Source of the DNA: Burkholderiales bacterium
Lineage (GTDB): Bacteria > Pseudomonadota > Gammaproteobacteria > Burkholderiales > WYBJ01
Length of the DNA: 64,000 nt
Direction of reading: 5' to 3'
NCBI GenBank assembly: GCA_022841915.1
Contig: JALHQN010000019.1
Location: 1 to 64,000 of the forward strand
Shown: positions 1 through 64,000 of the stretch, piece after piece
Numbering within the stretch: position 1 is the stretch's first letter
Layout of the letters: every line of letters starts with the position of its first letter
Program-made: the position numbers and the translations under genes
The notes under the pieces: generated by a model
Seen by the model: the letters and a program-made list of their open reading frames with translations, nothing else
Database searches by the model: none
Told to the model about the DNA's origin: nothing

Positions 1-246
1 GGCGGTTTCTGGATGAGCGTCAATGTTTGGGGCGAGTCGCTTGCCGCCGAGGTTGCGGCACTGGTGAAGAAGGGCGCGCGCGTGCACGTGGTCGGAAAGA
101 TTGTTCAGTCCACGTGGACCGTGACTGCCACCGGCGAGGAGCGCCGGGAGCTCTACGTCAATGCGGATCGACTGTTTCTCGGGCTCGCGCGCGTTCAAGC
201 GGTGACCTTCATGGCGCCGCGCGAGGTCAGGCAAGCCGGAGGGTGA
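1..246 (+). CDS. ssb: Single-stranded DNA-binding protein, C-terminal part (cut by window edge)
   Basis: The reading frame is open from base 1 (GGFWMSVNVWG...) and ends at TGA 244-246. The pattern of an aromatic strand, VNVWGESLA, a helix AEVAALVKKG and VHVVGKIVQSTW is that of the SSB OB-fold, in which the KKG-x-V-x-V-x-GK turn and following Trp are typical. SSB coats single-stranded DNA during replication and conjugative transfer, and ICEs often carry their own copy. The N-terminus lies outside the window. The C-terminus ends REVRQAGG and lacks the acidic DDDIPF-type tail used for partner binding, so this may be a specialised plasmid/ICE SSB. The assignment rests on pattern only. Confidence 0.72.
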   Translation, partial: GGFWMSVNVWGESLAAEVAALVKKGARVHVVGKIVQSTWTVTATGEERRELYVNADRLFLGLARVQAVTFMAPREVRQAGG

Positions 247-254
247 TCGTGAGC

Positions 255-557
255 ATGCCTCAACAGGGCGGTGTCGCAGCTTTGCTGTCCGCCCATCCGG
301 AGGAAGTGCGCATGCTGCGCTCGATCGCGCGATCGGCGGTGCTGGAGGCGGCCCGCGTCGGGGTGTTCAGCGAAACCTTCCGTGGCGTGCGTGTGAGTGC
401 GATACGCGATGATGGTGCAGACCAAGCGCAGTGTGGCTACTCCAGCGTCCATGTCATCCTTGCGCGAGGCGCAATCGCGATGGAGCGCTGCGTTGTCCTC
501 GCTATCGATGCGGACTGCATGGAACCAAATGCATTGACGGGCGGTCATTGGGATTGA
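255..557 (+). CDS. Small hypothetical protein next to ssb
   Basis: A 100-residue protein starting MSMPQQGGVAALL. The ATG at 255 is chosen because GGAGGG at 239-244 is a fitting ribosome-binding site; a GTG at 249 is an alternative. It follows the SSB gene by 8 nt and was probably transcribed with it. The sequence has a helical N-terminus (HPEEVRMLRSIARSAV) and a strand-rich second half, with no signal peptide, membrane segment or recognised motif. The location suggests a part in ICE DNA maintenance, but no function can be assigned. Confidence 0.6.
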   Translation: MPQQGGVAALLSAHPEEVRMLRSIARSAVLEAARVGVFSETFRGVRVSAIRDDGADQAQCGYSSVHVILARGAIAMERCVVLAIDADCMEPNALTGGHWD

Positions 558-750
558 AACGCACCCACGGCCGGTTTGCAGTCAGGATCGTGTCGTGGTG
601 CATGGCAAGATTCACGTTGGCTGTGTCAGCCCGGTGGATGCCCGTCATCGCATCGCCCATGCTCGCAAGAGCGCCCAAAACCGGTTTGATCTCCTGAGAA
701 CCGGTGGCCGCAAGGCTCGGAGATACTCGTCCGTTGTTCTCGTCCCAGTC

Positions 751-810
751 GGGGAGTTTCATCCCCGCTGGGGATGGTCTCCCCATTTTTATTTGCGCAA
801 GGAGACCATC
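751..810 (+). promoter_or_regulatory. Structured leader L1, ending at a start codon
   Basis: GGGGA (751-755) pairs with TCCCC (762-766) across a 6-nt loop, and a second GGGG/CCCC pair follows (770-773 with 781-784). GATGGTCTCC (773-782) is the exact reverse complement of GGAGACCATC (801-810). This last helix contains the GGAG ribosome-binding site and ends directly at ATG 811, so it would hide the start. Related leaders occur at 1282-1341, 1728-1786 and 2502-2550. Confidence 0.6.
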
Positions 811-1251
811 ATGTCCGAGCAATCCCAGGCAACAAATCCGTCGTCGTTCTTCGACCTGCATGTGGAAGGGGTCGGTTATCTCAATCGTGTGCGCACGGTT
901 CGTCCGAAAAAGGGGCAGGAGTTTCTCGCCTGTTCCGTCTCGGCGATGCGTGGCAGCAGCGAAGACATCGCCTACACGAAGTTCGACTGCAAGGTCAGCG
1001 GGGCTGAAGCTCGGAAGGTCATCAAGCTTCTGGAGCCGAGTGTTACCGCGGACAAGGCCGTCATCGTGGGCTTCCGCATCGGAGACGTCTATCCCGAACT
1101 CTTCACCTTCGAGAAGGGTGAGAAGCGTGGGCAGACGGGCATGACGATCAAGGGGCGGCTGCTTCGCATCAAGTTCGCCAAGGTCAACGGCATCGCCGTG
1201 GAGCTGCCGCTGTCCGAACGTTCGATGTCGGGTGAAGGCAGCCCTGCCTGA
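811..1251 (+). CDS. DUF3577 family protein (STY4534-type ICE replication protein)
   Basis: A 146-residue protein starting MSEQSQATNPSSFFDLH. The start follows GGAG (801-804) with 6-nt spacing. The sequence (FFDLHVEGVGYLNRVR, EFLACSVSAMRGS, YTKFDCKVSG) matches my knowledge of the DUF3577 family, which occurs almost only in ICEs and genomic islands such as SPI-7 relatives and is annotated as an ICE replication protein; its biochemical role is not well known. The strand-rich layout fits an OB-like fold and would agree with a single-stranded DNA role beside ssb. Expression is probably controlled by the hairpin leader directly upstream. Confidence 0.78.
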   Translation: MSEQSQATNPSSFFDLHVEGVGYLNRVRTVRPKKGQEFLACSVSAMRGSSEDIAYTKFDCKVSGAEARKVIKLLEPSVTADKAVIVGFRIGDVYPELFTFEKGEKRGQTGMTIKGRLLRIKFAKVNGIAVELPLSERSMSGEGSPA

Positions 1252-1281
1252 TCGATCGCGTTGGTCGATCGTTTCATCCAT

Positions 1282-1341
1282 CCCCTGGGGGAGTTCCTTC
1301 CCCCAGGGGGAAGGTCTCCTCCGCATTCGCTTCCGGAGACC
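1282..1341 (+). promoter_or_regulatory. Structured leader L2
   Basis: An 11-bp helix (1282-1292 with 1299-1309, CCCCTGGGGGA/TCCCCCAGGGG) has a 6-nt loop. GGTCTCC (1313-1319) then pairs with GGAGACC (1335-1341), which contains the ribosome-binding site 3 nt before ATG 1345. The architecture is the same as in L1. Confidence 0.6.
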
Positions 1342-1344
1342 CCG

Positions 1345-1443
1345 ATGAAGAAAGCATTGTGGAACGTGCTCGGTGACTGGCGATTGATGTTCCTGATCTT
1401 CGTTCTCTCGCAGATTCTCGCCTTTGTCCACGCGATCGCTTGA
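1345..1443 (+). CDS. Tiny single-span membrane protein, copy 1
   Basis: A 32-residue protein: MKKALWNVLGDWRLMF continued by LIFVLSQILAFVHAIA. It has a charged N-terminus and one membrane helix. The start is set by GGAG at 1335-1338 and the structured leader. A paralogue of equal core length lies 90 bp downstream (1534-1635). The two align without gaps, with 10 identical residues of 32, including S22, Q23, A26 and H29 in the membrane half. Conservation of polar Ser-Gln and His inside the helix suggests a specific contact or metal/proton site rather than a random hydrophobic peptide. The function is unknown; a small toxin or a regulator of a membrane complex are possibilities. Confidence 0.65.
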   Translation: MKKALWNVLGDWRLMFLIFVLSQILAFVHAIA

Positions 1444-1451
1444 TCGCCCTC

Positions 1452-1479
1452 GCAGGCCCTGCGTTGCAGTGAGGCCTGC
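1452..1479 (+). other. Intergenic hairpin after mini-gene 1
   Basis: GCAGGCC (1452-1458) and GGCCTGC (1473-1479) form a 7-bp hairpin just after the stop codon of the first mini-gene. There is no T tract, so it is more likely an RNA-processing or stabilising hairpin than a terminator. Confidence 0.4.
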
Positions 1480-1533
1480 ATCAGCATCACCACGAAGGAG
1501 CAAACCCCCACCGGAACATCAGGAGAGGCAGCG

Positions 1534-1635
1534 ATGATGAGGCAGGCGTTCTTGAAGGTCGTCACCAACCCGAAACTGCTGGTGCTGTGCGTGGTGATCT
1601 CCCAGGTCATTGCGCTCTTGCATGTTGTGTTCTGA
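1534..1635 (+). CDS. Tiny single-span membrane protein, copy 2
   Basis: A 33-residue protein: [16 protein letters not shown] continued by [20 protein letters not shown] 1534 is chosen because AGGAG (1521-1525) lies 8 nt upstream; the second ATG at 1537 gives 32 residues, the length of the paralogue at 1345-1443. S22, Q23, A26 and H29 (numbered from the second Met) are conserved between copies. Unlike copy 1 it has no GGGG/CCCC leader, which suggests the two copies are controlled differently. A 7-bp inverted repeat (1649-1655 with 1681-1687) follows. It is too short for most gene finders. Confidence 0.6.
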
Positions 1636-1727
1636 GGCTCGTTCCAGCGACCCGCAGTACGCCTGCGATGCGATGCAGTGGCGGGTCGAGTGTCTTGATG
1701 CTGCAGTACCGATGTCCTTTCAGCCTT

Positions 1728-1786
1728 GGGGAATCCCTCTTCCCCTGGGGAAGGGTGTTCCCCGTCTATTTTTAGAGGAGAACACC
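1728..1786 (+). promoter_or_regulatory. Structured leader L3
   Basis: GGGGAA (1728-1733) pairs with TTCCCC (1740-1745) over a 6-nt loop, then CCCCTGGGG follows. GGTGTTC (1754-1760) pairs with GAACACC (1780-1786), which touches ATG 1787 and overlaps the end of the ribosome-binding site GAGGAG (1775-1780). The stem differs from the GGTCTCC/GGAGACC of L1 and L2 on both sides, which is compensatory change. Confidence 0.6.
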
Positions 1787-2380
1787 ATGTATCAATCAAT
1801 GGAAAGCGTGTCGGATGCGCAGTTGCTCGCATCCTTGGTCGGCAGCAGGACGGCCGCCTATCTGCTCGAGGTTTCTAGCGGCAGTCTGTTCAAGGTGCTG
1901 CAAGGTGCGCCAGATGCCGGTGCCAGGCCGTGTCGGGTACGCAGGCGACTCGATGCAGCCCGGGAGTTGGTGCGCCGATCGCTCGTCGAGGCGATGCATC
2001 AACGCGATGTGCTGTCCTCTCCGGGGAGTGTGCGCGACTTCTTGCGTATCACCCTGGCAGGACGGGACTACGAGGTCTTCATGGTGCTCTTCCTGGATGC
2101 TCAGAACCGGGTGATCGCCCCAGAGGAGATGTTCCGGGGAACGCTCACACAGACCAGCGTCTATCCGCGGGAGATCGTCAAGCGCAGCCTGGCATTCAAC
2201 GCCGCCGGGGTGATCTTTGCGCATAACCATCCCTCTGGGGTCGCGGAGCCTAGCCACGCCGACGAGTTGCTGACTCGTTCGCTCAAGCAGGCGCTATCGC
2301 TGGTGGATGTGCGTGTGCTGGATCATTTCGTCGTCGCCGGCAACGGCGTGATCTCGTTCGCCGAGCGCGGACTTTTGTAG
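1787..2380 (+). CDS. radC: RadC-like JAB-domain protein
   Basis: A 197-residue protein. The second half is a JAB/MPN-type metalloprotease-like fold with HNHPSG near residues 145-150 followed by an Asp ([10 protein letters not shown]), the full metal-binding set of the RadC family. The N-terminal third ([18 protein letters not shown]) is a short helical region. RadC homologues are common in plasmids, prophages and ICEs; a link to DNA repair was proposed historically, but the activity is not settled. The start ATG 1787 follows GAGGAG and leader L3. Transcription probably ends or is processed at the 14-bp hairpin at 2387-2417. Confidence 0.85.
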
Positions 2381-2386
2381 TGGCAC

Positions 2387-2417
2387 GACTGTGCTCGGGA
2401 TCCTCCCGAGCACAGTC
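2387..2417 (+). terminator. Strong hairpin after radC
   Basis: GACTGTGCTCGGGA (2387-2400) and its perfect complement (2404-2417) form a 14-bp stem with a 3-nt loop 6 nt after the radC stop. No T run follows, so it may be a bidirectional, Rho-independent-like or processing structure rather than a classic terminator. Confidence 0.5.
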
Positions 2418-2501
2418 AAGGCAGTCGGCTCACCGTTGAGGTGGGCCAATCATCTGGCGCGGGAGCCTGTCTTGCGCCGCAATCCGTTTGTCTGACCCCG
2501 C

Positions 2502-2550
2502 GGGGATCTGTGTCCCCGGTACGGGGCCGAGTCTCCGCATTTCCTTGGAG
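2502..2550 (+). promoter_or_regulatory. Structured leader L4
   Basis: GGGGA (2502-2506) pairs with TCCCC (2513-2517) over a 6-nt loop, followed by GGTACGGGG. The start-site helix is weak here: CTCC (2533-2536) with GGAG (2547-2550), 8 nt before ATG 2559. It keeps the GGGG/CCCC module of L1-L3. Confidence 0.5.
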
Positions 2551-2558
2551 GCATCATC

Positions 2559-3623
2559 ATGAAAAGTGGACGTACTCTTGTGAATCTGGCTCAGGAACTC
2601 GATCGGCAGTTGCGCACCAAGCGGGACCTGGTGGTGCCGTCGTCGTTGTTGCAGTGTCGTACCGATGAGGGCGGCAATCTCAAGGTGATCGTGGACGGGC
2701 ATCAAGGTGGAGGCGAGTATGGCGTGACGGAGCTTGCGCGCCGACAACTGGCGGACAAGCTCAAGATCCCGTATGCGTACTTCGAGCGCATGCGCCTCGA
2801 TCAGCCCTCGCTGCTCGACCGCAACGTCAACACGTGGCTCGAGCGCGATGCCGATCGCAGGATGATCCGAACGTTGGACGGAGAAGTGCGAGCGGTGCTC
2901 TCCGATCGCTACCGTCGGCTGGACAACTACGATCTTGCCGAGAGCGTTCTTCCCATCCTGCAGCGACTGGACGGTGCCAGGTTCGAGTCCGTGGAATTGA
3001 CCGACACGAAGATGTACTTGAAAGTGGTCGCGCCGCGGGTCGCGTTCGAGATCGCACCGGGCGACATCGTGCAGGCGGGCATCGTGATCAGCAATTCTGA
3101 GGTCGGCTGCGGGACGCTCTCGGTCCAGCCGCTGGTCTATCGTCTGGTGTGTCGCAACGGGCTCATTGCTGCGGATAGCTCCCTGCGCAAGACACACGTC
3201 GGACGAACGCTCGCGCTCGAGGACGACAAAGTCATCACGTTCAAGGATGACACCGTCGCAGCGGACGACAAGGCATTCTTCATGAAGGTGAGGGACGTCG
3301 TTGAGGCGGCAGTCTCCGAGGCCACGTTCCGGCTGGTTGCGCTGAAACTGCAGAAGACGCGCGACATTCGTCTGACCGGCGATCCTGTCCAGGCGGTCGA
3401 GGTGCTCGCCAGTCGCTACACGCTCAATGATTCTGAGCGCTCGGGTGTGCTGCGACACCTCATCCAGGAAGGGGATCTGTCCGCCTATGGCCTGGTGAAT
3501 GCTGTCACGCACTTCTCGCAAGACGTGGAAGACTACGATCGTGCGACGGAGTTCGAGGCGCTGGGGGGAAAGCTGATCGAGCTTCCCGCCGGCGATTGGC
3601 GCAAGATGACAGAAGCGGTGTAA
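2559..3623 (+). CDS. DUF932 domain protein
   Basis: A 354-residue protein starting MKSGRTLVNLAQELDRQL. The ATG is preceded by TTGGAGG and leader L4. The blocks YGVTELARRQLADKL, IPYAYFERM, RAVLSDRYRRLDNYDL and the VCRNGL turn are typical of DUF932 proteins, which are frequent on plasmids, phages and ICEs and often near SSB and RadC genes. No enzymatic motif is known to me; a role in element maintenance or stress is inferred from context. A rho-independent terminator follows at 3627-3667. Confidence 0.8.
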   Translation: MKSGRTLVNLAQELDRQLRTKRDLVVPSSLLQCRTDEGGNLKVIVDGHQGGGEYGVTELARRQLADKLKIPYAYFERMRLDQPSLLDRNVNTWLERDADRRMIRTLDGEVRAVLSDRYRRLDNYDLAESVLPILQRLDGARFESVELTDTKMYLKVVAPRVAFEIAPGDIVQAGIVISNSEVGCGTLSVQPLVYRLVCRNGLIAADSSLRKTHVGRTLALEDDKVITFKDDTVAADDKAFFMKVRDVVEAAVSEATFRLVALKLQKTRDIRLTGDPVQAVEVLASRYTLNDSERSGVLRHLIQEGDLSAYGLVNAVTHFSQDVEDYDRATEFEALGGKLIELPAGDWRKMTEAV

Positions 3624-3626
3624 TTG

Positions 3627-3667
3627 AACCCCGAGGGTCGCGCAAAGGCGGCGCTCGGGGTTTTTTC
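3627..3667 (+). terminator. Rho-independent terminator
   Basis: AACCCCGAG (3627-3635) pairs with CTCGGGGTT (3654-3662), followed by a run of T (3661-3666). It closes the DUF932 transcription unit and separates it from the leftward genes beyond. Confidence 0.85.
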
Positions 3668-3822
3668 ATTTTGGGCGTGGGCGATAGACGTTCATTGATG
3701 CGGTGCTGGCTTCTTACCGCCTGGTAGAGCCTGGATTGACCTCAGCGCCTTCGGAACAATCGGAACGCGGAGGGGCTGTGCTGTGTATCGCGACACATCA
3801 TCCGCAGCGATCCAATCCGGCG

Positions 3823-4238
3823 TCACCGTACCCGTCTTCGAACCGGGTTCCCTATTGGGAGGCCGCCGAATTGTCGGCCGTGCTGCAGATCCTCGCTGCA
3901 CAACACCGAACATCCCGCATCGGCCGCTGCAGCGACGATGAGGGCGTCGTAGAAGGACAACCCATGGTCGCGCGCCAGCGCGACTGCGCCGGTGTGGATC
4001 GCGGTCGAGGGGGGCAGGGTAGGCCCGAGCAGATCTTCGATCACCACGAAGGCGGCATCGATCTGCGCCCACGGCCAATGCAGCTTGCGCAACGCCACGT
4101 TGGTGAATTCGTTGAGAACCTGGACACCGATGGTTCCGGCCTCAGCCATCAGCGCCTCGGCTTGCGCACTGCGCGGATCATCGGCCGCAAAGGCGTAGAT
4201 CGGAATATATTGGTGTCGAAGAAGCGCTCATCGGGCAT
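3823..4238 (-). pseudogene. vapC: PIN-domain toxin (VapC-like), frameshifted
   Basis: Starting from ATG at 4238 the protein reads MPDERFFDTNIF and then leaves the PIN frame. A second frame resumes with IYAFAADDPRSAQAEA and continues to LYSEDLQ-like CSEDLQHGRQFGGL. Together they form a full PIN fold: the first Asp in FFDTN, ALIVAAAADAGC, and the late SEDLQ Asp. The break is at TATAT near 4203: removing one AT dinucleotide restores DTNIPIYAFAAD. PIN toxins are Mg-dependent RNases neutralised by a partner antitoxin. The start overlaps the antitoxin by 11 bp. As read, no active toxin is made; a sequencing error cannot be excluded. Confidence 0.75.
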
Positions 4239-4458
4239 TGGCCTCGTCCCGATCGAAGCGGAAGCCCTTCGGGAGCGGCCTTTTGAGATCGCGCAACCGC
4301 GCTATCGCCCGCTCGCGGGACTTGTCGCGCTCCACACTGAACTCACGAGGGCCGGCCACGACGATCTCGATATCGTCGCCTGACTTGAGATTGAGGGCCT
4401 TCACGACGGGAACCGGCAGCCGGATGGCGAGACTGTTTCCCCACTTTGAGACGCGCAT
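4228..4458 (-). CDS. vapB: AbrB/MazE-family antitoxin
   Basis: A 76-residue protein starting MRVSKWGNSLAIRLP, the SpoVT/AbrB swapped-hairpin DNA-binding motif found in MazE- and VapB-type antitoxins. The next block, VVKALNLKSGDDIEIV, completes that domain, and a charged C-terminal tail (RERAIARLRDLKRPLPKG) would bind the toxin. It directly precedes and overlaps the PIN toxin gene, the usual order. Such antitoxins bind their own promoter, presumably in the AT-rich stretch 4459-4510. The antitoxin is intact while the toxin frame is broken. Confidence 0.85.
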   Translation of the reverse strand: MRVSKWGNSLAIRLPVPVVKALNLKSGDDIEIVVAGPREFSVERDKSRERAIARLRDLKRPLPKGFRFDRDEANAR

Positions 4459-4642
4459 GAGAATGCTCCGGAATCCATAGAAGCGATGTATATCATTCCG
4501 AATCATGGCTCGTGGTGGTATCAACTGGATCGCGATCCTCGATGCCGCGCTCCGGGTAACGCCTGATCGGTATGCGGTACAGAACGCCGTTGTGCGGACG
4601 ATGATCGAGACCGGCGCCCCACTGGGTCGTCGCAATCGTGCG

Positions 4643-5305
4643 CTAGATCGATTCAATCAGTTCCGGCCCATCGTTGCGCACCGAGTTCACGCGCGTACTC
4701 ACCGGGCGAGCGGTCATCTCTTCAGCGGGAAATGGCCTCAGCAAGTCGCTGATGTCCTTCTGTCCGGGATCCAGCCAGCGTGCAGCGTCCTGGGGCGCCA
4801 CGATGACGGGCATGCGGTCGTGTATCTTCTGCATGAGTTCGTTCGGCGCGCAGGTCAGGATCGTGAAGCTGGGGATCGCATCCTCGCTGCCTTCATGCCA
4901 GGTGTCCCACAGTCCGCCAAAGAAAAACGGCTCGCGCGAGGCCATCTGAATCAGATGGGGCACTTTGCCCGCCGGCGTCGCCTTCCATTCGTAGAACCAG
5001 TCCACAGGCACCAGGCAGCGGCGGTCGCGGATCAATTTGCGGAACATGGGCTTCTCGGCGGCGGTCTCGCATCGGGCATTGATCGGCCGGACACCTTTGG
5101 CCGGCTCCCGTGACCAGAACGGCACGAGTCCCCAGTTGCGAAGCTCGAAGATAGCGCTCTCAGCGTCTGCTCGAACGACGGGCTGCTTTGTCGTGGGCGC
5201 GACGTTGTATCGCGGCTCGAGCTCACCGGCGGTATTTTGCACAGTGAATGACATCATCTGCGCGATGCGCTCGAAGCGCGATGCTCTGCCGTATCGTCCG
5301 CACAT
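4643..5305 (-). CDS. yedK: SRAP-family protein YedK/HMCES
   Basis: A 220-residue protein starting MCGRYGRAS. Cys2, exposed after Met removal, forms a thiazolidine crosslink with abasic sites in single-stranded DNA, protecting them from breakage. The other known active-site positions are present: Asn76 (RPINARCET), Glu106 (WFYEW) and His162 (IHDRMPVI). Length and motifs are those of the family. On a conjugative element it may protect incoming single-stranded DNA. It is transcribed leftward, toward the toxin-antitoxin pair. Confidence 0.93.
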   Translation of the reverse strand: MCGRYGRASRFERIAQMMSFTVQNTAGELEPRYNVAPTTKQPVVRADAESAIFELRNWGLVPFWSREPAKGVRPINARCETAAEKPMFRKLIRDRRCLVPVDWFYEWKATPAGKVPHLIQMASREPFFFGGLWDTWHEGSEDAIPSFTILTCAPNELMQKIHDRMPVIVAPQDAARWLDPGQKDISDLLRPFPAEEMTARPVSTRVNSVRNDGPELIESI

Positions 5306-5427
5306 ATGACTATCCTATCAGTGGGTCCGGAAGGGGGCGTGCGTCACTGCCGCGGCCTTGCTCCATGGCTTCACGGTGCAGGATCACGGTGCCCTCAATG
5401 GGTGCTGGAAAGCGTCTGGATTCTGGC

Positions 5428-5730
5428 CTAGGGCGCCTCACAATGCCACTCCTGAGCGACGCTGAAGGGTCCGTCGATACCTTCATGGCGCTCGAAGCCT
5501 CTCAGCTGAAAGGCGAGCGTGGCGATGCCGACGAGCACGGGTTCATAGAGTTCCGGCAGTTGCTTCGAGGCCATTGGGTCACGCCCCGCCAATGTGGCGA
5601 CCGTGACACGCCCGCTGCCCCAGGGCATTTCGTAGGTGATGAGGTCTCCTTCGAAGCAGGGGCCATTCTGCACGGCCTGCCAGGCTAGGCGACGGCCGCG
5701 CACACGCAAGGGGCGAACGATGAAACGCAT
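5428..5730 (-). CDS. Hypothetical protein, 100 residues
   Basis: The protein starts MRFIVRPLRVRGRRLAW. It is basic at the N-terminus, then reads DLITYEMPWGSGRVTVATL and PMASKQLPELYEPVLVG. It lies 122 bp upstream of yedK on the same strand. There is no signal peptide, membrane segment or known motif. Codon use and the compact hydrophobic pattern look genuine, but I do not recognise the family. Confidence 0.5.
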   Translation of the reverse strand: MRFIVRPLRVRGRRLAWQAVQNGPCFEGDLITYEMPWGSGRVTVATLAGRDPMASKQLPELYEPVLVGIATLAFQLRGFERHEGIDGPFSVAQEWHCEAP

Positions 5731-5820
5731 CGGAGAAAACAGAAAGACTGGATGTATGATCAGTATACCGCCGCTGCCTCATTTTCGCTTCTATGCGTGC
5801 ATCCGGTGCCGAATCGCGCC

Positions 5821-5860
5821 GTTTACAGTGTAAACGCCAACCCTACCTGGCTAGGTAAAC
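5821..5860. repeat. GTTTAC/GTAAAC palindrome cluster at the recombinase 3' end
   Basis: GTTTAC-AGT-GTAAAC (5821-5835) is a 15-bp palindrome. A third GTAAAC half-site (5855-5860) lies inside the last codons of the recombinase. The spacing suggests a protein-binding or recombination site next to the recombinase gene. Confidence 0.45.
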
Positions 5861-6709
5861 GGCCGTTATTTGGGCTCGTTCGTGTCCGAGCTCTCGGCTG
5901 ATCGTGAGGCGGGCCTCGCGGTCGATCTCTCGTTGCGCCGGGGTGAGCTCTTTCGATCGTGGCCCGCCCGTTGCAGGGGCGGGCCAGCCCGTCAGCTCGC
6001 GGTAGCGCGTCTGAGCGTATTGGTGCCGATGCCCGTGAACGCGATGGATCCCGGCAGCGGCGCACTGGTACTCGAATCGACGAAGCTGCTCGACATAGCG
6101 TTTCTCGGCTGGAATCAAGCTACCCGTGCCGGCGAGCTTCTTCGCTTCGTCGAGCACCCGGCGTTGCTCGTCGTTGCGAATGGGGATCTCGCGAGCTCGT
6201 CCGCCTTTCGTCCAGGTGTCCTTGAGCGCCAGCTGACCGCCCCGGTCGGCCCAATCCGGGCGAATCTTGATCGACTCGCCGCGGCGCAGACCGAAGGCCG
6301 CTTGCAACTGGAGCGACATCCGGGTGTAGGGATCGGTAATACGCGCCAAATCGCCTACCGTAAGCTCTCTGGCTTTGCTGTCCTTGGTCACGAACTGTCG
6401 GTTTCCGATGCCGTAGTAGTCGTTGTCCTTCGCGATCACGTTTTGCTTGCCGATCTTCTCCGCCCACCAGCGAAGCTCGGCCATCCGGTTTTTCATCGTC
6501 CCGACCGCCAGTTGTTCCGACTTCCATTGCTCTACCAGGCGTTCGACGTGTTTGGGCTTGAGGCTGGAAGCTTCCATGTGCCTGTATCCCATCGCGTGCA
6601 GTTGATTTGCGATCTGGTCCAGCACGCGTTCCCGGTCGCGTTGTGTCGTGTAGCTGCCGTCGCGGTTGCGATGGCAGAGCTGCTTCAGTTCGTAGTTGAG
6701 GTCTCGCAT
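5843..6709 (-). CDS. Tyrosine recombinase (phage integrase family, Integrase_1 type)
   Basis: A 288-residue protein starting MRDLNYELKQLCHRNRDGSY. The N-terminal half is a SAM-like core-binding domain (ASSLKPKHVERLVEQW). The C-terminal catalytic half carries Arg142/143 in AFGLRRGESIKI, Lys168 in the beta turn, H225-xx-R228 in VHGHRHQYAQ, His276 in ELGHERAQ and a tyrosine nucleophile at 285 in AVYLAR. The set is complete. Frame-compatible starts exist farther upstream (for example near 6952), but MRDLNY is the family's usual beginning. Proteins of this type often sit inside islands rather than at their ends, so it may mobilise an embedded unit instead of the whole ICE. Confidence 0.85.
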   Translation of the reverse strand: MRDLNYELKQLCHRNRDGSYTTQRDRERVLDQIANQLHAMGYRHMEASSLKPKHVERLVEQWKSEQLAVGTMKNRMAELRWWAEKIGKQNVIAKDNDYYGIGNRQFVTKDSKARELTVGDLARITDPYTRMSLQLQAAFGLRRGESIKIRPDWADRGGQLALKDTWTKGGRAREIPIRNDEQRRVLDEAKKLAGTGSLIPAEKRYVEQLRRFEYQCAAAGIHRVHGHRHQYAQTRYRELTGWPAPATGGPRSKELTPAQREIDREARLTISRELGHERAQITAVYLAR

Positions 6710-7894
6710 ATCATGGTTCGCTTGCGTTCGCCGTCGCGTCGTTCTACTGCCCCTGGTGCTACTGCTCTCGTTACTGCCGCTGGTGTGTCCTGCATGTTCG
6801 GTGAGTGTTTCTGTCCGTTCCGGCCGCCTCGGCGACGCGGAAACTTCGAGGGACACGGGACACCACTCCCGCTTCGTGCCGGCTTTGTGTCGCTTGCCGC
6901 CGCGGCACGCGGCATTGGCGTCGATGACGCTCCCTGGTGGAAGCTGGTTCATCGAGGAGAGCCATTGACCCAAGGCTCGGGGTGCGTCTCCTGTGGACGC
7001 GCTGCTACTACAGCGACGCCTGCGGGCTGCAGGCAAGGGGGCGGACCGTGGAGCGGCCCGGGATGGCGATGCGGCAGGGAGCCGATCACTGGGGAGGTCA
7101 CTTGCGCCAGCTAAGGGCAAGTGCTTGATGGTTGGGGCATTGTGCGCGTCGTCACTACCGGCTGTGCGCGTAGTGACGACGCGGCTGGCGCAGTGTTTCG
7201 CTTGACCGGGGTCAGCCGCGCTGCGGCAGCAGTGCTGGTTGGCGCAACGACGATCGATGGGCACTGCTGATTCTGCCGCCGATCGGCGCGGAGGAAATGG
7301 CGCGCGAGCTCGATACTCGAGTCAAGCGCACAGACGTTGTCGCGGAAGGCGGGCTGCTGGAATGCGTTGGGAGTACGTGAATGCAGCTCCGGCTGGGACA
7401 TGCATCGCGGATATCACGGACGCTCGCTATGCATGCGAAAACCTAGGATCACGAAACCACGACGAGTATCTCCAGGCGTTGCGCCTGCCGGCTTGCGGGA
7501 GATTAGACCGGCGTTCTCGCTCGCTTACATGAGCATGGGCGATGCGTTACGCGCATCAAGCGGGCTGACTCAGCCAGCGTATACCGAGGGTCCGCATGCG
7601 CTATGCCGCAACGATGCGACGGCGCAACGTTTGGGGAAGATGGCAGTATGACCGAGCGATTTGCGATGAAGTTCCACGTGAAGCGAAAGGGCTAGGGAAA
7701 GATCATACGCAGGGCCGTTTGAGCGAGGGGGGAGTCACACGGCCACGGAGTAGTGCCGCGCGCGCACGTTTGCGGGAGTCAGAGCGGCTGGTAAGCGGGG
7801 GCACCGTCAATCTCGTATGCGCGACGTGTACGTCAGGACCTCGGGCCATTTGGTACTATCATCTCCGAACTAAGATATCCAGGATGGTTGATAG
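6710..7894. other. Gene-poor stretch
   Basis: No open frame here has a credible start, codon pattern or family resemblance. The only clear structure is a 13-bp inverted repeat at 7145-7183. The region behaves like an eroded junction between the recombinase module and the cargo. Confidence 0.5.
7145..7183. repeat. 13-bp perfect inverted repeat
   Basis: CGCGTCGTCACTA (7145-7157) and TAGTGACGACGCG (7171-7183) are exact complements around a 13-nt loop. No T run follows. It lies in noncoding DNA. Confidence 0.55.
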
Positions 7895-8038
7895 ATGAAT
7901 GCGCCAGCTCTTCCCGGCGAGGGACGCGTTGCTGTGCTCGTCGATTGCGACAATACAACGCCGGCCCCACAGGGCGTCGTTCCTTTGTCGACTGTATGTA
8001 AGCTACTGTGCTTAGAGGGCGCGAGTCGCATGAGGTGA
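7895..8038 (+). pseudogene. N-terminal fragment of a NYN-domain (LabA-like) protein
   Basis: From ATG 7895 the frame reads MNAPALPGEGRVAVLVDCDN. The VAVLVDCDN strand with paired Asp residues is the start of the NYN/PIN-like RNase fold, whose family usually reads IAVLIDADN. After about 30 residues the sequence changes to unrelated codons and stops at 8038, so only the first motif remains. The opposite strand just to the right carries a second truncated frame (stop at 7870, reading IHLPEAHHHLMRLAP), which suggests a rearrangement joint near 8010-8030. Confidence 0.45.
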
Positions 8039-8085
8039 TGATGGGCTTCCGGGAGGTGGATCGGTTGAATCTCGGGCGGCAAGTT

Positions 8086-8409
8086 TTAGGCGTCGCGCTG
8101 TTGCCGCATCTTCTCCAGGCTTGCCGACAGCAGGTCGAGCTCATCCTTGCCGTATTTGGCGTTGAGCCGGCGCATCGCAAAGGCATTCAGGAGGCCTCTG
8201 GCATCGTTACCCAAAGCCCAGATATCGGACTCGTCCATCTCTCCTTCGGCGGCGACGACCGCCAAGCAGGAGCGGAGCAGGGCTTGAGATTCGACGGAGT
8301 ACCGATTCATCGCTATGCGCGTAATGATCAATGGCAAAGGATCCAGCTCTGGCGGGATCTCTGTGCCGCCTCGAAGATATGCGTCTGTCAGGAATCGAGC
8401 GAGTTTCAT
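8086..8409 (-). CDS. Hypothetical helical protein
   Basis: A 107-residue protein starting MKLARFLTDAYLRGGTEI. It is largely alpha-helical (SQALLRSCLAVVAAEGEMDES, DELDLLSASLEKMRQQ), acidic and without signal or membrane segments. ATG 8409 is the most natural start; an extension to 8484 is possible. I do not recognise it. It lies in a region of fragments, so it may be a surviving piece of a former operon. Confidence 0.45.
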   Translation of the reverse strand: MKLARFLTDAYLRGGTEIPPELDPLPLIITRIAMNRYSVESQALLRSCLAVVAAEGEMDESDIWALGNDARGLLNAFAMRRLNAKYGKDELDLLSASLEKMRQQRDA

Positions 8410-8635
8410 AGGGATATCGTAGATCCGGATCGCGCAGATCGCAATCGACTCGTGCCTGCCAACGTCGGCAATCGAGGGGGGCACCTGTCCTACGCTCGGG
8501 CTACTCCGAGCGGCAGCATCGGCCGAGAACTGGTCAGTGGGCCGACGGCAGCTCTATCGTCCGGCAGCACATCGGCCAATCCGGCCGTACAAACTGAACT
8601 CGACGAGGGGCAGCTAACCGCAAATCAACAGACCG

Positions 8636-8893
8636 TGGCGCCAATGGAGTGCAGAAAGTCTGCTTTCGTCGGTGATGAAGAACAAGGGCATCCGACCCAG
8701 TCCAGTCATTCCCCAGTGTTGGCTCTTCGACGTCGACGTCGAGCAGTGCACGAACTGCGGTGTGCGACTCAAGATCATCGCCGCCTTCGAAGAGCACGCC
8801 GTGATCGTCAGGATTCTCACGCATCTGGGCCTGCCCGCGAGTGCGCCGCCCCGCGCTCAAGCGCAGCCGATCGCACTGCTCCATACGGCCTGA
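8636..8893 (+). pseudogene. C-terminal remnant of an IS91-family transposase
   Basis: The frame reads WLFDVDVEQCTNCGVRLKI and then AVIVRILTHLGLPASAPP. This is the zinc-ribbon-like tail of IS91/IS801-type transposases, in which FGID-x-x-x-CP-x-CGG is followed by I-x-x-ILxHLGLP. The catalytic HUH/tyrosine region is absent. A second IS91-type fragment, from the N-terminal side, lies at 19572-19700 in the same orientation but downstream, so the two are not one simple deletion derivative. Confidence 0.6.
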
Positions 8894-9226
8894 GTCGGCA
8901 ACGCGATACCCGTCCTGTGACAATTCCTGCGATCCGGCTTGGTCCGAGGTCGTGCCAAGCGGTCAAACTGTTTCGTAATCGCGCGGTTGGCGGCCATGTC
9001 GCGTTCAAACATTCGTCGAGAGACCCAATTTTCACCGGACAGCGCGCGATTGACTGTTGGCTGGGCGGGCGATAGAGTCTCGCCGAGCGAAAACGGTGTT
9101 TTGAAAAGGCTATCCTAGACTTGTCGTTTTGGGGGGCAGTTGCGTCCAACTTTGCTTGGTGCAGCGTTGGCTTCGGCGAAGAAAGGAGAGCAAGGCCGCC
9201 AATTCGTGAATTACAGGGGAGGGGAC

Positions 9227-10222
9227 ATGAAGCCATGTCGCACTTCGGTTGCTGCGGCAGCACTGATCTTCATGGCGTATCCATTCGCTGTTTCGGCAAA
9301 TGATATAGGTCCACCTATCCCCAACGATGGCGCCTTCTGTGGCCATCTTGGTGGCGAGACGCAGGGCAAACCCGGCTTCAAGCTTGGTAGTGAACGGGTA
9401 GGCGCCTGCAGCGCATCAGTCAAGTGGCGGTGCCCTACCGTACTAGAAATCCGAGCCGGAGGAGGCAGCCCCGACACCTATCGTGTGATCGACGTGCTCG
9501 TTACCGATCGCGACAATAACACCCTTGCGCGCGCCTGGTTACATCAGTCCGATCACGTGGGCACGCAGCACGTCCAAGTGGCAGGGCCGGGTACACCGCC
9601 ACCGAAGCTGGAAGTTACTGACTGCGCGATCTTCAAATATGAAGAAGTTGGCCCAGGTTGGAAAGATAGTTCAAGTCAACAACGAGCAGACGCGCAAGCT
9701 CCCCCGACTTCCCAAGCTGAAAATCTATTCGCCTCAGCGTTAGCCAAGACTCCGGAACAGCTTCGTGCGGAATCAGCGCAATTGCGTGCGCAGGCCGTAC
9801 CATCACCCTCGACGGCTGAACCTTCGGGCGACTCCTCACCGGGACTCCAAATTCTGGGCGCATTAGTTGGCGGTTACGTAGCAGGTAGAACCGGCAACAC
9901 TGCATTACTGGAAACATTCACTGGAGTCGCCACAAGCCCTACGCCGTTCGGTGTGCCGCCCTCTGTTGCTCCGTCGGCCGCTAACGTAGGTGGCGGCAAC
10001 TGCGAACAAGTGCAGTCTACGGCTGCGCAACGGGCCCGCGCAACGACGTGGTCTCAGAGCTGCGCCCAGAACCGGCAAACTGTCTCGTTCTTGCGGTCAC
10101 TCACTGACCAAGTCGTCAGCGCTTGCGGGAGGGACTCAAATCATGGTCGCATGTGGCTCGCGGAGTATAGACAGGCGGAGGCAAACCTAGAGTCGGGAAT
10201 ACGCCACAAGATCTGTAACTGA
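9227..10222 (+). CDS. Secreted hypothetical protein
   Basis: A 331-residue protein starting MKPCRTSVAAAALIFMAYP, with an apparent signal peptide cleaved after AVSA. ATG 9227 is chosen for the GAGGGGAC ribosome-binding site. The mature part has conserved-looking cysteines (AFCGHLG, VGACSAS, WRCPTV, TDCAIF), a Pro/Ser/Gln-rich centre, a glycine-rich hydrophobic stretch (ILGALVGGYVAGRTG) and a Cys-containing helical tail. No family is recognised. The stop codon lies inside the target duplication of the IS4 element that follows. Before that insertion the lipoprotein gene at 11591 followed by about 40 bp, so the two probably formed an envelope-associated operon. Confidence 0.7.
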   Translation: MKPCRTSVAAAALIFMAYPFAVSANDIGPPIPNDGAFCGHLGGETQGKPGFKLGSERVGACSASVKWRCPTVLEIRAGGGSPDTYRVIDVLVTDRDNNTLARAWLHQSDHVGTQHVQVAGPGTPPPKLEVTDCAIFKYEEVGPGWKDSSSQQRADAQAPPTSQAENLFASALAKTPEQLRAESAQLRAQAVPSPSTAEPSGDSSPGLQILGALVGGYVAGRTGNTALLETFTGVATSPTPFGVPPSVAPSAANVGGGNCEQVQSTAAQRARATTWSQSCAQNRQTVSFLRSLTDQVVSACGRDSNHGRMWLAEYRQAEANLESGIRHKICN

Positions 10223-10225
10223 TTT

Positions 10226-11553
10226 CACTACTGTCCGGTTAATCGATCCGTGCCGAGCCTGAACACAAGCATTGGCGCGGGTTGCAAGCCGATTTAGCTT
10301 GGTGCCGACTTGAACTTTGTTTGCCACGAAACACGTACTTTCCCTGGGTTGACGGCCCTAGGGAGCGGATATGTACCTTGGCAAGACCTTGTTTCCCCAA
10401 GTCATGGAGTTTGTTCCATGGACGAGTTTCGCGCGCATCGTGCAGCGCTACGCGGGCAACGCGGGCGTGCGCACGCTTTCTTGTGCCGAGCAGTTCCGGG
10501 CGATGGCTTTCGCGCAGTTGACCTGGCGCGAGAGCCTGCGCGACATCGAAGCGAGCCTGTCGGCCAATGCGAACAAGCTTTATGCGATGGGATTTCGATC
10601 GGCGGTCAAGCGCTCGACGTTGGCGGACGCAAACGAATCGCGCGACTGGCGTATCTGGTCCGATCTGGCAGCGGTGCTGATTCGTCGCGCGCGCAAGCTC
10701 TACGCGAACGACGCACTCAGTGTCGAGTTGGACAACACCGTGTACGCGCTGGACTCCACCACAATCGATCTGTTTCTGAGCGTGTTCGACTGGGCGCCGT
10801 TTCGCTCGACGAAGGCTGCGATCAAGTTGCACACGCTGCTGGACTTGCGTGGCGCGATCCCCGCGTTCATCCATGTCAGCGACGGCAAACTGCACGATGT
10901 CAATGTGCTGGACATCCTGCCCGTGGAGGCTGGGGCCTTCTACGTGATGGATCGTGGTTACGTGGACTTCGCGCGCTTGTACGCGATGCATCAGGTCGGC
11001 GCCTTCTTCGTCACCCGTGCCAAGGCCGGCATGGATGTACGACGCGTTTACTCCACTCCGACCGATCGAAGCACCGGTGTTATCGCCGATCAACGCGTCA
11101 TGCTCAATGGCCACTACTCGGCCAAGAAGTATCCCGAGCATCTGCGCCGCGTTCGGTTCAAGGACCCCGAGTCCGGAAAGACGCTGGTGTTCTTGACCAA
11201 CAACACGAGCTTGCCTGCGCTGACGATCGCCGCGCTGTACAAGAGTCGCTGGCAGGTGGAGTTGTTCTTCAAGTGGATCAAGCAGCACCTGCACATCAAG
11301 CGATTCCTCGGCACCAGCGAGAACGCGGTGAAGACACAGATCTGGTGCGCAGTGGCCACCTACGTGCTGATCGCCATCGTCAAGAAGGAGCTTCATCTCG
11401 ATGCTTCGCTCTACACATGTCTAAAGATCTTGTCGGTCTCGGTCTTCGAGAAAACCGAGGTTTCATGCGCCTTGCAGCCCGATCGATCCCAATCCGAACC
11501 ACCTGGCATCGCTAACCAATTGACCTTGTTCGACTATTAACCGGACACTAGTG
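10226..11553. mobile_element. IS4-family insertion sequence
   Basis: Terminal repeats CACTACTGTCCGGTTAAT (10226-10243) and, inverted, CACTAGTGTCCGGTTAAT (ending 11553) match except at one position. Both sides are flanked by AACTGATTT (10217-10225 and 11554-11562), a 9-bp target duplication that could be read as 11 bp with the next CA. The element holds a single intact transposase gene and looks recent. Confidence 0.9.
10371..11540 (+). CDS. IS4-family transposase with DUF4372-type N-terminus
   Basis: A 389-residue protein. The N-terminal part (FARIVQRYAGNAGVRTLSC, FAQLTWRESLRDIE) is the DUF4372 DNA-binding region. The DDE catalytic set is intact: Asp in YALDSTTIDLFL, Asp in YVMDRGYVDF and Glu in the YREK-like block YKSRWQVELFFKWIK. 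It ends QLTLFDY shortly before the right terminal repeat. It would catalyse cut-and-paste movement of its own element. Confidence 0.92.
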   Translation: MYLGKTLFPQVMEFVPWTSFARIVQRYAGNAGVRTLSCAEQFRAMAFAQLTWRESLRDIEASLSANANKLYAMGFRSAVKRSTLADANESRDWRIWSDLAAVLIRRARKLYANDALSVELDNTVYALDSTTIDLFLSVFDWAPFRSTKAAIKLHTLLDLRGAIPAFIHVSDGKLHDVNVLDILPVEAGAFYVMDRGYVDFARLYAMHQVGAFFVTRAKAGMDVRRVYSTPTDRSTGVIADQRVMLNGHYSAKKYPEHLRRVRFKDPESGKTLVFLTNNTSLPALTIAALYKSRWQVELFFKWIKQHLHIKRFLGTSENAVKTQIWCAVATYVLIAIVKKELHLDASLYTCLKILSVSVFEKTEVSCALQPDRSQSEPPGIANQLTLFDY

Positions 11554-11590
11554 AACTGATTTCAATAATAAATGCAGCCAGAGGTGCGCA

Positions 11591-12253
11591 ATGAATTGCT
11601 TGAAACAATTGGCCGTGTTGGTTCTTGCGATGCTTTCAATATCTATGACAGGATGCTATGCGCCCTTTCCTGTTATGCAAGATCCGTTAGCGAGCGCAAA
11701 TTTACGTCGATCGACGGAGAACCCGGCACTGTCTCAGTTTCAGCGTGCGAAAGTCGCCTTGATAGTGTCCGACAATAGCAAGAGCATTATTGCTTGGCAG
11801 ACTGAAACGAGAAAGCAGCACAACGAGTCCGTCGGCGCGGCTTTATTTGTTACGGACGAAAATAGAAAAGCGACCGACTCGAACTTGGATTCGAACAATC
11901 TCGTTTTGAGGGCGGCTGCCGTTTTAAAGCGCCAGTTCTCAGATATTGTCGTGGCTCCAGATGTTCGCGCGGCCCAGAAGTTGGGAGACATCGCTGTGCT
12001 TCTTGATATCCAAATTAAGCACGATCTTGACTCAGGCCTCGTCCAACATACGTTTACGGAGACCTGGACCATAGGACTTTATTTTATAAAGGGCGGGGGG
12101 ACGCCGAACGTCATACGAGAAATAAGCGCAAAGAAGTCCGGTAAGGTCACTGGCGGTGGCAATGAGCTCGTACGGCTAACCAACGAACTCGAGGCTCGGT
12201 TGCGTGAAGAGGTGTTTGACGAACTCGACAGAAAGCTCGCTGCGGCGATGTGA
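11591..12253 (+). CDS. Outer-membrane-type lipoprotein, unknown function
   Basis: A 220-residue protein starting MNCLKQLAVLVLAMLSISM with lipobox MTGC (Cys22). The start follows GAGGTG. The mature part reads FQRAKVALIVSDNSKSI, RAAAVLKRQFSDIVVAPD and a strand-rich TFTETWTIGLYF core, ending in a charged helix. The layout resembles small CsgG/LptE-like assembly lipoproteins, but there is no firm family match. Base composition is clearly more AT-rich than the transfer genes, a sign of separate origin. It was adjacent to the secreted protein gene at 9227 before the IS4 insertion. Confidence 0.7.
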   Translation: MNCLKQLAVLVLAMLSISMTGCYAPFPVMQDPLASANLRRSTENPALSQFQRAKVALIVSDNSKSIIAWQTETRKQHNESVGAALFVTDENRKATDSNLDSNNLVLRAAAVLKRQFSDIVVAPDVRAAQKLGDIAVLLDIQIKHDLDSGLVQHTFTETWTIGLYFIKGGGTPNVIREISAKKSGKVTGGGNELVRLTNELEARLREEVFDELDRKLAAAM

Positions 12254-12841
12254 TCTGTCGATCAACTACACCCGAGATAGCCTCTTCGAACCGGCTAACG
12301 GTTCGCGTCGGACAGTGGGGGATTGTTACGTGTAAGAAGATTCGGCATGCGGCTCGTGCAGTCCCAATTCGAGCGGTGGGTTGGGGTCGTATACGGATGC
12401 GAGCTGAACTGACGAGCAGACATTGAGCACCATCAGCGGGTGAGGGCCAGGTAACCCACGCATTGCTGCCCGAGTTGACCTACAGGACGTACGTCGGCTT
12501 AGGCCGAAGAGATGACGGGGACAGCGGCAGTTCGATTGTGCGGCAGCACAACGGCCAATCCTGACGTTGTGCGGGCGGTGTGAATGGGGCCGACATGTAT
12601 CGGTTACCTGACGTTCAGTGCCGAATCGCGCTGAACACTCATCGAAACGATACAAGACGGGATGACGCTGAAATAGCTCTGGATAGAAGCATTAACCGCC
12701 CCATATCAGCATTCGACTCGCTGCGCTCCCGACACCGAGCGCAGCGAGCGCGAGGTAGCGGTGTTAAACCTGTCGAGACCCCTGTGCAAAATAAAACCAT
12801 TACGCCATGGCGACACTGACATACATTCCGATTCGTCCGCG
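12254..12841. other. Intergenic region without a supported gene
   Basis: Short frames only. It contains a 12-bp inverted repeat, CTCGCTGCGCTC (12717-12728) with GAGCGCAGCGAG (12737-12748), which could end the rightward transcripts, and a 45-bp module (about 12518-12566) imperfectly repeated at 8541-8586. Confidence 0.5.
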
Positions 12842-15349
12842 CTACCTGCGCCGATCCAAGACCGCATGACGGCGCCTTCCGATTTTTGCCCAGATGACAA
12901 GGAGCCCGAACAACATCAGCAGGTACTCTCCGGGTTCGGGCACCGCGGTCACCACGAAGGAATGCTTTAAGACCTGCCCCGTCGTGATCGTCCCGATAAG
13001 GGACGCGGGTGCCGAGAACGATTGACTGCCGGTGAGCAGCGTCACCCGGAAACTCCCGTCGCCGATGCCCACCACGTCAACGTCCAGGTTTGCACCGATG
13101 AGGGAGTCCGGCAGAAACACCATATAAGGAGGAAAGGCCACCTCGGTGAGCGGCGGCAATACTCCGTTTTCGTCGTCCATGATCGCCATCGGGGAGCTGA
13201 AGCTTTTCTCCAATAGGATGTCACCCGCGGTAGCCAGCGAGGGTGACGTGACGTAGCGCTTGCCGTCGGGACCGACGATCACGAGGTCCACCGGCGATTC
13301 CACGGAGACTGCGGGCACGGTGGTGAGCAATGGAGGAATGGGAGACTCCCGCGTTCCAAGGAAAATCACGTCGTACCGCGCATAGTTGCCATTACGCGTA
13401 ATTGAATTTCCATTCTTCTGGTATTGATCAAGATCGAACCACAGCTCCGGCGTAAACTCTCCCAGCGCATTCGATCTTTCCGCGTTCACGCGATCGAAGT
13501 AGCTCTGCAACGTGTCGTCGATGACTTCCTCGCCGCGCGCATAGTAGTCCGTATATCGTGCGAGTGACGCGACGCTACTACTATTACGAGGGTCGGAAAT
13601 GAGGATGTGCTTGGCTTGGACAGTCTCCGATGCGCCCAGCCGCGGATCGATCCCATACGCAAATATCGCATGAGGCATGACATCGGAACCATTGAGGTAG
13701 TGATGCGAGGACGGTACACCTAGAATCAGTGGGCGTCCCGCGCGCAGTTCGTTGCTGATGTCGGTTAAGGTGCCGCCGGTCTTGGTCGCTTCCGCATAGC
13801 GGCTGCCGCTGCCGGCAAAGATGAAGTTCGCCTTCGGATCCCCGGCTAGGTTCAGACTGATATTGCCAGAAGGCAGGAGGCCACGTGAGTCGAGCCCTTG
13901 CCCCATCTGCAGAGGCGACAGTTCAAGGCCGAAGTAGCTCGATGCGGTCGCGAATGCCGTGATCCAGCAGCCGCCGCTCGTGTACGTAAGTTTCCCCTTC
14001 GGAATGGTCTTGTCGAACCATGGGGTCGTCGCCACACCGTTCTCAAAGAACGTCGGCCCGGAACTGCCTTGCTTGAACTTGGTGAAGCTGGCCGCTCGAT
14101 ACGTGTAAATTGCCTGCTTTGTGACGCCGCCGTCGTCGTAATCGATCCGGAAGGCCACATCCCCGTTGCGCGTCAAAGGATCGTGTATGGCGACAGCCTT
14201 GACCGTGCGCTCGACGTCTGTAATGTCCCTGATCTTGTCGCCGACCGTAACGATCGGCGTGAGATTCGCAAGTTTGTTCTCGCTCGTGGCATGGCGCGCG
14301 ACAAAAAGCGCCGCCTTGTTCACTCCGTTGATTCTCGCGTCCGCGATGAAGGCGCACATCTGCTGTTCGCCAAAGAACTTGTTGAGGCTCTCAGTCGCCA
14401 CACGTGTGTCGGGCGACGAAAAGCTCACCGTCGTGTTTTTTCCGAGCGGCCCAAAAACGGTGGCACCCTGATTCACGAGCGTTCGTCTAGTTGTCGTCTC
14501 CGTATCGAAACTGGCCAGGACGCGCGCCGATTCGGATCCGCCCAGATAGGCAATGTATCGGCCGTTGTCCGAGATGCCCGGCGCCGCGCCGACAACCTCC
14601 CCCGGCTCGCTCACTACCTGCGTCCACCAGGAGCCGCCTACTTTGCTGAACAGTTGCACACTGCTCGTGGTGCCCGATCCCGAACGGACCACGACCGATC
14701 GGTTGTCGGCCATCTGCGGCCGAAATCCGCCCCCGGAAAGCTGAGCGATCTCTTCGGGAGAGGAGTAGCCCAGCAGTCCCGGCTCGCTGAAGTAGAGTCT
14801 GCTTCCCGCGTCGTGCACCCCGACGAACGCGACGTCGCCGAGATTGGAGATCGTGGGAGTGGTCACGGAGAGAAACGTGCCCCCGCTTTGCGCAGCGGTC
14901 AGGAATGTGCCCAGGCCGTACCATGTGCGCACGCGGAAGGATGGCGGAGAGCCGGCCACACGATCCCGCGCGACGATATTGCCTGCGTTGTTGATCTGCT
15001 GAAATGCGAACTCTCTGTTCGACGCCACCGACAAAAAGCTGCTAATGCTCGGCGTCGTATAAGTGCTCGCGGGCTGGAAGATGCTGAACGGCGTCGGGCG
15101 ATCCGCCTTGAGCACTGCCTGTCCCGTTCCAGGTAGTCCGCTGATCGAAGCGACGAAGCCGATAGATCCGTCGAGATTGATGGAAGGTTCGCCCGCGAAG
15201 TTCAGGATCGTGCTCGAAGGCGATGCAGCGTCGCCCGTCTTGACGACCAAGGCGAAGCGCGAGTTGGCATGTGCTGCCATTGCCACTCCGACCACTGAAG
15301 CGAGAACCATAGCACAGCGCAACAAACCAATTAGTGTTCTGCAGGACAT
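12842..15349 (-). CDS. PEP-CTERM secreted protein with a C39-like cysteine peptidase domain
   Basis: An 835-residue protein starting MSCRTLIGLLRCAMVL. The start is fixed by GGAGGAAG upstream of 15349. A signal peptide ends near AHANS. Residues about 30-430 form a beta-rich repeat domain (GFVASISG, DVAFVGVHD, NGDVAFRID), like NHL/choice-of-anchor propellers. A C39/papain-like segment follows: Cys in TSGGCWITAFATA, His in VMPHAIFAYG and Asp/Asn in ISDPRN. The C-terminus is VPEPGEYLLMLFGLL plus a basic tail, the PEP-CTERM exosortase signal, so the product should be processed by host exosortase and placed in or through the envelope/EPS. It could self-process or act on other exported proteins. Confidence 0.82.
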   Translation of the reverse strand: MSCRTLIGLLRCAMVLASVVGVAMAAHANSRFALVVKTGDAASPSSTILNFAGEPSINLDGSIGFVASISGLPGTGQAVLKADRPTPFSIFQPASTYTTPSISSFLSVASNREFAFQQINNAGNIVARDRVAGSPPSFRVRTWYGLGTFLTAAQSGGTFLSVTTPTISNLGDVAFVGVHDAGSRLYFSEPGLLGYSSPEEIAQLSGGGFRPQMADNRSVVVRSGSGTTSSVQLFSKVGGSWWTQVVSEPGEVVGAAPGISDNGRYIAYLGGSESARVLASFDTETTTRRTLVNQGATVFGPLGKNTTVSFSSPDTRVATESLNKFFGEQQMCAFIADARINGVNKAALFVARHATSENKLANLTPIVTVGDKIRDITDVERTVKAVAIHDPLTRNGDVAFRIDYDDGGVTKQAIYTYRAASFTKFKQGSSGPTFFENGVATTPWFDKTIPKGKLTYTSGGCWITAFATASSYFGLELSPLQMGQGLDSRGLLPSGNISLNLAGDPKANFIFAGSGSRYAEATKTGGTLTDISNELRAGRPLILGVPSSHHYLNGSDVMPHAIFAYGIDPRLGASETVQAKHILISDPRNSSSVASLARYTDYYARGEEVIDDTLQSYFDRVNAERSNALGEFTPELWFDLDQYQKNGNSITRNGNYARYDVIFLGTRESPIPPLLTTVPAVSVESPVDLVIVGPDGKRYVTSPSLATAGDILLEKSFSSPMAIMDDENGVLPPLTEVAFPPYMVFLPDSLIGANLDVDVVGIGDGSFRVTLLTGSQSFSAPASLIGTITTGQVLKHSFVVTAVPEPGEYLLMLFGLLVIWAKIGRRRHAVLDRRR

Positions 15350-15818
15350 CGCTTCCTCCCTGTACGCGCGGATATGCAGCTGCAATTCCGGTCAGCCAGG
15401 CTGGTCCCGAGATGTGCAGCTGTGCTTTGGCTCAGGTGTCACCGCATGGATCGACTTCTCCTGTTTATCATATAACCAGAGAATACATTTTCAAACCAGC
15501 GTTTCCGCTCCCCAACATGGTATCGCCCGCACGCGGAATGGCGCAGCTACCGGAAGCCACGCGTGAGGATGCCGCATTCCAGATGCGCCGAGAGCTCCTT
15601 CCTCACATCCGTTAGGGCGGAATCAAAGTAATCGCTTCTCACCACTATCGCATGACCGCCATTCGCGCTAGCTATTGGCGTTGCGCAAGCGAGCATCCTC
15701 GCAGCATTGATCCGATGAGACGACATGGGGGTGTCCTCCGTATCGAGGAATGGAATGGCGATACACCAACGGCGTCGCCGGCTTGTTCAGACGGTCCATA
15801 GCTAGGCACGCACGCTAC
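15350..15818. other. Intergenic region between the PEP-CTERM genes
   Basis: No credible gene. The AT-rich segment 15465-15500 is a likely promoter area for the leftward gene ending at 12842; no operator could be defined. Confidence 0.4.
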
Positions 15819-16790
15819 TTAGGCTTGCTTGCTTCTCTTACGGATCCACGCCACAACACCCAGCCCGATCCCGAACATCAAATACGTTCGCGGCTCGGGG
15901 ATTGCAGCGGTCGGTTGGTACTCGAGGCCGTGAACGATACGAACGCCAGCGACCGCAAATGATCCGAGCACGGCGCCGCCGGTGCTTAACTGATATACGC
16001 GGCTTTGTGATCCGAGCCAAAGCGTGCCGTCCGAGGTGTCGTACGCAATGCCCGCGACGTTACCGGGATTAAACATGGGACCCAAATCGAAGCCCTCACC
16101 GGTCGGCACGCCCGCACTGGTATAGCGCGAGATGCGCGGACCTACTGGGAACCACCCCGCTTCGAGGATATAGTGGTGAGATCCGTCCCAAGCGAGGCCG
16201 ATCGGGTTGTTCAAGCCCACGATGAACTGCGTCGATTGGCCCGTCGCGATGTCGACACGGTAAATCGAAGTGGTGGAAGGGTCCGCGCGAAACAGGTGCG
16301 ATCCGTCATACGACATATCGCTGCCAGTCAAAAGCGTTGGGCTTTGCGTGATAGATCCTAGGTGGTTCAACGTATCGACGTCGTAAATCTGGATTGGATT
16401 ACGGGCCGATGCGACGAACAGCCGATTAGTCGCTGGGTCAAGTGCGATGCCCAGCGCTGGCGCGCTGAAAGTGCGGAGGATGTTGCCATCCTTGTCGCTG
16501 TTCTCAACCGGTGTGGTCCCGAAGCCGTTGTTACCGAGCCAGAGGGTATCTGGGAAGGAAGCGCCTGCTTCCGAGCCTCCCCACGTCATCGACACGACGA
16601 GCAGCGCCGCAAAGCAAGTTGCCTCCAGCCGCCACCTGAAAAGCGGCGAATCCGGCGCTTGTCCGCAAGCCGCGCAGTCGATGCTGGGAACGGGGGTAGG
16701 TTCGGCCCGCTGGACGACCCCAGGTTCAGGTCGAGTCTTGCTCCACTTGTCGCGCACGCAATTTCCGAGGCAAGCGATTATCACGTTCAT
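15819..16790 (-). CDS. PEP-CTERM protein with beta-propeller-like repeats
   Basis: A 323-residue protein starting MNVIIACLGNCVRDKW. ATG 16790 is chosen because GGAGGT lies 7 nt upstream. A long N-terminal extension precedes the hydrophobic export helix (CFAALLVVSMTWGG), which is unusual. The body consists of repeated strand pairs typical of NHL/SMP-type propellers: LGIALDPATNRLFVAS, PIGLAWDGSHHYILE, VAGIAYDTSDGTLWLG. The tail AIPEPRTYLMFGIGLGVV followed by RKRSK is a PEP-CTERM signal. With the gene at 12842 it forms a same-strand pair of exosortase substrates. No exosortase gene is present, so it depends on the host. Confidence 0.8.
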   Translation of the reverse strand: MNVIIACLGNCVRDKWSKTRPEPGVVQRAEPTPVPSIDCAACGQAPDSPLFRWRLEATCFAALLVVSMTWGGSEAGASFPDTLWLGNNGFGTTPVENSDKDGNILRTFSAPALGIALDPATNRLFVASARNPIQIYDVDTLNHLGSITQSPTLLTGSDMSYDGSHLFRADPSTTSIYRVDIATGQSTQFIVGLNNPIGLAWDGSHHYILEAGWFPVGPRISRYTSAGVPTGEGFDLGPMFNPGNVAGIAYDTSDGTLWLGSQSRVYQLSTGGAVLGSFAVAGVRIVHGLEYQPTAAIPEPRTYLMFGIGLGVVAWIRKRSKQA

Positions 16791-17281
16791 GCCGCAGTAC
16801 CTCCGTACAGTCGGTGAAGAGGTGAAAAACGAGCTGCAAGGACGGGGGAGCAAATCCCGTCGGGTCGGGACAGCTATGCTCGATTTAGATTTTGTGGTCG
16901 AGGATGCAAATGTTATGCCAGATTCGATATTTCTCCTGAATAACAATGCTCCGATTTACATTGGCTTTGCCCGACGTAAAAATGTTCGACGCAGCCGATC
17001 GGGCACTTCTAAGCGCAGAGGAGCTATTGTCGTCATCTTTTCAGAAGCTTGCATATCTCCGCCACTCGCCGTAGTCCACCATCTGTTGTAAGACTTATCG
17101 ACATGGCAAGAGTTAATATTTTCCGCTCTCCCGCTCACCAAGGGTCCCTAGGGTGCGTGGGCGCCAATGCACAGACTAACGTGCTCAAAGAGGCGTGTGG
17201 ATTGCCGCGGGAGAACGATGCGCGGGGTTAGTAAGTGTGTTCGCAGTACGGCGCGTATTTGGGAATTACCAGAGAGCCACG
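16791..17281. other. Intergenic region before the IS701 element
   Basis: No supported gene. An AT-rich stretch at 16880-16960 is the probable promoter of the leftward PEP-CTERM gene. The target duplication of the IS701-family element begins at 17282. Confidence 0.4.
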
Positions 17282-17285
17282 TTAG

Positions 17286-18759
17286 TCTTACTGTGTCACA
17301 AGTGGTTGCCGACGTTTCGATGACCGCAATGGGGACACCGATCGAGGCGTTGTATGAGTCGAACGCTGAGCTGATGGCGCAGCGTCGTGAGTGAATCCGG
17401 AACGTGGCGTTGCGCGCGCGGTGCTCCCACGCGGGACGTAATCTTCGGGAAGGGCAGGCACTTGGCGTTCGATGAAGTTTTTTTTGGAACGGCTCGATCG
17501 GCCAGCGGCGAGGCGTTCCGAGACGAGGAATCCGTAGGCAGCAATGGACAGACTCGCGTGATGATGGAAGCCTCGCCAGCCGCGCCCCTCGTAGTGCCCC
17601 AGGCCGAGTTCCTGTTTGAGATCCTGGTAGTCGCGCTCGATACGCCAGCGCATGTGTGCCTTGGTCACCAGTTCGTCGATCGCAGTCTCGGGCGGGAGGT
17701 TCGACAGGTAGTATTTGAGCGGCTCGGTATCTCCGAGCGGCCATTCGATCAGCAGCCATTGCTCGGGTTGAAGGCGCGCCCGGCCCGCATTGCCGCCCGC
17801 ATGACGTACTCGTACCGCGGCAAAGCGTCCGCTCAACGTGGCGTTCGTCCCTTCTCGCCAGCTGACGGCCTGAAACGCGCTGGAGGGCAACCCTTCGGCC
17901 AGCGCCTTGACGCTCTGTGGCTGGCGCGCACGTGTCCGGCGCGGCATCACCGGCGGTCGACCTTGGCCGCTGTAGCGCTTGGGTGGCAACGGTGCCACAC
18001 CAGGCGGCCACACCACGACGGCCGAGGTGATGCCCACCACATAGGGCAACCCCAATTCGTCCAGACGGTTCCGGAAGCTGCCGTCGACCCCGTAGCCCGC
18101 ATCGGCCAGCACGCAGTGCTTCGGCGTCCCCTCGGCCAGAAGTTGTTCGAGCTGCTCGAGTGCGATCTCGGTCTTGGTGGCGAATTTGATCCCGACGGGC
18201 ACACCCGCGGTTGCGCGGCGCTTGCGGTCCTTAGCCCAGTCTTTTGGCAGGTAAAGACGATAGGCGACCGGCAAACTGGCCCCCTCATTGGCAAGCGATA
18301 TACTCACCGCCACCTGGCAATTATCCTGCTTGCCAAGCACACCGCAGTACTGCCGGGCCACTCCGACCGAGTGCTTACCCTTCTTTGGGAACCCGGTGTC
18401 GTCAATGATCCAGTACCCGCCCGTCGCAAAGTCCATCTTCGGCATGACGTATTGACTCACGCGCTTGAGCATCTCCAAATCCGACCAATCGGCCTTCGCC
18501 ACGAAGTGATGCAGCGACTGATGCCGGGCGCTTGCATGGCGCGGATCAACCCGCGCCGCCATCGGCTCGACACTCTTGCGCGCACCGGGCAGCATCAGTC
18601 CTGTGCAGTAACCCTTCAGCCCCGCGTTGCGATCCACGTGTCCAAGCCCAGCCGCCAAGTGCTCCATATAACTCTCAAACCGTTCGCTCGCACCCATCGT
18701 TCCTCTTGCAACGGATGAAGAAGTGCGAATAATGCCATGTATTTAATGACACAGTAAGA
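17286..18759. mobile_element. IS701-family insertion sequence
   Basis: The 13-bp ends TCTTACTGTGTCA (17286-17298) and its exact inverse (18747-18759) bound the element. TTAG at 17282-17285 and 18760-18763 is a 4-bp target duplication of the YTAR type expected for IS701. The element contains one leftward transposase. Confidence 0.92.
17288..18697 (-). CDS. IS701-family transposase, C-terminus frameshifted
   Basis: A 469-residue frame starting MGASERFESYMEHLAAGLG. The DDE residues are visible: Asp in YWIIDDTGFPKKGK, Asp in CVLADAGYG and Glu in RWRIERDYQDLKQELGL. Past PRGSTARA the frame continues in Ser/Thr/Arg-rich sequence, while another frame of the same strand reads AQRHVPDSLTTLRHQ and CPHCGHRNV, ending at 17296, which is the normal IS701 tail. 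A small indel near 17400-17415 has therefore swapped the C-terminus. The catalytic core is complete, so the protein may or may not be active. Confidence 0.85.
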   Translation of the reverse strand: MGASERFESYMEHLAAGLGHVDRNAGLKGYCTGLMLPGARKSVEPMAARVDPRHASARHQSLHHFVAKADWSDLEMLKRVSQYVMPKMDFATGGYWIIDDTGFPKKGKHSVGVARQYCGVLGKQDNCQVAVSISLANEGASLPVAYRLYLPKDWAKDRKRRATAGVPVGIKFATKTEIALEQLEQLLAEGTPKHCVLADAGYGVDGSFRNRLDELGLPYVVGITSAVVVWPPGVAPLPPKRYSGQGRPPVMPRRTRARQPQSVKALAEGLPSSAFQAVSWREGTNATLSGRFAAVRVRHAGGNAGRARLQPEQWLLIEWPLGDTEPLKYYLSNLPPETAIDELVTKAHMRWRIERDYQDLKQELGLGHYEGRGWRGFHHHASLSIAAYGFLVSERLAAGRSSRSKKNFIERQVPALPEDYVPRGSTARATPRSGFTHDAAPSAQRSTHTTPRSVSPLRSSKRRQPLVTQ

Positions 18760-18763
18760 TTAG

Positions 18764-19437
18764 GGAAGGTCTGAACAAGTTGAAAAAGCGGCGAGTAGTA
18801 GGTCTGCGCTGAGCGCTTCGCCATTCACGTGGCGAATCGCTCGCCGTATCGAGCCCAAAGCGTATCGAAGCCGCATCGATTTCGTCCTTACTGTCAATCT
18901 ACGGACGCACCACCCCCGCGATGGCCATCAGTCTTCGATGTGGCCATCCATATAGGTTCGATAGCGCAAACAGGGTCATGATATGCGCCTTGTTCTTGGT
19001 CAGTCCGCGGAAGCGGACCTTCGCAACCCCAACTGGCGCTTGATGACCCGAAACGGATGCCTTACGCGCGCTCGGATACTGGCCTTGCGGCGCTCCAGCA
19101 GTTCCAGCGCCCTTTGCGCCGCCCCTTCGGGCCGCCTTGATGCGCCCGCGCTTGGCAGCGATCTGCCATTGCAACCCCTTGCGTACCACGCGCGTGTCGG
19201 CGCCCGCATAGCCGGCGTCCCCGTGCGCGCACTGTTCCTTTCCGTGAAGAAGCAGCGCGACTTCATCGACATCGGGCTCGTTGGCCGGCGTGGTCGACAC
19301 CGAATGCACCGACGGTGTCGGCCTCGACACCAATGTGCGCCTTAATGCCGAAGTGCCATTGGTTCCCCTTCTTGGTCTGATGCATTCCCGGATCGCGCCC
19401 GCCATCGGCATTCTTGGTCGAGCTGGGCGCAGCGACC
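18764..19437 (-). pseudogene. IS5-family transposase remnant
   Basis: Conserved IS5 blocks occur in order but in different frames: [20 protein letters not shown] and [16 protein letters not shown] (about 19260-19430), then HGDAGYAGADTRVV, then RVRHPFRVIKRQLGL, then KVRFRGLTKNKAHIMTLFAL. At least three frameshifts separate them and the N-terminal third is missing. GGGAAGGTCTGAACAAG at 18763-18779 looks like the terminal repeat of this family; the IS701 element abuts it. Confidence 0.8.
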
Positions 19438-19567
19438 GCGCCAGCGTCTGCGAGCCGCCGATTTCGACGATGTGGTGGACGCCGACACCGTCGGTGATCT
19501 CCGAGACGGCGCGCGACCACTGCGGCTGGCTGGGGCAGTTGATGACATGGTCATCGACCCGAGGCGA
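19430..19567 (-). pseudogene. Fragment of a zinc-type alcohol dehydrogenase
   Basis: The frame reads [20 protein letters not shown] followed by [20 protein letters not shown]. This matches the NAD(P)-binding domain of medium-chain dehydrogenases (GADHVINY..., W...V..LT.GRGVDHVVEVGG.GTLARS). Only about 45 residues remain, directly joined to the truncated IS5 remnant, so the IS probably captured or broke a chromosomal gene. Confidence 0.6.
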
Positions 19568-19571
19568 GCGC

Positions 19572-19700
19572 ATGCCGCAGCCTGCGGCGCACCTAGTCGA
19601 TTACGTCACCCTGCATATGCCGGTGCGCCAGTGGGTGTTGTAGCTGCCGAATCGTCTGCGCTACTTGCTGATCCACGACCCCGAGGCACCGAATGGCCGC
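19572..19700 (+). pseudogene. N-terminal-side remnant of an IS91-family transposase
   Basis: The frame reads MPQPAAHLVDYVTLHMPVRQ, then WVL, an in-frame TAG, and LPNRLRYLLIHDPEA. IS91-type transposases have AAHLxDHV...PVRQWVLSxPxRLRYxL here. The stop replaces the expected Ser. It has the same orientation as the C-terminal IS91 piece at 8636-8893. Confidence 0.65.
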
Positions 19701-20148
19701 TTACCAATCCATTACGGACTAACTTCGGCCGAGCCGCCAATGGCAGCAATGGCCGACCAGTTGACGTGCATGCCAAGGCGCATGGGATAATCTTCCGGCC
19801 AAGATTGCAGCGACCCTGCGGTGTGCGCCCCTCGCACCTTGAGCTGAGATATTGGTGGGGCGACATGCCCACGGCGATAGCGGCTTAACGTGAATCACCG
19901 GTAGTTGTGGAGGGTCCTGATACCACTGGAAGCGCTCTCACTGGTCGGCCGTCGTTCCGTCTCTATGCGAGCCACCGCGTCGGAAGTTTTGATGCCTTCG
20001 GACTATTCGCGGGCCCCCCAAGGGCGTTAATCGATCGTTTCTTCGTGTAGATTGGTGGCCCATAAGCCGCGAACTTTGGTGCTGTGGCCAATAGTGTGTG
20101 ACGCTTTGCGCTAGGTGGCCCCCCCCGACCAGAAGCCGAGAAGGATCT
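19701..20148. other. Noncoding stretch before the helicase-PLD operon
   Basis: No credible gene. It probably contains the promoter for the operon starting at 20149; a run of eight C at 20120-20127 lies just upstream of the start. Confidence 0.4.
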
Positions 20149-21519
20149 GTGAGCGCCGATTGGTACTTTACTGCTCCTTGGGACCCAGTGTCGATCCGAC
20201 GAGGTGATGCGCTCGGTCTTCGCGGAGGGGCCGACTATTTCGCGGACCTGCTGGCGCCCGGGCTGAGCAATGGCGCCTCCGACGCGAGGTGGATTTCACT
20301 CCTCTCGTGGTGCCTGAAGTGGTCGCATATTGTGTGGACAAGCGCAGGCGGCCGCGACCTGGCTCGACGTGACGAACAGATCGCGCGGTACGCATGGCTT
20401 CGGCCCCTCGAGCTGCTTTGGGTAGACCGCACGCTGGAGTCGGGGCAGACCACGGGTCAACTACGTGGACGAAGAAGCGTCGAGCGCTGGCGCAATGCCG
20501 ACCGGCAGCTTCCCAACTTCGCGATGAGCCCGGACCAGTTTCGCCGTTACCGACAGGTCGGCAGTTACGGCGCATATCGCGTGATCCTGCGTAGCGTCCC
20601 TGGGCTGACGACAGGCGACGGGTGGACGCCCGCCAGCACCGCTCTCGCCCTCGCGGATCTCGTCAACGACAGCCTTCCGCGTGATGTACGACTCAGGCAA
20701 GGGCACTTCGAGAACGGCACGAAGTGGGGCCGCTGGAGCGGTGGCAACGAGGCGCGGTATTGGGTAGAGCGGGGGTGGTCAAGCGCTTGTGCGAGCGCGG
20801 GGGGAATCCTGCCCACGGCCGACGAGGCTGCGAGCAAACGGCTCCCTGAGCAAGAACGTCGCCTGCTGGAGTCCGCGCTGTTCAGTGCCGATTCAAGGCG
20901 TCGCATCACGGCCGAGGCCCTAGCCCGGGCGAAGGGGGCCAAATCGCATGCTGAGCTGTGCGATGCGCTGGCCAATTCGAGTGTGCTCTCGAAGGCGATC
21001 GATCCCGCGTCACTCGCGCCGCTTCCAGCCTTCTCCCGATTCGCCGATGCGGCGATGCATGCGATGCGGAGACTCTGGCACGAGATGAACAACGACGATA
21101 CGAATCAGGCACCCACCGTTGAAAAGCTGGCCCGATCGGCTGAACTGCAAACAAGCCTCGGCTTGGCTCGTGACGCGGGCGCGGCGTGGCTTCAGGCAGC
21201 AGGCAGGAGCACGTTCCCGCACGTCCACGTAATCTCGCGACTCGCTCAAGCAATGCGCAGCGCTAGGAGCCCCCTCAGCCAACTGCGAGCGCTGGCACGG
21301 CATCACCATGAGCATGGCGGAGGCCGACGTTGGTTCCATGAGCAGGCGGGCCGAATGGTTCCCCTCGCGGCGGATACGGGTATCGCTGCGAGCGACTACC
21401 GCTTCCGTCTGCGGTCGCTGAGTCGTCTGGCAGCCCAGTGCGGCGTCGCAAAAATGAACCATGTGCTCGAAGCGACTGGACGACACGAGCAAGATGACGA
21501 GGAAGGCGACATCCTGTGA
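20149..21519 (+). CDS. Unknown protein, first gene of a three-gene putative defence operon
   Basis: A 456-residue protein. GTG 20149 (VSADWYFTAPWDPVSIRRGD) is chosen for the AGAAGGATCT ribosome site; an upstream ATG at 20098 would add an unlike tail. It has a conserved-looking N-terminal block (LLAPGLSNGASDARWISLLS), a Trp/Arg-rich middle and a helical, His-rich end (ALARHHHEHGGGRRW). No signal, membrane span or nucleotide motif is seen. It may be the recognition or adaptor subunit, because its partners are a phosphodiesterase and a helicase. It overlaps the next gene by 4 bp (GTGA). I do not recognise the family. Confidence 0.75.
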   Translation: MSADWYFTAPWDPVSIRRGDALGLRGGADYFADLLAPGLSNGASDARWISLLSWCLKWSHIVWTSAGGRDLARRDEQIARYAWLRPLELLWVDRTLESGQTTGQLRGRRSVERWRNADRQLPNFAMSPDQFRRYRQVGSYGAYRVILRSVPGLTTGDGWTPASTALALADLVNDSLPRDVRLRQGHFENGTKWGRWSGGNEARYWVERGWSSACASAGGILPTADEAASKRLPEQERRLLESALFSADSRRRITAEALARAKGAKSHAELCDALANSSVLSKAIDPASLAPLPAFSRFADAAMHAMRRLWHEMNNDDTNQAPTVEKLARSAELQTSLGLARDAGAAWLQAAGRSTFPHVHVISRLAQAMRSARSPLSQLRALARHHHEHGGGRRWFHEQAGRMVPLAADTGIAASDYRFRLRSLSRLAAQCGVAKMNHVLEATGRHEQDDEEGDIL

Positions 21520-23309
21520 CCGACCCTCGTTGTAGCAATGTCCTTCCTACGCCCCCTCAAGGCGGCCGGCTTCTAGAGGCGTGGATGACGAGCTTCGAGC
21601 AGCCTGACGCCGGCTTATTGGTCGAGCACCTACTGCCGTCGCTCCTTGGCGTGGGCCACTCGCTTTCACAGGAGATTGCGGAGCGCTCGCTGTTCTTCGG
21701 CGAGCTGAGCACGACGCTCGAAACGTTGCACGGGCGGCTCACGGTTATCTCATCCCCGCCTCGTGAAGAACGAGAGTCGTCGCACTATCCGTGGCTATGG
21801 CGTTACGTGAGTCATTTCATTGTCGGCGCGCAGTCACGTGCTGTGCAGCACGCGAAACTCTGGGCCTTCCACTGGAAGGTCGGCGGGGAGGAGTTGATCG
21901 AGCTACACATCTCGTCGACCAACCTCACGTCCGCGGCATTCAAGGCCCAGTTGCAGGCGGGCTGGCGGCTGTTGCTGCCGCTGCAGCCACGCTCGAGCAT
22001 GAGCGCGCGTCGATCCTGGGGAGAGCTCGTGCCGTTTCTCGAGGCGCTCGGTGCCTCGGCAGGCGCGGTCGCGACGACGAGACTCGAGCGCCTCGTCATG
22101 CTGCTCAGCCGCGTCGTGTGCCCGGCGGGAGTCACTTTCATCACAGGCATTCCTGGAGGCAAGAGCGCGGCTCGTCAGCTCAGGCAGTTCGAGGTATCGG
22201 AGATTCATGTGCTGGCGCCGACGATTGGTGAGTGGAACGATCGAACGCTCTCGGCTTGGAGCAGGGACGTTGGCGTCGCCCTCGGCAAGATCCATCTCAA
22301 GTGGATTTCCGCCACGCACCCATGGGCAACGGGTGACGGGTGGGCACTCTCCACGAAAGCCAATGCGACGCTGGAGGCGAACGGCGTGCAGGTAGAGTGC
22401 CTTCCGAGCGATGCGCGCTTCACCGAGCAACATCGCGACGCCGATCCTCGTTGGAGCCACGCCAAGCTCTACCTGCTCCGAAGCCGACGAAAGCACCGAC
22501 TCCTTGTGACTTCGAAGAACTGGAGCCCCTCAGCGTGGGGCGCAGGAAAGACCTCGCCGAGAAACTTCGAACTCGGCGTCGTCTTCGAGTCGGGGTGGAC
22601 CTACCTCGAAGGAATCGGCGAGCCATTCAACCCACCCGATACGGTTCCCTTCTGCGTCGATCGTGTGGAGGAGGAACGCGCGTTCTCGCTCGAATGGGCG
22701 GAAGCCCAATGGGACGGCAAACGCATCGAACTGCGTGCGCGCAGCTCGAACGCTTCCATGGCGATCATGGCGACCGTCCGCTTCTCCGATGGAACCGAAG
22801 CAGCGTTATCGCTCGTCGGTGGCGCGGCCGCCATGCCGTGGAAGGATCCGGCGCGCACGCCGATCACTGCTCGGTTTGCGCAGGACAGCGAGACGCTGGA
22901 GGTCGACATCATCGACGTTCGGCCTCCAACTGAGTTCGCCAGGACGCCGCTTCCCGAGGTCGATCCCGCCATCGCAAAGGCGCTTCGCGAGGCCTTTCTG
23001 CTGCAGCGCTACGGCGGTCCGGCGGTCGATCTGGAGGCTATCCCCGGCTTGGGCGGCCTTTGCGAGTCAACCCGCGCGGGAGCGCCCCCTGCTGAGTATT
23101 CCGTTCAGGCGTGGATCGACGCGCGAACGGCGTTCAACGTGGTCGACCAGTGGCGAGCCGCGCTTGGAGAGGCGGTGGCCGAACCCATGCGCCGGGAGCG
23201 TGTGCTTATGGACGGCGAAGAGCTTCGCGCGCTTTACGCGCGTCGTGAGGGTGCCGGCGCCGGGCTCGTCGTCGAGGAGCTCGGGTGGCGTCTTGACGAG
23301 AAGTCATGA
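21516..23309 (+). CDS. Tdp1-like HKN phosphodiesterase (PLD superfamily)
   Basis: A 597-residue protein with GTG start 21516 inside the previous stop. Two half-sites are visible: H112-x-K114 in QHAKLWAF with Asn136 in HISSTNLTSAAF, and H315-x-K317 in SHAKLYLL with Asn335 in LVTSKNWSPSAWG, followed by NFELGVVFES. The Asp of the usual HKD motif is missing in both. This HKN arrangement and the S-x-N-x-S-x-x-AWG...-ELGV block are those of tyrosyl-DNA phosphodiesterase 1, which releases proteins covalently joined to DNA. The C-terminal 240 residues are of unknown type. In this operon it may be a nuclease or remove protein-DNA adducts. Confidence 0.82.
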   Translation: MTDPRCSNVLPTPPQGGRLLEAWMTSFEQPDAGLLVEHLLPSLLGVGHSLSQEIAERSLFFGELSTTLETLHGRLTVISSPPREERESSHYPWLWRYVSHFIVGAQSRAVQHAKLWAFHWKVGGEELIELHISSTNLTSAAFKAQLQAGWRLLLPLQPRSSMSARRSWGELVPFLEALGASAGAVATTRLERLVMLLSRVVCPAGVTFITGIPGGKSAARQLRQFEVSEIHVLAPTIGEWNDRTLSAWSRDVGVALGKIHLKWISATHPWATGDGWALSTKANATLEANGVQVECLPSDARFTEQHRDADPRWSHAKLYLLRSRRKHRLLVTSKNWSPSAWGAGKTSPRNFELGVVFESGWTYLEGIGEPFNPPDTVPFCVDRVEEERAFSLEWAEAQWDGKRIELRARSSNASMAIMATVRFSDGTEAALSLVGGAAAMPWKDPARTPITARFAQDSETLEVDIIDVRPPTEFARTPLPEVDPAIAKALREAFLLQRYGGPAVDLEAIPGLGGLCESTRAGAPPAEYSVQAWIDARTAFNVVDQWRAALGEAVAEPMRRERVLMDGEELRALYARREGAGAGLVVEELGWRLDEKS

Positions 23310-25387
23310 TGAATGACTTTCAGATAGATGCCCGGAGATGGCGCTTCCTCGATAACCCGGCTCGGTACATCGAGGGAAAAAAATCCGACCTTAAGGTCGA
23401 GCCACTCGCGAGGCAGTTCAAGACAGCCAAGGAGATCCTCCGTCGCTTCTCGGATGGACGTGGTGTTTTGCTGGCCGACGATGTTGGGCTCGGGAAGACG
23501 ACCGTCGGTGTGCTCGTCGCGTGGGTCGTCGCCTGCCAGGATAAGCGCGTGCGCATCTACGCGCCCAACGACGTCCTGCGTCGGCGCTGGGCCGAGGAGC
23601 TCGAGCGCCATGTGCCGCTGCTCGAGCGGCTCGGCGCAAGATGCGACCGCATCAAGCAAGGCGACGTTGGCAAATTGAACGCCGGGCGTATCCAGGTGGC
23701 GACTCATCACACCCTCGTCAAAAGCCACGGCAACAACGAGCAACGGACCTCGTGCCACCTCATGATCATCGACGAGGCGCACCGTGCGAAAGGAGACGGG
23801 AGTGCGTTCAACGATGCGCTCCGAACCCTCGGCGAACGCGCGAAGCGTAAGCTAATCCTCACCGCGACGCCGTTCAGTATCAGGCTCGCCGAGCTGGAGC
23901 AATTGCTTCGGTTCGTCGGTGCAACTGAACTCGAGGCGGTGGGTCGATACGCAAACGAATTGAGGCGGCTCTATAGCCTTGGAGACGGCCACGACATTTC
24001 CGCCGAATCGAAGCGCCTTGTGGGGGCGGCGAAGGCAGCAATCGAAGAGTTGCGCCCCTACCTCATTCGTCACGGGATCGATGAACTGTCCGCGGTGGAG
24101 AGGAGGCATTTTGGAGCCATCGGTTCCGATCCTTGGGAGATCGCAACAGAGCCGGCATCGCATGACGAAATTCGGCTGCTGCTGCGGATGGATCGACTGC
24201 TCCAACTCGTACCTGAGCGAAAGGGGGAACGCCGCAACGATCCTCGCTTCCACATTGGCTGGCGGCATGTGGGTACTGAGCTTGATCGGGCCGCGAAGCG
24301 GTCTGCCGTCGGAGCGGATCGGGCAGCGTTGCGTCACATCGCGGCAGCGAAGAAGGCGCTCGGCGCTCGAAGCGGCAAGGTTCACCCGAAGATCGCGGCT
24401 GTCAGCGCCGCTATTCGCCCGCTGCTCGATGCTGGCGAAAAGGTCCTTGTGTTCTGTCATCACAGGGCGACCGCCGGCGAACTGCTCAGCGCCCTCGAGC
24501 GCTCGCTGAAAGTACCCAGCGCGCTGCGTTCCGGGACTCAAGAGAAGGCGTGGCGAGAAGCCTGGTGGTCCGCGCTACCCGATGCCTCGATTCAGCCGGA
24601 TGAGCCGCTTCTCGAGCCGATCATCAATTGGCTCTGCTCGCCTGGGATTCGATGGCAGATCGGTAGCTGGCTGGAACAACCATCCGCCTGCGCGAAGGCT
24701 CTGGCTGACCAGTTCAAGAGGACAAGGCCGCGTAATGCGGGCACGCGCGTTCCGACGATCCTCGAAGCGGCAAGAGCGCTCGTGGGCGTGCTTCTCGATG
24801 CGCAGTCGACATCGACACGCGCGCTCCTGAGGAATATCGCGAAGGGGACGCGGACGTTCGGCGGCACGAGTTCTCACTTCCCTGGACGACTCGACGAAGG
24901 CTTTCGGGTCATGGGCTCCTGGAGCCATGACGGAAATGGCGATCCGCCCAAGACGCTCTACACGGGCAAGCCTGACATTGTGCTCGCAGTTTTCAACAGT
25001 CCGTTCGGACCTGATGTGCTGGTGACCACCGACCACCTGAGTGAGGGTGTCGATCTGCACCGGTGCTGCCGTTACCTCATCCACTACGAGCTTGACCCCA
25101 GCCCCGTCCGAACGCTGCAAAGAAACGGCCGTGTGCGCCGCGTCGGATCGTGGGCGGCGCTCACCGAGCGGCCGATCTGCTACGCGTATCCGACATTCGC
25201 CGGTACCCGAGACGAGAAAGCTGTCCTCATCATGAGGCAGCGCATCAACGCCTTCGGGCTGCTCCTCGGTGGTGTGCCGTCTTTCGACGACGACCCGACC
25301 GACAGCAATGAGAGCTTCGCAGAAGCCGTACTTCGCGATGCTGGCAAGACGCTCAAGTCGCTTAACATGGCATTAGGGTGTGCCTGA
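23306..25387 (+). CDS. SF2 helicase/translocase, third gene of the operon
   Basis: A 693-residue protein whose ATG overlaps the preceding stop (ATGA). Motif I is LLADDVGLGKTTVG (about 55-68), motif II MIIDEAH (153-159) and motif III ILTATPF (184-190). The second RecA domain includes KVLVFCHHRATAGELLSAL, VLVTTDHLSEGVDLHRC and motif VI LQRNGRVRRVGSW. The DDVGLGKT form is that of SNF2/RapA-like translocases. An insert of roughly 200 residues separates the RecA domains. It probably moves on DNA and loads or drives the HKN phosphodiesterase. The operon ends here. Confidence 0.88.
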   Translation: MMNDFQIDARRWRFLDNPARYIEGKKSDLKVEPLARQFKTAKEILRRFSDGRGVLLADDVGLGKTTVGVLVAWVVACQDKRVRIYAPNDVLRRRWAEELERHVPLLERLGARCDRIKQGDVGKLNAGRIQVATHHTLVKSHGNNEQRTSCHLMIIDEAHRAKGDGSAFNDALRTLGERAKRKLILTATPFSIRLAELEQLLRFVGATELEAVGRYANELRRLYSLGDGHDISAESKRLVGAAKAAIEELRPYLIRHGIDELSAVERRHFGAIGSDPWEIATEPASHDEIRLLLRMDRLLQLVPERKGERRNDPRFHIGWRHVGTELDRAAKRSAVGADRAALRHIAAAKKALGARSGKVHPKIAAVSAAIRPLLDAGEKVLVFCHHRATAGELLSALERSLKVPSALRSGTQEKAWREAWWSALPDASIQPDEPLLEPIINWLCSPGIRWQIGSWLEQPSACAKALADQFKRTRPRNAGTRVPTILEAARALVGVLLDAQSTSTRALLRNIAKGTRTFGGTSSHFPGRLDEGFRVMGSWSHDGNGDPPKTLYTGKPDIVLAVFNSPFGPDVLVTTDHLSEGVDLHRCCRYLIHYELDPSPVRTLQRNGRVRRVGSWAALTERPICYAYPTFAGTRDEKAVLIMRQRINAFGLLLGGVPSFDDDPTDSNESFAEAVLRDAGKTLKSLNMALGCA

Positions 25388-25933
25388 ACGGCTATCCCGA
25401 GTCCGTACATGTCTTACAAGGGTAGGCTCATCTATCGGTGCGACAAAGTCGGCATGGCAATGCATGCTTTAGAACGACACTGTCGTGCGCGGTTCGTCAT
25501 CGGAGTGCGATGTTGCTCGCGAGGAGTTCATCGAAACTGGTTGCGACGGGGCAGCCGTTTCGCATTGGTTTGGTCAGAGCATCCTCGTTCGACGCCATGG
25601 CATTGCCGGACAACGGGCGCGTCATGATCTCAGAAACAATTCAGAGTTCTTCGAACGAGAGCGCCGTTTCCGTTCGGATTGCCAGTCTTGGCGTTGACAG
25701 CTGGCTGGGGAAATGATCGGTGTTTGATCGAGCCGTCAGACGCATGAAGCATCCTATATGATCAGAACTCACTGCATTTTCCAGCCGATGTCGTCGCTGC
25801 GATCGTACGACAGCACGTGCACAGTTTGGCGAACGGAGCACCGCCGTGTCTTGCACAGTCGGGCTAGTACTGGCGGATTGGAATGCATGCGCCGAATTGA
25901 ATGCATTTGGCAATACAACGAAGGACGATTCGC
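25388..25933. other. Intergenic region before the restriction operon
   Basis: No supported gene. A short frame (LVATGQPFRIGLVRASSFDA, 25540-25620) has a faint M48-peptidase-like look but no HExxH motif. The AT-rich sequence at 25740-25790 may hold the promoter for the 14-kb operon. Confidence 0.4.
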
Positions 25934-27430
25934 TTGACCGAGCAACGTATTTCTCTCGCTCAGCTTGAAAGCCACCTCTGGGAATCCGCCAACATCCTGC
26001 GCGGCCCGGTGGATGCGGCTGACTTCAAGACCTACATCTTCCCGTTGCTGTTCTTCAAGCGTATCTGTGATGTCTGGGACGAGGAGTACCAAGAGATCGT
26101 CGACGAGACCGGCGACGAGCAACTGGCTTGGTTTCCGGAGTCGCATCGCTTCCAGATTCCAGAAGACTGTCACTGGAAAGACGTTCGCACCAAGGCCGGC
26201 AATGTCGGTACGGCCCTTCAGCGTGCGATGCGGGAGATTGAGAAAGCCAACCCCGACACCCTGTACGGCGTGTTCGGCGATGCTCAGTGGTCGAACAAGG
26301 ATCGGCTGTCTGATGCCTTGCTCAAGGACCTGATCGAACACTTCTCTAAACTGCCGTTCGGCAACAAGAACGTCAACTCGGATCTGCTTGGCGACGCCTA
26401 CGAATACTTGATCAAGAAGTTCGCCGACGCCACCAACAAGAAGGCCGGGGAGTTCTACACCCCGCGTAGCGTCGTGCGGCTGATGATCGACATGCTCGAT
26501 CCCAAAGAAGCCGAGACCATCTACGACCCGGCCTGCGGTACCGGCGGCATGTTGCTGGCCGCCGTGCAGCACGTGAAGGAACAGCATGGCGACGTGAAGC
26601 GGCTGTGGGGCAAGCTGTACGGACAAGAGAAGAACCTCACCACTTCATCCATCGCGCGGATGAACCTGTTCCTTCACGGCATCGAAGACTTTCAGGTGGT
26701 GCGCGGCGACACCCTGCGTAACCCAGCCTTCTTCGAGGTCGACCGACTGGCCACATTCGACTGCGTGATCGCCAACCCCCCGTTCTCGCTGGAAAAATGG
26801 GGCGAGGACCTGTGGCTAAACGATCCATTCGGCCGCAACTTTGCCGGCCTGCCGCCCTCATCCAGCGGTGACTTCGCCTGGGTGCAGCACATGGTCAAAT
26901 CCATGGCCGACGTCAGCGGCCGGATGGCCGTGGTGCTGCCCCAGGGCGCCTTGTTCCGAAAAGGTGTGGAAGGCAACATCCGTCAAAAGCTATTAGAAAT
27001 GGATCTGGTCGAGGCCGTGATCGGGTTGGCGCCCAACCTTTTCTACGGCACCGGCCTGGCCGCATGCATCCTGGTCCTGCGCAAGCGCAAGCCGGCCAAA
27101 CACAAGAAGCAGGTGCTGATCGCCGATGCTTCGCGCCTGTTCCGCCGCGGACGCGCGCAGAACTATCTGGAGCCCGAGCACGCCGCCGAGATCCTCGGCT
27201 GGTATCGCGGCTTTGCCGATGTACAGGACACGGCCCGGGTGGTCAGCCGCGACGATATCAAGGCCGAGGACTGGACGCTGAACATTTCGCGCTATGTCCT
27301 GCCGCCGCTGCAGGAAGACATCCTGCCGCTGCCTGTTGCCATCGCGGCATTCAAGGAGGCGCTGACCCGCTGCCGCGAGGCTGAAGAGCGGCTCACGCAG
27401 GTCATGAACGAAGGTGGGTGGTTGAGATGA
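25934..27430 (+). CDS. hsdM: Type I restriction-modification methyltransferase subunit, copy 1
   Basis: The TTG start at 25934 (LTEQRISLAQLESHLWES) is favoured by AAGGA at 21-25 of the same line, 8 nt upstream; ATG 25901 is in frame but lacks such a site. The protein has 498 residues. It has an N-terminal HsdM helical domain (FPLLFFKRICDVWDEEY), SAM motif I YDPACGTGGM (about residue 196) and catalytic motif IV IANPPF (about 279), as in N6-adenine methylases. A second, clearly paralogous HsdM lies two genes downstream, but only one HsdS exists in the operon. The stop overlaps the next ATG by 4 bp. Confidence 0.93.
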   Translation: MTEQRISLAQLESHLWESANILRGPVDAADFKTYIFPLLFFKRICDVWDEEYQEIVDETGDEQLAWFPESHRFQIPEDCHWKDVRTKAGNVGTALQRAMREIEKANPDTLYGVFGDAQWSNKDRLSDALLKDLIEHFSKLPFGNKNVNSDLLGDAYEYLIKKFADATNKKAGEFYTPRSVVRLMIDMLDPKEAETIYDPACGTGGMLLAAVQHVKEQHGDVKRLWGKLYGQEKNLTTSSIARMNLFLHGIEDFQVVRGDTLRNPAFFEVDRLATFDCVIANPPFSLEKWGEDLWLNDPFGRNFAGLPPSSSGDFAWVQHMVKSMADVSGRMAVVLPQGALFRKGVEGNIRQKLLEMDLVEAVIGLAPNLFYGTGLAACILVLRKRKPAKHKKQVLIADASRLFRRGRAQNYLEPEHAAEILGWYRGFADVQDTARVVSRDDIKAEDWTLNISRYVLPPLQEDILPLPVAIAAFKEALTRCREAEERLTQVMNEGGWLR

Positions 27431-27780
27431 GGAAACAGGTATCGCGCCTCACGCCCGACGTGATCAGTGCCATCGTCGAGCGCTACGAGACCGATCGGCT
27501 CGTTCTTTCAACCCCCTATGCCGATGGAAGCACGGAGCACTTGAAGGTAAGGCTGCAGGACGGGTTGATCAATCAAATGGAGAACGGCGACGCCATGGCA
27601 GCGCGCTACGCGATCTGGGCCAATACCGTGCGCGACAACATCATTGCCGGCATGAACGCCCTCAAGGCCGGCGAGCCGACCGAAGGCTACCGACACCTGA
27701 TTCGCGCGGCCAACAGCTTATCTGCTTTCTCGGACGCGCAAGCCTATCTGGACCCCCTCAACATTGGGAAGCGCTCATGA
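27427..27780 (+). CDS. Unknown 117-residue protein between two hsdM genes
   Basis: The protein starts MRKQVSRLTPDVISAIVERY. It is joined to both neighbours by ATGA overlaps, so it is certainly co-translated. The sequence is helical and polar (DGLINQMENGDAMAARY, DNIIAGMNALKAGEPTEGY), without nucleotide-binding, DNA-binding or toxin motifs that I recognise. Its length and coupling suggest a small regulator or stabiliser of a methyltransferase complex, or an anti-restriction/immunity factor. Confidence 0.8.
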   Translation: MRKQVSRLTPDVISAIVERYETDRLVLSTPYADGSTEHLKVRLQDGLINQMENGDAMAARYAIWANTVRDNIIAGMNALKAGEPTEGYRHLIRAANSLSAFSDAQAYLDPLNIGKRS

Positions 27781-29288
27781 GCCGCATCACCCAACAAGAA
27801 CTCGAGAGCTACCTCTGGGGCGCCGCCGTGCTGCTTCGCGGCTTGATCGACGCGGGCGACTACAAGCAGTTCATCTTTCCGCTGCTGTTCTACAAGCGCG
27901 TCTCGGATGTCTGGGACGAGGAGTACCAAGCGGCGCTGGTCAACTCAGGCGGCGACCTCTCCTACGCGCAGTTCGCCGAGAACCACCGCTTCCAGATCCC
28001 CGAGGGCGCGCACTGGAATGACGTGCGCCAGACCCCGAAGAACGTCGGCGCGGCCATACAGAAGGCCATGCGCGCCATCGAGACTGCCAACCCGGATCTG
28101 CTCGACGGCATTTTCGGCGACGCCCCCTGGACCAACCGCGAGCGCCTGCCGGACGAAACGCTGAAGAACCTGATCGAGCACTTCTCGACCCAAACGCTCT
28201 CTGTGGCCAACGTACCCGAGGACGAGCTGGGCAACGCCTACGAGTACCTGATCAAGAAATTCGCCGACGACTCCGGCCACACGGCAGCCGAGTTCTATAC
28301 CAACCGCACCGTCGTCCACCTGATGACGCAGCTTCTGGCGCCGCAGGCCGGTGAGTCGATCTACGACCCCACCTGCGGCACCGGCGGTATGCTGATCTCG
28401 GCGTTGGACGAGGTGAAGCGCACGGGCGGCGAGTACCGCACGCTCAAGCTGTTCGGGCAGGAGCGCAACCTCATCACCTCGTCCATCGCGCGCATGAACC
28501 TGTTCCTGCACGGTGTGGAGGACTTCGAGATCATCCGCGGCGATACCCTGGCCGACCCCAAGCACATCGCGGGCGACCGTCTGCGCCAGTTCGACGTGAT
28601 CCTGGCCAACCCGCCGTACTCCATCAAGCAGTGGAACCGCGAGGCCTGGAGCAGTGACAAGTGGGGGCGCAATTCGCTGGGCACTCCGCCGCAGGGCCGC
28701 GCCGACTATGCGTTCCAGCAGCACATCCTGACCAGCCTCACCGCCAAGGGACGCTGCGCCGTGCTCTGGCCGCATGGCGTGCTGTTCCGCAACGAGGAAC
28801 AGGCCATGCGCGCCAAGATGGTCGAGCAAGACTGGGTGGAGGCCGTCATCGGCCTGGGGCCCAACCTTTTCTACAACTCCCCGATGGAGTCGTGCATCGT
28901 CATCTGCAACCGTAAGAAGACGGCTGCACGCAAGGGCAAGGTGATCTTCATCGACGCGGTAAACGAGGTCACCCGCGAGCGGGCACGGAGCTTCCTCACA
29001 CCCGCGCACCAGCAGCGCATCTTGGCCGCCTACAAGACGTTTGCGAATGTGCCCGGTTTCGCCAAGGTCGCGACGCTGGCCGAAATTGGCGCCAATGCAG
29101 CGAATCTGTCGCTCCCGCTGTACGTGAAGCGCATCGCTGCAGCCGTCGCAATCGACAGCAATGGCGATGCGGTATCGCTGCGTTCTGCATGGGATCAATG
29201 GCAAACCGATGGCCGCGCGTTCTGGCACCAGATGGACACGTTGGTGGAAACGCTGGATGGGCTTTCCATGGCCGAGAATAAGCAATGA
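27777..29288 (+). CDS. hsdM: Type I restriction-modification methyltransferase subunit, copy 2
   Basis: A 503-residue protein starting MSRITQQELESYLWGAAVLL. It shares the HsdM layout of copy 1 (FPLLFYKRVSDVWDEEYQ), SAM motif I YDPTCGTGGM (about residue 195) and motif IV LANPPY (about 276), so both copies look catalytically competent. It differs widely outside the motifs, so this is an old duplication or two lineages brought together. It is coupled by ATGA to the unknown small gene before and the OLD ATPase after. Which copy partners the single HsdS is not evident from sequence. Confidence 0.93.
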   Translation: MSRITQQELESYLWGAAVLLRGLIDAGDYKQFIFPLLFYKRVSDVWDEEYQAALVNSGGDLSYAQFAENHRFQIPEGAHWNDVRQTPKNVGAAIQKAMRAIETANPDLLDGIFGDAPWTNRERLPDETLKNLIEHFSTQTLSVANVPEDELGNAYEYLIKKFADDSGHTAAEFYTNRTVVHLMTQLLAPQAGESIYDPTCGTGGMLISALDEVKRTGGEYRTLKLFGQERNLITSSIARMNLFLHGVEDFEIIRGDTLADPKHIAGDRLRQFDVILANPPYSIKQWNREAWSSDKWGRNSLGTPPQGRADYAFQQHILTSLTAKGRCAVLWPHGVLFRNEEQAMRAKMVEQDWVEAVIGLGPNLFYNSPMESCIVICNRKKTAARKGKVIFIDAVNEVTRERARSFLTPAHQQRILAAYKTFANVPGFAKVATLAEIGANAANLSLPLYVKRIAAAVAIDSNGDAVSLRSAWDQWQTDGRAFWHQMDTLVETLDGLSMAENKQ

Positions 29289-31189
29289 AGCTACAAGCGA
29301 TTCGGCTATCGAGCTTTCAGTCTTTCGGTGCGGTGCCGATCGAAGTCGCGCTTGAGGACATCATCTACCTCATCGGGCCCAATGGATCCGGAAAAACAAC
29401 AGTGCTTCAAGCCTTGTGTAGGCTCTTTGCCTTCGATCCTTCGTTACGCCGAATCCTGCGCTCGGACTTTCATGTCCCATTTAATGAGGTAGCCCCGCCG
29501 GCTGAGCGTCAGCTATGGATCGAAGCCGACTTTTTGTTTCCGGAACTTGACGACGTCGAAGACAACAGCACGGTAGCACCCCATTTCGGCCACATGCGCC
29601 TTGACGAAGTCGATGGCACCCCGCGCGTGCGTTTCCGCCTCGCCGCCACCATGGGCTTGGATGGTGACATCGAGGAAAGTTTGGTCTATGTGCTGGACAT
29701 CAATGCTGATGGCTCGCCATTGACCACAGCTAAAGTCCCCCGATCTGAACGTAACCATATCCACGTCCACTATCTGCCCGCACGCCGTGATCCTGCTGAT
29801 CACATTGCCTACGGGGCCAATGCACTGCTGGGGCGCATGCTGCGTGCGGTGAACTGGGATGCAGAGCGAACTGTCATCAAGGGTCTGACCGATAGAATAA
29901 GCGACAGCCTGGCGGCAAATCCGTCAATCAATGCGTTCAGCACACGTTTGAAAACAGCATGGAGCGCTTTGCACAAGGGCAGCTTCTTTGCCGACCCAAA
30001 GCTCACTTTTGTAGCGTCCGAGATCGAGTCTTTGTTGCGCCACATGTCGGTGTCTTTCACACCAGGCCATGACGAGCAGCTGGTCGATTTCTCGCGACTG
30101 AGCGACGGCCAGAAGTCAATGCTTTATCTGTCGCTTGTGCTGTCCTCGCAGGCCATCGGCCGCGCTGTTCTGGCTGAAGAAGACAAGTCCCTCGATGCAG
30201 ACAAATTGCGTCCGCCCGTGTTTACGGTGATAGCGGTCGAAGAGCCAGAAAACAGCCTATCGCCACACTACCTTGGGCGGATCGTCAGTGCCCTCAACGG
30301 CATGACGGGCGACGGCGACGCACAAGCACTGATTGCTACCCACGCGCCGTCGATGCTGCGGCGCGTTGCCCCGGAACGGATCCGCTATCTGCGGCTGACC
30401 CAGGAGCGAACATCGCGCGTCACGCTTATCCACCTACCAGACGCGACTGATGAAGCGCACAAATTCGTTAGAGAAGCCGTACAGGCCTTTCCGGAAGTGT
30501 ATTTCTCGCGCCTTGTGGTTCTCGGCGAAGGGGACAGCGAGGAAATCGTGTTGCCACGTCTTCTTCAAGCGAAAGGAGCGCCGGTTGACGAGTCAGCGGT
30601 CACGATAGCGCCCTTGGGCGGTCGCCATGTCAATCATATTTGGCGCTTATTGTCTGCCCTACAGATTCCGTATCTAACACTTCTTGATCTGGATGTCGGA
30701 CGGTACCAAGGCGGATGGGGACGAATCAAGTACGTCAACGACCAGTTAGCTGCCTATGAGCCGAGTAAGGTTCTACCTGAAGATCATGGCATTCCTAGTT
30801 GGAACAATGCAACTCAGAAAGTACGTGCCTTTGGGCACTACAACAGTCTTCTTGAGGAGCGCGATGTGTATTTCTCGTCCCCTATGGATCTGGATTTTTC
30901 TATGCTTCTCGCCTTTCCGAATGCCTATGGCGTATTAGAGGAAGATGCCGACGAGTCGACGACCAAGGCCGTCCTTGGCAAAAGCCATCACGACGCTGGC
31001 CAATACACCGAAGACGAACAGCAACTGTTCAGCACTTACCACCGTAGCTTCAAGCTGAGCAGCAAGCCGGCTGCCCACATTGAGGCTCTCGCCAAACTTA
31101 GCGACGCAGATCTGATCGCTAACATGCCCGAAACACTCGCCCGGTTGGCGGATGCCGTCATCGCCAAGCTCGCGGAGTTGCCGGAGTGA
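29285..31189 (+). CDS. OLD-family ATPase with TOPRIM nuclease domain (GajA-like)
   Basis: A 634-residue protein. Walker A IGPNGSGKT lies at about 30-38. An ABC-type signature LSDGQKSMLYLSL (about 271) and Walker B IAVEEPENSLSP (about 317) follow. The TOPRIM domain has VVLGEGDSEE (about 413-420) and LTLLDLDVG (about 460), giving the E and DxD metal residues. This is the structure of OLD nucleases and of GajA, the DNA-nicking subunit of Gabija anti-phage defence. The next gene is a UvrD-like helicase, the GajB position. It overlaps both neighbours by 4 bp, which is unusual because Gabija normally stands alone. Confidence 0.88.
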   Translation: MKLQAIRLSSFQSFGAVPIEVALEDIIYLIGPNGSGKTTVLQALCRLFAFDPSLRRILRSDFHVPFNEVAPPAERQLWIEADFLFPELDDVEDNSTVAPHFGHMRLDEVDGTPRVRFRLAATMGLDGDIEESLVYVLDINADGSPLTTAKVPRSERNHIHVHYLPARRDPADHIAYGANALLGRMLRAVNWDAERTVIKGLTDRISDSLAANPSINAFSTRLKTAWSALHKGSFFADPKLTFVASEIESLLRHMSVSFTPGHDEQLVDFSRLSDGQKSMLYLSLVLSSQAIGRAVLAEEDKSLDADKLRPPVFTVIAVEEPENSLSPHYLGRIVSALNGMTGDGDAQALIATHAPSMLRRVAPERIRYLRLTQERTSRVTLIHLPDATDEAHKFVREAVQAFPEVYFSRLVVLGEGDSEEIVLPRLLQAKGAPVDESAVTIAPLGGRHVNHIWRLLSALQIPYLTLLDLDVGRYQGGWGRIKYVNDQLAAYEPSKVLPEDHGIPSWNNATQKVRAFGHYNSLLEERDVYFSSPMDLDFSMLLAFPNAYGVLEEDADESTTKAVLGKSHHDAGQYTEDEQQLFSTYHRSFKLSSKPAAHIEALAKLSDADLIANMPETLARLADAVIAKLAELPE

Positions 31190-32862
31190 TAGCAGTCGAC
31201 GCCTGGAAGCCGGCAGATGAGCTAACGCTTGAACCCAACGCCCTTCTTGCGGCCAAGGAGCAGGTGCGCAGTCTTGCGCTCACAGCCGGTCCGGGTGCGG
31301 GAAAGACTGAGGTGCTTGCACAGCGGGCAGACTTCCTACTGCGTACGAGTACCTGTCGCTACCCCAAACGGATCTTGGCAATCGCGTTCAAAGTCGATGC
31401 CAGCAGCAACCTGAAGGAGCGAGTCAAGCGGCGTTGCGGTTCTGAGCTTGCGGCGCGGTTCGACAGTTACACCTTCCATGCATTCGCGAAACGAATCATC
31501 GACCGGTTCCGCCCAATTCTGACCGGGCGCGAGGTCCTGGATGTAGGCTACAAAATCGTAGAACGAAAAGTGGGGCAGTCCCACCAAGAAATCGAGTTTT
31601 CCGACCTGGTTCCACTGGCCATCACGATCCTGCAGAAGTCCGCCATGGCGCGAAACGCCATTCGCCAAACCTACAGCGACGTCTTCCTTGACGAATTCCA
31701 GGACTGCACGAACCTGCAGTACGACCTACTCAAGCTGGCCTTTCAAGGTACGAGCATTCGCTTGACCGCCGTAGGTGACACCAAACAAAGGATCATGGGT
31801 TGGGCAGGGGCCATGGACGGGATCTTCCAAGCTTTCGTTGCCGACTTTACAGCCACACCTCTCAACATGTACCGCAACTTTCGCTCAAAGCCGCGGCTGT
31901 TGCGTCTGCAGAACGAGATCATTCGCAATCTTGATCCCCCATCTGTCATGCCCGATGAGGAACTTGCGGGCGAGGAAGGCGAGATATTTGCGTGGCGCTT
32001 CGAGGACGGTCGCAAGGAGGGGGACTACCTCGCAGACTTAATTGCAGGCTGGATAAAGAGCGAGCAACTGCCTCCTTCGGAAATCGCGGTCCTGATTCGC
32101 AATCAGCTCGACCTGTACGCCGATCATCTGATGGCGGCCCTGGAGGAGCGTGGAATACCCTTCCGTAACGAACAACAGATGCAAGACATCACGGCCGAGT
32201 CGGCTGCCCGCTTGATTGTCGACTATCTCTCCTGCCTCTATGGTCAGCGACAGCCCAAGGCATGGATTCGGCTCATGAACCAGCTCATCCCGTTTGCCGA
32301 TGAGGAGATTCAGTCGAATGCCCGCAAGGACCTTGATCGGCTCGTGAAGCAGCAGCGAAAAGAGATAGGAATTGCCGAGCTGATCGACGAACCCTTCACA
32401 GGTTGGTGGGATCGTGTCCGTGTATTTCTGAGGCAAGTCGGTGTTGAAACCCTGGTGTCACTTTCTCCAGATTACGAATCGCATGCTCGGCTAAGAGATG
32501 TGATTCGTGAAACAAAAGTGCGAATTGAGGAGTTGCTGAAGCGGGAGTCGGATTTACCCAAAGCCCTCATGCGGTTCTCAGATGACCAAGCAGTGCGGAT
32601 ACTGACTATTCATAAGAGCAAGGGCCTTGAGTTTGACTCGGTCATCATCTTGGCAGTTGAAAACGAAATCTTCTTTGGCAATCAGGATGAGAACCGCTGC
32701 GCTTACTTCGTAGGAGTATCGCGCGCCAAGAGACGACTTGTCCTAACCCATGCTGACCAACGGGAACGCCCAGAGGGGAGCACGAAACGTTGGGATGTGC
32801 AACGCACGGCTCAAACTGAGTATTTTGGCTATGCAGTGCCGTTCGTAAGGCCAGAACAATGA
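31186..32862 (+). CDS. UvrD/Rep-family SF1 helicase (GajB-like)
   Basis: A 558-residue protein with GTG start 31186 (GTGA overlap). Motif I is TAGPGAGKTEV (about 33-43) and motif II FLDEFQDC (about 166-173). AVGDTKQRIMGWAG is motif III, and RILTIHKSKGLEFDSVII and YFVGVSRAKRRLVLT are the late motifs. Domain order and size fit GajB, which senses DNA ends and helps activate the GajA nuclease. With the preceding OLD gene it gives the two-gene Gabija composition. Stand-alone OLD plus UvrD-like pairs also occur outside defined Gabija, so the name is an inference. Confidence 0.88.
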   Translation: MIAVDAWKPADELTLEPNALLAAKEQVRSLALTAGPGAGKTEVLAQRADFLLRTSTCRYPKRILAIAFKVDASSNLKERVKRRCGSELAARFDSYTFHAFAKRIIDRFRPILTGREVLDVGYKIVERKVGQSHQEIEFSDLVPLAITILQKSAMARNAIRQTYSDVFLDEFQDCTNLQYDLLKLAFQGTSIRLTAVGDTKQRIMGWAGAMDGIFQAFVADFTATPLNMYRNFRSKPRLLRLQNEIIRNLDPPSVMPDEELAGEEGEIFAWRFEDGRKEGDYLADLIAGWIKSEQLPPSEIAVLIRNQLDLYADHLMAALEERGIPFRNEQQMQDITAESAARLIVDYLSCLYGQRQPKAWIRLMNQLIPFADEEIQSNARKDLDRLVKQQRKEIGIAELIDEPFTGWWDRVRVFLRQVGVETLVSLSPDYESHARLRDVIRETKVRIEELLKRESDLPKALMRFSDDQAVRILTIHKSKGLEFDSVIILAVENEIFFGNQDENRCAYFVGVSRAKRRLVLTHADQRERPEGSTKRWDVQRTAQTEYFGYAVPFVRPEQ

Positions 32863-34085
32863 ACAAAAAGACATTGAAACCCCGCTGGTGCCAGGTGAAG
32901 TTCGGCGACGTGGTGCAGCTCTCGAAGGCGCGCAGCCAGCATCCACTGGCAGATGGCATTGAGCGCTACGTCGGGCTGGAACACCTGGAGCCGGGCGATC
33001 TTCGCATACGCAGTTGGGGCAGCGTGGCCGAAGGCGTGACCTTCACCAGCGTCTTCAAGCCCGGTCAAGTGCTATTCGGCAAGCGCCGCGCTTACCAGCG
33101 CAAGGTGGCCGTGGCGGACTTCTCCGGTGTCTGCTCCGGCGACATCTACGTGCTAGAGACAAAGGATGCAAAGGTTTTGCTGCCAGAGTTGCTGCCGTTC
33201 ATCTGCCAGACCGACGCCTTCTTCGATCACGCGGTGGGAACGTCGGCAGGCTCGCTAAGCCCACGCACCAATTGGACGAGCTTGGCGGATTTCCAGTTTT
33301 CGCTGCCGTGCATTGAAGACCAGGCCAACTTGGTTGCGTTGCTGGCCGCATCGTTGAGTGCGGTCCATGCCGCGGAAATGATCAGTCATCGTGTCGGTGA
33401 GCTTAGAAAAAGTGTTATTGCCAACCATCTAGGCAATGGGTCGGGCGCTTCTGGCGTGGCCACGCCGTGGGGAACCATCCCCTCATGCTGGAGATATATA
33501 CCCATAGGCGATTTGACACTGTCAAGCGCCTACGGTCCTCGATTTCCCTCCACGCTCTACGCGGATAAGGGAAGCGCAAGGACCATCCGAACAACGGACT
33601 TCTGCGGCAACGACGACATCAACCTTGAGACCGCGCCGTTTGCGAGGCTGGACGACAGCATGGTCCAAGAACATAAGCTGCTTAGCGGCGACTTCTTGCT
33701 TTCTCGTTCAGGCGAGTACGCAGGCAAGACACGCGTATTCGTGCCCTCAGTGGAAGGCCGATTCATTCCGGCCGCGTTCTTGATTAGATACAGGCTCTCT
33801 CTGTCGGAGATTCGGCCAAAGTACTTGCAGTACATCTGCTCTTCGCCAATCGGGCAGTCAGTTCTGTCGACACTTGTGCAAGGAAGCGCTCAACCGAACA
33901 TCGCCGGCTCAGCTTTCTTGGCCCTCAAGGTCCCGGTACCCCCGATCGAAGAGCAAGACCAAATCATTGCCATCGTGGATGACTTGTCAAAGGCAGACAG
34001 AGCTGCGAATGATCGACTAAAGAAGTCTCGCGCGTTCATGAGCGCCGTGCTGACGCGAAAACTGGAGGCGCAAGATGTTCAATGA
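32859..34085 (+). CDS. hsdS: Type I restriction-modification specificity subunit
   Basis: A 408-residue protein with ATGA overlap to the helicase. Two target-recognition domains are seen: the first from KFGDVVQLSKARS to about residue 175, the second from IPIGDLTLSSAYGPRF. Each is followed by a conserved helical spacer (EDQANLVALLAASLSAV and IEEQDQIIAIVDDLSKA). This is the normal HsdS layout that sets the two half-sites of the recognition sequence and binds two HsdM. The gene ends 11 bp into hsdR. Confidence 0.92.
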   Translation: MNKKTLKPRWCQVKFGDVVQLSKARSQHPLADGIERYVGLEHLEPGDLRIRSWGSVAEGVTFTSVFKPGQVLFGKRRAYQRKVAVADFSGVCSGDIYVLETKDAKVLLPELLPFICQTDAFFDHAVGTSAGSLSPRTNWTSLADFQFSLPCIEDQANLVALLAASLSAVHAAEMISHRVGELRKSVIANHLGNGSGASGVATPWGTIPSCWRYIPIGDLTLSSAYGPRFPSTLYADKGSARTIRTTDFCGNDDINLETAPFARLDDSMVQEHKLLSGDFLLSRSGEYAGKTRVFVPSVEGRFIPAAFLIRYRLSLSEIRPKYLQYICSSPIGQSVLSTLVQGSAQPNIAGSAFLALKVPVPPIEEQDQIIAIVDDLSKADRAANDRLKKSRAFMSAVLTRKLEAQDVQ

Positions 34086-37056
34086 GTCCAACACCGTCGA
34101 AGCCTACGTCCGCGACCTGCTCGTCGGTCCCATCAAGGCGACACCGGAAAACGCGGTACAGGAGCCCCTGCCCAGCTACGGCCCCAGTCCCAAAGGTATC
34201 GGCTGGCGCTATGCGGCCCCCTCCGAAGTGCCGCGTCAGATCCAGGAAGTGCTGGTCGAGCCCTGGTTACGCGATGCGCTGATACGCCTGAACCCCGAGA
34301 TCGCCGCCGATCCTGAGCTTGCCGATCAGGTGCTCTACAGGCTGCGCGCCATCGTGCTCTCGGTGCGCTCGGATGGCCTGATCCGCGCGAACGAGGAGAT
34401 GACCGCCTGGATGCGTGGCGAACGCTCCATGCCTTTCGGCGCCAACAACGAGCATGTCCAGGTGCGGCTGATCGACCTGGACGACCCGACGCAGAATCAG
34501 TACATCGTCACACAGCAGTACACCTGCCGCGCAGGGCCCACGGAGCGCCGGGCCGATTTGGTCCTGCTGGTCAACGGTCTGCCGCTGGTGCTGATCGAGG
34601 CCAAGACGCCAGTCAAGAAATGCATCAGTTGGGTGGATGGTGCGGTGCAGGTGCACGACGACTACGAGAAGTTCGTTCCCGAGCTCTTCGTGTGCAACGT
34701 GTTCTCGGTGGCCACCGAGGGCAAGGCCTACCACTACGGGTCGATCGGCCTGCCGGTCAAGGACTGGGGGCCTTGGCACCTGGACGGTGGCGATGCGCAG
34801 CACCATCCGCTGAAGTCGCTCAAGCTGTCGGCCGAGAGCATGCTGCGCCCGCATGTCGTGCTGGACATCCTCGGCAGCTTCACGTTGTTCGCCACGGACA
34901 AGAAGAAGCGCCGCATCAAGATCATCTGCCGCTACCAGCAGTACGAGGCGGCCAACAAGATCGTCGAGCGTGTGCTGGCGGGTCAACCGAGGAAGGGCCT
35001 GATCTGGCACTTCCAGGGGTCGGGCAAGTCGCTGCTGATGGTGTTCGCCGCGCAGAAGCTGCGCATGCATGCCGGCCTGAAGAACCCCACGGTGCTGATC
35101 GTGGTGGACCGGATCGATCTCGACAGCCAGATCACCGGCACCTTCACCGGGGCGGACATCCCCAACCTGGAGAAGGCCGACAGCCGCGAGAAGCTGCAGC
35201 AGCTGCTGGCGCAGGACGTGCGCAAGATCATCATCACGACGATCTTCAAGTTCGGCGAGGCCAGCGGGGCGCTGAACACGCGCAGCAACATCATCGCGCT
35301 GGTCGACGAGGCCCACCGCACGCAAGAAGGCGACCTGGGCCGCAAGATGCGCGAGGCCCTGCCGAATGCGTTTCTGTTCGGCCTGACGGGCACGCCGATC
35401 AACCGCGCCGACCGCAACACCTTCTACACCTTCGGTGCCGACGAAGACGAGAAGGGCTACATGAGCCGCTACGGCTTCGAGGAGTCGATCCGAGACGGTG
35501 CCACGCTGAAGCTGCACTTCGAGCCCCGGCTGATCGACCTGCACATCGACAAGGCCGCGCTGGACGCTGCCTACAAGGACCTGACCGGCGGCCTGTCGGA
35601 TCTGGACAAGGACAACCTCGCCAAGACCGCCGCCAAAATGGCCGTGCTGGTCAAGACGCCCGAGCGCATCCGCAAGGTGTGCGAGGACATCGTCGAGCAC
35701 TTCCAGGCCAAGGTGGAGCCCAACGGTTTCAAGGGCCAGATCGTCACCTTCGACCGGGAGTCCTGCCTGCTGTTCAAGGCCGAGCTGGACAAGCTGCTAC
35801 CGCCCGAGGCCACGGACATCGTGATGTCGGTGCAGGCGGCCGACAAGAAGGACCATCCTGAGTACGCGAAGTACGACCGCGCGCGTGACGAAGAGGAACG
35901 GCTACTGGACCGCTTCCGCGACCCGGCCGACCCGCTGAAGCTGATCATCGTCACGGCAAAGCTGCTGACGGGCTTCGACGCGCCCATCCTGCAGGCGATG
36001 TACCTGGACAAGCCCTTGCGGGACCACACGCTGCTGCAGGCCATCTGCCGGGTGAACCGCACTTACTCCGAGCAGAAGACCCACGGATTGATCGTGGATT
36101 ACCTCGGCATCTTCGACGATGTGGCGGCGGCGCTGGAGTTCGACGACCAGAGCGTCAAGCAGGTGGTCAGCAACATCCAGGAGCTGAAGGACAAGCTGCC
36201 CGAAGCGATGCAGAAGTGCCTGGCATTCTTTGCCGGCTGCGACCGCAGCTTGCAGGGCTACGAAGGCTTGATCGCTGCGCAGCAGTGCCTGCCCAATAAC
36301 GAGGTGCGAGACAACTTTGCCGCCGAGTACAGCGTGCTCAGCAAGATCTGGGAGGCGCTGTCACCGGACACCGTGCTGGGCCCCTTCGAGAAGGACTACA
36401 AGTGGCTGTCTCAGGTGTACCAGTCGGTGCAGCCGTCCAGCGGCCACGGTAAGCTGATTTGGCATTCGCTGGGCGCCAAGACGATCGAGTTGATCCACCA
36501 GAACGTCCACGTCGACGCCGTGCGGGACGATCTCGACACCCTTGTGCTGGACGCCGACCTCCTGGAGGCCGTGCTCTCGAATCCCGATCCGAAGAAGGCG
36601 AAGGAAATCGAGATCAAGCTCAAGCGCCGGCTGCGCGGGCACGGCGGCAACCCCAAGTTCAAGAAGCTGTCGGAACGACTCGATGCGCTGAAGGACCGCT
36701 TCGAGTCCGGTCAGATCAACAGCGTCGAGTTTCTGAAGCAGCTGTTGGAGATCGCAAAGGAGACCCTGCAAGCCGAGAAGGAGGTCCCGCCTGAAGAGGA
36801 CGAGGATCGCGGCAAGGCGGCGTTGACCGAGCTATTGAACGAAGTTAAGACATCTGAGACGCCGATCATTGTTGAACGTGTGGTTGCGGATATCGATGAG
36901 ATCGTTCGACTGGTTCGTTTTCCAGGTTGGCAAGGAACACTCGCCGGTGAGCGCGAAGTAAAAAAGGCGCTTCGCAAGGCTTTGTTCAAGTACAAACTCC
37001 ACGCCGACGCGGATCTATTTGATAAAGCGTACCGCTACATTCAGCAGTATTACTGA
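34075..37056 (+). CDS. hsdR: Type I restriction-modification endonuclease/translocase subunit
   Basis: A 993-residue protein starting MFNESNTVEAYVRDLLVG. The N-terminal PD-(D/E)xK nuclease is ADLVLLVNGLPLVLIEAKTP (about 165-185). The translocase core has HFQGSGKSLLMVF (about 308-320), ALVDEAHRT (about 406-414), GLTGTPINR, KLIIVTAKLLTGFDAPILQA and LLQAICRVNR. It cleaves unmodified DNA after ATP-driven translocation when joined to HsdM2S. All key motifs are intact and the length is typical. Confidence 0.95.
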   Translation: MFNESNTVEAYVRDLLVGPIKATPENAVQEPLPSYGPSPKGIGWRYAAPSEVPRQIQEVLVEPWLRDALIRLNPEIAADPELADQVLYRLRAIVLSVRSDGLIRANEEMTAWMRGERSMPFGANNEHVQVRLIDLDDPTQNQYIVTQQYTCRAGPTERRADLVLLVNGLPLVLIEAKTPVKKCISWVDGAVQVHDDYEKFVPELFVCNVFSVATEGKAYHYGSIGLPVKDWGPWHLDGGDAQHHPLKSLKLSAESMLRPHVVLDILGSFTLFATDKKKRRIKIICRYQQYEAANKIVERVLAGQPRKGLIWHFQGSGKSLLMVFAAQKLRMHAGLKNPTVLIVVDRIDLDSQITGTFTGADIPNLEKADSREKLQQLLAQDVRKIIITTIFKFGEASGALNTRSNIIALVDEAHRTQEGDLGRKMREALPNAFLFGLTGTPINRADRNTFYTFGADEDEKGYMSRYGFEESIRDGATLKLHFEPRLIDLHIDKAALDAAYKDLTGGLSDLDKDNLAKTAAKMAVLVKTPERIRKVCEDIVEHFQAKVEPNGFKGQIVTFDRESCLLFKAELDKLLPPEATDIVMSVQAADKKDHPEYAKYDRARDEEERLLDRFRDPADPLKLIIVTAKLLTGFDAPILQAMYLDKPLRDHTLLQAICRVNRTYSEQKTHGLIVDYLGIFDDVAAALEFDDQSVKQVVSNIQELKDKLPEAMQKCLAFFAGCDRSLQGYEGLIAAQQCLPNNEVRDNFAAEYSVLSKIWEALSPDTVLGPFEKDYKWLSQVYQSVQPSSGHGKLIWHSLGAKTIELIHQNVHVDAVRDDLDTLVLDADLLEAVLSNPDPKKAKEIEIKLKRRLRGHGGNPKFKKLSERLDALKDRFESGQINSVEFLKQLLEIAKETLQAEKEVPPEEDEDRGKAALTELLNEVKTSETPIIVERVVADIDEIVRLVRFPGWQGTLAGEREVKKALRKALFKYKLHADADLFDKAYRYIQQYY

Positions 37057-37064
37057 GGGATGGA

Positions 37065-39291
37065 ATGGTCAACCGCGACAGCGAGAATGCGTCCAACGTA
37101 ACCTGGTTCGTCAATGCGAGCTTGGGTGGTGCACCCGATCAATTTGCACGATTTCTTGACGAAGGCCGATGGGAGAACGGTGACGAGCCCAAGCACCTCG
37201 AGTTAGCGCAGTCCATGCGGCCTGGTGACAGAATTGCGGTCAAGTCGTGCTACACGCGCAAGCGCGGTCTGCCCTTTGACAGTCGAGGTCAGGCTGTTTC
37301 TGTCATGGCCATCAAGGCGGCCGGGACAATCCTCGAGAACTTCGATGGTGGCCGGCGCGTTCGCGTCGCTTGGGAGAAGAACGAGCCGGTTCGGGAGTGG
37401 TTTTTCTACACGCACCGAGGTGCGGTGTGGCGGGTGACTCCGGGGGAATGGACTGCCGACGCCCTGATCGCTTTTACCTTTGAGGGAAGACCTCAAGACA
37501 TCGAGCGATTCCGCAATGCGCCGTACTGGAAAGAACGGTTTGGCTCAACGGCGCACGAAAAGCGCCGATTCGAATGGACGAAGTTCTACGAGGCGTTCGC
37601 AGACAAGCTTCTCACATACCGCCACAACCGAGCCGTTCTGGTTGATGGCATTCGAGAGATCTCGTCCCGTGTACATGGTCTTGGACACTTAACTCAGGAC
37701 CAATACCCAGACGAGACCAAGGGATTCGTAAGGGACATTTGTCCGTTCACAACGATGGGTCTGTTCAACCGAGGCCTTCGAGATACGAACCGCAGAACAA
37801 TCGCCGACGAACTGCAAAAGTTTCTCGGCATGGACGAGACGGTGCCCGACAGCTTCGAAGGCATCCCCCTTTTGAACAATATGCTTTCCTCCAGAGGAGG
37901 TCCGTGCCGCCGAGCATATTGAACTGCTGTGGGAAGTCTTTGCGGCAGGTATCGATTTCGCGGATCTTGCGACCGACCCCGATCAGGCCCGGACACGGTT
38001 TTCGTCGGCGTTTGACAACGTAACTTCGCTTCCCGGTGTCGGCTGGAATCTTACATTCGGTCTCTACTGGTGTAGGCCATGGGCATTTCCTTGTCTCGAT
38101 CAGAACTCCAAGGTCTACATAACAAGAAAATTAGGAGTGCCGATTGGCCTCCATGGCCCGAGGCGGCGATGCAACGCCGCTGACTACCTTGCAGTCATGG
38201 ATACACTGGAGCCAAGATTTCGAGAAGCATCTTATCCGGTGCATTCCTACCCCGAGCTTTCGCTGGAGGCATGGCAGTACAAGGAGCCGGTCGCAGAACG
38301 ATCCCTGGGGGACGAGACTTTACCGTCGGATGCGGTCACCATTGCTGAGGATAGCGAGGAACGAAACGATGAGGCCGTACTCTTGGCTGTGCCCATAGTG
38401 CCGTATTCCTCGCAGAACGTCCTCCAAGACGGCTGCTTCTTGGAAAGCAGTGAGATCGACCGACTGTTGGACCGGTTGCGCGTCAAGAAAAACGTGATCC
38501 TTCAGGGTCCTCCGGGTACGGGAAAGACATGGCTCGCGAAGCGGCTTGGCTTTGCGCTCATAGGTCAAAAGGACGAAAGCAAGATCAGGGCAGTCCAGTT
38601 CCATCCCAACCTTTCCTATGAAGATTTTGTGAGGGGATGGCGGCCTACTGCTGAAGGAAAGCTTTCTCTTGTTGACGGCGTCTTCATGGAAGCCATCAAG
38701 GCGGCGTCCAGGGCCCCCGGGGCGAAATTTGTGGTGGTTATTGAGGAAATCAACCGTGGCAACCCGGCACAGATTTTCGGAGAGTTGCTGACGTTGCTGG
38801 AGGCCGGAAAACGCACGCCCAGTGAAGCCCTGGAGTTGTGCTATCCCGATGTCGACGGGAAGCGTCGTCCTGTTCACATCCCGGAGAACCTGTACGTCAT
38901 CGGCACCATGAACGTTGCGGACCGGTCGCTGGCCTTGGTGGATCTAGCGTTACGTCGACGGTTCGCATTCGTGGAGCTGGAGCCGAGGCTTGGAGCCAGG
39001 TGGCGTGACTGGGTTGCAAGCAAGTGCGGCGTAGACGGTACCCTTTTGGAAGACATCCAAAGGCGGATTGAGGCTCTGAACGAACAGATCGCGTCAGATG
39101 CTCGACTTGGAAAGCAGTTCCGGATAGGGCACAGCTACGTGACCCCCGCGAACACTCTGGAGGCGGGGGAGACCCGCAAGTGGTTCCAGCAAGTCGTCGA
39201 GACGGAGATCGGGCCCCTGCTTGACGAGTACTGGTTCGATGTCCCGGGTGAGGCCCGGAAGGCTTGTGAACGCCTGATGCAGGGCTGGTAA
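37065..39291 (+). pseudogene. mcrB: McrB-like restriction GTPase, frameshifted
   Basis: Two frames together make one protein. Frame 1 (37065-37922, 285 residues) is the modified-base-recognition-like N-terminal part (NASLGGAPDQFARFLDEG, VREWFFYTHRG, DICPFTTMGLFNRG). It breaks near 37880 after FEGIPLLNN. The second frame resumes with HIELLWEVFAAGIDFAD, has no start of its own before about 38137, and includes LQGPPGTGKTWLAK (Walker A), FVVVIEEINRG (Walker B), IGTMNVADRSLALVD and ALRRRFAF. The total length is one base off a multiple of three, so a 1-nt indel explains the break. The AAA+ GTPase motor is intact but is separated from its recognition domain. Stop and mcrC start overlap (TAATG). Confidence 0.85.
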
Positions 39292-40394
39292 TGCCGCCGT
39301 TGGACGTGAATCTGCAATGCCCGGGCTACATTGGGCGAATCCCAGTGCGGAACCTTTGGCTCCTAATGCTTTACGCGTCGGATTTGTTCCGAAGCAGCGG
39401 AATCGGTAAGGTCGGCCTGGAAGACAGCCCCGACGACCTTCCCGATCTGGTGGCGGAGGTTTTAGCTCATGCGGTCGAACGGCGGCAAAAACGTCAGCTG
39501 AGCCAGGGGTACCTAAGTCGTGAGGCGACGTTGAATCGTGTGCGCGGGCGCATCAATGTATTGGCGACCGAGCAGTATCAGCTGCTTTCTAGGGGTAGCG
39601 TGGCATGCAAATTCGATGAGCTAACAATGGACACGCCTCGAAATCGCTTTGTCCGCGCCGCGTTGGAATCCATCTGCCGGGTCGTGCGCCGGCAAGACGT
39701 GGCTCATCGCTGCCGCTTTCTGGCTGCGGGGATGAAGGCGCGAGGGGTTTCGGGCAATGCACCCAGCCGAGCCGAGATGAGTGCCGATCGGTTCGGCAGA
39801 AACGATGCGGATGACAGGTTTATGATCGCTGCGGCGAAACTGGCTCTCGATCTAGTGCTACCGACAGAGTCCCTTGGCAGTAGCGTCCTCACCCTACCTG
39901 ACCGCGAGGTCACGTGGGTCCGCCGCCTTTTTGAGCGCGCGATCGGCGGATTCTATGGGGTCGTTCTGACTCCTCGCGGCTGGCGGGTTCGATGCGGAGG
40001 CGTACTGGGCTGGCAGATCGAGCATAAGACGGCTGGCATAGACCGTATTCTCCCCGCTATGCGCACTGACATCATTCTCGATCACGACTCGTCGAGAAGG
40101 CGGGTCGTTATTGATACGAAGTTCACCTCAGTCGTGACTGCTGGCTGGCGACGCGAAGAAACCTTGCGCAGTGGCTACCTCTACCAAATTTACGCGTATC
40201 TCCGGTCTCAGGTTGGCCGCGGCGATGATCTCGCTGATTCAGCATCAGGACTGCTCTTGCATCCCGCTATCGGTGAGGCAGTGGACGAGTCCATCACGAT
40301 TCAGGGTCATCGCATAAGGTTTGCTACTGTTGATCTCAACGCGTCATCGGGGGAGATTCGCTCGCAGCTGTTGCGGTTGTGCGAACCTGTCTGA
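39291..40394 (+). CDS. mcrC: McrC-like nuclease subunit
   Basis: A 367-residue protein starting MPPLDVNLQCPGYIGRIP. The N-terminal half is the helical McrC region (VRNLWLLMLYASDLF, TLNRVRGRINVL, FDELTMDTPRNRFVRAAL). The C-terminal half has the PD-(D/E)xK core MRTDIILDHD and RRVVIDTKFT, then LYQIYAYLRSQ. It partners McrB to cut DNA with modified cytosines. It is the last gene of the defence operon. With mcrB frameshifted the complex may be inactive. Confidence 0.92.
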   Translation: MPPLDVNLQCPGYIGRIPVRNLWLLMLYASDLFRSSGIGKVGLEDSPDDLPDLVAEVLAHAVERRQKRQLSQGYLSREATLNRVRGRINVLATEQYQLLSRGSVACKFDELTMDTPRNRFVRAALESICRVVRRQDVAHRCRFLAAGMKARGVSGNAPSRAEMSADRFGRNDADDRFMIAAAKLALDLVLPTESLGSSVLTLPDREVTWVRRLFERAIGGFYGVVLTPRGWRVRCGGVLGWQIEHKTAGIDRILPAMRTDIILDHDSSRRRVVIDTKFTSVVTAGWRREETLRSGYLYQIYAYLRSQVGRGDDLADSASGLLLHPAIGEAVDESITIQGHRIRFATVDLNASSGEIRSQLLRLCEPV

Positions 40395-40699
40395 ATTATC
40401 GCCCATTGGCTTGGCAGAAAACGTAAAATGCATGAAGGTGTTCAAGTGCGGAGGGCAGGCAATGCTCGGTATCACCAAACTTTCGGCGTTTACGGCGAGT
40501 ATCGCGACACAACTTCGCGCTGCTATTCAAGTCGGTATCCCCGCTGACGACGCCGTGAAGGCGCGGCGCAGCGCTGAGAGTGAACCCACCCTCGACCTCA
40601 CAGTAGCGCACGTATGGGACGACGCGCTCGGTCGCACGACGCGCAACGGCCTCGATAGCCTCGAGATCGGCGCAGGTAAGACGCGTATAGACGAGTAGT
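40395..40699. other. Convergent intergenic region between mcrC and traG
   Basis: Both strands are open (+ from 40432 to 40698; - from about 40708 to 40396), but neither frame has a family resemblance or a good ribosome-binding site. I see no terminator with a T run, though transcripts from both sides must end here. Confidence 0.4.
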
Positions 40700-43645
40700 T
40701 CACCGTTGGTTGGATCGGTCGGCTTGATTCGTGTTCGAGGGCGTGGCAGGGTCGACAGTCGTTGGGCCTGGCGCTGCCGGGGCCGTATGCGGCTTACGAC
40801 CAAGCACCGGCACGCCTTCTTGGTCGACATGCCATTCGCCGATCGGCTTGATCGTCGGGGGAGCGCCGAGGTTTGGTCTGCTCGCGCCTGCACCGACCGT
40901 ATCCCACGCCGCTCGGTTTCCGCCGTGTTTAGAACTGATCTGTCCGAGCCGGACCGCGGATTTGTAGCTGTCGCTGAGTGTGCCTGCATCCGTGGAAACT
41001 TGAGTGCGACCCGCATCGATCTTGGTTCTTGCTTCGGCCTCTAGCGTGGCGGCGCGCTTACTCTGTTCGTTTGCTAGGGGTTGATCCGGCACCACGCCTT
41101 GGCGACTTTGTCGTGTACGGACCTCCGCGTCGTTTGTTGCTTTCTGTTGATGGATTGCTGTAGCGCCTGCCGTGCGTCGATCAACTTCGTATTGCTCTCT
41201 AAGCGACGGCTCAGCCCAGCCCATCGCTGTGGATAGCGGCATCGTAGGTCCCAGCGGACTGTCAGCGCCGACGTAACCCGTTTCCGAGCTACCGCCACGA
41301 GCGTAGCCATAGGCGATCTCAGTCACGGCACGCTGGAGCTTGACCGGGTCTTCCTCACGCAGGAGACCGCGCTCGGCGAGACGCCGTGCCGCATAGTTGG
41401 TGAAGTCCGTCTGCGTGCCGCTACTCCATTCGCGCATGAACTGCGCCGTGCGGGCAAGTTCCTGGGCGTGAACATACGCGGTCTCGCTGGATGATTGCCG
41501 CTCGCTGGCCTCTCGGTACGACGAGTCGTAGCCCGAAATTGATGTCACGCGGTTCCCGCGGGCCCACTGGTAGGCATCCGAGGACCGAAAGTCTCTGAAG
41601 AGAGCGCTCGCTTCCGAGATTTGCGCGTTTTCAACCGCCTTGCGGGCAAAGTCGTAAGCGCTTTGCAGAGTTTGCTGATCAATCTGCCTGCCTTCAGTTC
41701 TTGCCTGCGCGCCAATCTGGGTCAGCGGAATGCTTGCCCCGACGGAGGCCGATGCTGCAACTCCCTTTCCGACGGTCGAATCGTCTGCCAAGCCCAGCCG
41801 GCGATTCACATCCCGCGCCACTGAACTCAGAGCTTGGAACTGCGTGCTCGTCGAACCGCCATCCGACGTGCTGGTTCCGCCCGATCGTTGCTGTGAGCGC
41901 TCGAAACTTTCCTGAATGCCGAGTGCTCGGGTCAACGCCGTGGCCTGGCTACGCTGCATCGCCTCGCGCTCGGTACGTGCCAGCGTCTCGGCCTCGCGTG
42001 CACTTTCGCCAATGGTGTTCGCCTGCCGCTCGGTGAAGGTAAATGTGGTAGCCAGGCGGCTGAGCGTTGCTTGGTAGCGGAAGATGCTGCCAGCTGGGCC
42101 GAGACCCTGGATGGTGGCGCCATGGGCGTCTGTTGCCGTAGCCATGAATGCCGATGTCCTGGTCGGGGCCAGTTGCTGCTGGTCCATCGAGACACTGTTC
42201 TGGCTGATGATGCCCTTCGACGTGCTGGCCGCTTCTCCGGCCACGGCAGACTGGATCGGTCCGACGCCGGTGATGGCCTGGAAAGCGACCTCGCCCCCCT
42301 TGATGATGGCGGTGGCGATGATCGGAATCGAGATCACCATGTAGCCGGCGACTGCCTGATCAGCGATGGCGCCCTGGTAGATGCTGGATGCGGTCTCGAG
42401 GGCGAGACCCTGCGTTGTTGCACCCATGCGCGAAGCGGCTTCGAGGTTCTTGGCGCTGGCGAGGGTGCCGACGTAGTTGAGGATTGCGTAGAGCGGGGGC
42501 CAGAGCTGGATCCACACGAGACTCATGATGAAGCTCTTGAGGGCGAGGCCCAGGCCGCGTCCCTGGGCGAGCAGGAAGAGCAGGAAGACGAAAGGGAACA
42601 CGGCATACACGATCGCTTCGATGACGTTGCGCACCAGCGGCAGGGCCTGCTCGGCGATCCGGCCCATGGTGAGGAAGGAGGAGTTGATCGATGCGGTGGC
42701 ATTGGCCCGGCTGGTGGCGATCATGAGGGCGGCGGGGTCGTTGATCTTCTGGCCGGCGAGGGTGTGGGTGTCCTGCACCAGGTTGATCATGATGTTCTGG
42801 CGCAGCAGGTCGGCCGAGGCTTGGGCGGCGGTGGCGATCCGGGCCTTGTAGTAGGCCTGCTCGACCTGGGCATCGATTGCGCCCAGGGCCGCGGTGGGAT
42901 CCAGGGAGGGGTTCAACTGGAAGGCCAGCAGCGCCCGGGCGCGCGCGACTTCGTTCGGCAGGCGAGCGGCAAGGTAGGTGTAGACGTTGGGGCAGGTATC
43001 GACCTGGACCGGATTGCCGTAGGTCGAGAACCGCGCGGGATTGGGGGTGGCCATCAGCGACCAGATGTCGATGCTGCGAGAGAAGACCGCAGGATCGATG
43101 GTGCCGTCCTGCAGATCGTAGATCGTGCAGTTGTAAACGAAGGCGATCAAGTCGGTGCGAAGCTGCGGATCGCCGATGTTCGTGGCCCGTGAGGCCCGGA
43201 TCAGGCGGTTGCCGAACATGACCCCGTTCTTCTGGTAGGCGAGTTCGACGGGCAACTGCGCACTGGGCGTGGGAATCACCTGGAAGGTGGTCTCGAAGAA
43301 CCGGGTCATGACGTCGCCGACCTTCGAGGTGTAGTGACCGAAGAAGGCCACGCCGATCGGGACATTCCCGATGACCGCTGGCGGTTGGCCGCCGAGCTTG
43401 TCGACGATGGCGACCTCGGTCTTCGGCAGGAAGAGGGCGTAGTAGAGGAACATGAAGCTCATCAGCCACCCCCAGCCGTGGAACTTGCCCGGCGAGAAGA
43501 GACCCGCGAATGCCGCCACCAGTACGCCGGTGATGCCGACGGTCTTGATGAGGCCGAAATAGTCGGCACCCCCCATGATGGCGGCGATGGCGTTGAAGAC
43601 GCCCGTGAGGGTATCGACGTTGCCGTAGGCGTAGATCTCGAACAT
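40700..43645 (-). CDS. traG: Conjugal transfer protein TraG (F type)
   Basis: A 981-residue protein starting MFEIYAYGNVDTLTGVFNAI. The N-terminal 450 residues are the TraG_N domain with several membrane spans (VGITGVLVAAFAGLFSP, GWLMSFMFLYYALF, IEAIVYAVFPFVFLLFLLA, ILNYVGTLAS), needed for pilus assembly and mating-pair stabilisation. The C-terminal half is a long periplasmic or translocated helical domain rich in Ala, Gln and Ser, as in F TraG, where it also acts in entry exclusion. It is the last gene of the leftward transfer operon, after traH. Confidence 0.92.
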   Translation of the reverse strand: MFEIYAYGNVDTLTGVFNAIAAIMGGADYFGLIKTVGITGVLVAAFAGLFSPGKFHGWGWLMSFMFLYYALFLPKTEVAIVDKLGGQPPAVIGNVPIGVAFFGHYTSKVGDVMTRFFETTFQVIPTPSAQLPVELAYQKNGVMFGNRLIRASRATNIGDPQLRTDLIAFVYNCTIYDLQDGTIDPAVFSRSIDIWSLMATPNPARFSTYGNPVQVDTCPNVYTYLAARLPNEVARARALLAFQLNPSLDPTAALGAIDAQVEQAYYKARIATAAQASADLLRQNIMINLVQDTHTLAGQKINDPAALMIATSRANATASINSSFLTMGRIAEQALPLVRNVIEAIVYAVFPFVFLLFLLAQGRGLGLALKSFIMSLVWIQLWPPLYAILNYVGTLASAKNLEAASRMGATTQGLALETASSIYQGAIADQAVAGYMVISIPIIATAIIKGGEVAFQAITGVGPIQSAVAGEAASTSKGIISQNSVSMDQQQLAPTRTSAFMATATDAHGATIQGLGPAGSIFRYQATLSRLATTFTFTERQANTIGESAREAETLARTEREAMQRSQATALTRALGIQESFERSQQRSGGTSTSDGGSTSTQFQALSSVARDVNRRLGLADDSTVGKGVAASASVGASIPLTQIGAQARTEGRQIDQQTLQSAYDFARKAVENAQISEASALFRDFRSSDAYQWARGNRVTSISGYDSSYREASERQSSSETAYVHAQELARTAQFMREWSSGTQTDFTNYAARRLAERGLLREEDPVKLQRAVTEIAYGYARGGSSETGYVGADSPLGPTMPLSTAMGWAEPSLREQYEVDRRTAGATAIHQQKATNDAEVRTRQSRQGVVPDQPLANEQSKRAATLEAEARTKIDAGRTQVSTDAGTLSDSYKSAVRLGQISSKHGGNRAAWDTVGAGASRPNLGAPPTIKPIGEWHVDQEGVPVLGRKPHTAPAAPGPTTVDPATPSNTNQADRSNQR

Positions 43646-43694
43646 GGCGGGAGCCGGTCGGGGGGCGGAGGGGGGCGAAGTTCCTTGGCTCGCC

Positions 43695-45140
43695 CTAGGA
43701 GCCACGCCCCCCATAGACCGCGCTGAAATCCAACATGCTCTTGACCGCGGTGGGCATGTTGCTCCAGAGCTGGCGCTCCAGGGTTTGCAGGTCCTGGGTC
43801 ATGGAGGCGACCGAGCGCACCTTGGCATAGGCGGTCTGCTTCTCGGTGAGGAGTTGACGTTGTGCATCCTGGGCATTGCTGCGCAGGGTATCCACGTAGC
43901 GCTGCTCGACGCCGCTGCGGTTCAGGTTGTGCGAGAGCGCGGTCATTGCCTGGCGCAGCGCGCGGGTGATGAAGGTCTCGGCGTAGTCGAGCGCAATCAC
44001 ATCCTTGTAGGACTCGATCAGCGTCTCGGCCGTGTTCGAACCCGGGACGGCATTGGCGACCGCCAGCATCTTGTAGACCGGTTCCGTCGTATTGTTGATG
44101 AAGCCAATGTCGGCTTCCGACTGTGCGGTGCGGGTCGCGATGTTCTCGGACATGCGCCGCAGCCGTTCGGTCACGAGGCGCGTGAACGGTTTAACGGACA
44201 CCCGTTGCCGGGTCGGATTGAGGCAGTCGCTGGAGTCGTCGCAGACGTAGACGTCCACATCGACGTGGCCCTCGGTCGGGGACGCACCGCTGCCGAGCAG
44301 CAGATCGCGCAGGCCCAGAATCGTCGGCTCGAAGTAGCGCGGCACGGCCCCGCTGCCATCGTCCTCGGGCGGATGCAGGACGACGGTGCCGATCAGGCTC
44401 ATGATCAGCTCCTTCTCTTCGCGGCTGATGCTGCCGCCCACGCGGTTGAGCGCCATCCAGACGACGTTGCCTTTGACGAAGGTGGCGTTGCGCACATTGG
44501 GGTCGCTGGAGTTGGCGGCGGATTTGACGACCGCCGGGGCGTTGGTGGCGCAGGTCAGCCGTGCGTCGACCCGATCGGTCACGCTGCCCAGGTATTGTGA
44601 AATGTTCGCGCAGCCGCTCATGATCGACTGGTCGTACTCGCCGACGAGCCCATTGACCAACGCCTGGGCGGCTTCGCAGGAATTGATGTTCATCGCATTG
44701 ATCTTGTTGATCTGGTCCTGGAGCTCGGTCAGGAGCTTGTCGATGTCGGGGGAGATCGACTGCAGCGCCAGCTTGAAGGCGTAGCCCACGGCGTTGGAGC
44801 CGATGTTGCGCAGCAGGGCGACGAACTGGTCCTTGTTGATGAAGGAAAAGGCGCCGCCGAAAAGATCGATGCCACCGCAGCCGGCCTTGAGACTGGGCAG
44901 CTGGGCCTGAAGCAGGGGATAGTTCTTGCCGGGTGAGCGCATCATGAGGCTGCCGCCGGTATAGAGGTTCATGGCCTGGCCTCGGAATGCGCCGGGGGAG
45001 GTGACGTTACCCAGCGCCCCCAGTTCGTTGAACATCGCCTGCATCTCGGCATTGAGATTGCCGGGATGGCTCAGGGTGGGCGTGAGGGTAAGCGTCAGGG
45101 CGGTGAAGCCTGCGATGAGGCGACGGGTGAAGGTAGGCAT
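43695..45140 (-). CDS. traH: Conjugal transfer protein TraH (F type)
   Basis: A 481-residue protein starting MPTFTRRLIAGFTALTL, with a signal peptide. Typical TraH blocks are GGSLMMRSPGKNYPLLQAQL, LKAGCGGIDLFGGAFSFI, INSCEAAQALVNGL and VCDDSSDCLNP, plus a coiled C-terminal region. It acts in the periplasm in pilus extension with TraF, TraU, TraW and TrbC. It lies between traF and traG as in F and SXT. Confidence 0.94.
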   Translation of the reverse strand: MPTFTRRLIAGFTALTLTLTPTLSHPGNLNAEMQAMFNELGALGNVTSPGAFRGQAMNLYTGGSLMMRSPGKNYPLLQAQLPSLKAGCGGIDLFGGAFSFINKDQFVALLRNIGSNAVGYAFKLALQSISPDIDKLLTELQDQINKINAMNINSCEAAQALVNGLVGEYDQSIMSGCANISQYLGSVTDRVDARLTCATNAPAVVKSAANSSDPNVRNATFVKGNVVWMALNRVGGSISREEKELIMSLIGTVVLHPPEDDGSGAVPRYFEPTILGLRDLLLGSGASPTEGHVDVDVYVCDDSSDCLNPTRQRVSVKPFTRLVTERLRRMSENIATRTAQSEADIGFINNTTEPVYKMLAVANAVPGSNTAETLIESYKDVIALDYAETFITRALRQAMTALSHNLNRSGVEQRYVDTLRSNAQDAQRQLLTEKQTAYAKVRSVASMTQDLQTLERQLWSNMPTAVKSMLDFSAVYGGRGS

Positions 45141-45156
45141 GCGGTCTCCCATGCGG

Positions 45157-45972
45157 TCAGAGCGGATCGTTGCGGGCCGGATTGCCGAGTGCTGCGATGC
45201 GCTCGACGAGATCGGTCAGCGCCATCACACCAAAGCCGACCGGCTGGATCTCGCGCCGGGCAGGGGCGGTGAGGTAAAGGGCTGGAACGACGCTGGCGTT
45301 GAGGCGCGCGGCCACGCCATTGTCGGCCTGCGGATTCGGATACTCGGGCAGGCCGCGGCCATCGAGACTCACCGGAAAGACTGTCATGCCGTAGGCCTGT
45401 TCGAATCGCTTGAGGATCGGGGCGAGTCGATGACAGTAGGGACAGTCGCTGCGGAAGATGAAGAGCAGGGTGTGTGTCTTGGCCAGAGCGCGCACCGCTT
45501 GCCCTTGCCGATCGCGCTGCTGTTCGTCATAGGCGGCGATCGCCATGGCGTTGGTGGGGCGGCCGGATAGGGCGTAGTCGACATCCGGCACCGTCCACAC
45601 CAGGCGCTGCCAGCGCTCGGCGAAGACCTGGGACTTGTTCATCACATAGCGCTGATAGCGCATGTAGGCGAGCAGGTTCGCGTCGGAGGGATTCATGACA
45701 GCGACGCGTTTCAACTCATCCAGGCGCTTCTGCATGGCCTCGAAATCGACCAGTTCGCGCGGCCGCGGGTCGCTCTTGGGAACCGGTTTCGGCGGGGTCG
45801 GTGGAGCCGGGGGATCGCGGTACCAGAACCAGCCTTCGCGATGGCGCAGCCAATAGGCGGAACGTTCGTCGTCGGCAGAGGGGTCGGCCGACGGGAGTTC
45901 TGCCAGCGCGAGCGTGCTCGATGTAAGCAGGGTGGCCAGGAGGGCAATGAGTCGGATCGAGGCGCGCGGCAT
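45157..45972 (-). CDS. traF: Conjugal transfer pilus assembly protein TraF (thioredoxin-like)
   Basis: A 271-residue protein starting MPRASIRLIALLATLL with a signal peptide ending near ALAELP. Characteristic blocks are REGWFWYRDPP and PSDANLLAYMRYQRYVMN, followed by a thioredoxin fold with the redox pair in RSDCPYCHRLAPILK and a cis-Pro region VVPALYL. F TraF lacks the CxxC, but many SXT/ICE forms keep it. It would help disulfide formation in Cys-rich TraN, TraU and TraH. Confidence 0.93.
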   Translation of the reverse strand: MPRASIRLIALLATLLTSSTLALAELPSADPSADDERSAYWLRHREGWFWYRDPPAPPTPPKPVPKSDPRPRELVDFEAMQKRLDELKRVAVMNPSDANLLAYMRYQRYVMNKSQVFAERWQRLVWTVPDVDYALSGRPTNAMAIAAYDEQQRDRQGQAVRALAKTHTLLFIFRSDCPYCHRLAPILKRFEQAYGMTVFPVSLDGRGLPEYPNPQADNGVAARLNASVVPALYLTAPARREIQPVGFGVMALTDLVERIAALGNPARNDPL

Positions 45973-45974
45973 GG

Positions 45975-46349
45975 TCAGCGCCCCTCGGACGGACTGCCGT
46001 CTCGGCAGTAGTTGAGCTGGTAGGTGAGCCGCTGGTCTTCGGCGCGTTCGCGCAGCAGGACGGCGGCTTGACGCGTGGTCACTTCCAACCGACGACACCC
46101 TGGATCGCGCAGGATCTGAATCGTGCGCACATCGATCTCGATCGGTGCATCGGCGCCGAAGCGCCGGCGCATGAAGGCCGCGGCTTCCCCGACCAGGGTG
46201 CCGTGGGCGGATCCGTGGTCGATGGCGCGCTTGAGCAGCGGCTTGAGATCCGTCACGGGCAGGCGCTGAACCGATTCGGCGTGCGCCGTCCCAACGAGGA
46301 TGAATATCCCAAGCAGGAGAAGTTGCGGGATGAGATCGCTGTATTTCAT
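45975..46349 (-). CDS. Periplasmic hypothetical protein between traN and traF
   Basis: A 124-residue protein starting MKYSDLIPQLLLLGIFILV with a signal peptide cleaved near AHAES. The mature part reads LKPLLKRAIDHGSAHGTL, RRRFGADAPIEIDV and CRRLEVTTRQAAV, ending with a second Cys (LNYCRDG), so a disulfide is likely. Its start overlaps the traN stop by 4 bp and its stop is 2 bp before traF, so it is part of the transfer operon. I do not know the family; it may be an accessory of mating-pair stabilisation. Confidence 0.75.
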   Translation of the reverse strand: MKYSDLIPQLLLLGIFILVGTAHAESVQRLPVTDLKPLLKRAIDHGSAHGTLVGEAAAFMRRRFGADAPIEIDVRTIQILRDPGCRRLEVTTRQAAVLLRERAEDQRLTYQLNYCRDGSPSEGR

Positions 46350-47554
46350 CGGGCGAAGTAACTCTCGACACGTTGCTGGGCGCGATCGCGCAGGGCGCCG
46401 ACATCGGGAAGCGTCGGGGCGATCTCGGCATAGAACTCCCCAAGATCCATGCGCGAGAAATCCAGAGCCTGCAATTGCGCAATCGTGAAGCCGCTGCAAT
46501 CGGGGCTTTGTGCGCTCCCCCAGCCTTTGCTCAGCTGCGCGCGACCCTGCTCGTTCAGGATGCGAGCCAGACGGGAGTTGAAGCAGCAGTAGGATTCGGT
46601 GGTTTCGATGCACGTGCCGATCAAGGGCACGCGGGACGAGCAGTAACTGCCCAGCCCGTGGCACAGGCGCTGGCCGCGCTTCATCGCCAGCACCTGCTCG
46701 GCCTGCTCGCACTCGAGGATGCCGGAGAGCTGGATGGCGAGCATGGCGAGTGTCCAGGGGCCGGGCACGAGCGACTGGACGAAGAGCTCCACGCTGAGCT
46801 CGCCCGCCATGAGGCCGGCGAGCGCCGAAGTCCCGGCCCCGGTGCCGAACAGGGCTTCGAATCCGGAGAGCACGAAATTCGGTGCATCGGCTGCGAACAA
46901 GGCGTCGTAGGTGTAGCTCGAGCCCAGTGCATCGATGAGGTGAGCGCCGGCCCCAATGGCGAGGTTCATCGTGCTCAGTGCGGAGCCACCGCCACCGGAA
47001 GTCTTGCAACAGTTGACCAGGCCGAAAAGCTTCTTACGGCACCGGTTGTCCGCACCGCGGAAGACCTGCATCGTGTCGGGATCGAGATACTGGCCGGCTT
47101 CGCGCTGCGCCTCCAGGGCGGTGACTGCCTTGAAGAAATCGAGATCGGGCGGGTAGCCGGTGTCGAAGCAACTACCCGACATGCAGAAGCTCTGGTTCCC
47201 GCAGTCGGTGACAGTGCGGGTCGTGCCGCTGGACACCTTGCAGGCGTAGGCCTGCTCGAAGAGACTGCACTGACCATCGCCGAGGCGCTCGACGCAGCGA
47301 GAACTCGTCTGCGCGCAGCCTTGTTCGATGAGCGGCCGACAATCATTGACCGCCGAGGCGGAGGCACAGTCGAACTGGGCTTGGTAGCGCCAGCACTCGC
47401 GTGTGATCGACCGGCCATTGATGATTCGCGTCTCTCGCGGCTCGATGCAGGTCTCCGACACCCGCGTGCAGGTGCCGTCGCCCGCGACGGCAGGAGCGAC
47501 TGCGAGGAGCGTGGCGAGGAGGCTCAAGGCAAGCGCGCTTCGTAGGGGGCGCAT
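46346..47554 (-). CDS. traN: TraN C-terminal half, as a separate secreted ORF
   Basis: A 402-residue protein starting MRPLRSALALSLLATLLAVA and ending its signal at PAVAGDG. It contains the Cys-rich TraN blocks TCTRVSETCIEPRETR, ECWRYQAQFDC, FCMSGSCFDTGYP, KKLFGLVNCCKTS and TTESYCCFNSRLARI. In F, SXT and R27 these follow directly after the sequence found in the next upstream ORF. Here the start codon lies inside that ORF in another frame, overlapping by 31 bp, and creates a signal peptide of its own. TraN is the outer-membrane mating-pair stabilisation adhesin. Confidence 0.85.
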   Translation of the reverse strand: MRPLRSALALSLLATLLAVAPAVAGDGTCTRVSETCIEPRETRIINGRSITRECWRYQAQFDCASASAVNDCRPLIEQGCAQTSSRCVERLGDGQCSLFEQAYACKVSSGTTRTVTDCGNQSFCMSGSCFDTGYPPDLDFFKAVTALEAQREAGQYLDPDTMQVFRGADNRCRKKLFGLVNCCKTSGGGGSALSTMNLAIGAGAHLIDALGSSYTYDALFAADAPNFVLSGFEALFGTGAGTSALAGLMAGELSVELFVQSLVPGPWTLAMLAIQLSGILECEQAEQVLAMKRGQRLCHGLGSYCSSRVPLIGTCIETTESYCCFNSRLARILNEQGRAQLSKGWGSAQSPDCSGFTIAQLQALDFSRMDLGEFYAEIAPTLPDVGALRDRAQQRVESYFAR

Positions 47555-48513
47555 TGATTGATCCAGGTGTCGGTGAGGGTGTAGGTGCGCTGCGGACGCG
47601 TGAAGCTGAAAGTAGCCAACGTTTGCTCGGGGAGGTAGCCATCGCAGCAGCCGTGAGGGCAGGGGTCGTCGCAGTGCGCCTCGGTACCGACGCGGTAATT
47701 GCATACGCCATCCGGGCAAGCGCCTTCGAGGAAGTAGGTGCCGCCACAGCCCAGGTTGACGAGCATGCGCTGCGGATGCTCCGAGGGCACCGTCGTCATG
47801 ACGACGATGGAGGCGTTCGTGCCGTTGCATTCCGAGTAGCCATAGGTCCACTGGAAGCGGATCTCGTCGGCGCACACGGCGCCGACGTAGACATACGGGC
47901 GGATAAAAGCGATACGCGGATTGGGTGTGATCAAGGTGTTCGGTGCGCAGCCCAATCCGTCATCGCGCACCTCGACCGAGAGCGTCTTCTCGCAGGTCAG
48001 GCGTTCGAGGACGCGATACTCATTGCAGAAGTGCTTGTCGAAGATGTCCGGGGTCGTGATCGATCGGGTGGTGCAGCCGGTGTAGGTGCCTGCGAGATTG
48101 CCGACGATCGACTGCGGATCGGCCGTAATCTGCTTGCCGCGCACCAGCAGCGGATCGGTGGGGGTGATGTTGAATGTCGGACGCCGAGCCGGATTCTCTC
48201 GCGTGAAGTTGATGGCGGCACAGGCTTGGGCGGACGGGCTGCCGGCCGAGGGCGTGACGAGGCAAGCGCTCTGCAGCGCGGATGCATTGCCGCCCAGATC
48301 CGTGCTGCCGAAGTAGGTGCTCTGCGTCGGGGTGGCGGTGAATTGCGGCACGGTGCTCGCCGGCGGCGTGGTGGTGATGTGACTGCGCGCGGCGGCGTTG
48401 CCCGAGCGGCCGAAGGTGCTGCCTTGCTCGAAGGCCTCCGACAGTGAGGCGGCGTGCACCGGCAGAGCCGAGAAACCACAAGCGCATGCCCAAAGGAGGG
48501 TTCGAAGATTCAT
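47524..48513 (-). CDS. traN: TraN N-terminal half
   Basis: A 329-residue protein starting MNLRTLLWACACGFSALP with a signal peptide ending near VHAAS. Blocks typical of the TraN N-terminus are AFEQGSTFGRSG, CAAINFTRENPARRPTFNI, DPLLVRGKQI, YTGCTTRSITTPDIFDKHF and LTCEKTLSVEV. It ends TWINQCAPYEARLP, where usual TraN proteins continue. With the overlapping downstream ORF it would give a two-chain TraN. Both chains are Cys-rich, so they could be held by disulfides in the outer membrane. Its start overlaps the end of trbC by 4 bp. Confidence 0.85.
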   Translation of the reverse strand: MNLRTLLWACACGFSALPVHAASLSEAFEQGSTFGRSGNAAARSHITTTPPASTVPQFTATPTQSTYFGSTDLGGNASALQSACLVTPSAGSPSAQACAAINFTRENPARRPTFNITPTDPLLVRGKQITADPQSIVGNLAGTYTGCTTRSITTPDIFDKHFCNEYRVLERLTCEKTLSVEVRDDGLGCAPNTLITPNPRIAFIRPYVYVGAVCADEIRFQWTYGYSECNGTNASIVVMTTVPSEHPQRMLVNLGCGGTYFLEGACPDGVCNYRVGTEAHCDDPCPHGCCDGYLPEQTLATFSFTRPQRTYTLTDTWINQCAPYEARLP

Positions 48514-49187
48514 CGCGAGACCCGCAGTCGTTTCAAGAACACGTCCGCCCGGGAGGCGGCTTCGGGATGGCGTCGCACCATCGCCTCCAAGGCATAGTCC
48601 AGGCTTACATCGCCGCTGACGCGCAGGTGCGCCTCGCCCAATGGGCAGGTCGTGCCGCAGGCGGCCGAGGCATTCGGGGAGGTCTGAGCAAGCGGCAGCA
48701 CGAAAGTCGGTGCATGGTGGATGTCATAGCGGATGAAGGCTTGCGGATCGATCTGCCAGGCGGCCGCGTGGTCGGCCACAAGGCTTTGGACCGCGGCGAG
48801 GGTTTCGCGCATCGATTGGGATCTAAGACCGCGCAGCACCAGCACGGCGCCGCTGCGAGCGGCTTGTTCGGTGAGTCGCTGCAGGCTCGCTCGCGGCATA
48901 TCGAGGGTGATGAAGATGCGAAGCGATGGCGTTGCCGCGCTCGGGTTCTGCGGGAGGGTGTGGTCTCGCAAGAGCTGGGTGATGTCGACCCCGCTGGGGG
49001 TGACGTTGATCTGCGGTGGTCGGGGGATCGGTTGCGTGGTCAGGCGATCGCTGTTCGGAAACGGTCGATCGCGCATCGCTCGATCCATGTCGGTCGCGTT
49101 CGGCCAAGCGGGGGCTTGCGCATGCAGCGTGCTGGATGCGATCGCCATGCAGAGCGCGACCAAGGTGCGATCAATAGGCGCCGGCAC
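48510..49187 (-). CDS. trbC: Pilus assembly protein TrbC (F type)
   Basis: About 225 residues. GTG 49187 (VPAPIDRTLVALCMAIAS) is the most likely start, overlapping traU by 17 bp; internal TTG 49163 or ATG 49151 are alternatives. A signal peptide ends at LHAQA. The F-type TrbC core is SLRIFITLDMPRASLQRLTE, VLVLRGLRSQSMRETL and AAWQIDPQAFIRYDI. A periplasmic protein of pilus assembly, working with TraW; in some elements the two are fused. Confidence 0.9.
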   Translation of the reverse strand: MPAPIDRTLVALCMAIASSTLHAQAPAWPNATDMDRAMRDRPFPNSDRLTTQPIPRPPQINVTPSGVDITQLLRDHTLPQNPSAATPSLRIFITLDMPRASLQRLTEQAARSGAVLVLRGLRSQSMRETLAAVQSLVADHAAAWQIDPQAFIRYDIHHAPTFVLPLAQTSPNASAACGTTCPLGEAHLRVSGDVSLDYALEAMVRRHPEAASRADVFLKRLRVSR

Positions 49188-50184
49188 AGCAGTTCCTCTT
49201 CCGAAAGATCTGATAAGCGAAGTCTTCGCCCGCGACAGGGTAGGACTTGCCTGCGCCCCAGACGATCGTCGTTCGACCGTAGGGCTGGCAGCACTGGCCA
49301 GCGTCTTTGCGTGTGTTCGGGATGGGATAGACCATCTGCAGCTTGTAGTGGGTCTTGTCCATGATGGGCTGCAGGTAGGGGCCGCAGAGGCCGCGTTCAC
49401 CGGCGCCGGCGAAGGTGGTGAGTTGGCGATGCATCTTGGCGGTCATGCGTTGGGTGAGCAGGGCGGACGCCTGCACGCCGCCGATGTGAGTCGTGACATG
49501 CCCATTCATCGGATAGATCGAGCCCTGGCAGCCCGCGCACCAGAAGAGCTGGGAGAGCCCCATCCCGGCGCTGGCGGCGATGCAGTCGGCCGCACACGCG
49601 GCTTTGGCGGGCGCGTTGGCGAATAGCACCGCTTCCGGGTGGATGATGGCGGTCAGTTCATCGTCGGCCCAGAGGGGATCGACTTCCGTGAGATAGATGA
49701 GATCGAGCGCGCCCTTCTCCAGGCACGGGAAATCAAGCAGCACCTGCAGCCAGTAGAGGATGGGGTTGGTGTACCAGTGGACGTGATAGAAGCTGTTGCG
49801 GGTCTGACTGTCGTGTCCGACCTGAGCACCGCGCGGGACGTGGATGCCGGGATCGAGTGCGACGCCACCGAGCCCCACCATGCAAAACGGCGTGCGGGTC
49901 ACATCGACCAGGCGTACCGGTTCCCAGAAACCGATCGTCACGCCAATGCGCGGTGGGTTGTTGCAGTAGCAGAGCGGATTCGACGGATTGGCGATGTCGT
50001 CTTGGCCCTCAGAGACGATTGTCGATGAGCCGATCGTCAGCGGGAAGATGCAACTCCAGCAGATGTCGGTGATCGGGTTCATGAAACGGCCATGACAGGT
50101 GGAATCGGCCGCTCGTGCGAGCGTGGACAGCGCCAGCAGCATGACGATGGCGACAGAGAACACGAGGCGGTCAGGGCAGTTCAT
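49171..50184 (-). CDS. traU: Conjugal transfer protein TraU
   Basis: A 337-residue protein starting MNCPDRLVFSVAIVMLLAL with a signal peptide ending near ARAAD. TraU signatures are FMNPITDICWSCIFPLTIG, CYCNNPPRIGVTIGFWEP, HVHWYTNPILYWLQVLLD and CQPYGRTTIVWG. It is Cys-rich and needs disulfide bonds. It acts in the periplasm mainly in DNA transfer and pilus extension. ATG 50184 is chosen over upstream 50229 because it begins the signal peptide and overlaps traW by 14 bp. Confidence 0.95.
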   Translation of the reverse strand: MNCPDRLVFSVAIVMLLALSTLARAADSTCHGRFMNPITDICWSCIFPLTIGSSTIVSEGQDDIANPSNPLCYCNNPPRIGVTIGFWEPVRLVDVTRTPFCMVGLGGVALDPGIHVPRGAQVGHDSQTRNSFYHVHWYTNPILYWLQVLLDFPCLEKGALDLIYLTEVDPLWADDELTAIIHPEAVLFANAPAKAACAADCIAASAGMGLSQLFWCAGCQGSIYPMNGHVTTHIGGVQASALLTQRMTAKMHRQLTTFAGAGERGLCGPYLQPIMDKTHYKLQMVYPIPNTRKDAGQCCQPYGRTTIVWGAGKSYPVAGEDFAYQIFRKRNCCAGAY

Positions 50185-50791
50185 CGATGCGTAGCCTCTT
50201 GCCGTCCTGGGTGACCAAGGCGGGCACATGCCGGATCTGGAGCTTCTCTACGAGCGTGCCCTGCTGGTCATAAAACACTGGCACCTGCCATCGCTTCATG
50301 AGTTCCAGATAGCCGCCGCCGGTGAGAATGAGTTTGACGCGGCCGCCTCGCGCATCGAGGAGCGACTTCGCGCGCTGCACCTGGGTGCTGTCTCGGGCAT
50401 CGAAGAAGAGCAGCGCCTTGGACAACGACACCGTATCGAGCGGATTTACGCGCGTACCGGGCGGCACGAGGATGCGGCCGTCTGCGTCGGTGATTGGGTA
50501 GGGGATGACGATGCTCGGATCATGGTGGTATGTGCGCGCTTTCGTCGCCCGCGACACGGTGGTGACGGGCGTGGGGTTCTCCACCCTGCGACGGGCCTGG
50601 CGCTGGGCGTCCTGTTGCAGGCGTGCGAGTTCGCCGGAGGCTTGCGCAGTGCGCAACCGGGCGAGAATCATCTCGAGCAGATTGGGTTCGGCGATCGGGT
50701 AGACGGGGCCGATCACGCCTAGATCCTTTGCGTGCGCGAGAGATGCTAGAGCGAGCAGGGTGATGGCGAGGCAGAGCTTAAAAGATCGCAT
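50171..50791 (-). CDS. traW: Conjugal transfer protein TraW
   Basis: A 206-residue protein starting MRSFKLCLAITLLALASLAH. The mature start KDLGVIGPVYPIAEPNLLE is the diagnostic TraW opening. Further blocks are RTYHHDPSIVIPYPITDADG, INPLDTVSLS-like VNPLDTVSLSKALLFFDARD and FYDQQGTLVEKLQIRHVPA. It is a periplasmic pilus-assembly protein that interacts with TrbC. It overlaps the S26 peptidase gene by 14 bp. Confidence 0.95.
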   Translation of the reverse strand: MRSFKLCLAITLLALASLAHAKDLGVIGPVYPIAEPNLLEMILARLRTAQASGELARLQQDAQRQARRRVENPTPVTTVSRATKARTYHHDPSIVIPYPITDADGRILVPPGTRVNPLDTVSLSKALLFFDARDSTQVQRAKSLLDARGGRVKLILTGGGYLELMKRWQVPVFYDQQGTLVEKLQIRHVPALVTQDGKRLRIDELP

Positions 50792-51314
50792 AAGCCCGTC
50801 CGATGATCTGGCCCTGTGCGATCCAACCGGTCAGGGCGTAGCGCGAATCGAGGCTGTCAGGGTGCGGCGCCTGAACGTAGAAGCGGCCGGATGGCAGGAT
50901 GCCCACGGGGCCGGATTCGAGCGGCGTGCCGCTGAGGCTGCGCGGCTTCGCGGTGCCGACGTAAATCTCGTTGACGTAGAAGTCACGGCCCACGGCGGCG
51001 ATCGTGTCGCCCGGGAGGCCAGCGAGGACCTTCACAAACGTTACGCCCTCGGCATAGGGGCCACCGCCCTGCCAGCGGAACGCCACGAGATGGCCCTTGG
51101 CGGGTTCAGTACCCTTGATGATGACGTAGAGACGGTGCGGCAGGCTGGGTGAGGTGTTGATGCCCAGGGTGAAGCAGGCTGGCAGCACCGCAGCGATCAC
51201 CGCGATGAGCACGTAGGCCCACCTCCAGCGGCGCAGGTGGTCGATTGCGCGGTGCTTGAATTCCGTGGTGTGGAATCTTAGGAGCGATATTCGCGTAAGA
51301 AAATCAGTGCGCAT
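50778..51314 (-). CDS. S26-family signal peptidase of the conjugation system (TrhF/RP4 TraF-like)
   Basis: A 178-residue protein with one N-terminal membrane helix (WAYVLIAVIAAVLPACF). The serine nucleophile is in NTSPSLPHRLYVI and the general-base lysine in TFVKVLAGLPGD; PSGRFYVQAPHPDSLDSRY is a typical late block. Such peptidases mature pilin or other secreted Tra proteins. Systems like SXT and R27 place this gene near traW. Confidence 0.9.
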   Translation of the reverse strand: MRTDFLTRISLLRFHTTEFKHRAIDHLRRWRWAYVLIAVIAAVLPACFTLGINTSPSLPHRLYVIIKGTEPAKGHLVAFRWQGGGPYAEGVTFVKVLAGLPGDTIAAVGRDFYVNEIYVGTAKPRSLSGTPLESGPVGILPSGRFYVQAPHPDSLDSRYALTGWIAQGQIIGRAYAIF

Positions 51315-51320
51315 GGCCGG

Positions 51321-51686
51321 CTATAGTCCCAGTCGCTGCCGGACGAGCGGTGTCAGGTCAGGTAGGTGGTTGGGCGATCCGACCACCGCACCTCGTGCGA
51401 CGATCATGCAATCGCACTCGGTGGGAAGTTGGGCGATCAATGTGCTCACGTCCGTCCCGAAGGCGTGGGCACGCTTGAGGGCGTCCGCACGCTCGGCTTC
51501 CTTGGCCTCGGGCTTCATCAACGCCGAGGTGAGTTCATGTTCTTTCAGTCGATAGAGTTCGGCGACATCTAACACCGCCATGCGGGGCGTGTGCGCGGGG
51601 GCGATCCAGCGCGCGTGGGCTGCGATCAGGGCGCTCGTCACCAGCGCGTTGATGAGGAGCACGATGAGGGCGGCTTGTCGGGTCAT
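51321..51686 (-). CDS. trbI: Type-F conjugation protein TrbI
   Basis: A 121-residue protein with one N-terminal membrane anchor (ALIVLLINALVTSALIA). The body includes VLDVAELYRLKEHELTSAL, a helical coil and TECDCMIVARGAVVG, as in F TrbI, an inner-membrane protein that influences pilus retraction. Position between traC and traW and the ATGA-type overlap with traC support the name. Confidence 0.85.
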   Translation of the reverse strand: MTRQAALIVLLINALVTSALIAAHARWIAPAHTPRMAVLDVAELYRLKEHELTSALMKPEAKEAERADALKRAHAFGTDVSTLIAQLPTECDCMIVARGAVVGSPNHLPDLTPLVRQRLGL

Positions 51687-54238
51687 ACGCGACTCCGATC
51701 GTCCAAGACGGCTTCGATGGCTTCCGCCACGGCCAAGCCTGTCGCGCGTTTGGCGTTGATGGCGTTGAAGTCTTCCGCACGGCTACTGAACAGCAGCAGG
51801 CTGAAGGGATCGACGATGAGCCGGCCCACCCCGTTGCCCATCGGCGACTGGATGTAGAGTTCGGAGTAGGCGCCGTGCTCGGTGTGCAGGGACTGCAGCA
51901 GTCGCTTCATCGAATCATCCGAGCGCAGCTTGCCGAGGTCGCTGAGTTTCTCGATCGATTCGGGCTTCTGGCGAAGCAGGAACACCCAGTCGGAGTTGGC
52001 GAAGGCGGCCTTCGCGGCGGAATTGCTCTGGTAGTCGTCCACGCCTTGAGTCGCGGACATGAATGAGCCGTTGTACTTGCGGGCACGCCGGTACCCGGCT
52101 TCGATGAAGGCCGCTGTCGCGTGTCCCGAGAGCAGATCCCAGGCTTCATCGATAATCACGATCTTCTTGCGATCGCGCTCGAAGTACATCGCACGCGTGA
52201 TGCGGTACATGGTGATCAAGAGCACCACGGTCTGCAGGTCCTTCTTGGCCTTGAGCTCCTCGAGCTCCAGGACGACCAAGTCCGCCTCGAAGTCGATCGA
52301 GGCTTCGCCCTCGAAGTACTTCCCGTAGATGCCATCCTGCGTGTACGGATGAAGCATGGCGGCCAGATCCTGAAGGCGCCGGTCGGGTTCCCTGTCGTCG
52401 GCATCCACGCGCCCGGTCGCCAGCAGATCGTGCACATCCGTGACCGTCATGGATCGACCCTTGAGGGTCCAGACCTTCTTGATGGCCTTCGTTAGCGTGT
52501 TCGCCAAGAATGGATCGAGTGGGTCACGCGGGGACGCCATCTGGATCAGCAACGGCTGGAGCAGTTCCATATCCTCGTCGATGTCATCCGCGAGGCTGAA
52601 GGGGTTGAGCGAGAGCGGGTTGTGTTCGTTGAACTCGATGAAGGTGCCGCCGAAGTTGCGGCACGCCTTCTCGTAGCTTCGGCCCACGTCGATGATCCAG
52701 ACCTTGGCGCCGTTGCCCAGATAGGCGGCTGCGATCTCGTTGAGCAGGAGAGATTTGCCCGAGCCGGAGGTGCCGGCGATGGCGACGTTGTAGTTGCCGG
52801 AGTCGTTGTCGTAGACGTCCAGCCCCATGAGTTGTCCGCGGCGCCCACCGAGCAACAGGACGGGCGTCTCGGTGCCTCGCCATTCGGCGATCAGCGGCGC
52901 CAAGTGCACGGCGTTGGCCGAGGTCTTGGTGGTGGTGCGCTTCATGCGCGTCAAGTCGGCGTGGAACGGGACCGACAGCGTCATCGGCAGGCTTGCGATC
53001 AGCGCCTGGGTCATCATCAGGGCGTCCGAGGTGAGCTCGAAGCCCCGGGCCCGGAAGACGGCCCGGGCGGACTGCTCGGCGCGGGTGATCTCGTTGGGTG
53101 GGGCGAAGAGTGTCACCTGGTGATGCAGATCGACCAGCTGCTGACCCTCGTCGAGCGCCTTCAGAACCAAGTCCCAGTCGTCCTTCTTTGCCTGCATGTC
53201 CGGGAGGAAGCGGGCCATGTAGCTCGTCGCATTGGTGTTCGCACGGGTGGCTTTGACCAAGGACCAGTTGCGCGTGGCTTCCGGAGCGAGCACCTGTGCG
53301 CCGATCGTGAGCAGGAAGGGGCAGGGATACTGCAGCGTGCTCTGGTACAGATCACCGATGAGGCTCCCCATGTTCCAGAGCGCGAACCGGGGCGGGAGCG
53401 AGCGCACCGAGAGCAGGCGCAGTGCGAGTGGCTCGGGGTGTGCGGGGTTCGAGGTCGTGATGCCTGAGGGCTCGATCGTGAGCCGCGTGGCGGGATCGAT
53501 GACCTGGTCGCGCAGTTCGCGGCCTTCGTCGTAGGTCAGGGGCGCGGCGTCATCGAGCAGGCGATGCGGATCGAGGAGCTGAGACACCCAGTTGACGATA
53601 TCTCCGGCGTCGCAGATCTCCGATTCGAGGTGTGCGGCCGCCAGGGTCGCTTGCATGGCGTTACGCAGCAGCACCAGTTCATCCAGGCGCGTCAGGTCAT
53701 CGACGCTGCCGGGAACGGACACGCTCATAAGCAGCCGATAGTGGCGCAAGAGATAACTCTGGCTGCCGAGCAGCGACCGGTGTCGGCCGGCCAGCATGTG
53801 CGCCGCCCGACGACGGGCGAGTGTGCGGTGGACGTTGGTGTGTCGGCCCTCGCGGCCGCGAGTTTCGAACTCGGGCAGTAGCTCGTCCGGCGTGCGCAGA
53901 CGGGCGTACTCCTGCAATTTGGCGCGAATGCCGGGACTGGCCAGCAGTTGGAACTGGATCCCGGTGCCAGCCGGTGCTTCGGTGAACAGTGCGCCGAGCA
54001 CGCGCGCCATCGCCTCGTCGGCGCCGGACTGGGGCGTGATCTCCAGGCAGAAGGCCAGGGCATCCCGGTTCACGAACACCTTCCGATCGGGGATGTAACC
54101 GCTGTAGGGCAGCCATGCCGAGAAGCGAGGCGGCGGGTGGGCGATACGTTCGTGTCTGGGACGGTCGCGTCTGAACAGATCACTTAGACGCAAGCGCGCC
54201 AGGCCGGACTCGAGGTCGCTGATGAGTGTCGCGAGCAT
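51683..54238 (-). CDS. traC: Conjugation ATPase TraC (VirB4-like)
   Basis: An 851-residue protein starting MLATLISDLESGLARLRLSD. The N-terminal TraC_F_IV domain includes FSAWLPYSGYIPDRKVFVN. Walker A is AGTSGSGKSLLLNE (about residues 487-500) and Walker B KIVIIDEAWDLLS (about 692-704), followed by SFMSATQGVDDY and WVFLLRQKPES. It is the cytoplasmic, membrane-associated motor that energises pilus assembly. A longer in-frame opening upstream (to 54865) overlaps traV and is rejected. Confidence 0.95.
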   Translation of the reverse strand: MLATLISDLESGLARLRLSDLFRRDRPRHERIAHPPPRFSAWLPYSGYIPDRKVFVNRDALAFCLEITPQSGADEAMARVLGALFTEAPAGTGIQFQLLASPGIRAKLQEYARLRTPDELLPEFETRGREGRHTNVHRTLARRRAAHMLAGRHRSLLGSQSYLLRHYRLLMSVSVPGSVDDLTRLDELVLLRNAMQATLAAAHLESEICDAGDIVNWVSQLLDPHRLLDDAAPLTYDEGRELRDQVIDPATRLTIEPSGITTSNPAHPEPLALRLLSVRSLPPRFALWNMGSLIGDLYQSTLQYPCPFLLTIGAQVLAPEATRNWSLVKATRANTNATSYMARFLPDMQAKKDDWDLVLKALDEGQQLVDLHHQVTLFAPPNEITRAEQSARAVFRARGFELTSDALMMTQALIASLPMTLSVPFHADLTRMKRTTTKTSANAVHLAPLIAEWRGTETPVLLLGGRRGQLMGLDVYDNDSGNYNVAIAGTSGSGKSLLLNEIAAAYLGNGAKVWIIDVGRSYEKACRNFGGTFIEFNEHNPLSLNPFSLADDIDEDMELLQPLLIQMASPRDPLDPFLANTLTKAIKKVWTLKGRSMTVTDVHDLLATGRVDADDREPDRRLQDLAAMLHPYTQDGIYGKYFEGEASIDFEADLVVLELEELKAKKDLQTVVLLITMYRITRAMYFERDRKKIVIIDEAWDLLSGHATAAFIEAGYRRARKYNGSFMSATQGVDDYQSNSAAKAAFANSDWVFLLRQKPESIEKLSDLGKLRSDDSMKRLLQSLHTEHGAYSELYIQSPMGNGVGRLIVDPFSLLLFSSRAEDFNAINAKRATGLAVAEAIEAVLDDRSRV

Positions 54239-54240
54239 GG

Positions 54241-54810
54241 TCAGCGGGGGACCGTCGCAGGCGGGGTGGCGGGCGCGGGCGCACCCGGGAGGGGCGGGAG
54301 TCGGTCCATGCCTGCGGCATCCTCCGTCGCTGATTTCGCCGGTGCGGGCTGGGTGCCGGTCGGCGGGCGCACGGCCTGGAACGGATCGCGCGGCGCGGCG
54401 CGCACGTGCTCGATCAGCCAGCGACCGGTGTCTATGAGCACGTGCACGGTGCTCGCTTCGTGCAGATCGCCGTCGTTGTCTTCCCAAGGGGCGACCCAGA
54501 GGCGGAGCACGCGGGCCGGGGAGCGTAGCGGTGGGGTGGTGGCGGATGGGGAAGGCGGGGATGCCGCTGCGGCCGCGAGAGTCGCCGTAGCGGCGCTCTG
54601 CGTTGCCAGAGGCGGTGGCGTGCGTTGTTCGCTCGCGGCTGCGGGTGCGGCGCTCTGGGTGTTGGCATAGATGCCGGAGATCGAGCGGCACTGCACCCCT
54701 TCTGGCGCCTTGCAGCCATAGGTCTCGTGGCCGCCGATGCCGGACATCGTCGAGGCGCAGCCACTCAGGCTCGTTGCGAGGGCGAGGAGCGTGAAGCGCG
54801 TGATGCTCAT
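54241..54810 (-). CDS. traV: Conjugation outer-membrane lipoprotein TraV
   Basis: A 189-residue protein starting MSITRFTLLALATSLSGC with lipobox LSGC (Cys18). The diagnostic GCKAPEGVQCRSISGIY segment follows, then a Pro/Ala/Ser-rich linker and APWEDNDGDLHEASTVHVLI. TraV anchors the TraB/TraK envelope core in the outer membrane (VirB7 role). The low-complexity linker is long. The gene overlaps the dsbC-like gene by 4 bp. Confidence 0.93.
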   Translation of the reverse strand: MSITRFTLLALATSLSGCASTMSGIGGHETYGCKAPEGVQCRSISGIYANTQSAAPAAASEQRTPPPLATQSAATATLAAAAASPPSPSATTPPLRSPARVLRLWVAPWEDNDGDLHEASTVHVLIDTGRWLIEHVRAAPRDPFQAVRPPTGTQPAPAKSATEDAAGMDRLPPLPGAPAPATPPATVPR

Positions 54811-55550
54811 CGAGCGGCTCCCGGCTTGTCGAGCCAAGCTTCGATCTGGGCGAGTCCGACCGCACCGGCGATTAGGCGGCCGTCGCTGGCGATCAGGGTG
54901 GGCGTGCCTGAGATATTCAGGCGCTCGGCCAAGGTGAGGTTGCGATCGACCGGATGGGCGCAGTCTCTCGTGGCGGGGCTCTGCCCACGATGCATGAGGT
55001 CGCGCCATGCGCTTGTTCGGTCGTCGGCGCACCAGACGGCGATCGCCTTGTCGCGGGCCTGGGGGTGGATCGACGTCAGCGGCATGAGGAAGGTGTAGAT
55101 CGTCACATCGGTCAACGTCTCGATGTCCGCTTCGAGCTTGCGGCAGTAGGGGCAGTCGGGATCGCTGAAGATCGCGAGCACGCGGGAGCCATTGCCGCGC
55201 ACTTCCTTCAATGCATCGGTCAGAGGAAGCTGGGCGAAGTCGATGCGCGCGAGGCGCGCCTTGCGCTCAGCGGTGAGATCGAGCTGCGTCTTCATGTCGA
55301 AGAGGTGGCCGAACAGAAAGTACTGGCCGCTGGCATCGACGTAAGCGAGTTGCTTGCCCATGGCCACCTCGAACACGCCGGGCCAGGGCGTGGGGTGGAT
55401 CTCGCCGAAGCGTGTGGCCGGATAGAGCGCCTTGAGTCGTTCGGCGACGGGCTCGGTGGGCGCGCGGTCTTGGGCGATACACGGTGCGGCGATGAGGGCG
55501 CTCAGCGCGAGTGCGGCCAGAGGGGTAGATAAGCTAATCGTCATGGGCAT
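54807..55550 (-). CDS. dsbC: DsbC-like disulfide isomerase
   Basis: A 247-residue protein starting MPMTISLSTPLAALALS (a second Met 2 residues later may be the true start) with a signal peptide ending at IAQDR. An N-terminal dimerisation domain (RLKALYPATRFGEIHPT, YVDASGQYFLFGHLFD) precedes a thioredoxin fold with the active pair in FSDPDCPYCRKLE and cis-Pro ISGTPTLIASDG. Transfer operons of the SXT/R27 type carry such a gene to correct disulfides in TraU, TraN, TraH and others. Confidence 0.93.
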   Translation of the reverse strand: MPMTISLSTPLAALALSALIAAPCIAQDRAPTEPVAERLKALYPATRFGEIHPTPWPGVFEVAMGKQLAYVDASGQYFLFGHLFDMKTQLDLTAERKARLARIDFAQLPLTDALKEVRGNGSRVLAIFSDPDCPYCRKLEADIETLTDVTIYTFLMPLTSIHPQARDKAIAVWCADDRTSAWRDLMHRGQSPATRDCAHPVDRNLTLAERLNISGTPTLIASDGRLIAGAVGLAQIEAWLDKPGAAR

Positions 55551-56838
55551 CTCTCTTCGTTGGGCGATGGCGTGCGGCGAGAAGGGGCAAGTCTTCGGTG
55601 TTGCCGGCATCGAGTGCGTGTTGCAGGGCGACGCCTTGCGTGAGCACGACATCGACCGTGCGTCCGGCATCGATCTCGACGACAGGGAAGACTTTCTCGG
55701 CCAGGCTGATGTAGTACTGCGCGAGGCGATCGAGCGCCTTGCCCACCCCGCTGCCAAGGCCCGATTCGAGCTGGCGTGCGGGATCGATCGTGCTGGTGGC
55801 CCCCAGCGGGGAGACGGACAGGGTGGTGGCGTTTTGCTGGAAGGCGCTGCCGATGCCCCCGGCGATGCCCGCTAGCAGCGCATTGGCGAGGATCTGTCCT
55901 TGCTTGGAGACTAGGCGCCCGCGCATGCCCGCCTTGCCGTCTTCGCCGGCGACGTAACCCTTGATCGGCACATCGATGGCGGTGCCGTCGCGTGCGATGC
56001 AGGAGAGCGATTCGGTGCGGATGTAGGCGCGCTCGGCACTCACGTCGCCGTAGCCCGCGCCCACGACAAAGCACTCCTTTACCCGCGCACGAAAGTGATT
56101 CGGCAAGATGGCGTGATCGGCAAGTCGCAGCAGGACCGGTTGCGGATTGCGTTGAGCCTGTCCGCCAGTCGGCGCATCCAGGCCGCCGAGCAGCACGGCG
56201 CGCGTGAAGGAGCCGCCGGGTAAGTAGCGCCGTGCGTCGCGGCGAGGGGCGCTGGTCGGAGTTGCTGCCTTCGAAGATGAGGGCGAGCTGGGTTCTGTGA
56301 TCACAATGCTGACAATGCCCGTGGCCTGGGGGACTGCCGGCGGCGGTGCCGCTGTGCCGGTCGATGGCAACGGCCGCGGCGGTAGGGGCGGCGGGGGAAA
56401 GCGTTGGATGACGCTGGGATCGTTTGAGGTCGGCAGATCGGGGCCGAAGTTCGGTCGCAGGGCCGGTGCCGGGACGGGTGGGGGCGGCAGTGGGGTGAGG
56501 CGCGGTTCCTCGAGCTTCTTCAGGCGCTCGAGCATCGCCTTGTTCTGGGTTTCCAGATCGGCATTGCGCTGGCTGATCTCGCGCGACTTCTGCTCGATGT
56601 TCTTGAGTTGCGCATCCGCTTGGCCGCGCCAGGCGTCTCTCGGATCGACTTGCGCACCGGGCGTCAGGATGTGGGTGGACTTCGGCCGCGCGTTGGGGGC
56701 TTGGGTTTCACCCGAGTCGCTCAACGTGACCGAGAAGAGTGCGGCGCCGATGATCAGTGCCGCCAAGCCGCCCAGCAGAAGGTACTGGCGTCGTTTGATC
56801 TGCAGGGGTCTCGCTTGGCTCTGTTCACTCATGGGCAT
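55534..56838 (-). CDS. traB: Conjugation core protein TraB (VirB10-like)
   Basis: A 434-residue protein starting MPMSEQSQARPLQIKRRQYL. One inner-membrane helix (LLLGGLAALIIGAALF) is followed by a coiled region (IEQKSREISQRNADLETQNK), a long proline-rich periplasmic linker and the conserved TrbI/VirB10 domain (AILPNHFRARVKECFVVGAG, SLSCIARDGTAIDVPIKGYV, GIGSAFQQNATTLSVSPLGA). It spans the periplasm and joins TraV/TraK to the inner membrane. ATG 56838 or 56832 are both possible starts. Confidence 0.94.
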   Translation of the reverse strand: MPMSEQSQARPLQIKRRQYLLLGGLAALIIGAALFSVTLSDSGETQAPNARPKSTHILTPGAQVDPRDAWRGQADAQLKNIEQKSREISQRNADLETQNKAMLERLKKLEEPRLTPLPPPPVPAPALRPNFGPDLPTSNDPSVIQRFPPPPLPPRPLPSTGTAAPPPAVPQATGIVSIVITEPSSPSSSKAATPTSAPRRDARRYLPGGSFTRAVLLGGLDAPTGGQAQRNPQPVLLRLADHAILPNHFRARVKECFVVGAGYGDVSAERAYIRTESLSCIARDGTAIDVPIKGYVAGEDGKAGMRGRLVSKQGQILANALLAGIAGGIGSAFQQNATTLSVSPLGATSTIDPARQLESGLGSGVGKALDRLAQYYISLAEKVFPVVEIDAGRTVDVVLTQGVALQHALDAGNTEDLPLLAARHRPTKRDAHDD

Positions 56839-57535
56839 GGCGCTCCCGCAGGACGAAGACGTGGGTGGTTTGTCCGGGGGCGATCTCGTCGCCTTCAACG
56901 GACACGGCCATGACGCCGGGCTTGTACAGGTCCATGGCGTCCAGGCGCGTCGGGGTAGCCGCCATGTTCGTGACCCGATACTTCTCGCCGACGATGTGGT
57001 CGGCGAGGTGGCTGCGCTGGAGCGTCATGCGCAGACCCGGCCAGAGGGCGACTTCAAGCTTTGCGTCTCGCACCTCCATGCCATCCGCAGCGGTGTCGGT
57101 CGCCAGACTGAATAGGAGGTGCTTGAGCGTCCGGATGTGTCGGGGCGCGCCGCCGTCTCGGTTAGGGCGTGCTGCCGTGTCGCTGAGCTTGCGAATCAGG
57201 ATGGTCTCGCTCGGGGCATCCACGGGCTGCAGTAGCAGGCCGACGGTGCCGCGGTCGGAGGTGACGAAGACGTTGATCGGCTTCGTGCTGTTTGTATCCG
57301 CCGGCCGGATATAGATCTCGCCTTGCTGCTCGTCCTTCTCGAGATGGAATTCGCCGGCATTGCCGGTCACCTTGCGGATGCGAGCGCGCTCGACCACGAT
57401 GCGGGTGATCTCCTTTTGCGCGATCTTCGCCAGCACGGTGTCGCCATCGCGCGCGGTGAGCGTCTGCAGCGCGTGGGCTGCGGGACTAGCGGCTAGCAGG
57501 AGCACTGCCAGCGCTGCGGGTTTCAAGCGGATCAT
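56825..57535 (-). CDS. traK: Conjugation secretin-like protein TraK
   Basis: A 236-residue protein starting MIRLKPAALAVLLLAASPA with a signal peptide ending at AHALQ. TraK blocks are DGDTVLAKIAQKEITRIVVE, GEIYIRPADTNSTKPINVFV, GTVGLLLQPVD and ETILIRKL, and a C-terminal MDLYKPGVMAVSVEGDEI. It corresponds to VirB9 in the outer-membrane core. It overlaps traB by 14 bp and traE by 50 bp. Confidence 0.93.
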   Translation of the reverse strand: MIRLKPAALAVLLLAASPAAHALQTLTARDGDTVLAKIAQKEITRIVVERARIRKVTGNAGEFHLEKDEQQGEIYIRPADTNSTKPINVFVTSDRGTVGLLLQPVDAPSETILIRKLSDTAARPNRDGGAPRHIRTLKHLLFSLATDTAADGMEVRDAKLEVALWPGLRMTLQRSHLADHIVGEKYRVTNMAATPTRLDAMDLYKPGVMAVSVEGDEIAPGQTTHVFVLRERHAHE

Positions 57536-58091
57536 TGGGGTTCGTCTCCCGAAAGGCTGCGACGGTGAGTCGCCCGCCGGTGGTCTGGAATTCGATCAGG
57601 TAGCCCTTCATCACTTCCGAGATGCGGCGCTCGCTCACATAGGTCGTGAGCTGACCGCGCAGGCCGACTTTGAGGTTGCGTTCGTCGACGCTGATGTCCT
57701 GGGCGCTGAAGACGGTGGCGGCACCATCGCGCTTGACGCGCTCGGTGTTCGTCGCGAGTTGATTGCGGAGCTCCCCGAAGGCGGCGGGGGCGGCGTACTG
57801 GAGCAGAACGCGCGACTGGTGATCGGCGCTCTGCGGCGTGACGTTGAGGACGAGCTGCATCAGGAAGTAGCCCATCTGCTGCAGATACTCCGCGCTGACG
57901 CGCTCGGGTTCCACCCAGAAGGTCTTGTTGACGGTCGGGGGCACGACGACGATGCGCTCGCGCCCGGAGGCGTGCAGCGCCAGGGCGGCGAGCACCACGT
58001 TGGCTGCGGTGGAGGCAAGCAACAGGGCCAGCAGTAGCGTAGCGACCCGGCGCGCTGCGCCGAGGTCGCGTTGGAGCAGAGCGAGGTTCAT
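57486..58091 (-). CDS. traE: Conjugation protein TraE
   Basis: A 201-residue protein starting MNLALLQRDLGAARRVATLL. One membrane helix (LLLALLLASTAANVVLAALAL) precedes a periplasmic VirB8-like domain with TVNKTFWVEPERVSAEYLQ, MGYFLMQLVLNVTPQSAD and NLKVGLRGQLTTYVSERRIS. Typical length and position between traL and traK. Confidence 0.94.
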   Translation of the reverse strand: MNLALLQRDLGAARRVATLLLALLLASTAANVVLAALALHASGRERIVVVPPTVNKTFWVEPERVSAEYLQQMGYFLMQLVLNVTPQSADHQSRVLLQYAAPAAFGELRNQLATNTERVKRDGAATVFSAQDISVDERNLKVGLRGQLTTYVSERRISEVMKGYLIEFQTTGGRLTVAAFRETNPNDPLETRSAGSAPASR

Positions 58092-58378
58092 CCGGCCAGC
58101 TCCCGCATCCATGAGGGGGGCGTTCGCTTGAGTCCCGTCACCGCCGCCGGCAGATGCCAGTACAGCAGGTGTAGCGCGTAGGCCGGGTGCTTGCCCGACT
58201 TGGCGCGGCTGTAAGCGGCGGCGAGGAGCAGGCCGAGAGCGCAGCCGGTGAGGAAGAACCCCGAGATCATCCCCGCCAGGGCTGAAGCCAGCACCAGAAG
58301 GGAGACATCGAGGTCCCACCAGAACATGCGCGGCGGGTCGTTCAACCGACGGGGAATCTCGAGCGAGACGTCCGACAT
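58088..58378 (-). CDS. traL: Conjugation protein TraL
   Basis: A 96-residue protein starting MSDVSLEIPRRLNDPPRMFW. RRLNDPPRMFWWDLDVS is the usual TraL start; two membrane spans follow (LLVLASALAGMISGFFL and a shorter second). A small inner-membrane protein needed for pilus assembly. Overlaps traE by 4 bp. Confidence 0.93.
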   Translation of the reverse strand: MSDVSLEIPRRLNDPPRMFWWDLDVSLLVLASALAGMISGFFLTGCALGLLLAAAYSRAKSGKHPAYALHLLYWHLPAAVTGLKRTPPSWMRELAG

Positions 58379-58387
58379 GTGCGTGGC

Positions 58388-58687
58388 TCAGATCACCGCG
58401 GTCATGATGCCGTCGATGATGTTCGGAACGTAGACCATGAAGAGTGCGAACACGACACCGACGAGCGCGGGGATGGGGGACGAGCGGGCAATGCCGATGC
58501 CGGCGCCGAGGATGAAGGCGGCAATGGCGATCGACTTACCCAGAAAACCCGTCACCCAGTTGAGCAGGGTGGTGTACATGGTCTGGAACTCGGTGCCGGT
58601 GGTACCGGCCAGGGCGGCGCCGGTGCCGAGGGCGAGGAGGATGCCGAGGGCTACGGCGGTGGAAGCGGTGGGACGGGTGTTGCGCAT
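58388..58687 (-). CDS. traA: Conjugative pilin TraA
   Basis: A 99-residue prepilin starting MRNTRPTASTAVALGI, with a leader ending near ALAGTTG, followed by two hydrophobic segments (GKSIAIAAFILGAGIGIARS and PALVGVVFALFMVYV) separated by a short basic turn, as in F-like pilins. ATG 58687 follows GGAGTG. An upstream in-frame Met at 58696 is less likely. First of the tra genes after the transglycosylase; the precursor may be processed by leader peptidase or the S26 peptidase in the operon. Confidence 0.88.
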   Translation of the reverse strand: MRNTRPTASTAVALGILLALGTGAALAGTTGTEFQTMYTTLLNWVTGFLGKSIAIAAFILGAGIGIARSSPIPALVGVVFALFMVYVPNIIDGIMTAVI

Positions 58688-58715
58688 GACGAGCACTCCT
58701 GTGGTGGAAGGGTTG

Positions 58716-59231
58716 TTACGGGTGAAACACGGGTGACACGGATGAGTGAGATGCCGGACGAATAGCGTGGCTCGACTGAGTCCGGGGTTCCGAACCGGGT
58801 TCGGGTGCTAAGTGACGACGCACCCGGGTGATATAGGCCGCGCGCAGCGCGGGCGTGGTGGCGTTGTAGGCGCCGACCGCTTCCCAGGTGTAGCCGTGGC
58901 GGGCCACGTTCTGGGCGAGGATCCAGGCGCCGACGTGAATGCTGGTGCAGGGGTCGAACAGGTCCTGCTCGTGAATGCCGTACTGGGCGAGCTTCGGCAG
59001 CCACCAGGAATTGATCTGCATGAGGCCGATGTCCCGGGAGCCGTTGCGGTTGCGGCCTACGGCTTGGGGGTTCAGGGCGGATTCGGTTCTGGCGATCGCG
59101 TGGAGGAGCTGGCTGCTGACCTGGTAGCGCGTGGCGGCTTCCTCCCAGCAGGCTTGAGCTGGTTGCACGGCGGATGCGCATAGCATCGCGGCGATACGCG
59201 CGTACTCCCTGACTCTTCTGGATGCGTGCAA
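58716..59231 (-). CDS. Lytic transglycosylase (SLT family)
   Basis: A 171-residue protein starting MHASRRVREYARIAAML with an export signal ending near AQACW. The catalytic Glu is in ARTESALNPQAVG, followed by SRDIGLMQINSWWLPKL and AVGAYNATTPALRAAYI, the standard SLT motifs. It opens peptidoglycan locally for the mating channel. It is the first gene of the leftward transfer operon. Confidence 0.93.
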   Translation of the reverse strand: MHASRRVREYARIAAMLCASAVQPAQACWEEAATRYQVSSQLLHAIARTESALNPQAVGRNRNGSRDIGLMQINSWWLPKLAQYGIHEQDLFDPCTSIHVGAWILAQNVARHGYTWEAVGAYNATTPALRAAYITRVRRHLAPEPGSEPRTQSSHAIRPASHSSVSPVFHP

Positions 59232-59505
59232 ACCGGTCTCCTGGGAAACGATGTCTTGATGCCCTGCTGTCGCTGCATCGGTACGGACATCGTAGGGAGG
59301 AGCTCGCGAGAAGGCCCGTCGAATGGGAGCCTCATTTAAGCTCCCATGACGCTTGACTTTCTTGATTCGATGGCAAATCGCCTGTCATTTGGCCGGAAAA
59401 GCCATGGGTTTTCAGGGGCGGGCGGGTTTGTCAATAGATCATCGGAGCTTTTTTGCGGCTCCAATACGCATGGCGAGGGCGCGAAAGCAGGGGAATACTC
59501 GCTTC
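59232..59505. promoter_or_regulatory. Divergent control region between transfer operon and relaxase
   Basis: ATGGGAGC (59323-59330) pairs with GCTCCCAT (59340-59347) over a 9-nt AT-rich loop. A second, shorter copy of the same core, GGAGC (59444-59448) with GCTCC (59458-59462), also has a 9-nt loop. Both could be operators or structural parts of a transfer origin. Promoters for both directions must lie here. Confidence 0.5.
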
Positions 59506-60831
59506 ATGCGTATCGATTCTTGCCAGTCCGCCCGATCCAATGAGGGCTCTGGATGCCCGCATGACGGGGAGCTGCCGGTGCTTCGGCCTTTCGATGTCAT
59601 CGAGCGCACCGGTGCGGGCCAGCGGATCGATCTTGTGCGCATCCTGCTTGGCTACCCGCGCGAGGTCTTCGCATCGGCCGTGACGCCGGTATTGGAAGGT
59701 TTTGCGGATTTCGTTCAGTTGCTCCCGGCGATGGAGTCGCCATACCACCGCGAGTGCGGAGGGCGCTTCATCCACTCGCTGGAGATCGTGCTGCGAGCGC
59801 TGCATCATCGTCGGGGTCAGGTGCTCCCGCGTGGGGCGCCGCCGGAGGTCATCGGGCTGCATGCGCATCGCTGGACCTACGCCGTCTTCGTGGCTGCGCT
59901 GCTCTCACCGCTCCCGAGATTGACGCTCGCGTCGCGCGTGGTTCTGCGCGGTCACGGACACGATCTTGAGGTATGGGATCCGATCCAAGGTGGCATGTCC
60001 GTGATCGGGGCGACGGCGTACCGGATTGAGGTTCTGGACGACAACTGCCTGACCGATTCGCTTGCGGGCTTGCCCACGCGACTCTATGGGGTATGGGTTC
60101 CTGAATCGGTACGGGACTGGTTGGATCAAGCCCCTGGACTGACGGAAGAGTTGGATTGCTGTCTCGCAGGCCGCACCGTGAAGCATCACGGCGCGATCGC
60201 CGCAATGGTTCGGCGGGCGATGGGCGCGTCCTTTTCTGGAGAGGGCGTCCCTGTTGCCGGGGACTGCGGCAGAGCTCCCCCGGCATTTGACGGGCATCCA
60301 CCTCACGGCGATTCAGAGGCCTTGCTTGCCGTGGGAGCGAGCGAGAGAGGAGCGCCGATGCCTCGTGTATCTGGCGCAAGCGCCAGTGATGCAATCGGCA
60401 CGGGGCAGGCGCTGGACATCGCTCAGGACTTCATGCGCTGGATCAAGTCCGGAATCGCGCGCGGAGCGATTCGAGTGAACGACACCGACGCCTTGGTCCA
60501 TCGTGTGCCGGAGGGGATCCTGCTCGTTTCGCCACGCATCTTCAGGGACTACGCCAAGCGGCTTCGGCGAGAGGGCGGTGCGGTGCTCACTGAGCTACCG
60601 AGCGATCCTGGCGATGCCGCCAAGTGGGTGCAGCGTCAGGTGCTGCGGGCGGACTGGCATCTTCGTGCCGACACTGGTGCCAATATCATTGATTACCAAT
60701 TCCGGGACGGACCCCGAAAGGGCGCCCGTTTGTCTGGCGTAGTCATTCGGGATCCTGGCCAGCTCCTGGATCAGGTGCCGGTGATCAGCGACATGCTTGT
60801 CTGCGCGTCTGCACTGGAGGGGGGCAGCTGA
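59506..60831 (+). CDS. traI: MobH-type relaxase TraI, short form
   Basis: About 441 residues from ATG 59506 (MRIDSCQSARSNEG); ATG 59470 or 59353 would extend it. TraI_2 domain: LPVLRPFDVIERTGAGQRID, HRECGGRFIHSLEIVLRAL, WTYAVFVAALL. TraI_2_C domain: DFMRWIKSGIARGAIRVND and VHRVPEGILLVSPRIF. It would nick oriT and lead the strand through the channel. The usual AALLHD-x-GK block reads AALLSPLPRL here, so the HD pair is missing. It is also much shorter than SXT TraI (about 700 residues), because the linker between domains is short. Confidence 0.85.
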   Translation: MRIDSCQSARSNEGSGCPHDGELPVLRPFDVIERTGAGQRIDLVRILLGYPREVFASAVTPVLEGFADFVQLLPAMESPYHRECGGRFIHSLEIVLRALHHRRGQVLPRGAPPEVIGLHAHRWTYAVFVAALLSPLPRLTLASRVVLRGHGHDLEVWDPIQGGMSVIGATAYRIEVLDDNCLTDSLAGLPTRLYGVWVPESVRDWLDQAPGLTEELDCCLAGRTVKHHGAIAAMVRRAMGASFSGEGVPVAGDCGRAPPAFDGHPPHGDSEALLAVGASERGAPMPRVSGASASDAIGTGQALDIAQDFMRWIKSGIARGAIRVNDTDALVHRVPEGILLVSPRIFRDYAKRLRREGGAVLTELPSDPGDAAKWVQRQVLRADWHLRADTGANIIDYQFRDGPRKGARLSGVVIRDPGQLLDQVPVISDMLVCASALEGGS

Positions 60832-60832
60832 C

Positions 60833-62836
60833 GTGTCTTATCCGCTTGAATCGTTGCTGCGGCCCGCCTACGAACTACGGGCGGCCAGTGTTTCGATGTG
60901 CGCAGCGATGCTCGTGCTCGTCACGCCGGATACCTTTCTGCTGTCGGCGGGTTTGTCATGGGCACTCGGTGGTTGCTTGCTTGGGCATGCGATATGGCGA
61001 GGCCGCGCCGGTGTGCGAAATCTGCGCTACCGCATGAATCTGCGCCGCCAGTGGCCCTATGTCGCCGGGGCCGATGCCATACCTTGGTCGCAGCAGCGTC
61101 TGTTCCTGGGTCGTGGGTTCCGCTGGGATCAGCGACACACCCAGCGGCTTCACGAAGCCCTCCTCCCCGAGAAGCAGTCTCTGGTTGGCGCGGGCTGGAT
61201 CGGACGCCTGGCACGTCGTCTAGAGCCTGCCGGGACCGAGTCATCTGCCATAGGCGGTGAGCCGGCGCTGCATGGTGTCGAGCTTGATGAGAAGGAGATT
61301 TGGATGGGTGTCGGCGACCGGGTCGGCCACACCTTGGTGCTGGGTACCACCCGGGTCGGAAAGACGCGCCTGGCCGAGGTACTGATCACCCAGGACATCC
61401 GTCGCGGCGAGGTGGTGATCGTGTTCGATCCCAAGGGAGATATCGAGCTTCTGCGCCGCATCTACGCAGAGGCCAAGCGTGCCGGCCGTGCGGCGGAGTT
61501 TTACATGTTTCATCTGGGTCATCCCGAGATCTCGGCGCGCTACAACCCGGTCGGCAGCTTCTCGCGGATCACCGAGGTGGCGACACGGATTGCCGGTCAA
61601 TTGCCTTCGGAAGGGCAGTCGGCCGCGTTCCGGGAATTCGTATGGCGTTTCGTGAATGTGATGGCGCGTGCCTTGGTCGCCCTCGGCCGCAAGCCCGACT
61701 ACGAGCAGATCAATCGCTATGCCTCCAACGTCGAGCCGCTGCTCATCGACTACTACGAGCACTGGCTCGACGGGGAAGCGGCCGCGGCCGGCTGGCGCGA
61801 TGAAGTGCAATCGATGGCGATCGACAAGAAGAGCCTCGACAAGGGATTGCAGTCCAGAGGTGTTCGGGCAGTCACTCTGGTCGAATATGCCCGGCGCAGG
61901 AAGCTCTACGATCCCATCGCACATGCGCTCGCCTCGACCCTCAACTATGAAAAGAGCTACTTCGACAAACTTGTTGCCTCGCTGCTTCCGCTGATGGAGA
62001 AGCTGACCACGGGGCGCACGGCCTCGTTGCTCTCGCCGGCATTGGACGATCCGGCCGACTGGCGGCCGGTCTTCGACTGGGCGACGGTGATCAATCTGCG
62101 AGGGATCGTCTATATCGGACTCGATGCGCTCTCAGACTACGAAGTGGCAGGCGCGGTGGGCAACTCCATGTTTGCCGATCTCACCAGCGTCGCCGGCAGT
62201 CTCTACAAGCATGGCGCCGGTATCGGGCTGCCGGTTGAGATACCCCCACCATGCATCGCGATTCATGCCGACGAGTTCAATGAGCTGATCGGCGACGAAT
62301 TCGTGCCGCTGCTCAACAAGGCGGGCGGAGCGGGTTTTCAGGTGACGGCGTACACGCAGACCTGGTCGGATGTCGAGGCGCGCATCGGCTCGCGCGCCAA
62401 GGCCGGTCAGATTGCCGGCAACTTCAATACGCTCATCATGCTGCGGGTAAAGGAGATTGCCACGGCCGAGCTTCTGACCAGCCAGCTTCCCGAGGTGCGG
62501 GTGATGTCGACGGTCGTTTCCTCGTCGGTTTCCGACACCAACGATCCGGCAGATTTCGCGGACTTCGCGAGCCGGAACGAAGACCGGATATCGGTTCAAC
62601 CCACACCCATGCTAGCGCCGAGTGACCTGGTGCAGTTGCCCAAGGGGCAGGCGTTCGCCCTCATTCACGGTGGGCATCTCTACAAACTTCGCATGCCGCT
62701 GCCGGACGCGAGTGACGACCCGTGCATACCGAGGAGCTTGGCCACCATTGGCGACGAGGTCAGGCAGCGCTACGACGGCCCATGGCGCCGGCCCCGGGTC
62801 GCCGCCCCTGAGGCAAAGGGTGAGCATGTCGTCTAG
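60833..62836 (+). CDS. traD: Coupling protein TraD (type IV coupling ATPase)
   Basis: A 667-residue protein. GTG 60833 (VSYPLESLLRPAYELRAAS) lies 1 nt after the traI stop. Two membrane spans near residues 20-60 are followed by Walker A LVLGTTRVGKTRLAE (about 168-182) with VVIVFDPKGDIELLRR, and Walker B-like CIAIHADEFNELIGD (about 472-486). The SXT TraD form is seen: YNPVGSFSRITEVATRIAGQ and TAYTQTWSDVEARIG. It brings the relaxosome to the channel. Coupled to the next gene by overlap. Confidence 0.95.
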   Translation: MSYPLESLLRPAYELRAASVSMCAAMLVLVTPDTFLLSAGLSWALGGCLLGHAIWRGRAGVRNLRYRMNLRRQWPYVAGADAIPWSQQRLFLGRGFRWDQRHTQRLHEALLPEKQSLVGAGWIGRLARRLEPAGTESSAIGGEPALHGVELDEKEIWMGVGDRVGHTLVLGTTRVGKTRLAEVLITQDIRRGEVVIVFDPKGDIELLRRIYAEAKRAGRAAEFYMFHLGHPEISARYNPVGSFSRITEVATRIAGQLPSEGQSAAFREFVWRFVNVMARALVALGRKPDYEQINRYASNVEPLLIDYYEHWLDGEAAAAGWRDEVQSMAIDKKSLDKGLQSRGVRAVTLVEYARRRKLYDPIAHALASTLNYEKSYFDKLVASLLPLMEKLTTGRTASLLSPALDDPADWRPVFDWATVINLRGIVYIGLDALSDYEVAGAVGNSMFADLTSVAGSLYKHGAGIGLPVEIPPPCIAIHADEFNELIGDEFVPLLNKAGGAGFQVTAYTQTWSDVEARIGSRAKAGQIAGNFNTLIMLRVKEIATAELLTSQLPEVRVMSTVVSSSVSDTNDPADFADFASRNEDRISVQPTPMLAPSDLVQLPKGQAFALIHGGHLYKLRMPLPDASDDPCIPRSLATIGDEVRQRYDGPWRRPRVAAPEAKGEHVV

Positions 62837-63539
62837 GAACGCTTCCTTTCGGGATCATGTCCTCACCGGAGTGATGCTTGCACCACTTCGGTATGCGTTT
62901 GGAGCGCTGCTTGGCGCCGCAGGCATCGTGCTGCTTACCTGGGTTGTCCAGTGGACCTTTGTGGTGAACGTCTGGCCGGAGGGCATCGAGCATTTGAAGG
63001 CGATTCTTGCGGCAGACAGGGCGCACGGGGAGGCGCTTGCCATTCGTCAGGGGGTAAGTCCCGAGGTCATCATCGGTGCGGCCAACTTTCTCTATGGTGT
63101 GCTGTTCGAGGCAACGGGCATACACGCCATGGGAGAGCGTTTTGCCGAAGGCAGCGCGCTGTCGGTCCCAGACACGATCATGCGCAACACCTACCTGGAC
63201 AACTGGAAAGCGGTCGAGGTCGCGATGGTGGGGGCGCAGCTCTTGGGGGTTCGTTGCGCAACGATCTTCCTGGTGACGCCGCTTGTACTCCTGTTCTATT
63301 CGGTGGGCGCCATGGATGGGTTGAGCGAGCGAGGGATTCGGCGTGCTTCAGGAGGCTCCGAGTCGTCGAGCCTGTACCACAGGGGCAAGTATGCGCAGGT
63401 GATCGTCGTGGGGGGCGTCATCCTTGTTTGTGCTGTCTGGCCGGAACCGGTTGATACACCCGCAATGGGTCTCGGGATTGGAGTGCTGATCGGTCTTGCT
63501 GCGCGGGTGCAGTGGGCCTTCTACAAGAAGTACCTTTGA
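62826..63539 (+). CDS. DUF4400 / ICE membrane protein next to traD
   Basis: A 237-residue protein starting MSSRNASFRDHVLTGVML. Four membrane segments are seen: FGALLGAAGIVLLTWVV, VEVAMVGAQLLGVRCATIFL plus TPLVLLFYSVGAMDG, YAQVIVVGGVILVCAVW and PAMGLGIGVLIGLAARV. The NLVDxWKA-like NTYLDNWKAVEV and DGLSERGIRR blocks match the DUF4400/TIGR03747-type proteins that follow traD in SXT-like ICEs. It probably helps the coupling protein or surface exclusion. Starts 11 bp inside traD. Confidence 0.85.
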   Translation: MSSRNASFRDHVLTGVMLAPLRYAFGALLGAAGIVLLTWVVQWTFVVNVWPEGIEHLKAILAADRAHGEALAIRQGVSPEVIIGAANFLYGVLFEATGIHAMGERFAEGSALSVPDTIMRNTYLDNWKAVEVAMVGAQLLGVRCATIFLVTPLVLLFYSVGAMDGLSERGIRRASGGSESSSLYHRGKYAQVIVVGGVILVCAVWPEPVDTPAMGLGIGVLIGLAARVQWAFYKKYL

Positions 63540-63646
63540 CGGCGGCTCTCAGCGCAGGTCGGTCGATATCCACCGAAGCTTTCGAATCCCGATGTCGCTC
63601 TGCGCCAACCACTAATCGATTTGACAAGCTCGAAAAAATGCAAGGC

Positions 63647-63844
63647 CTACAGGTGCCTGAGCCCGCCACGGGGGCGCAAACTGCGAAGCACCTCCGGAGC
63701 ATGCATCATCCTGCAGCAATACTCTTCTACCAGCGCGGATACAGCATAGTGGTTGCACGACGGAATCGTTGTCGATTCCTTGTCACGGTCGATTCGAATC
63801 CTGATCCGATGTCGCGCTGCGCGAATGGCCGCGACCTCGCCCAT
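63647..63844 (-). CDS. Small hypothetical protein
   Basis: A 65-residue protein starting MGEVAAIRAARHRIRIRID; GTG 63868 is an alternative. It has a basic N-terminal half and ALVEEYCCRMMHAPEVLRSL. No family recognised. Faces the transfer genes. Confidence 0.4.
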   Translation of the reverse strand: MGEVAAIRAARHRIRIRIDRDKESTTIPSCNHYAVSALVEEYCCRMMHAPEVLRSLRPRGGLRHL

Positions 63845-63898
63845 CTCTGCTGCTGCTCGTCGCACCAAGCACAGGAAACGTCAGCTTCTGCCTGGGCG

Positions 63899-64000
63899 CT
63901 ACCGATACACCGCCTGAATCAGACCTCGCAGGTAACCCACCACGAATGCCGTGTTAGCGACATCGGCTTCCGGAAACGTGGGCGAATGGTCAAGGCTGAA
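63899..64000 (-). CDS. C-terminal end of a gene cut by the window edge
   Basis: The frame is open from base 64000 and ends at TAG 63901-63899, reading TFPEADVANTAFVVGYLRG and LIQAVYR. The helical end looks genuine. Too little is visible to name it. Confidence 0.5.
   Translation of the reverse strand, partial: FSLDHSPTFPEADVANTAFVVGYLRGLIQAVYR

What the first reader, a model, noticed from the sequence alone, without database searches (positions are those of the whole stretch)
20149..25387. Three-gene system: unknown protein, Tdp1-like HKN phosphodiesterase, SF2 helicase
The genes overlap by GTGA and ATGA and occupy the cargo region beside known defence genes. The middle protein has two H-x-K...N half-sites and the S-x-N...AWG...ELGV block of tyrosyl-DNA phosphodiesterase 1 instead of HKD. 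Tdp1-type enzymes release proteins linked to DNA through tyrosine. A helicase-driven version in a defence island might attack DNA with covalently attached proteins, such as rolling-circle Rep intermediates, relaxase-bound strands or phage terminal proteins. Helicase plus PLD occurs in DISARM and, as I recall, in Azaca, but no methylase or DUF1998 gene is present here and the first protein is unfamiliar.
Basis: partly seen in the sequence, partly recalled or inferred. Interest (0 to 1): 0.78.

Follow-up and report, generated by a model that had tools for sequence, protein, structure and literature searches.

The report
Azaca-like defence triplet with Tdp1-type enzyme
Three overlapping genes on a mobile element look like a distant cousin of the Azaca antiphage system, but with a partner enzyme that resembles the eukaryotic enzyme that frees proteins stuck to DNA ends.

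Summary
A (20149-21519), B (21516-23309) and C (23306-25387) overlap as described, and A-B-C recurs in 12 other contigs, whole in 5. B's H112-x-K114...N136, H315-x-K317...N335 and E352 are invariant in 11 B proteins. The window's B passes Pfam's Tdp1 cut-off; all 11 B proteins match that family at E<=0.01, 0 of 15 Azaca ZacB proteins do.

Gene order, B and, more weakly, A point to a remote relative of Azaca (ZacA-ZacB-ZacC) and of PADLOC's PDC-M27; C belongs to the same helicase group, but not to ZacC in particular. No Azaca or PDC-M27 model is met at member level, so I file it as Azaca-like, not Azaca. HKN without Asp occurs in ZacB, SauUSI and NgoAVII too, so it does not by itself mean phosphotyrosyl chemistry; the Tdp1 match of B is the distinctive part.

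Most likely it is an anti-phage or anti-plasmid system in which the ATPase delivers DNA to B for phosphohistidine-type cleavage (inferred). Attack on protein-linked DNA ends is the bold, unexcluded reading.

The parts
20138..20145 (+). GAGAAGGA, likely ribosome-binding site of gene A
   Evidence: read directly, 3 bases before the GTG at 20149
20149..21519 (+). Gene A, 456 aa, ZacA-like partner protein with no family-model hit
   Evidence: no hit in PADLOC, Pfam, NCBIfam; 9 further members aligned, 67-77% identical to it; remote ZacA relationship
20206..20319 (+). A residues 20-57: D-x-L-G...L-A-P-G-x-S...D-A-R-W block shared in outline with ZacA
   Evidence: the pattern was written after seeing the sequences; it fits 23 of 29 A-type proteins (misses L005, L009, L055 and 3 of 3 M27A), and among 479 ORFs of 300 aa or more it occurs in 30, all A-position genes
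21516..23309 (+). Gene B, 597 aa, Tdp1-type HKN phosphodiesterase (residues about 1-372) plus a beta-sandwich (about 389-470) and a helical C-terminus
   Evidence: PF06087 E 8.5e-9, 35.2 bits against a cut-off of 22; ZacB 1e-7; VIA-align Z 11.6 to Tdp1 on a low-confidence model
21849..21857 (+). First half-site H112-A-K114
   Evidence: H112 and K114 invariant in 11 of 11
21921..21956 (+). N136 of the first half-site, and Q147 at N+11
   Evidence: both invariant in 11 of 11; Q absent at N+11 in all 14 of 15 ZacB proteins that could be read
22458..22466 (+). Second half-site H315-A-K317
   Evidence: H315 and K317 invariant in 11 of 11
22518..22571 (+). N335 ... AWG ... N-F-E352-L-G-V block of the second half-site
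   Evidence: aligned residue by residue to yeast Tdp1
23306..25387 (+). Gene C, 693 aa, SF2 (SNF2-type) ATPase
   Evidence: PF00176 1.4e-19, PF00271 5e-9; PADLOC PDC-M27C 1.3e-23 and ZacC 4.1e-20; NCBIfam DpdE 2.7e-26, far below its cut-off
23495..23497 (+). Walker A lysine K64 (GLGKTT)
   Evidence: invariant in 9 of 9
23771..23782 (+). DEAH box, residues 156-159
   Evidence: invariant in 9 of 9
25118..25141 (+). Motif VI Q605-R-N-G-R-V-R-R612
   Evidence: QRNGRxRR in 7 of 7 C proteins that reach this region; aligns with QREGRVHR of ZacC

Best explanation
The triplet is a rare, mobile, Azaca-like immune system. C is a DNA-translocating SF2 ATPase. B is a two-lobed phosphodiesterase with one composite HKN active site per chain, which attacks a DNA phosphodiester through a phosphohistidine intermediate. 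A is a partner protein related to ZacA that probably couples recognition of foreign or abnormal DNA to the B-C engine. During phage or plasmid entry C would load on the invader's DNA, move along it and feed it to B, which destroys it or blocks its ends. Shown here: the conserved operon, the conserved catalytic residues, the Tdp1 family match of B, the profile relation of B to ZacB, and that C is an SNF2-type ATPase of the group that holds ZacC. Supported but weaker: the relation of A to ZacA. Inferred: a physical A-B-C complex, DNA as the target, and the defence function.
For: Same order as Azaca: of 13 plasmid loci opened round a DUF6361 (ZacA) gene, 10 are annotated DUF6361, then a PLD or hypothetical gene, then a helicase (L063 with one tiny gene between); in L062 the third gene is only 'hypothetical', L052 has no annotation and in L059 DUF6361 is broken. 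B against ZacB: hhalign E 4.5e-13 over residues 63-380. C against ZacC: 2.8e-13 over 63 columns. A against ZacA: score 32.8, above all 200 column permutations of ZacA (maximum 26.5). Over 2743 ORFs the ZacA profile places 9 distinct window-type A genes (E 0.071-1.9) after the true ZacA genes and one unrelated ORF; with one bridging protein added, 10 of 12 distinct window-type A genes reach E 5.8e-4 to 0.18. PF06087 matches 11 of 11 B proteins; Tdp1 fold Z 10.6-11.6 in the first 28 rows against 8.3 for the next PLD enzyme. Defence setting in the window. In Dyella (L005) the triplet follows an AddAB-like nuclease-helicase pair whose proteins are 68-71% identical to those before ZacABC in Rhizobium and Niveispirillum. 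Of 100 relatives searched only the window's own genome has B; 3 of the 99 others are of the same genus, as expected of a mobile cassette.
Against: A has no family-model hit, and the ZacA profile found nothing in the window's own genome at E<=10. hhalign of A against the unrelated B scored 30.8, close to the A-ZacA score. In one search the Dyella A gene ranked lower (E 11) and L006 and L008 were not among the rows shown. C is about 350 residues shorter than ZacC, and other helicase models score as well: DpdE 91.8 bits and DrmD 76.4 against ZacC 70, so C alone does not point to Azaca. The AddAB-like pair is in 2 of the 6 window-type loci with 5 kb or more upstream of A and not in the window, and it also stands beside BREX, TerB-ATPase-helicase and ubiquitin-like gene sets. 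No activity is shown. Both structure models are poor (mean pLDDT 50 and 54), and Foldseek alone gave no match of B at E<=0.001.
Confidence: 0.6

Rival explanations
1. B keeps true Tdp1 chemistry. It releases proteins, or single blocked nucleotides, from DNA ends, and C strips the DNA so that B can reach such ends. The system would attack elements that pass through protein-linked DNA, such as integrase or recombinase 3'-links, or less directly 5'-linked Rep and relaxase intermediates.
For: PF06087 above its cut-off in the window protein and matched at E<=0.01 in 11 of 11 B proteins; Tdp1 is the best fold by a clear margin in the second look; Q147 and W150 at N+11 and N+14 in 11 of 11, as in human Tdp1 by recall. 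[quoted passage not shown]
Against: The conserved His that precedes the nucleophile in Tdp1 (PMC6895789, passages) is Gln111 here. ZacB, in the same position, matches PLD nucleases best among solved structures. Freeing DNA ends would as easily help as harm an invader.
Confidence: 0.2
2. The triplet is a DNA end-processing or repair module that serves the mobile element itself, for example clearing stalled recombinase or relaxase complexes during transfer, not an immune system.
For: The window copy lies on a conjugative element. An AddAB-like pair in two loci, and a place near recC in Zoogloea (Pfam), fit DNA processing.
Against: Defence genes are the neighbours in the window, and L011 carries a TOTE-conflict primase-helicase gene. 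The nearest named gene sets, Azaca and PDC-M27, are listed in PADLOC as known or candidate defence systems.
Confidence: 0.13
3. The resemblance of A to ZacA is chance, and the triplet is an independent assembly of a PLD-type enzyme and an SF2 ATPase around an unrelated third protein.
For: No A family model matches; an unrelated pair reaches nearly the same hhalign score; C is no closer to ZacC than to other helicase models.
Against: Permutation test 0 of 200, profile ranking, the iterated search and the shared N-terminal block agree, and A holds the ZacA position.
Confidence: 0.07

Closest known systems
Azaca (ZacA-ZacB-ZacC; antiphage system, recalled from Millman et al. 2022, which is not held)
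   Same: A-B-C order; B with two HxK...N half-sites in one chain; SF2 ATPase last; often on mobile DNA; profile similarity of B, weaker similarity of A, general similarity of C
   Different: No DUF6361 hit for A; B matches PF06087 and carries Q at N+11, which no ZacB protein tested does; C is 693 aa against about 1,040; no Azaca model is met at member level
PDC-M27 (PADLOC candidate, three genes)
   Same: A-B-C order in the three loci examined (L073, L074, L075); PLD-type B; M27C is the best PADLOC model for C (81 bits)
   Different: A and B of the window give no PDC-M27 hit; true M27C scores 1256 bits
Tdp1 (PF06087), eukaryotic tyrosyl-DNA phosphodiesterase 1
   Same: Two HKN half-sites in one chain, AWG...N-[FY]-E-x-G-V block, best fold match in the second look
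   Different: The His before the nucleophile is missing (Gln111); extra beta-sandwich and helical C-terminus; joined to an ATPase and a third gene
SauUSI and CglI/NgoAVII restriction enzymes
   Same: PLD-superfamily nuclease working with an SF2 ATPase; HxK...SxN...E pattern
   Different: One half-site per chain, the active site forming by dimerisation (PMC7913695 and PMC4267653, passages; a model for CglI); CglI/NgoAVII add a methyltransferase; no A protein
DISARM (DrmC + DrmD)
   Same: PLD protein with SNF2-type helicase; weak DrmC and DrmD hits
   Different: No DrmB or DUF1998 hit and no dedicated methylase among the 13 genes scanned

Membership tests
Azaca | Three-gene order A, PLD-type B, helicase C | tested here: met
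   for the triplet; for Azaca
Azaca | ZacA / DUF6361 family protein | tested here: not met
   no PADLOC, Pfam or NCBIfam hit; only remote profile similarity
Azaca | ZacB at member level | tested here: not met
   29 bits against 391 and 556 for two true ZacB proteins
Azaca | ZacC at member level | tested here: not met
   70 bits against 1136 for a true ZacC
Azaca | Antiphage activity | not testable with these tools
   needs an experiment
Tdp1 (PF06087) | Family model above Pfam's cut-off | tested here: met
   35.2 bits against a cut-off of 22 for the window's B; E<=0.01 in 11 of 11 B proteins
Tdp1 (PF06087) | Two HxK...N half-sites in one chain | tested here: met
Tdp1 (PF06087) | Tdp1 fold | tested here: inconclusive
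   best row Z 11.6, rmsd 4.8, 262 residues aligned, but the model has mean pLDDT 54 and Foldseek alone ranked other PLD enzymes first, with no E<=0.001
Tdp1 (PF06087) | Conserved His directly before the nucleophilic His (conserved in Tdp1; not needed by the Pfam model) | tested here: not met
   Gln111, invariant in 11 of 11
Tdp1 (PF06087) | Hydrolysis of 3'-phosphotyrosyl DNA | not testable with these tools
   needs an assay
PDC-M27 | M27A, M27B and M27C at member level | tested here: not met
   A and B no hit, C 81 bits against 1256
DISARM | DrmA/DrmB (DUF1998) core with DrmC | tested here: not met
   13 genes: only weak DrmC and cross-helicase hits (DrmD, DrmA); genes upstream of A were not scanned for it

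The most novel reading that the evidence does not exclude
A bacterial immune system built around a true Tdp1: an ATPase-driven machine that finds invading DNA by its protein-linked or blocked ends, such as integrase, recombinase, Rep or relaxase intermediates, and resolves or destroys those ends. It would be a Tdp1 put to work in immunity instead of repair, and one branch of a wider A-B-C superfamily that also holds Azaca and PDC-M27.
Probability: 0.18. Interest if true: 0.87.

Novelty: new variant of a known kind. Interest (0 to 1): 0.6.

Why it matters
The mechanism of Azaca is unknown to me, and none of the listings or passages I saw describes it (most subscription papers are not held). A relative whose B protein matches a biochemically understood enzyme gives a direct way in: the catalytic residues, the covalent phosphohistidine intermediate and the substrate tests are all known from Tdp1. 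It also suggests that ZacA and this A protein, and perhaps M27A, are one family, and that 'third protein + HKN phosphodiesterase + SF2 ATPase' is a recurring design. [quoted passage not shown]

Tried and rejected
Plasmids and phages gave no relative of B, and viral contigs none of B or A. An A-profile search over 398 genomes of the phylum found only the window itself; at most 4 candidates a genome were scored there, so it is not sensitive. The structure model of A was too poor for a fold search. A PDB search with residues 88-228 of B gave nothing, so the first half-site has no residue-level alignment to Tdp1. The best PDB hit of the B profile, a TAL-effector repeat structure (2.9e-6), was taken as a repeat artefact and dropped. 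Considered and rejected: DISARM, a single fused PLD-helicase (genes are separate), and the idea that HKN alone proves Tdp1 function (ZacB, SauUSI and NgoAVII share it). I first took the AddAB-like pair as evidence for Azaca in particular. Of 21 plasmid records with 65% or more identity to its nuclease (H41-H61), at least 10 have a ZacA gene 3.4-3.5 kb away by the coordinates (which lists 40 of 45 records). Seven records chosen among the others (four at 65% or more, L065-L068; three below, L069-L071) stand beside quite different gene sets, so I treat the pair as a general companion of defence genes. L047, a gene elsewhere in the window's genome that the ZacB model touched weakly, looks like a membrane-associated PLD by its sequence and was left. 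My by-eye match of A to M27A was not supported by hhalign (11.7); M27A proteins follow the window-type A proteins in one iterated search and are absent from the second.

Papers: PMC10952713, PMC12839542, PMC12458937, PMC12278908, PMC11405833, PMC6895789, PMC3874153, PMC7913695 and PMC4267653 were seen as passages found by term; all others only as search listings. Millman et al. 2022 (Azaca) is recalled.

Full report
What is there. The window holds three overlapping genes on the + strand: A at 20149-21519 (456 aa, GTG start behind GAGAAGGA), B at 21516-23309 (597 aa) and C at 23306-25387 (693 aa). A scan of genome contigs with B found 29 pattern matches, of which 13 encode a relative, at 12 distinct loci. 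By their titles the carriers are Polyangiaceae, Archangium and Archangiaceae, Acetobacteraceae, Dyella solisilvae, Zoogloea and less well placed Proteobacteria and Myxococcota. A stands upstream of B in 11 of the 12, and C or a piece of it follows in 10 of the 12; L011 and L012 end before C. Every readable A/B junction overlaps (12 of 12, the window included), and every readable B/C junction overlaps or abuts (10 of 10, the window included). Full-length A, B and C are in the window and 5 of the 12 loci; the rest are cut by contig ends or look decayed. The triplet is rare: among 100 relatives of the window's genome only that genome itself has B.

Protein B. The half-sites H112-x-K114...N136 and H315-x-K317...N335, with E352, are invariant in all 11 B proteins aligned. 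The window's B passes Pfam's cut-off for tyrosyl-DNA phosphodiesterase (35.2 bits against 22), and 11 of 11 B proteins, the window's included, match that family at E<=0.01. Of 15 ZacB proteins none does. Against solved structures the B profile finds yeast and human Tdp1 at E 0.001 to 0.014, below one repeat artefact at 2.9e-6, while a ZacB profile finds SauUSI (0.00046), NgoVII (0.034) and, weakly, BfiI (0.86). The AlphaFold model of B is poor (mean pLDDT 54). Foldseek alone gave no match at E<=0.001, with phosphatidylserine synthase, NgoAVII and BfiI near the top. The second look by VIA-align put Tdp1 in the first 28 rows (Z 10.6-11.6; best row rmsd 4.8 over 262 residues) and the next PLD enzyme at Z 8.3; that tool notes that a best Z of 7 to 8 is common without a true match. 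B also has Gln at N+11 and Trp at N+14 of the first half-site in 11 of 11, where none of the 14 readable ZacB proteins (of 15) has Gln at N+11; that these match human Tdp1 is recalled. One feature conserved in Tdp1 is missing: the His before the nucleophile (PMC6895789, passages) is Gln111.

HKN is not a Tdp1 signature by itself. ZacB carries HxK...N in the second half in all 15 and in the first half in 90% or more (the L057 gene as annotated starts behind it), with an N-x-E block. The alignments to SauUSI and NgoVII show the same HxK...SxN...E pattern. Papers describe SauUSI and CglI/NgoAVII as PLD nucleases working with an SF2 ATPase, the active site being formed by two chains (PMC7913695, PMC4267653, passages). 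What sets B apart is the Tdp1 family match, with two half-sites in one chain.

Relation to Azaca. PADLOC gives weak ZacB (1e-7) and ZacC (4e-20) hits, and PDC-M27C 1e-23. True Azaca loci (L044-L046) have DUF6361 (ZacA), a PLD protein and a helicase in the same order; of 13 plasmid loci opened round a DUF6361 gene, 10 are annotated so, the other three being unannotated, broken in DUF6361, or with a third gene called hypothetical. Profile comparison gives E 4.5e-13 for B with ZacB along residues 63-380; the permutation control for B did not run, and unrelated pairs gave E 0.0055 or worse. C with ZacC gives 2.8e-13 over 63 columns of the helicase core, but C with M27C gives 2.2e-11, and the NCBIfam models DpdE (91.8 bits) and DrmD (76.4) score above ZacC's 70. 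C therefore belongs to this group of helicases and does not single out Azaca.

Protein A. It has no hit in PADLOC, Pfam, NCBIfam or the PDB. hhalign with 14 ZacA proteins scores 32.8 (E 0.0018), while 200 column permutations reach at most 26.5. A caution: A against the unrelated B scores 30.8. A separate test: over 2743 ORFs of all loci then in hand, the ZacA profile ranks nine distinct window-type A genes (E 0.071-1.9) next after true ZacA genes and one other ORF; the Dyella gene comes lower (E 11), and L006 and L008, which lack their N-terminus, are not in the rows shown. The A profile ranks a ZacA gene (L056, E 0.0048) first after its own family, then B proteins, ZacA genes and others mixed. 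Adding one bridging protein (L079, 6692-8377, which stands before a PLD-type gene and hits ZacA at E 5.1e-4 among 39 ORFs, about 0.04 for the larger set) brings 10 of the 12 distinct window-type A genes to E 5.8e-4 to 0.18, ahead of everything else outside ZacA and the bridge itself. Adding L077's A as well brings the best to 3.6e-5 and the window's to 0.0089, with one unrelated ORF (0.038) above the two weakest. The ZacA profile alone reported nothing in the window's genome. I read this as probable, not proven, homology.

Wider family. PDC-M27, a PADLOC candidate, has the same A-B-C order in the three loci seen.

Setting. Downstream lie two HsdM genes, then GajA and GajB, then HsdS and HsdR, then an AAA_5 gene. 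TraG, TraH, TraC, TrbI, TraI_2 and a TraD/TraG-type gene mark a conjugative element. In Dyella (L005) an AddAB-like PD-(D/E)XK nuclease and UvrD helicase end directly before A; their relatives in Azaca loci L052 and L053 are 68-71% identical, and L003 and L062 carry more distant copies. Of the 6 window-type loci with 5 kb or more upstream of A, 2 have the pair (L003, L005); the window has none. The pair also stands beside other defence-like sets, so it supports a defence setting more than Azaca in particular. L003 and L005 have phage-type integrases, and L011 a TOTE-conflict gene.

How it may work (inferred). C loads on DNA and moves; B, with one composite active site, forms a phosphohistidine bond with the DNA and releases it; A links recognition to cleavage. 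In Tdp1 His263 is the nucleophile and His493 the general acid-base (PMC11405833, PMC6895789, passages). Whether B cuts plain DNA or only blocked ends decides between the best explanation and the main rival. Tdp1's reported substrates include 3'- and also 5'-phosphotyrosyl links.

Print check. The searches for Azaca, ZacA-C, DUF6361 and PDC-M27, and for tyrosyl-DNA phosphodiesterase with defence terms, listed no paper that by title or abstract start describes a Tdp1-type defence system. One search matched 1,175 papers and showed 25, none of which holds the Tdp1 term; the single paper is a review of modification-dependent restriction. Subscription papers and most preprints are outside this library.

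Verdict. Observation confirmed; interpretation partly supported; a new, Tdp1-type variant of an Azaca-like design.

Noticed in passing
L005:2524-8627, L052, L053, L062, L003; plasmid loci L065-L071: An AddAB-like nuclease-helicase pair (PD-(D/E)XK + UvrD) recurs beside Azaca, the window-type triplet, BREX, TerB-ATPase-helicase sets and ubiquitin-like sets, as if it were a general helper of defence operons.
   Followed up: partly
25901-37056: A Gabija pair (GajA 29285-31189, GajB 31186-32862) is nested between the methylase genes and the specificity and restriction genes of a type I restriction set with two HsdM genes.
   Followed up: no
L003:5469-6446, L013:12558-13628, L073:11813-13291: An ADP-ribosylglycohydrolase gene (PF03747) lies near two window-type loci and near a PDC-M27 locus; L013 and L073 also have a WYL-domain gene there.
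   Followed up: partly
   Followed up: partly
L079:6692-10857: An A-like gene and a PLD-type B gene that overlap by 4 bases, with no C-type helicase found in the 17 kb read; the A-like protein bridges ZacA and the window-type A.
   Followed up: partly
L009:8634-13896: In Zoogloea the triplet sits upstream of recC (Pfam), with genes that look like sbcD and sbcC, by reading only, on its other side.
   Followed up: no
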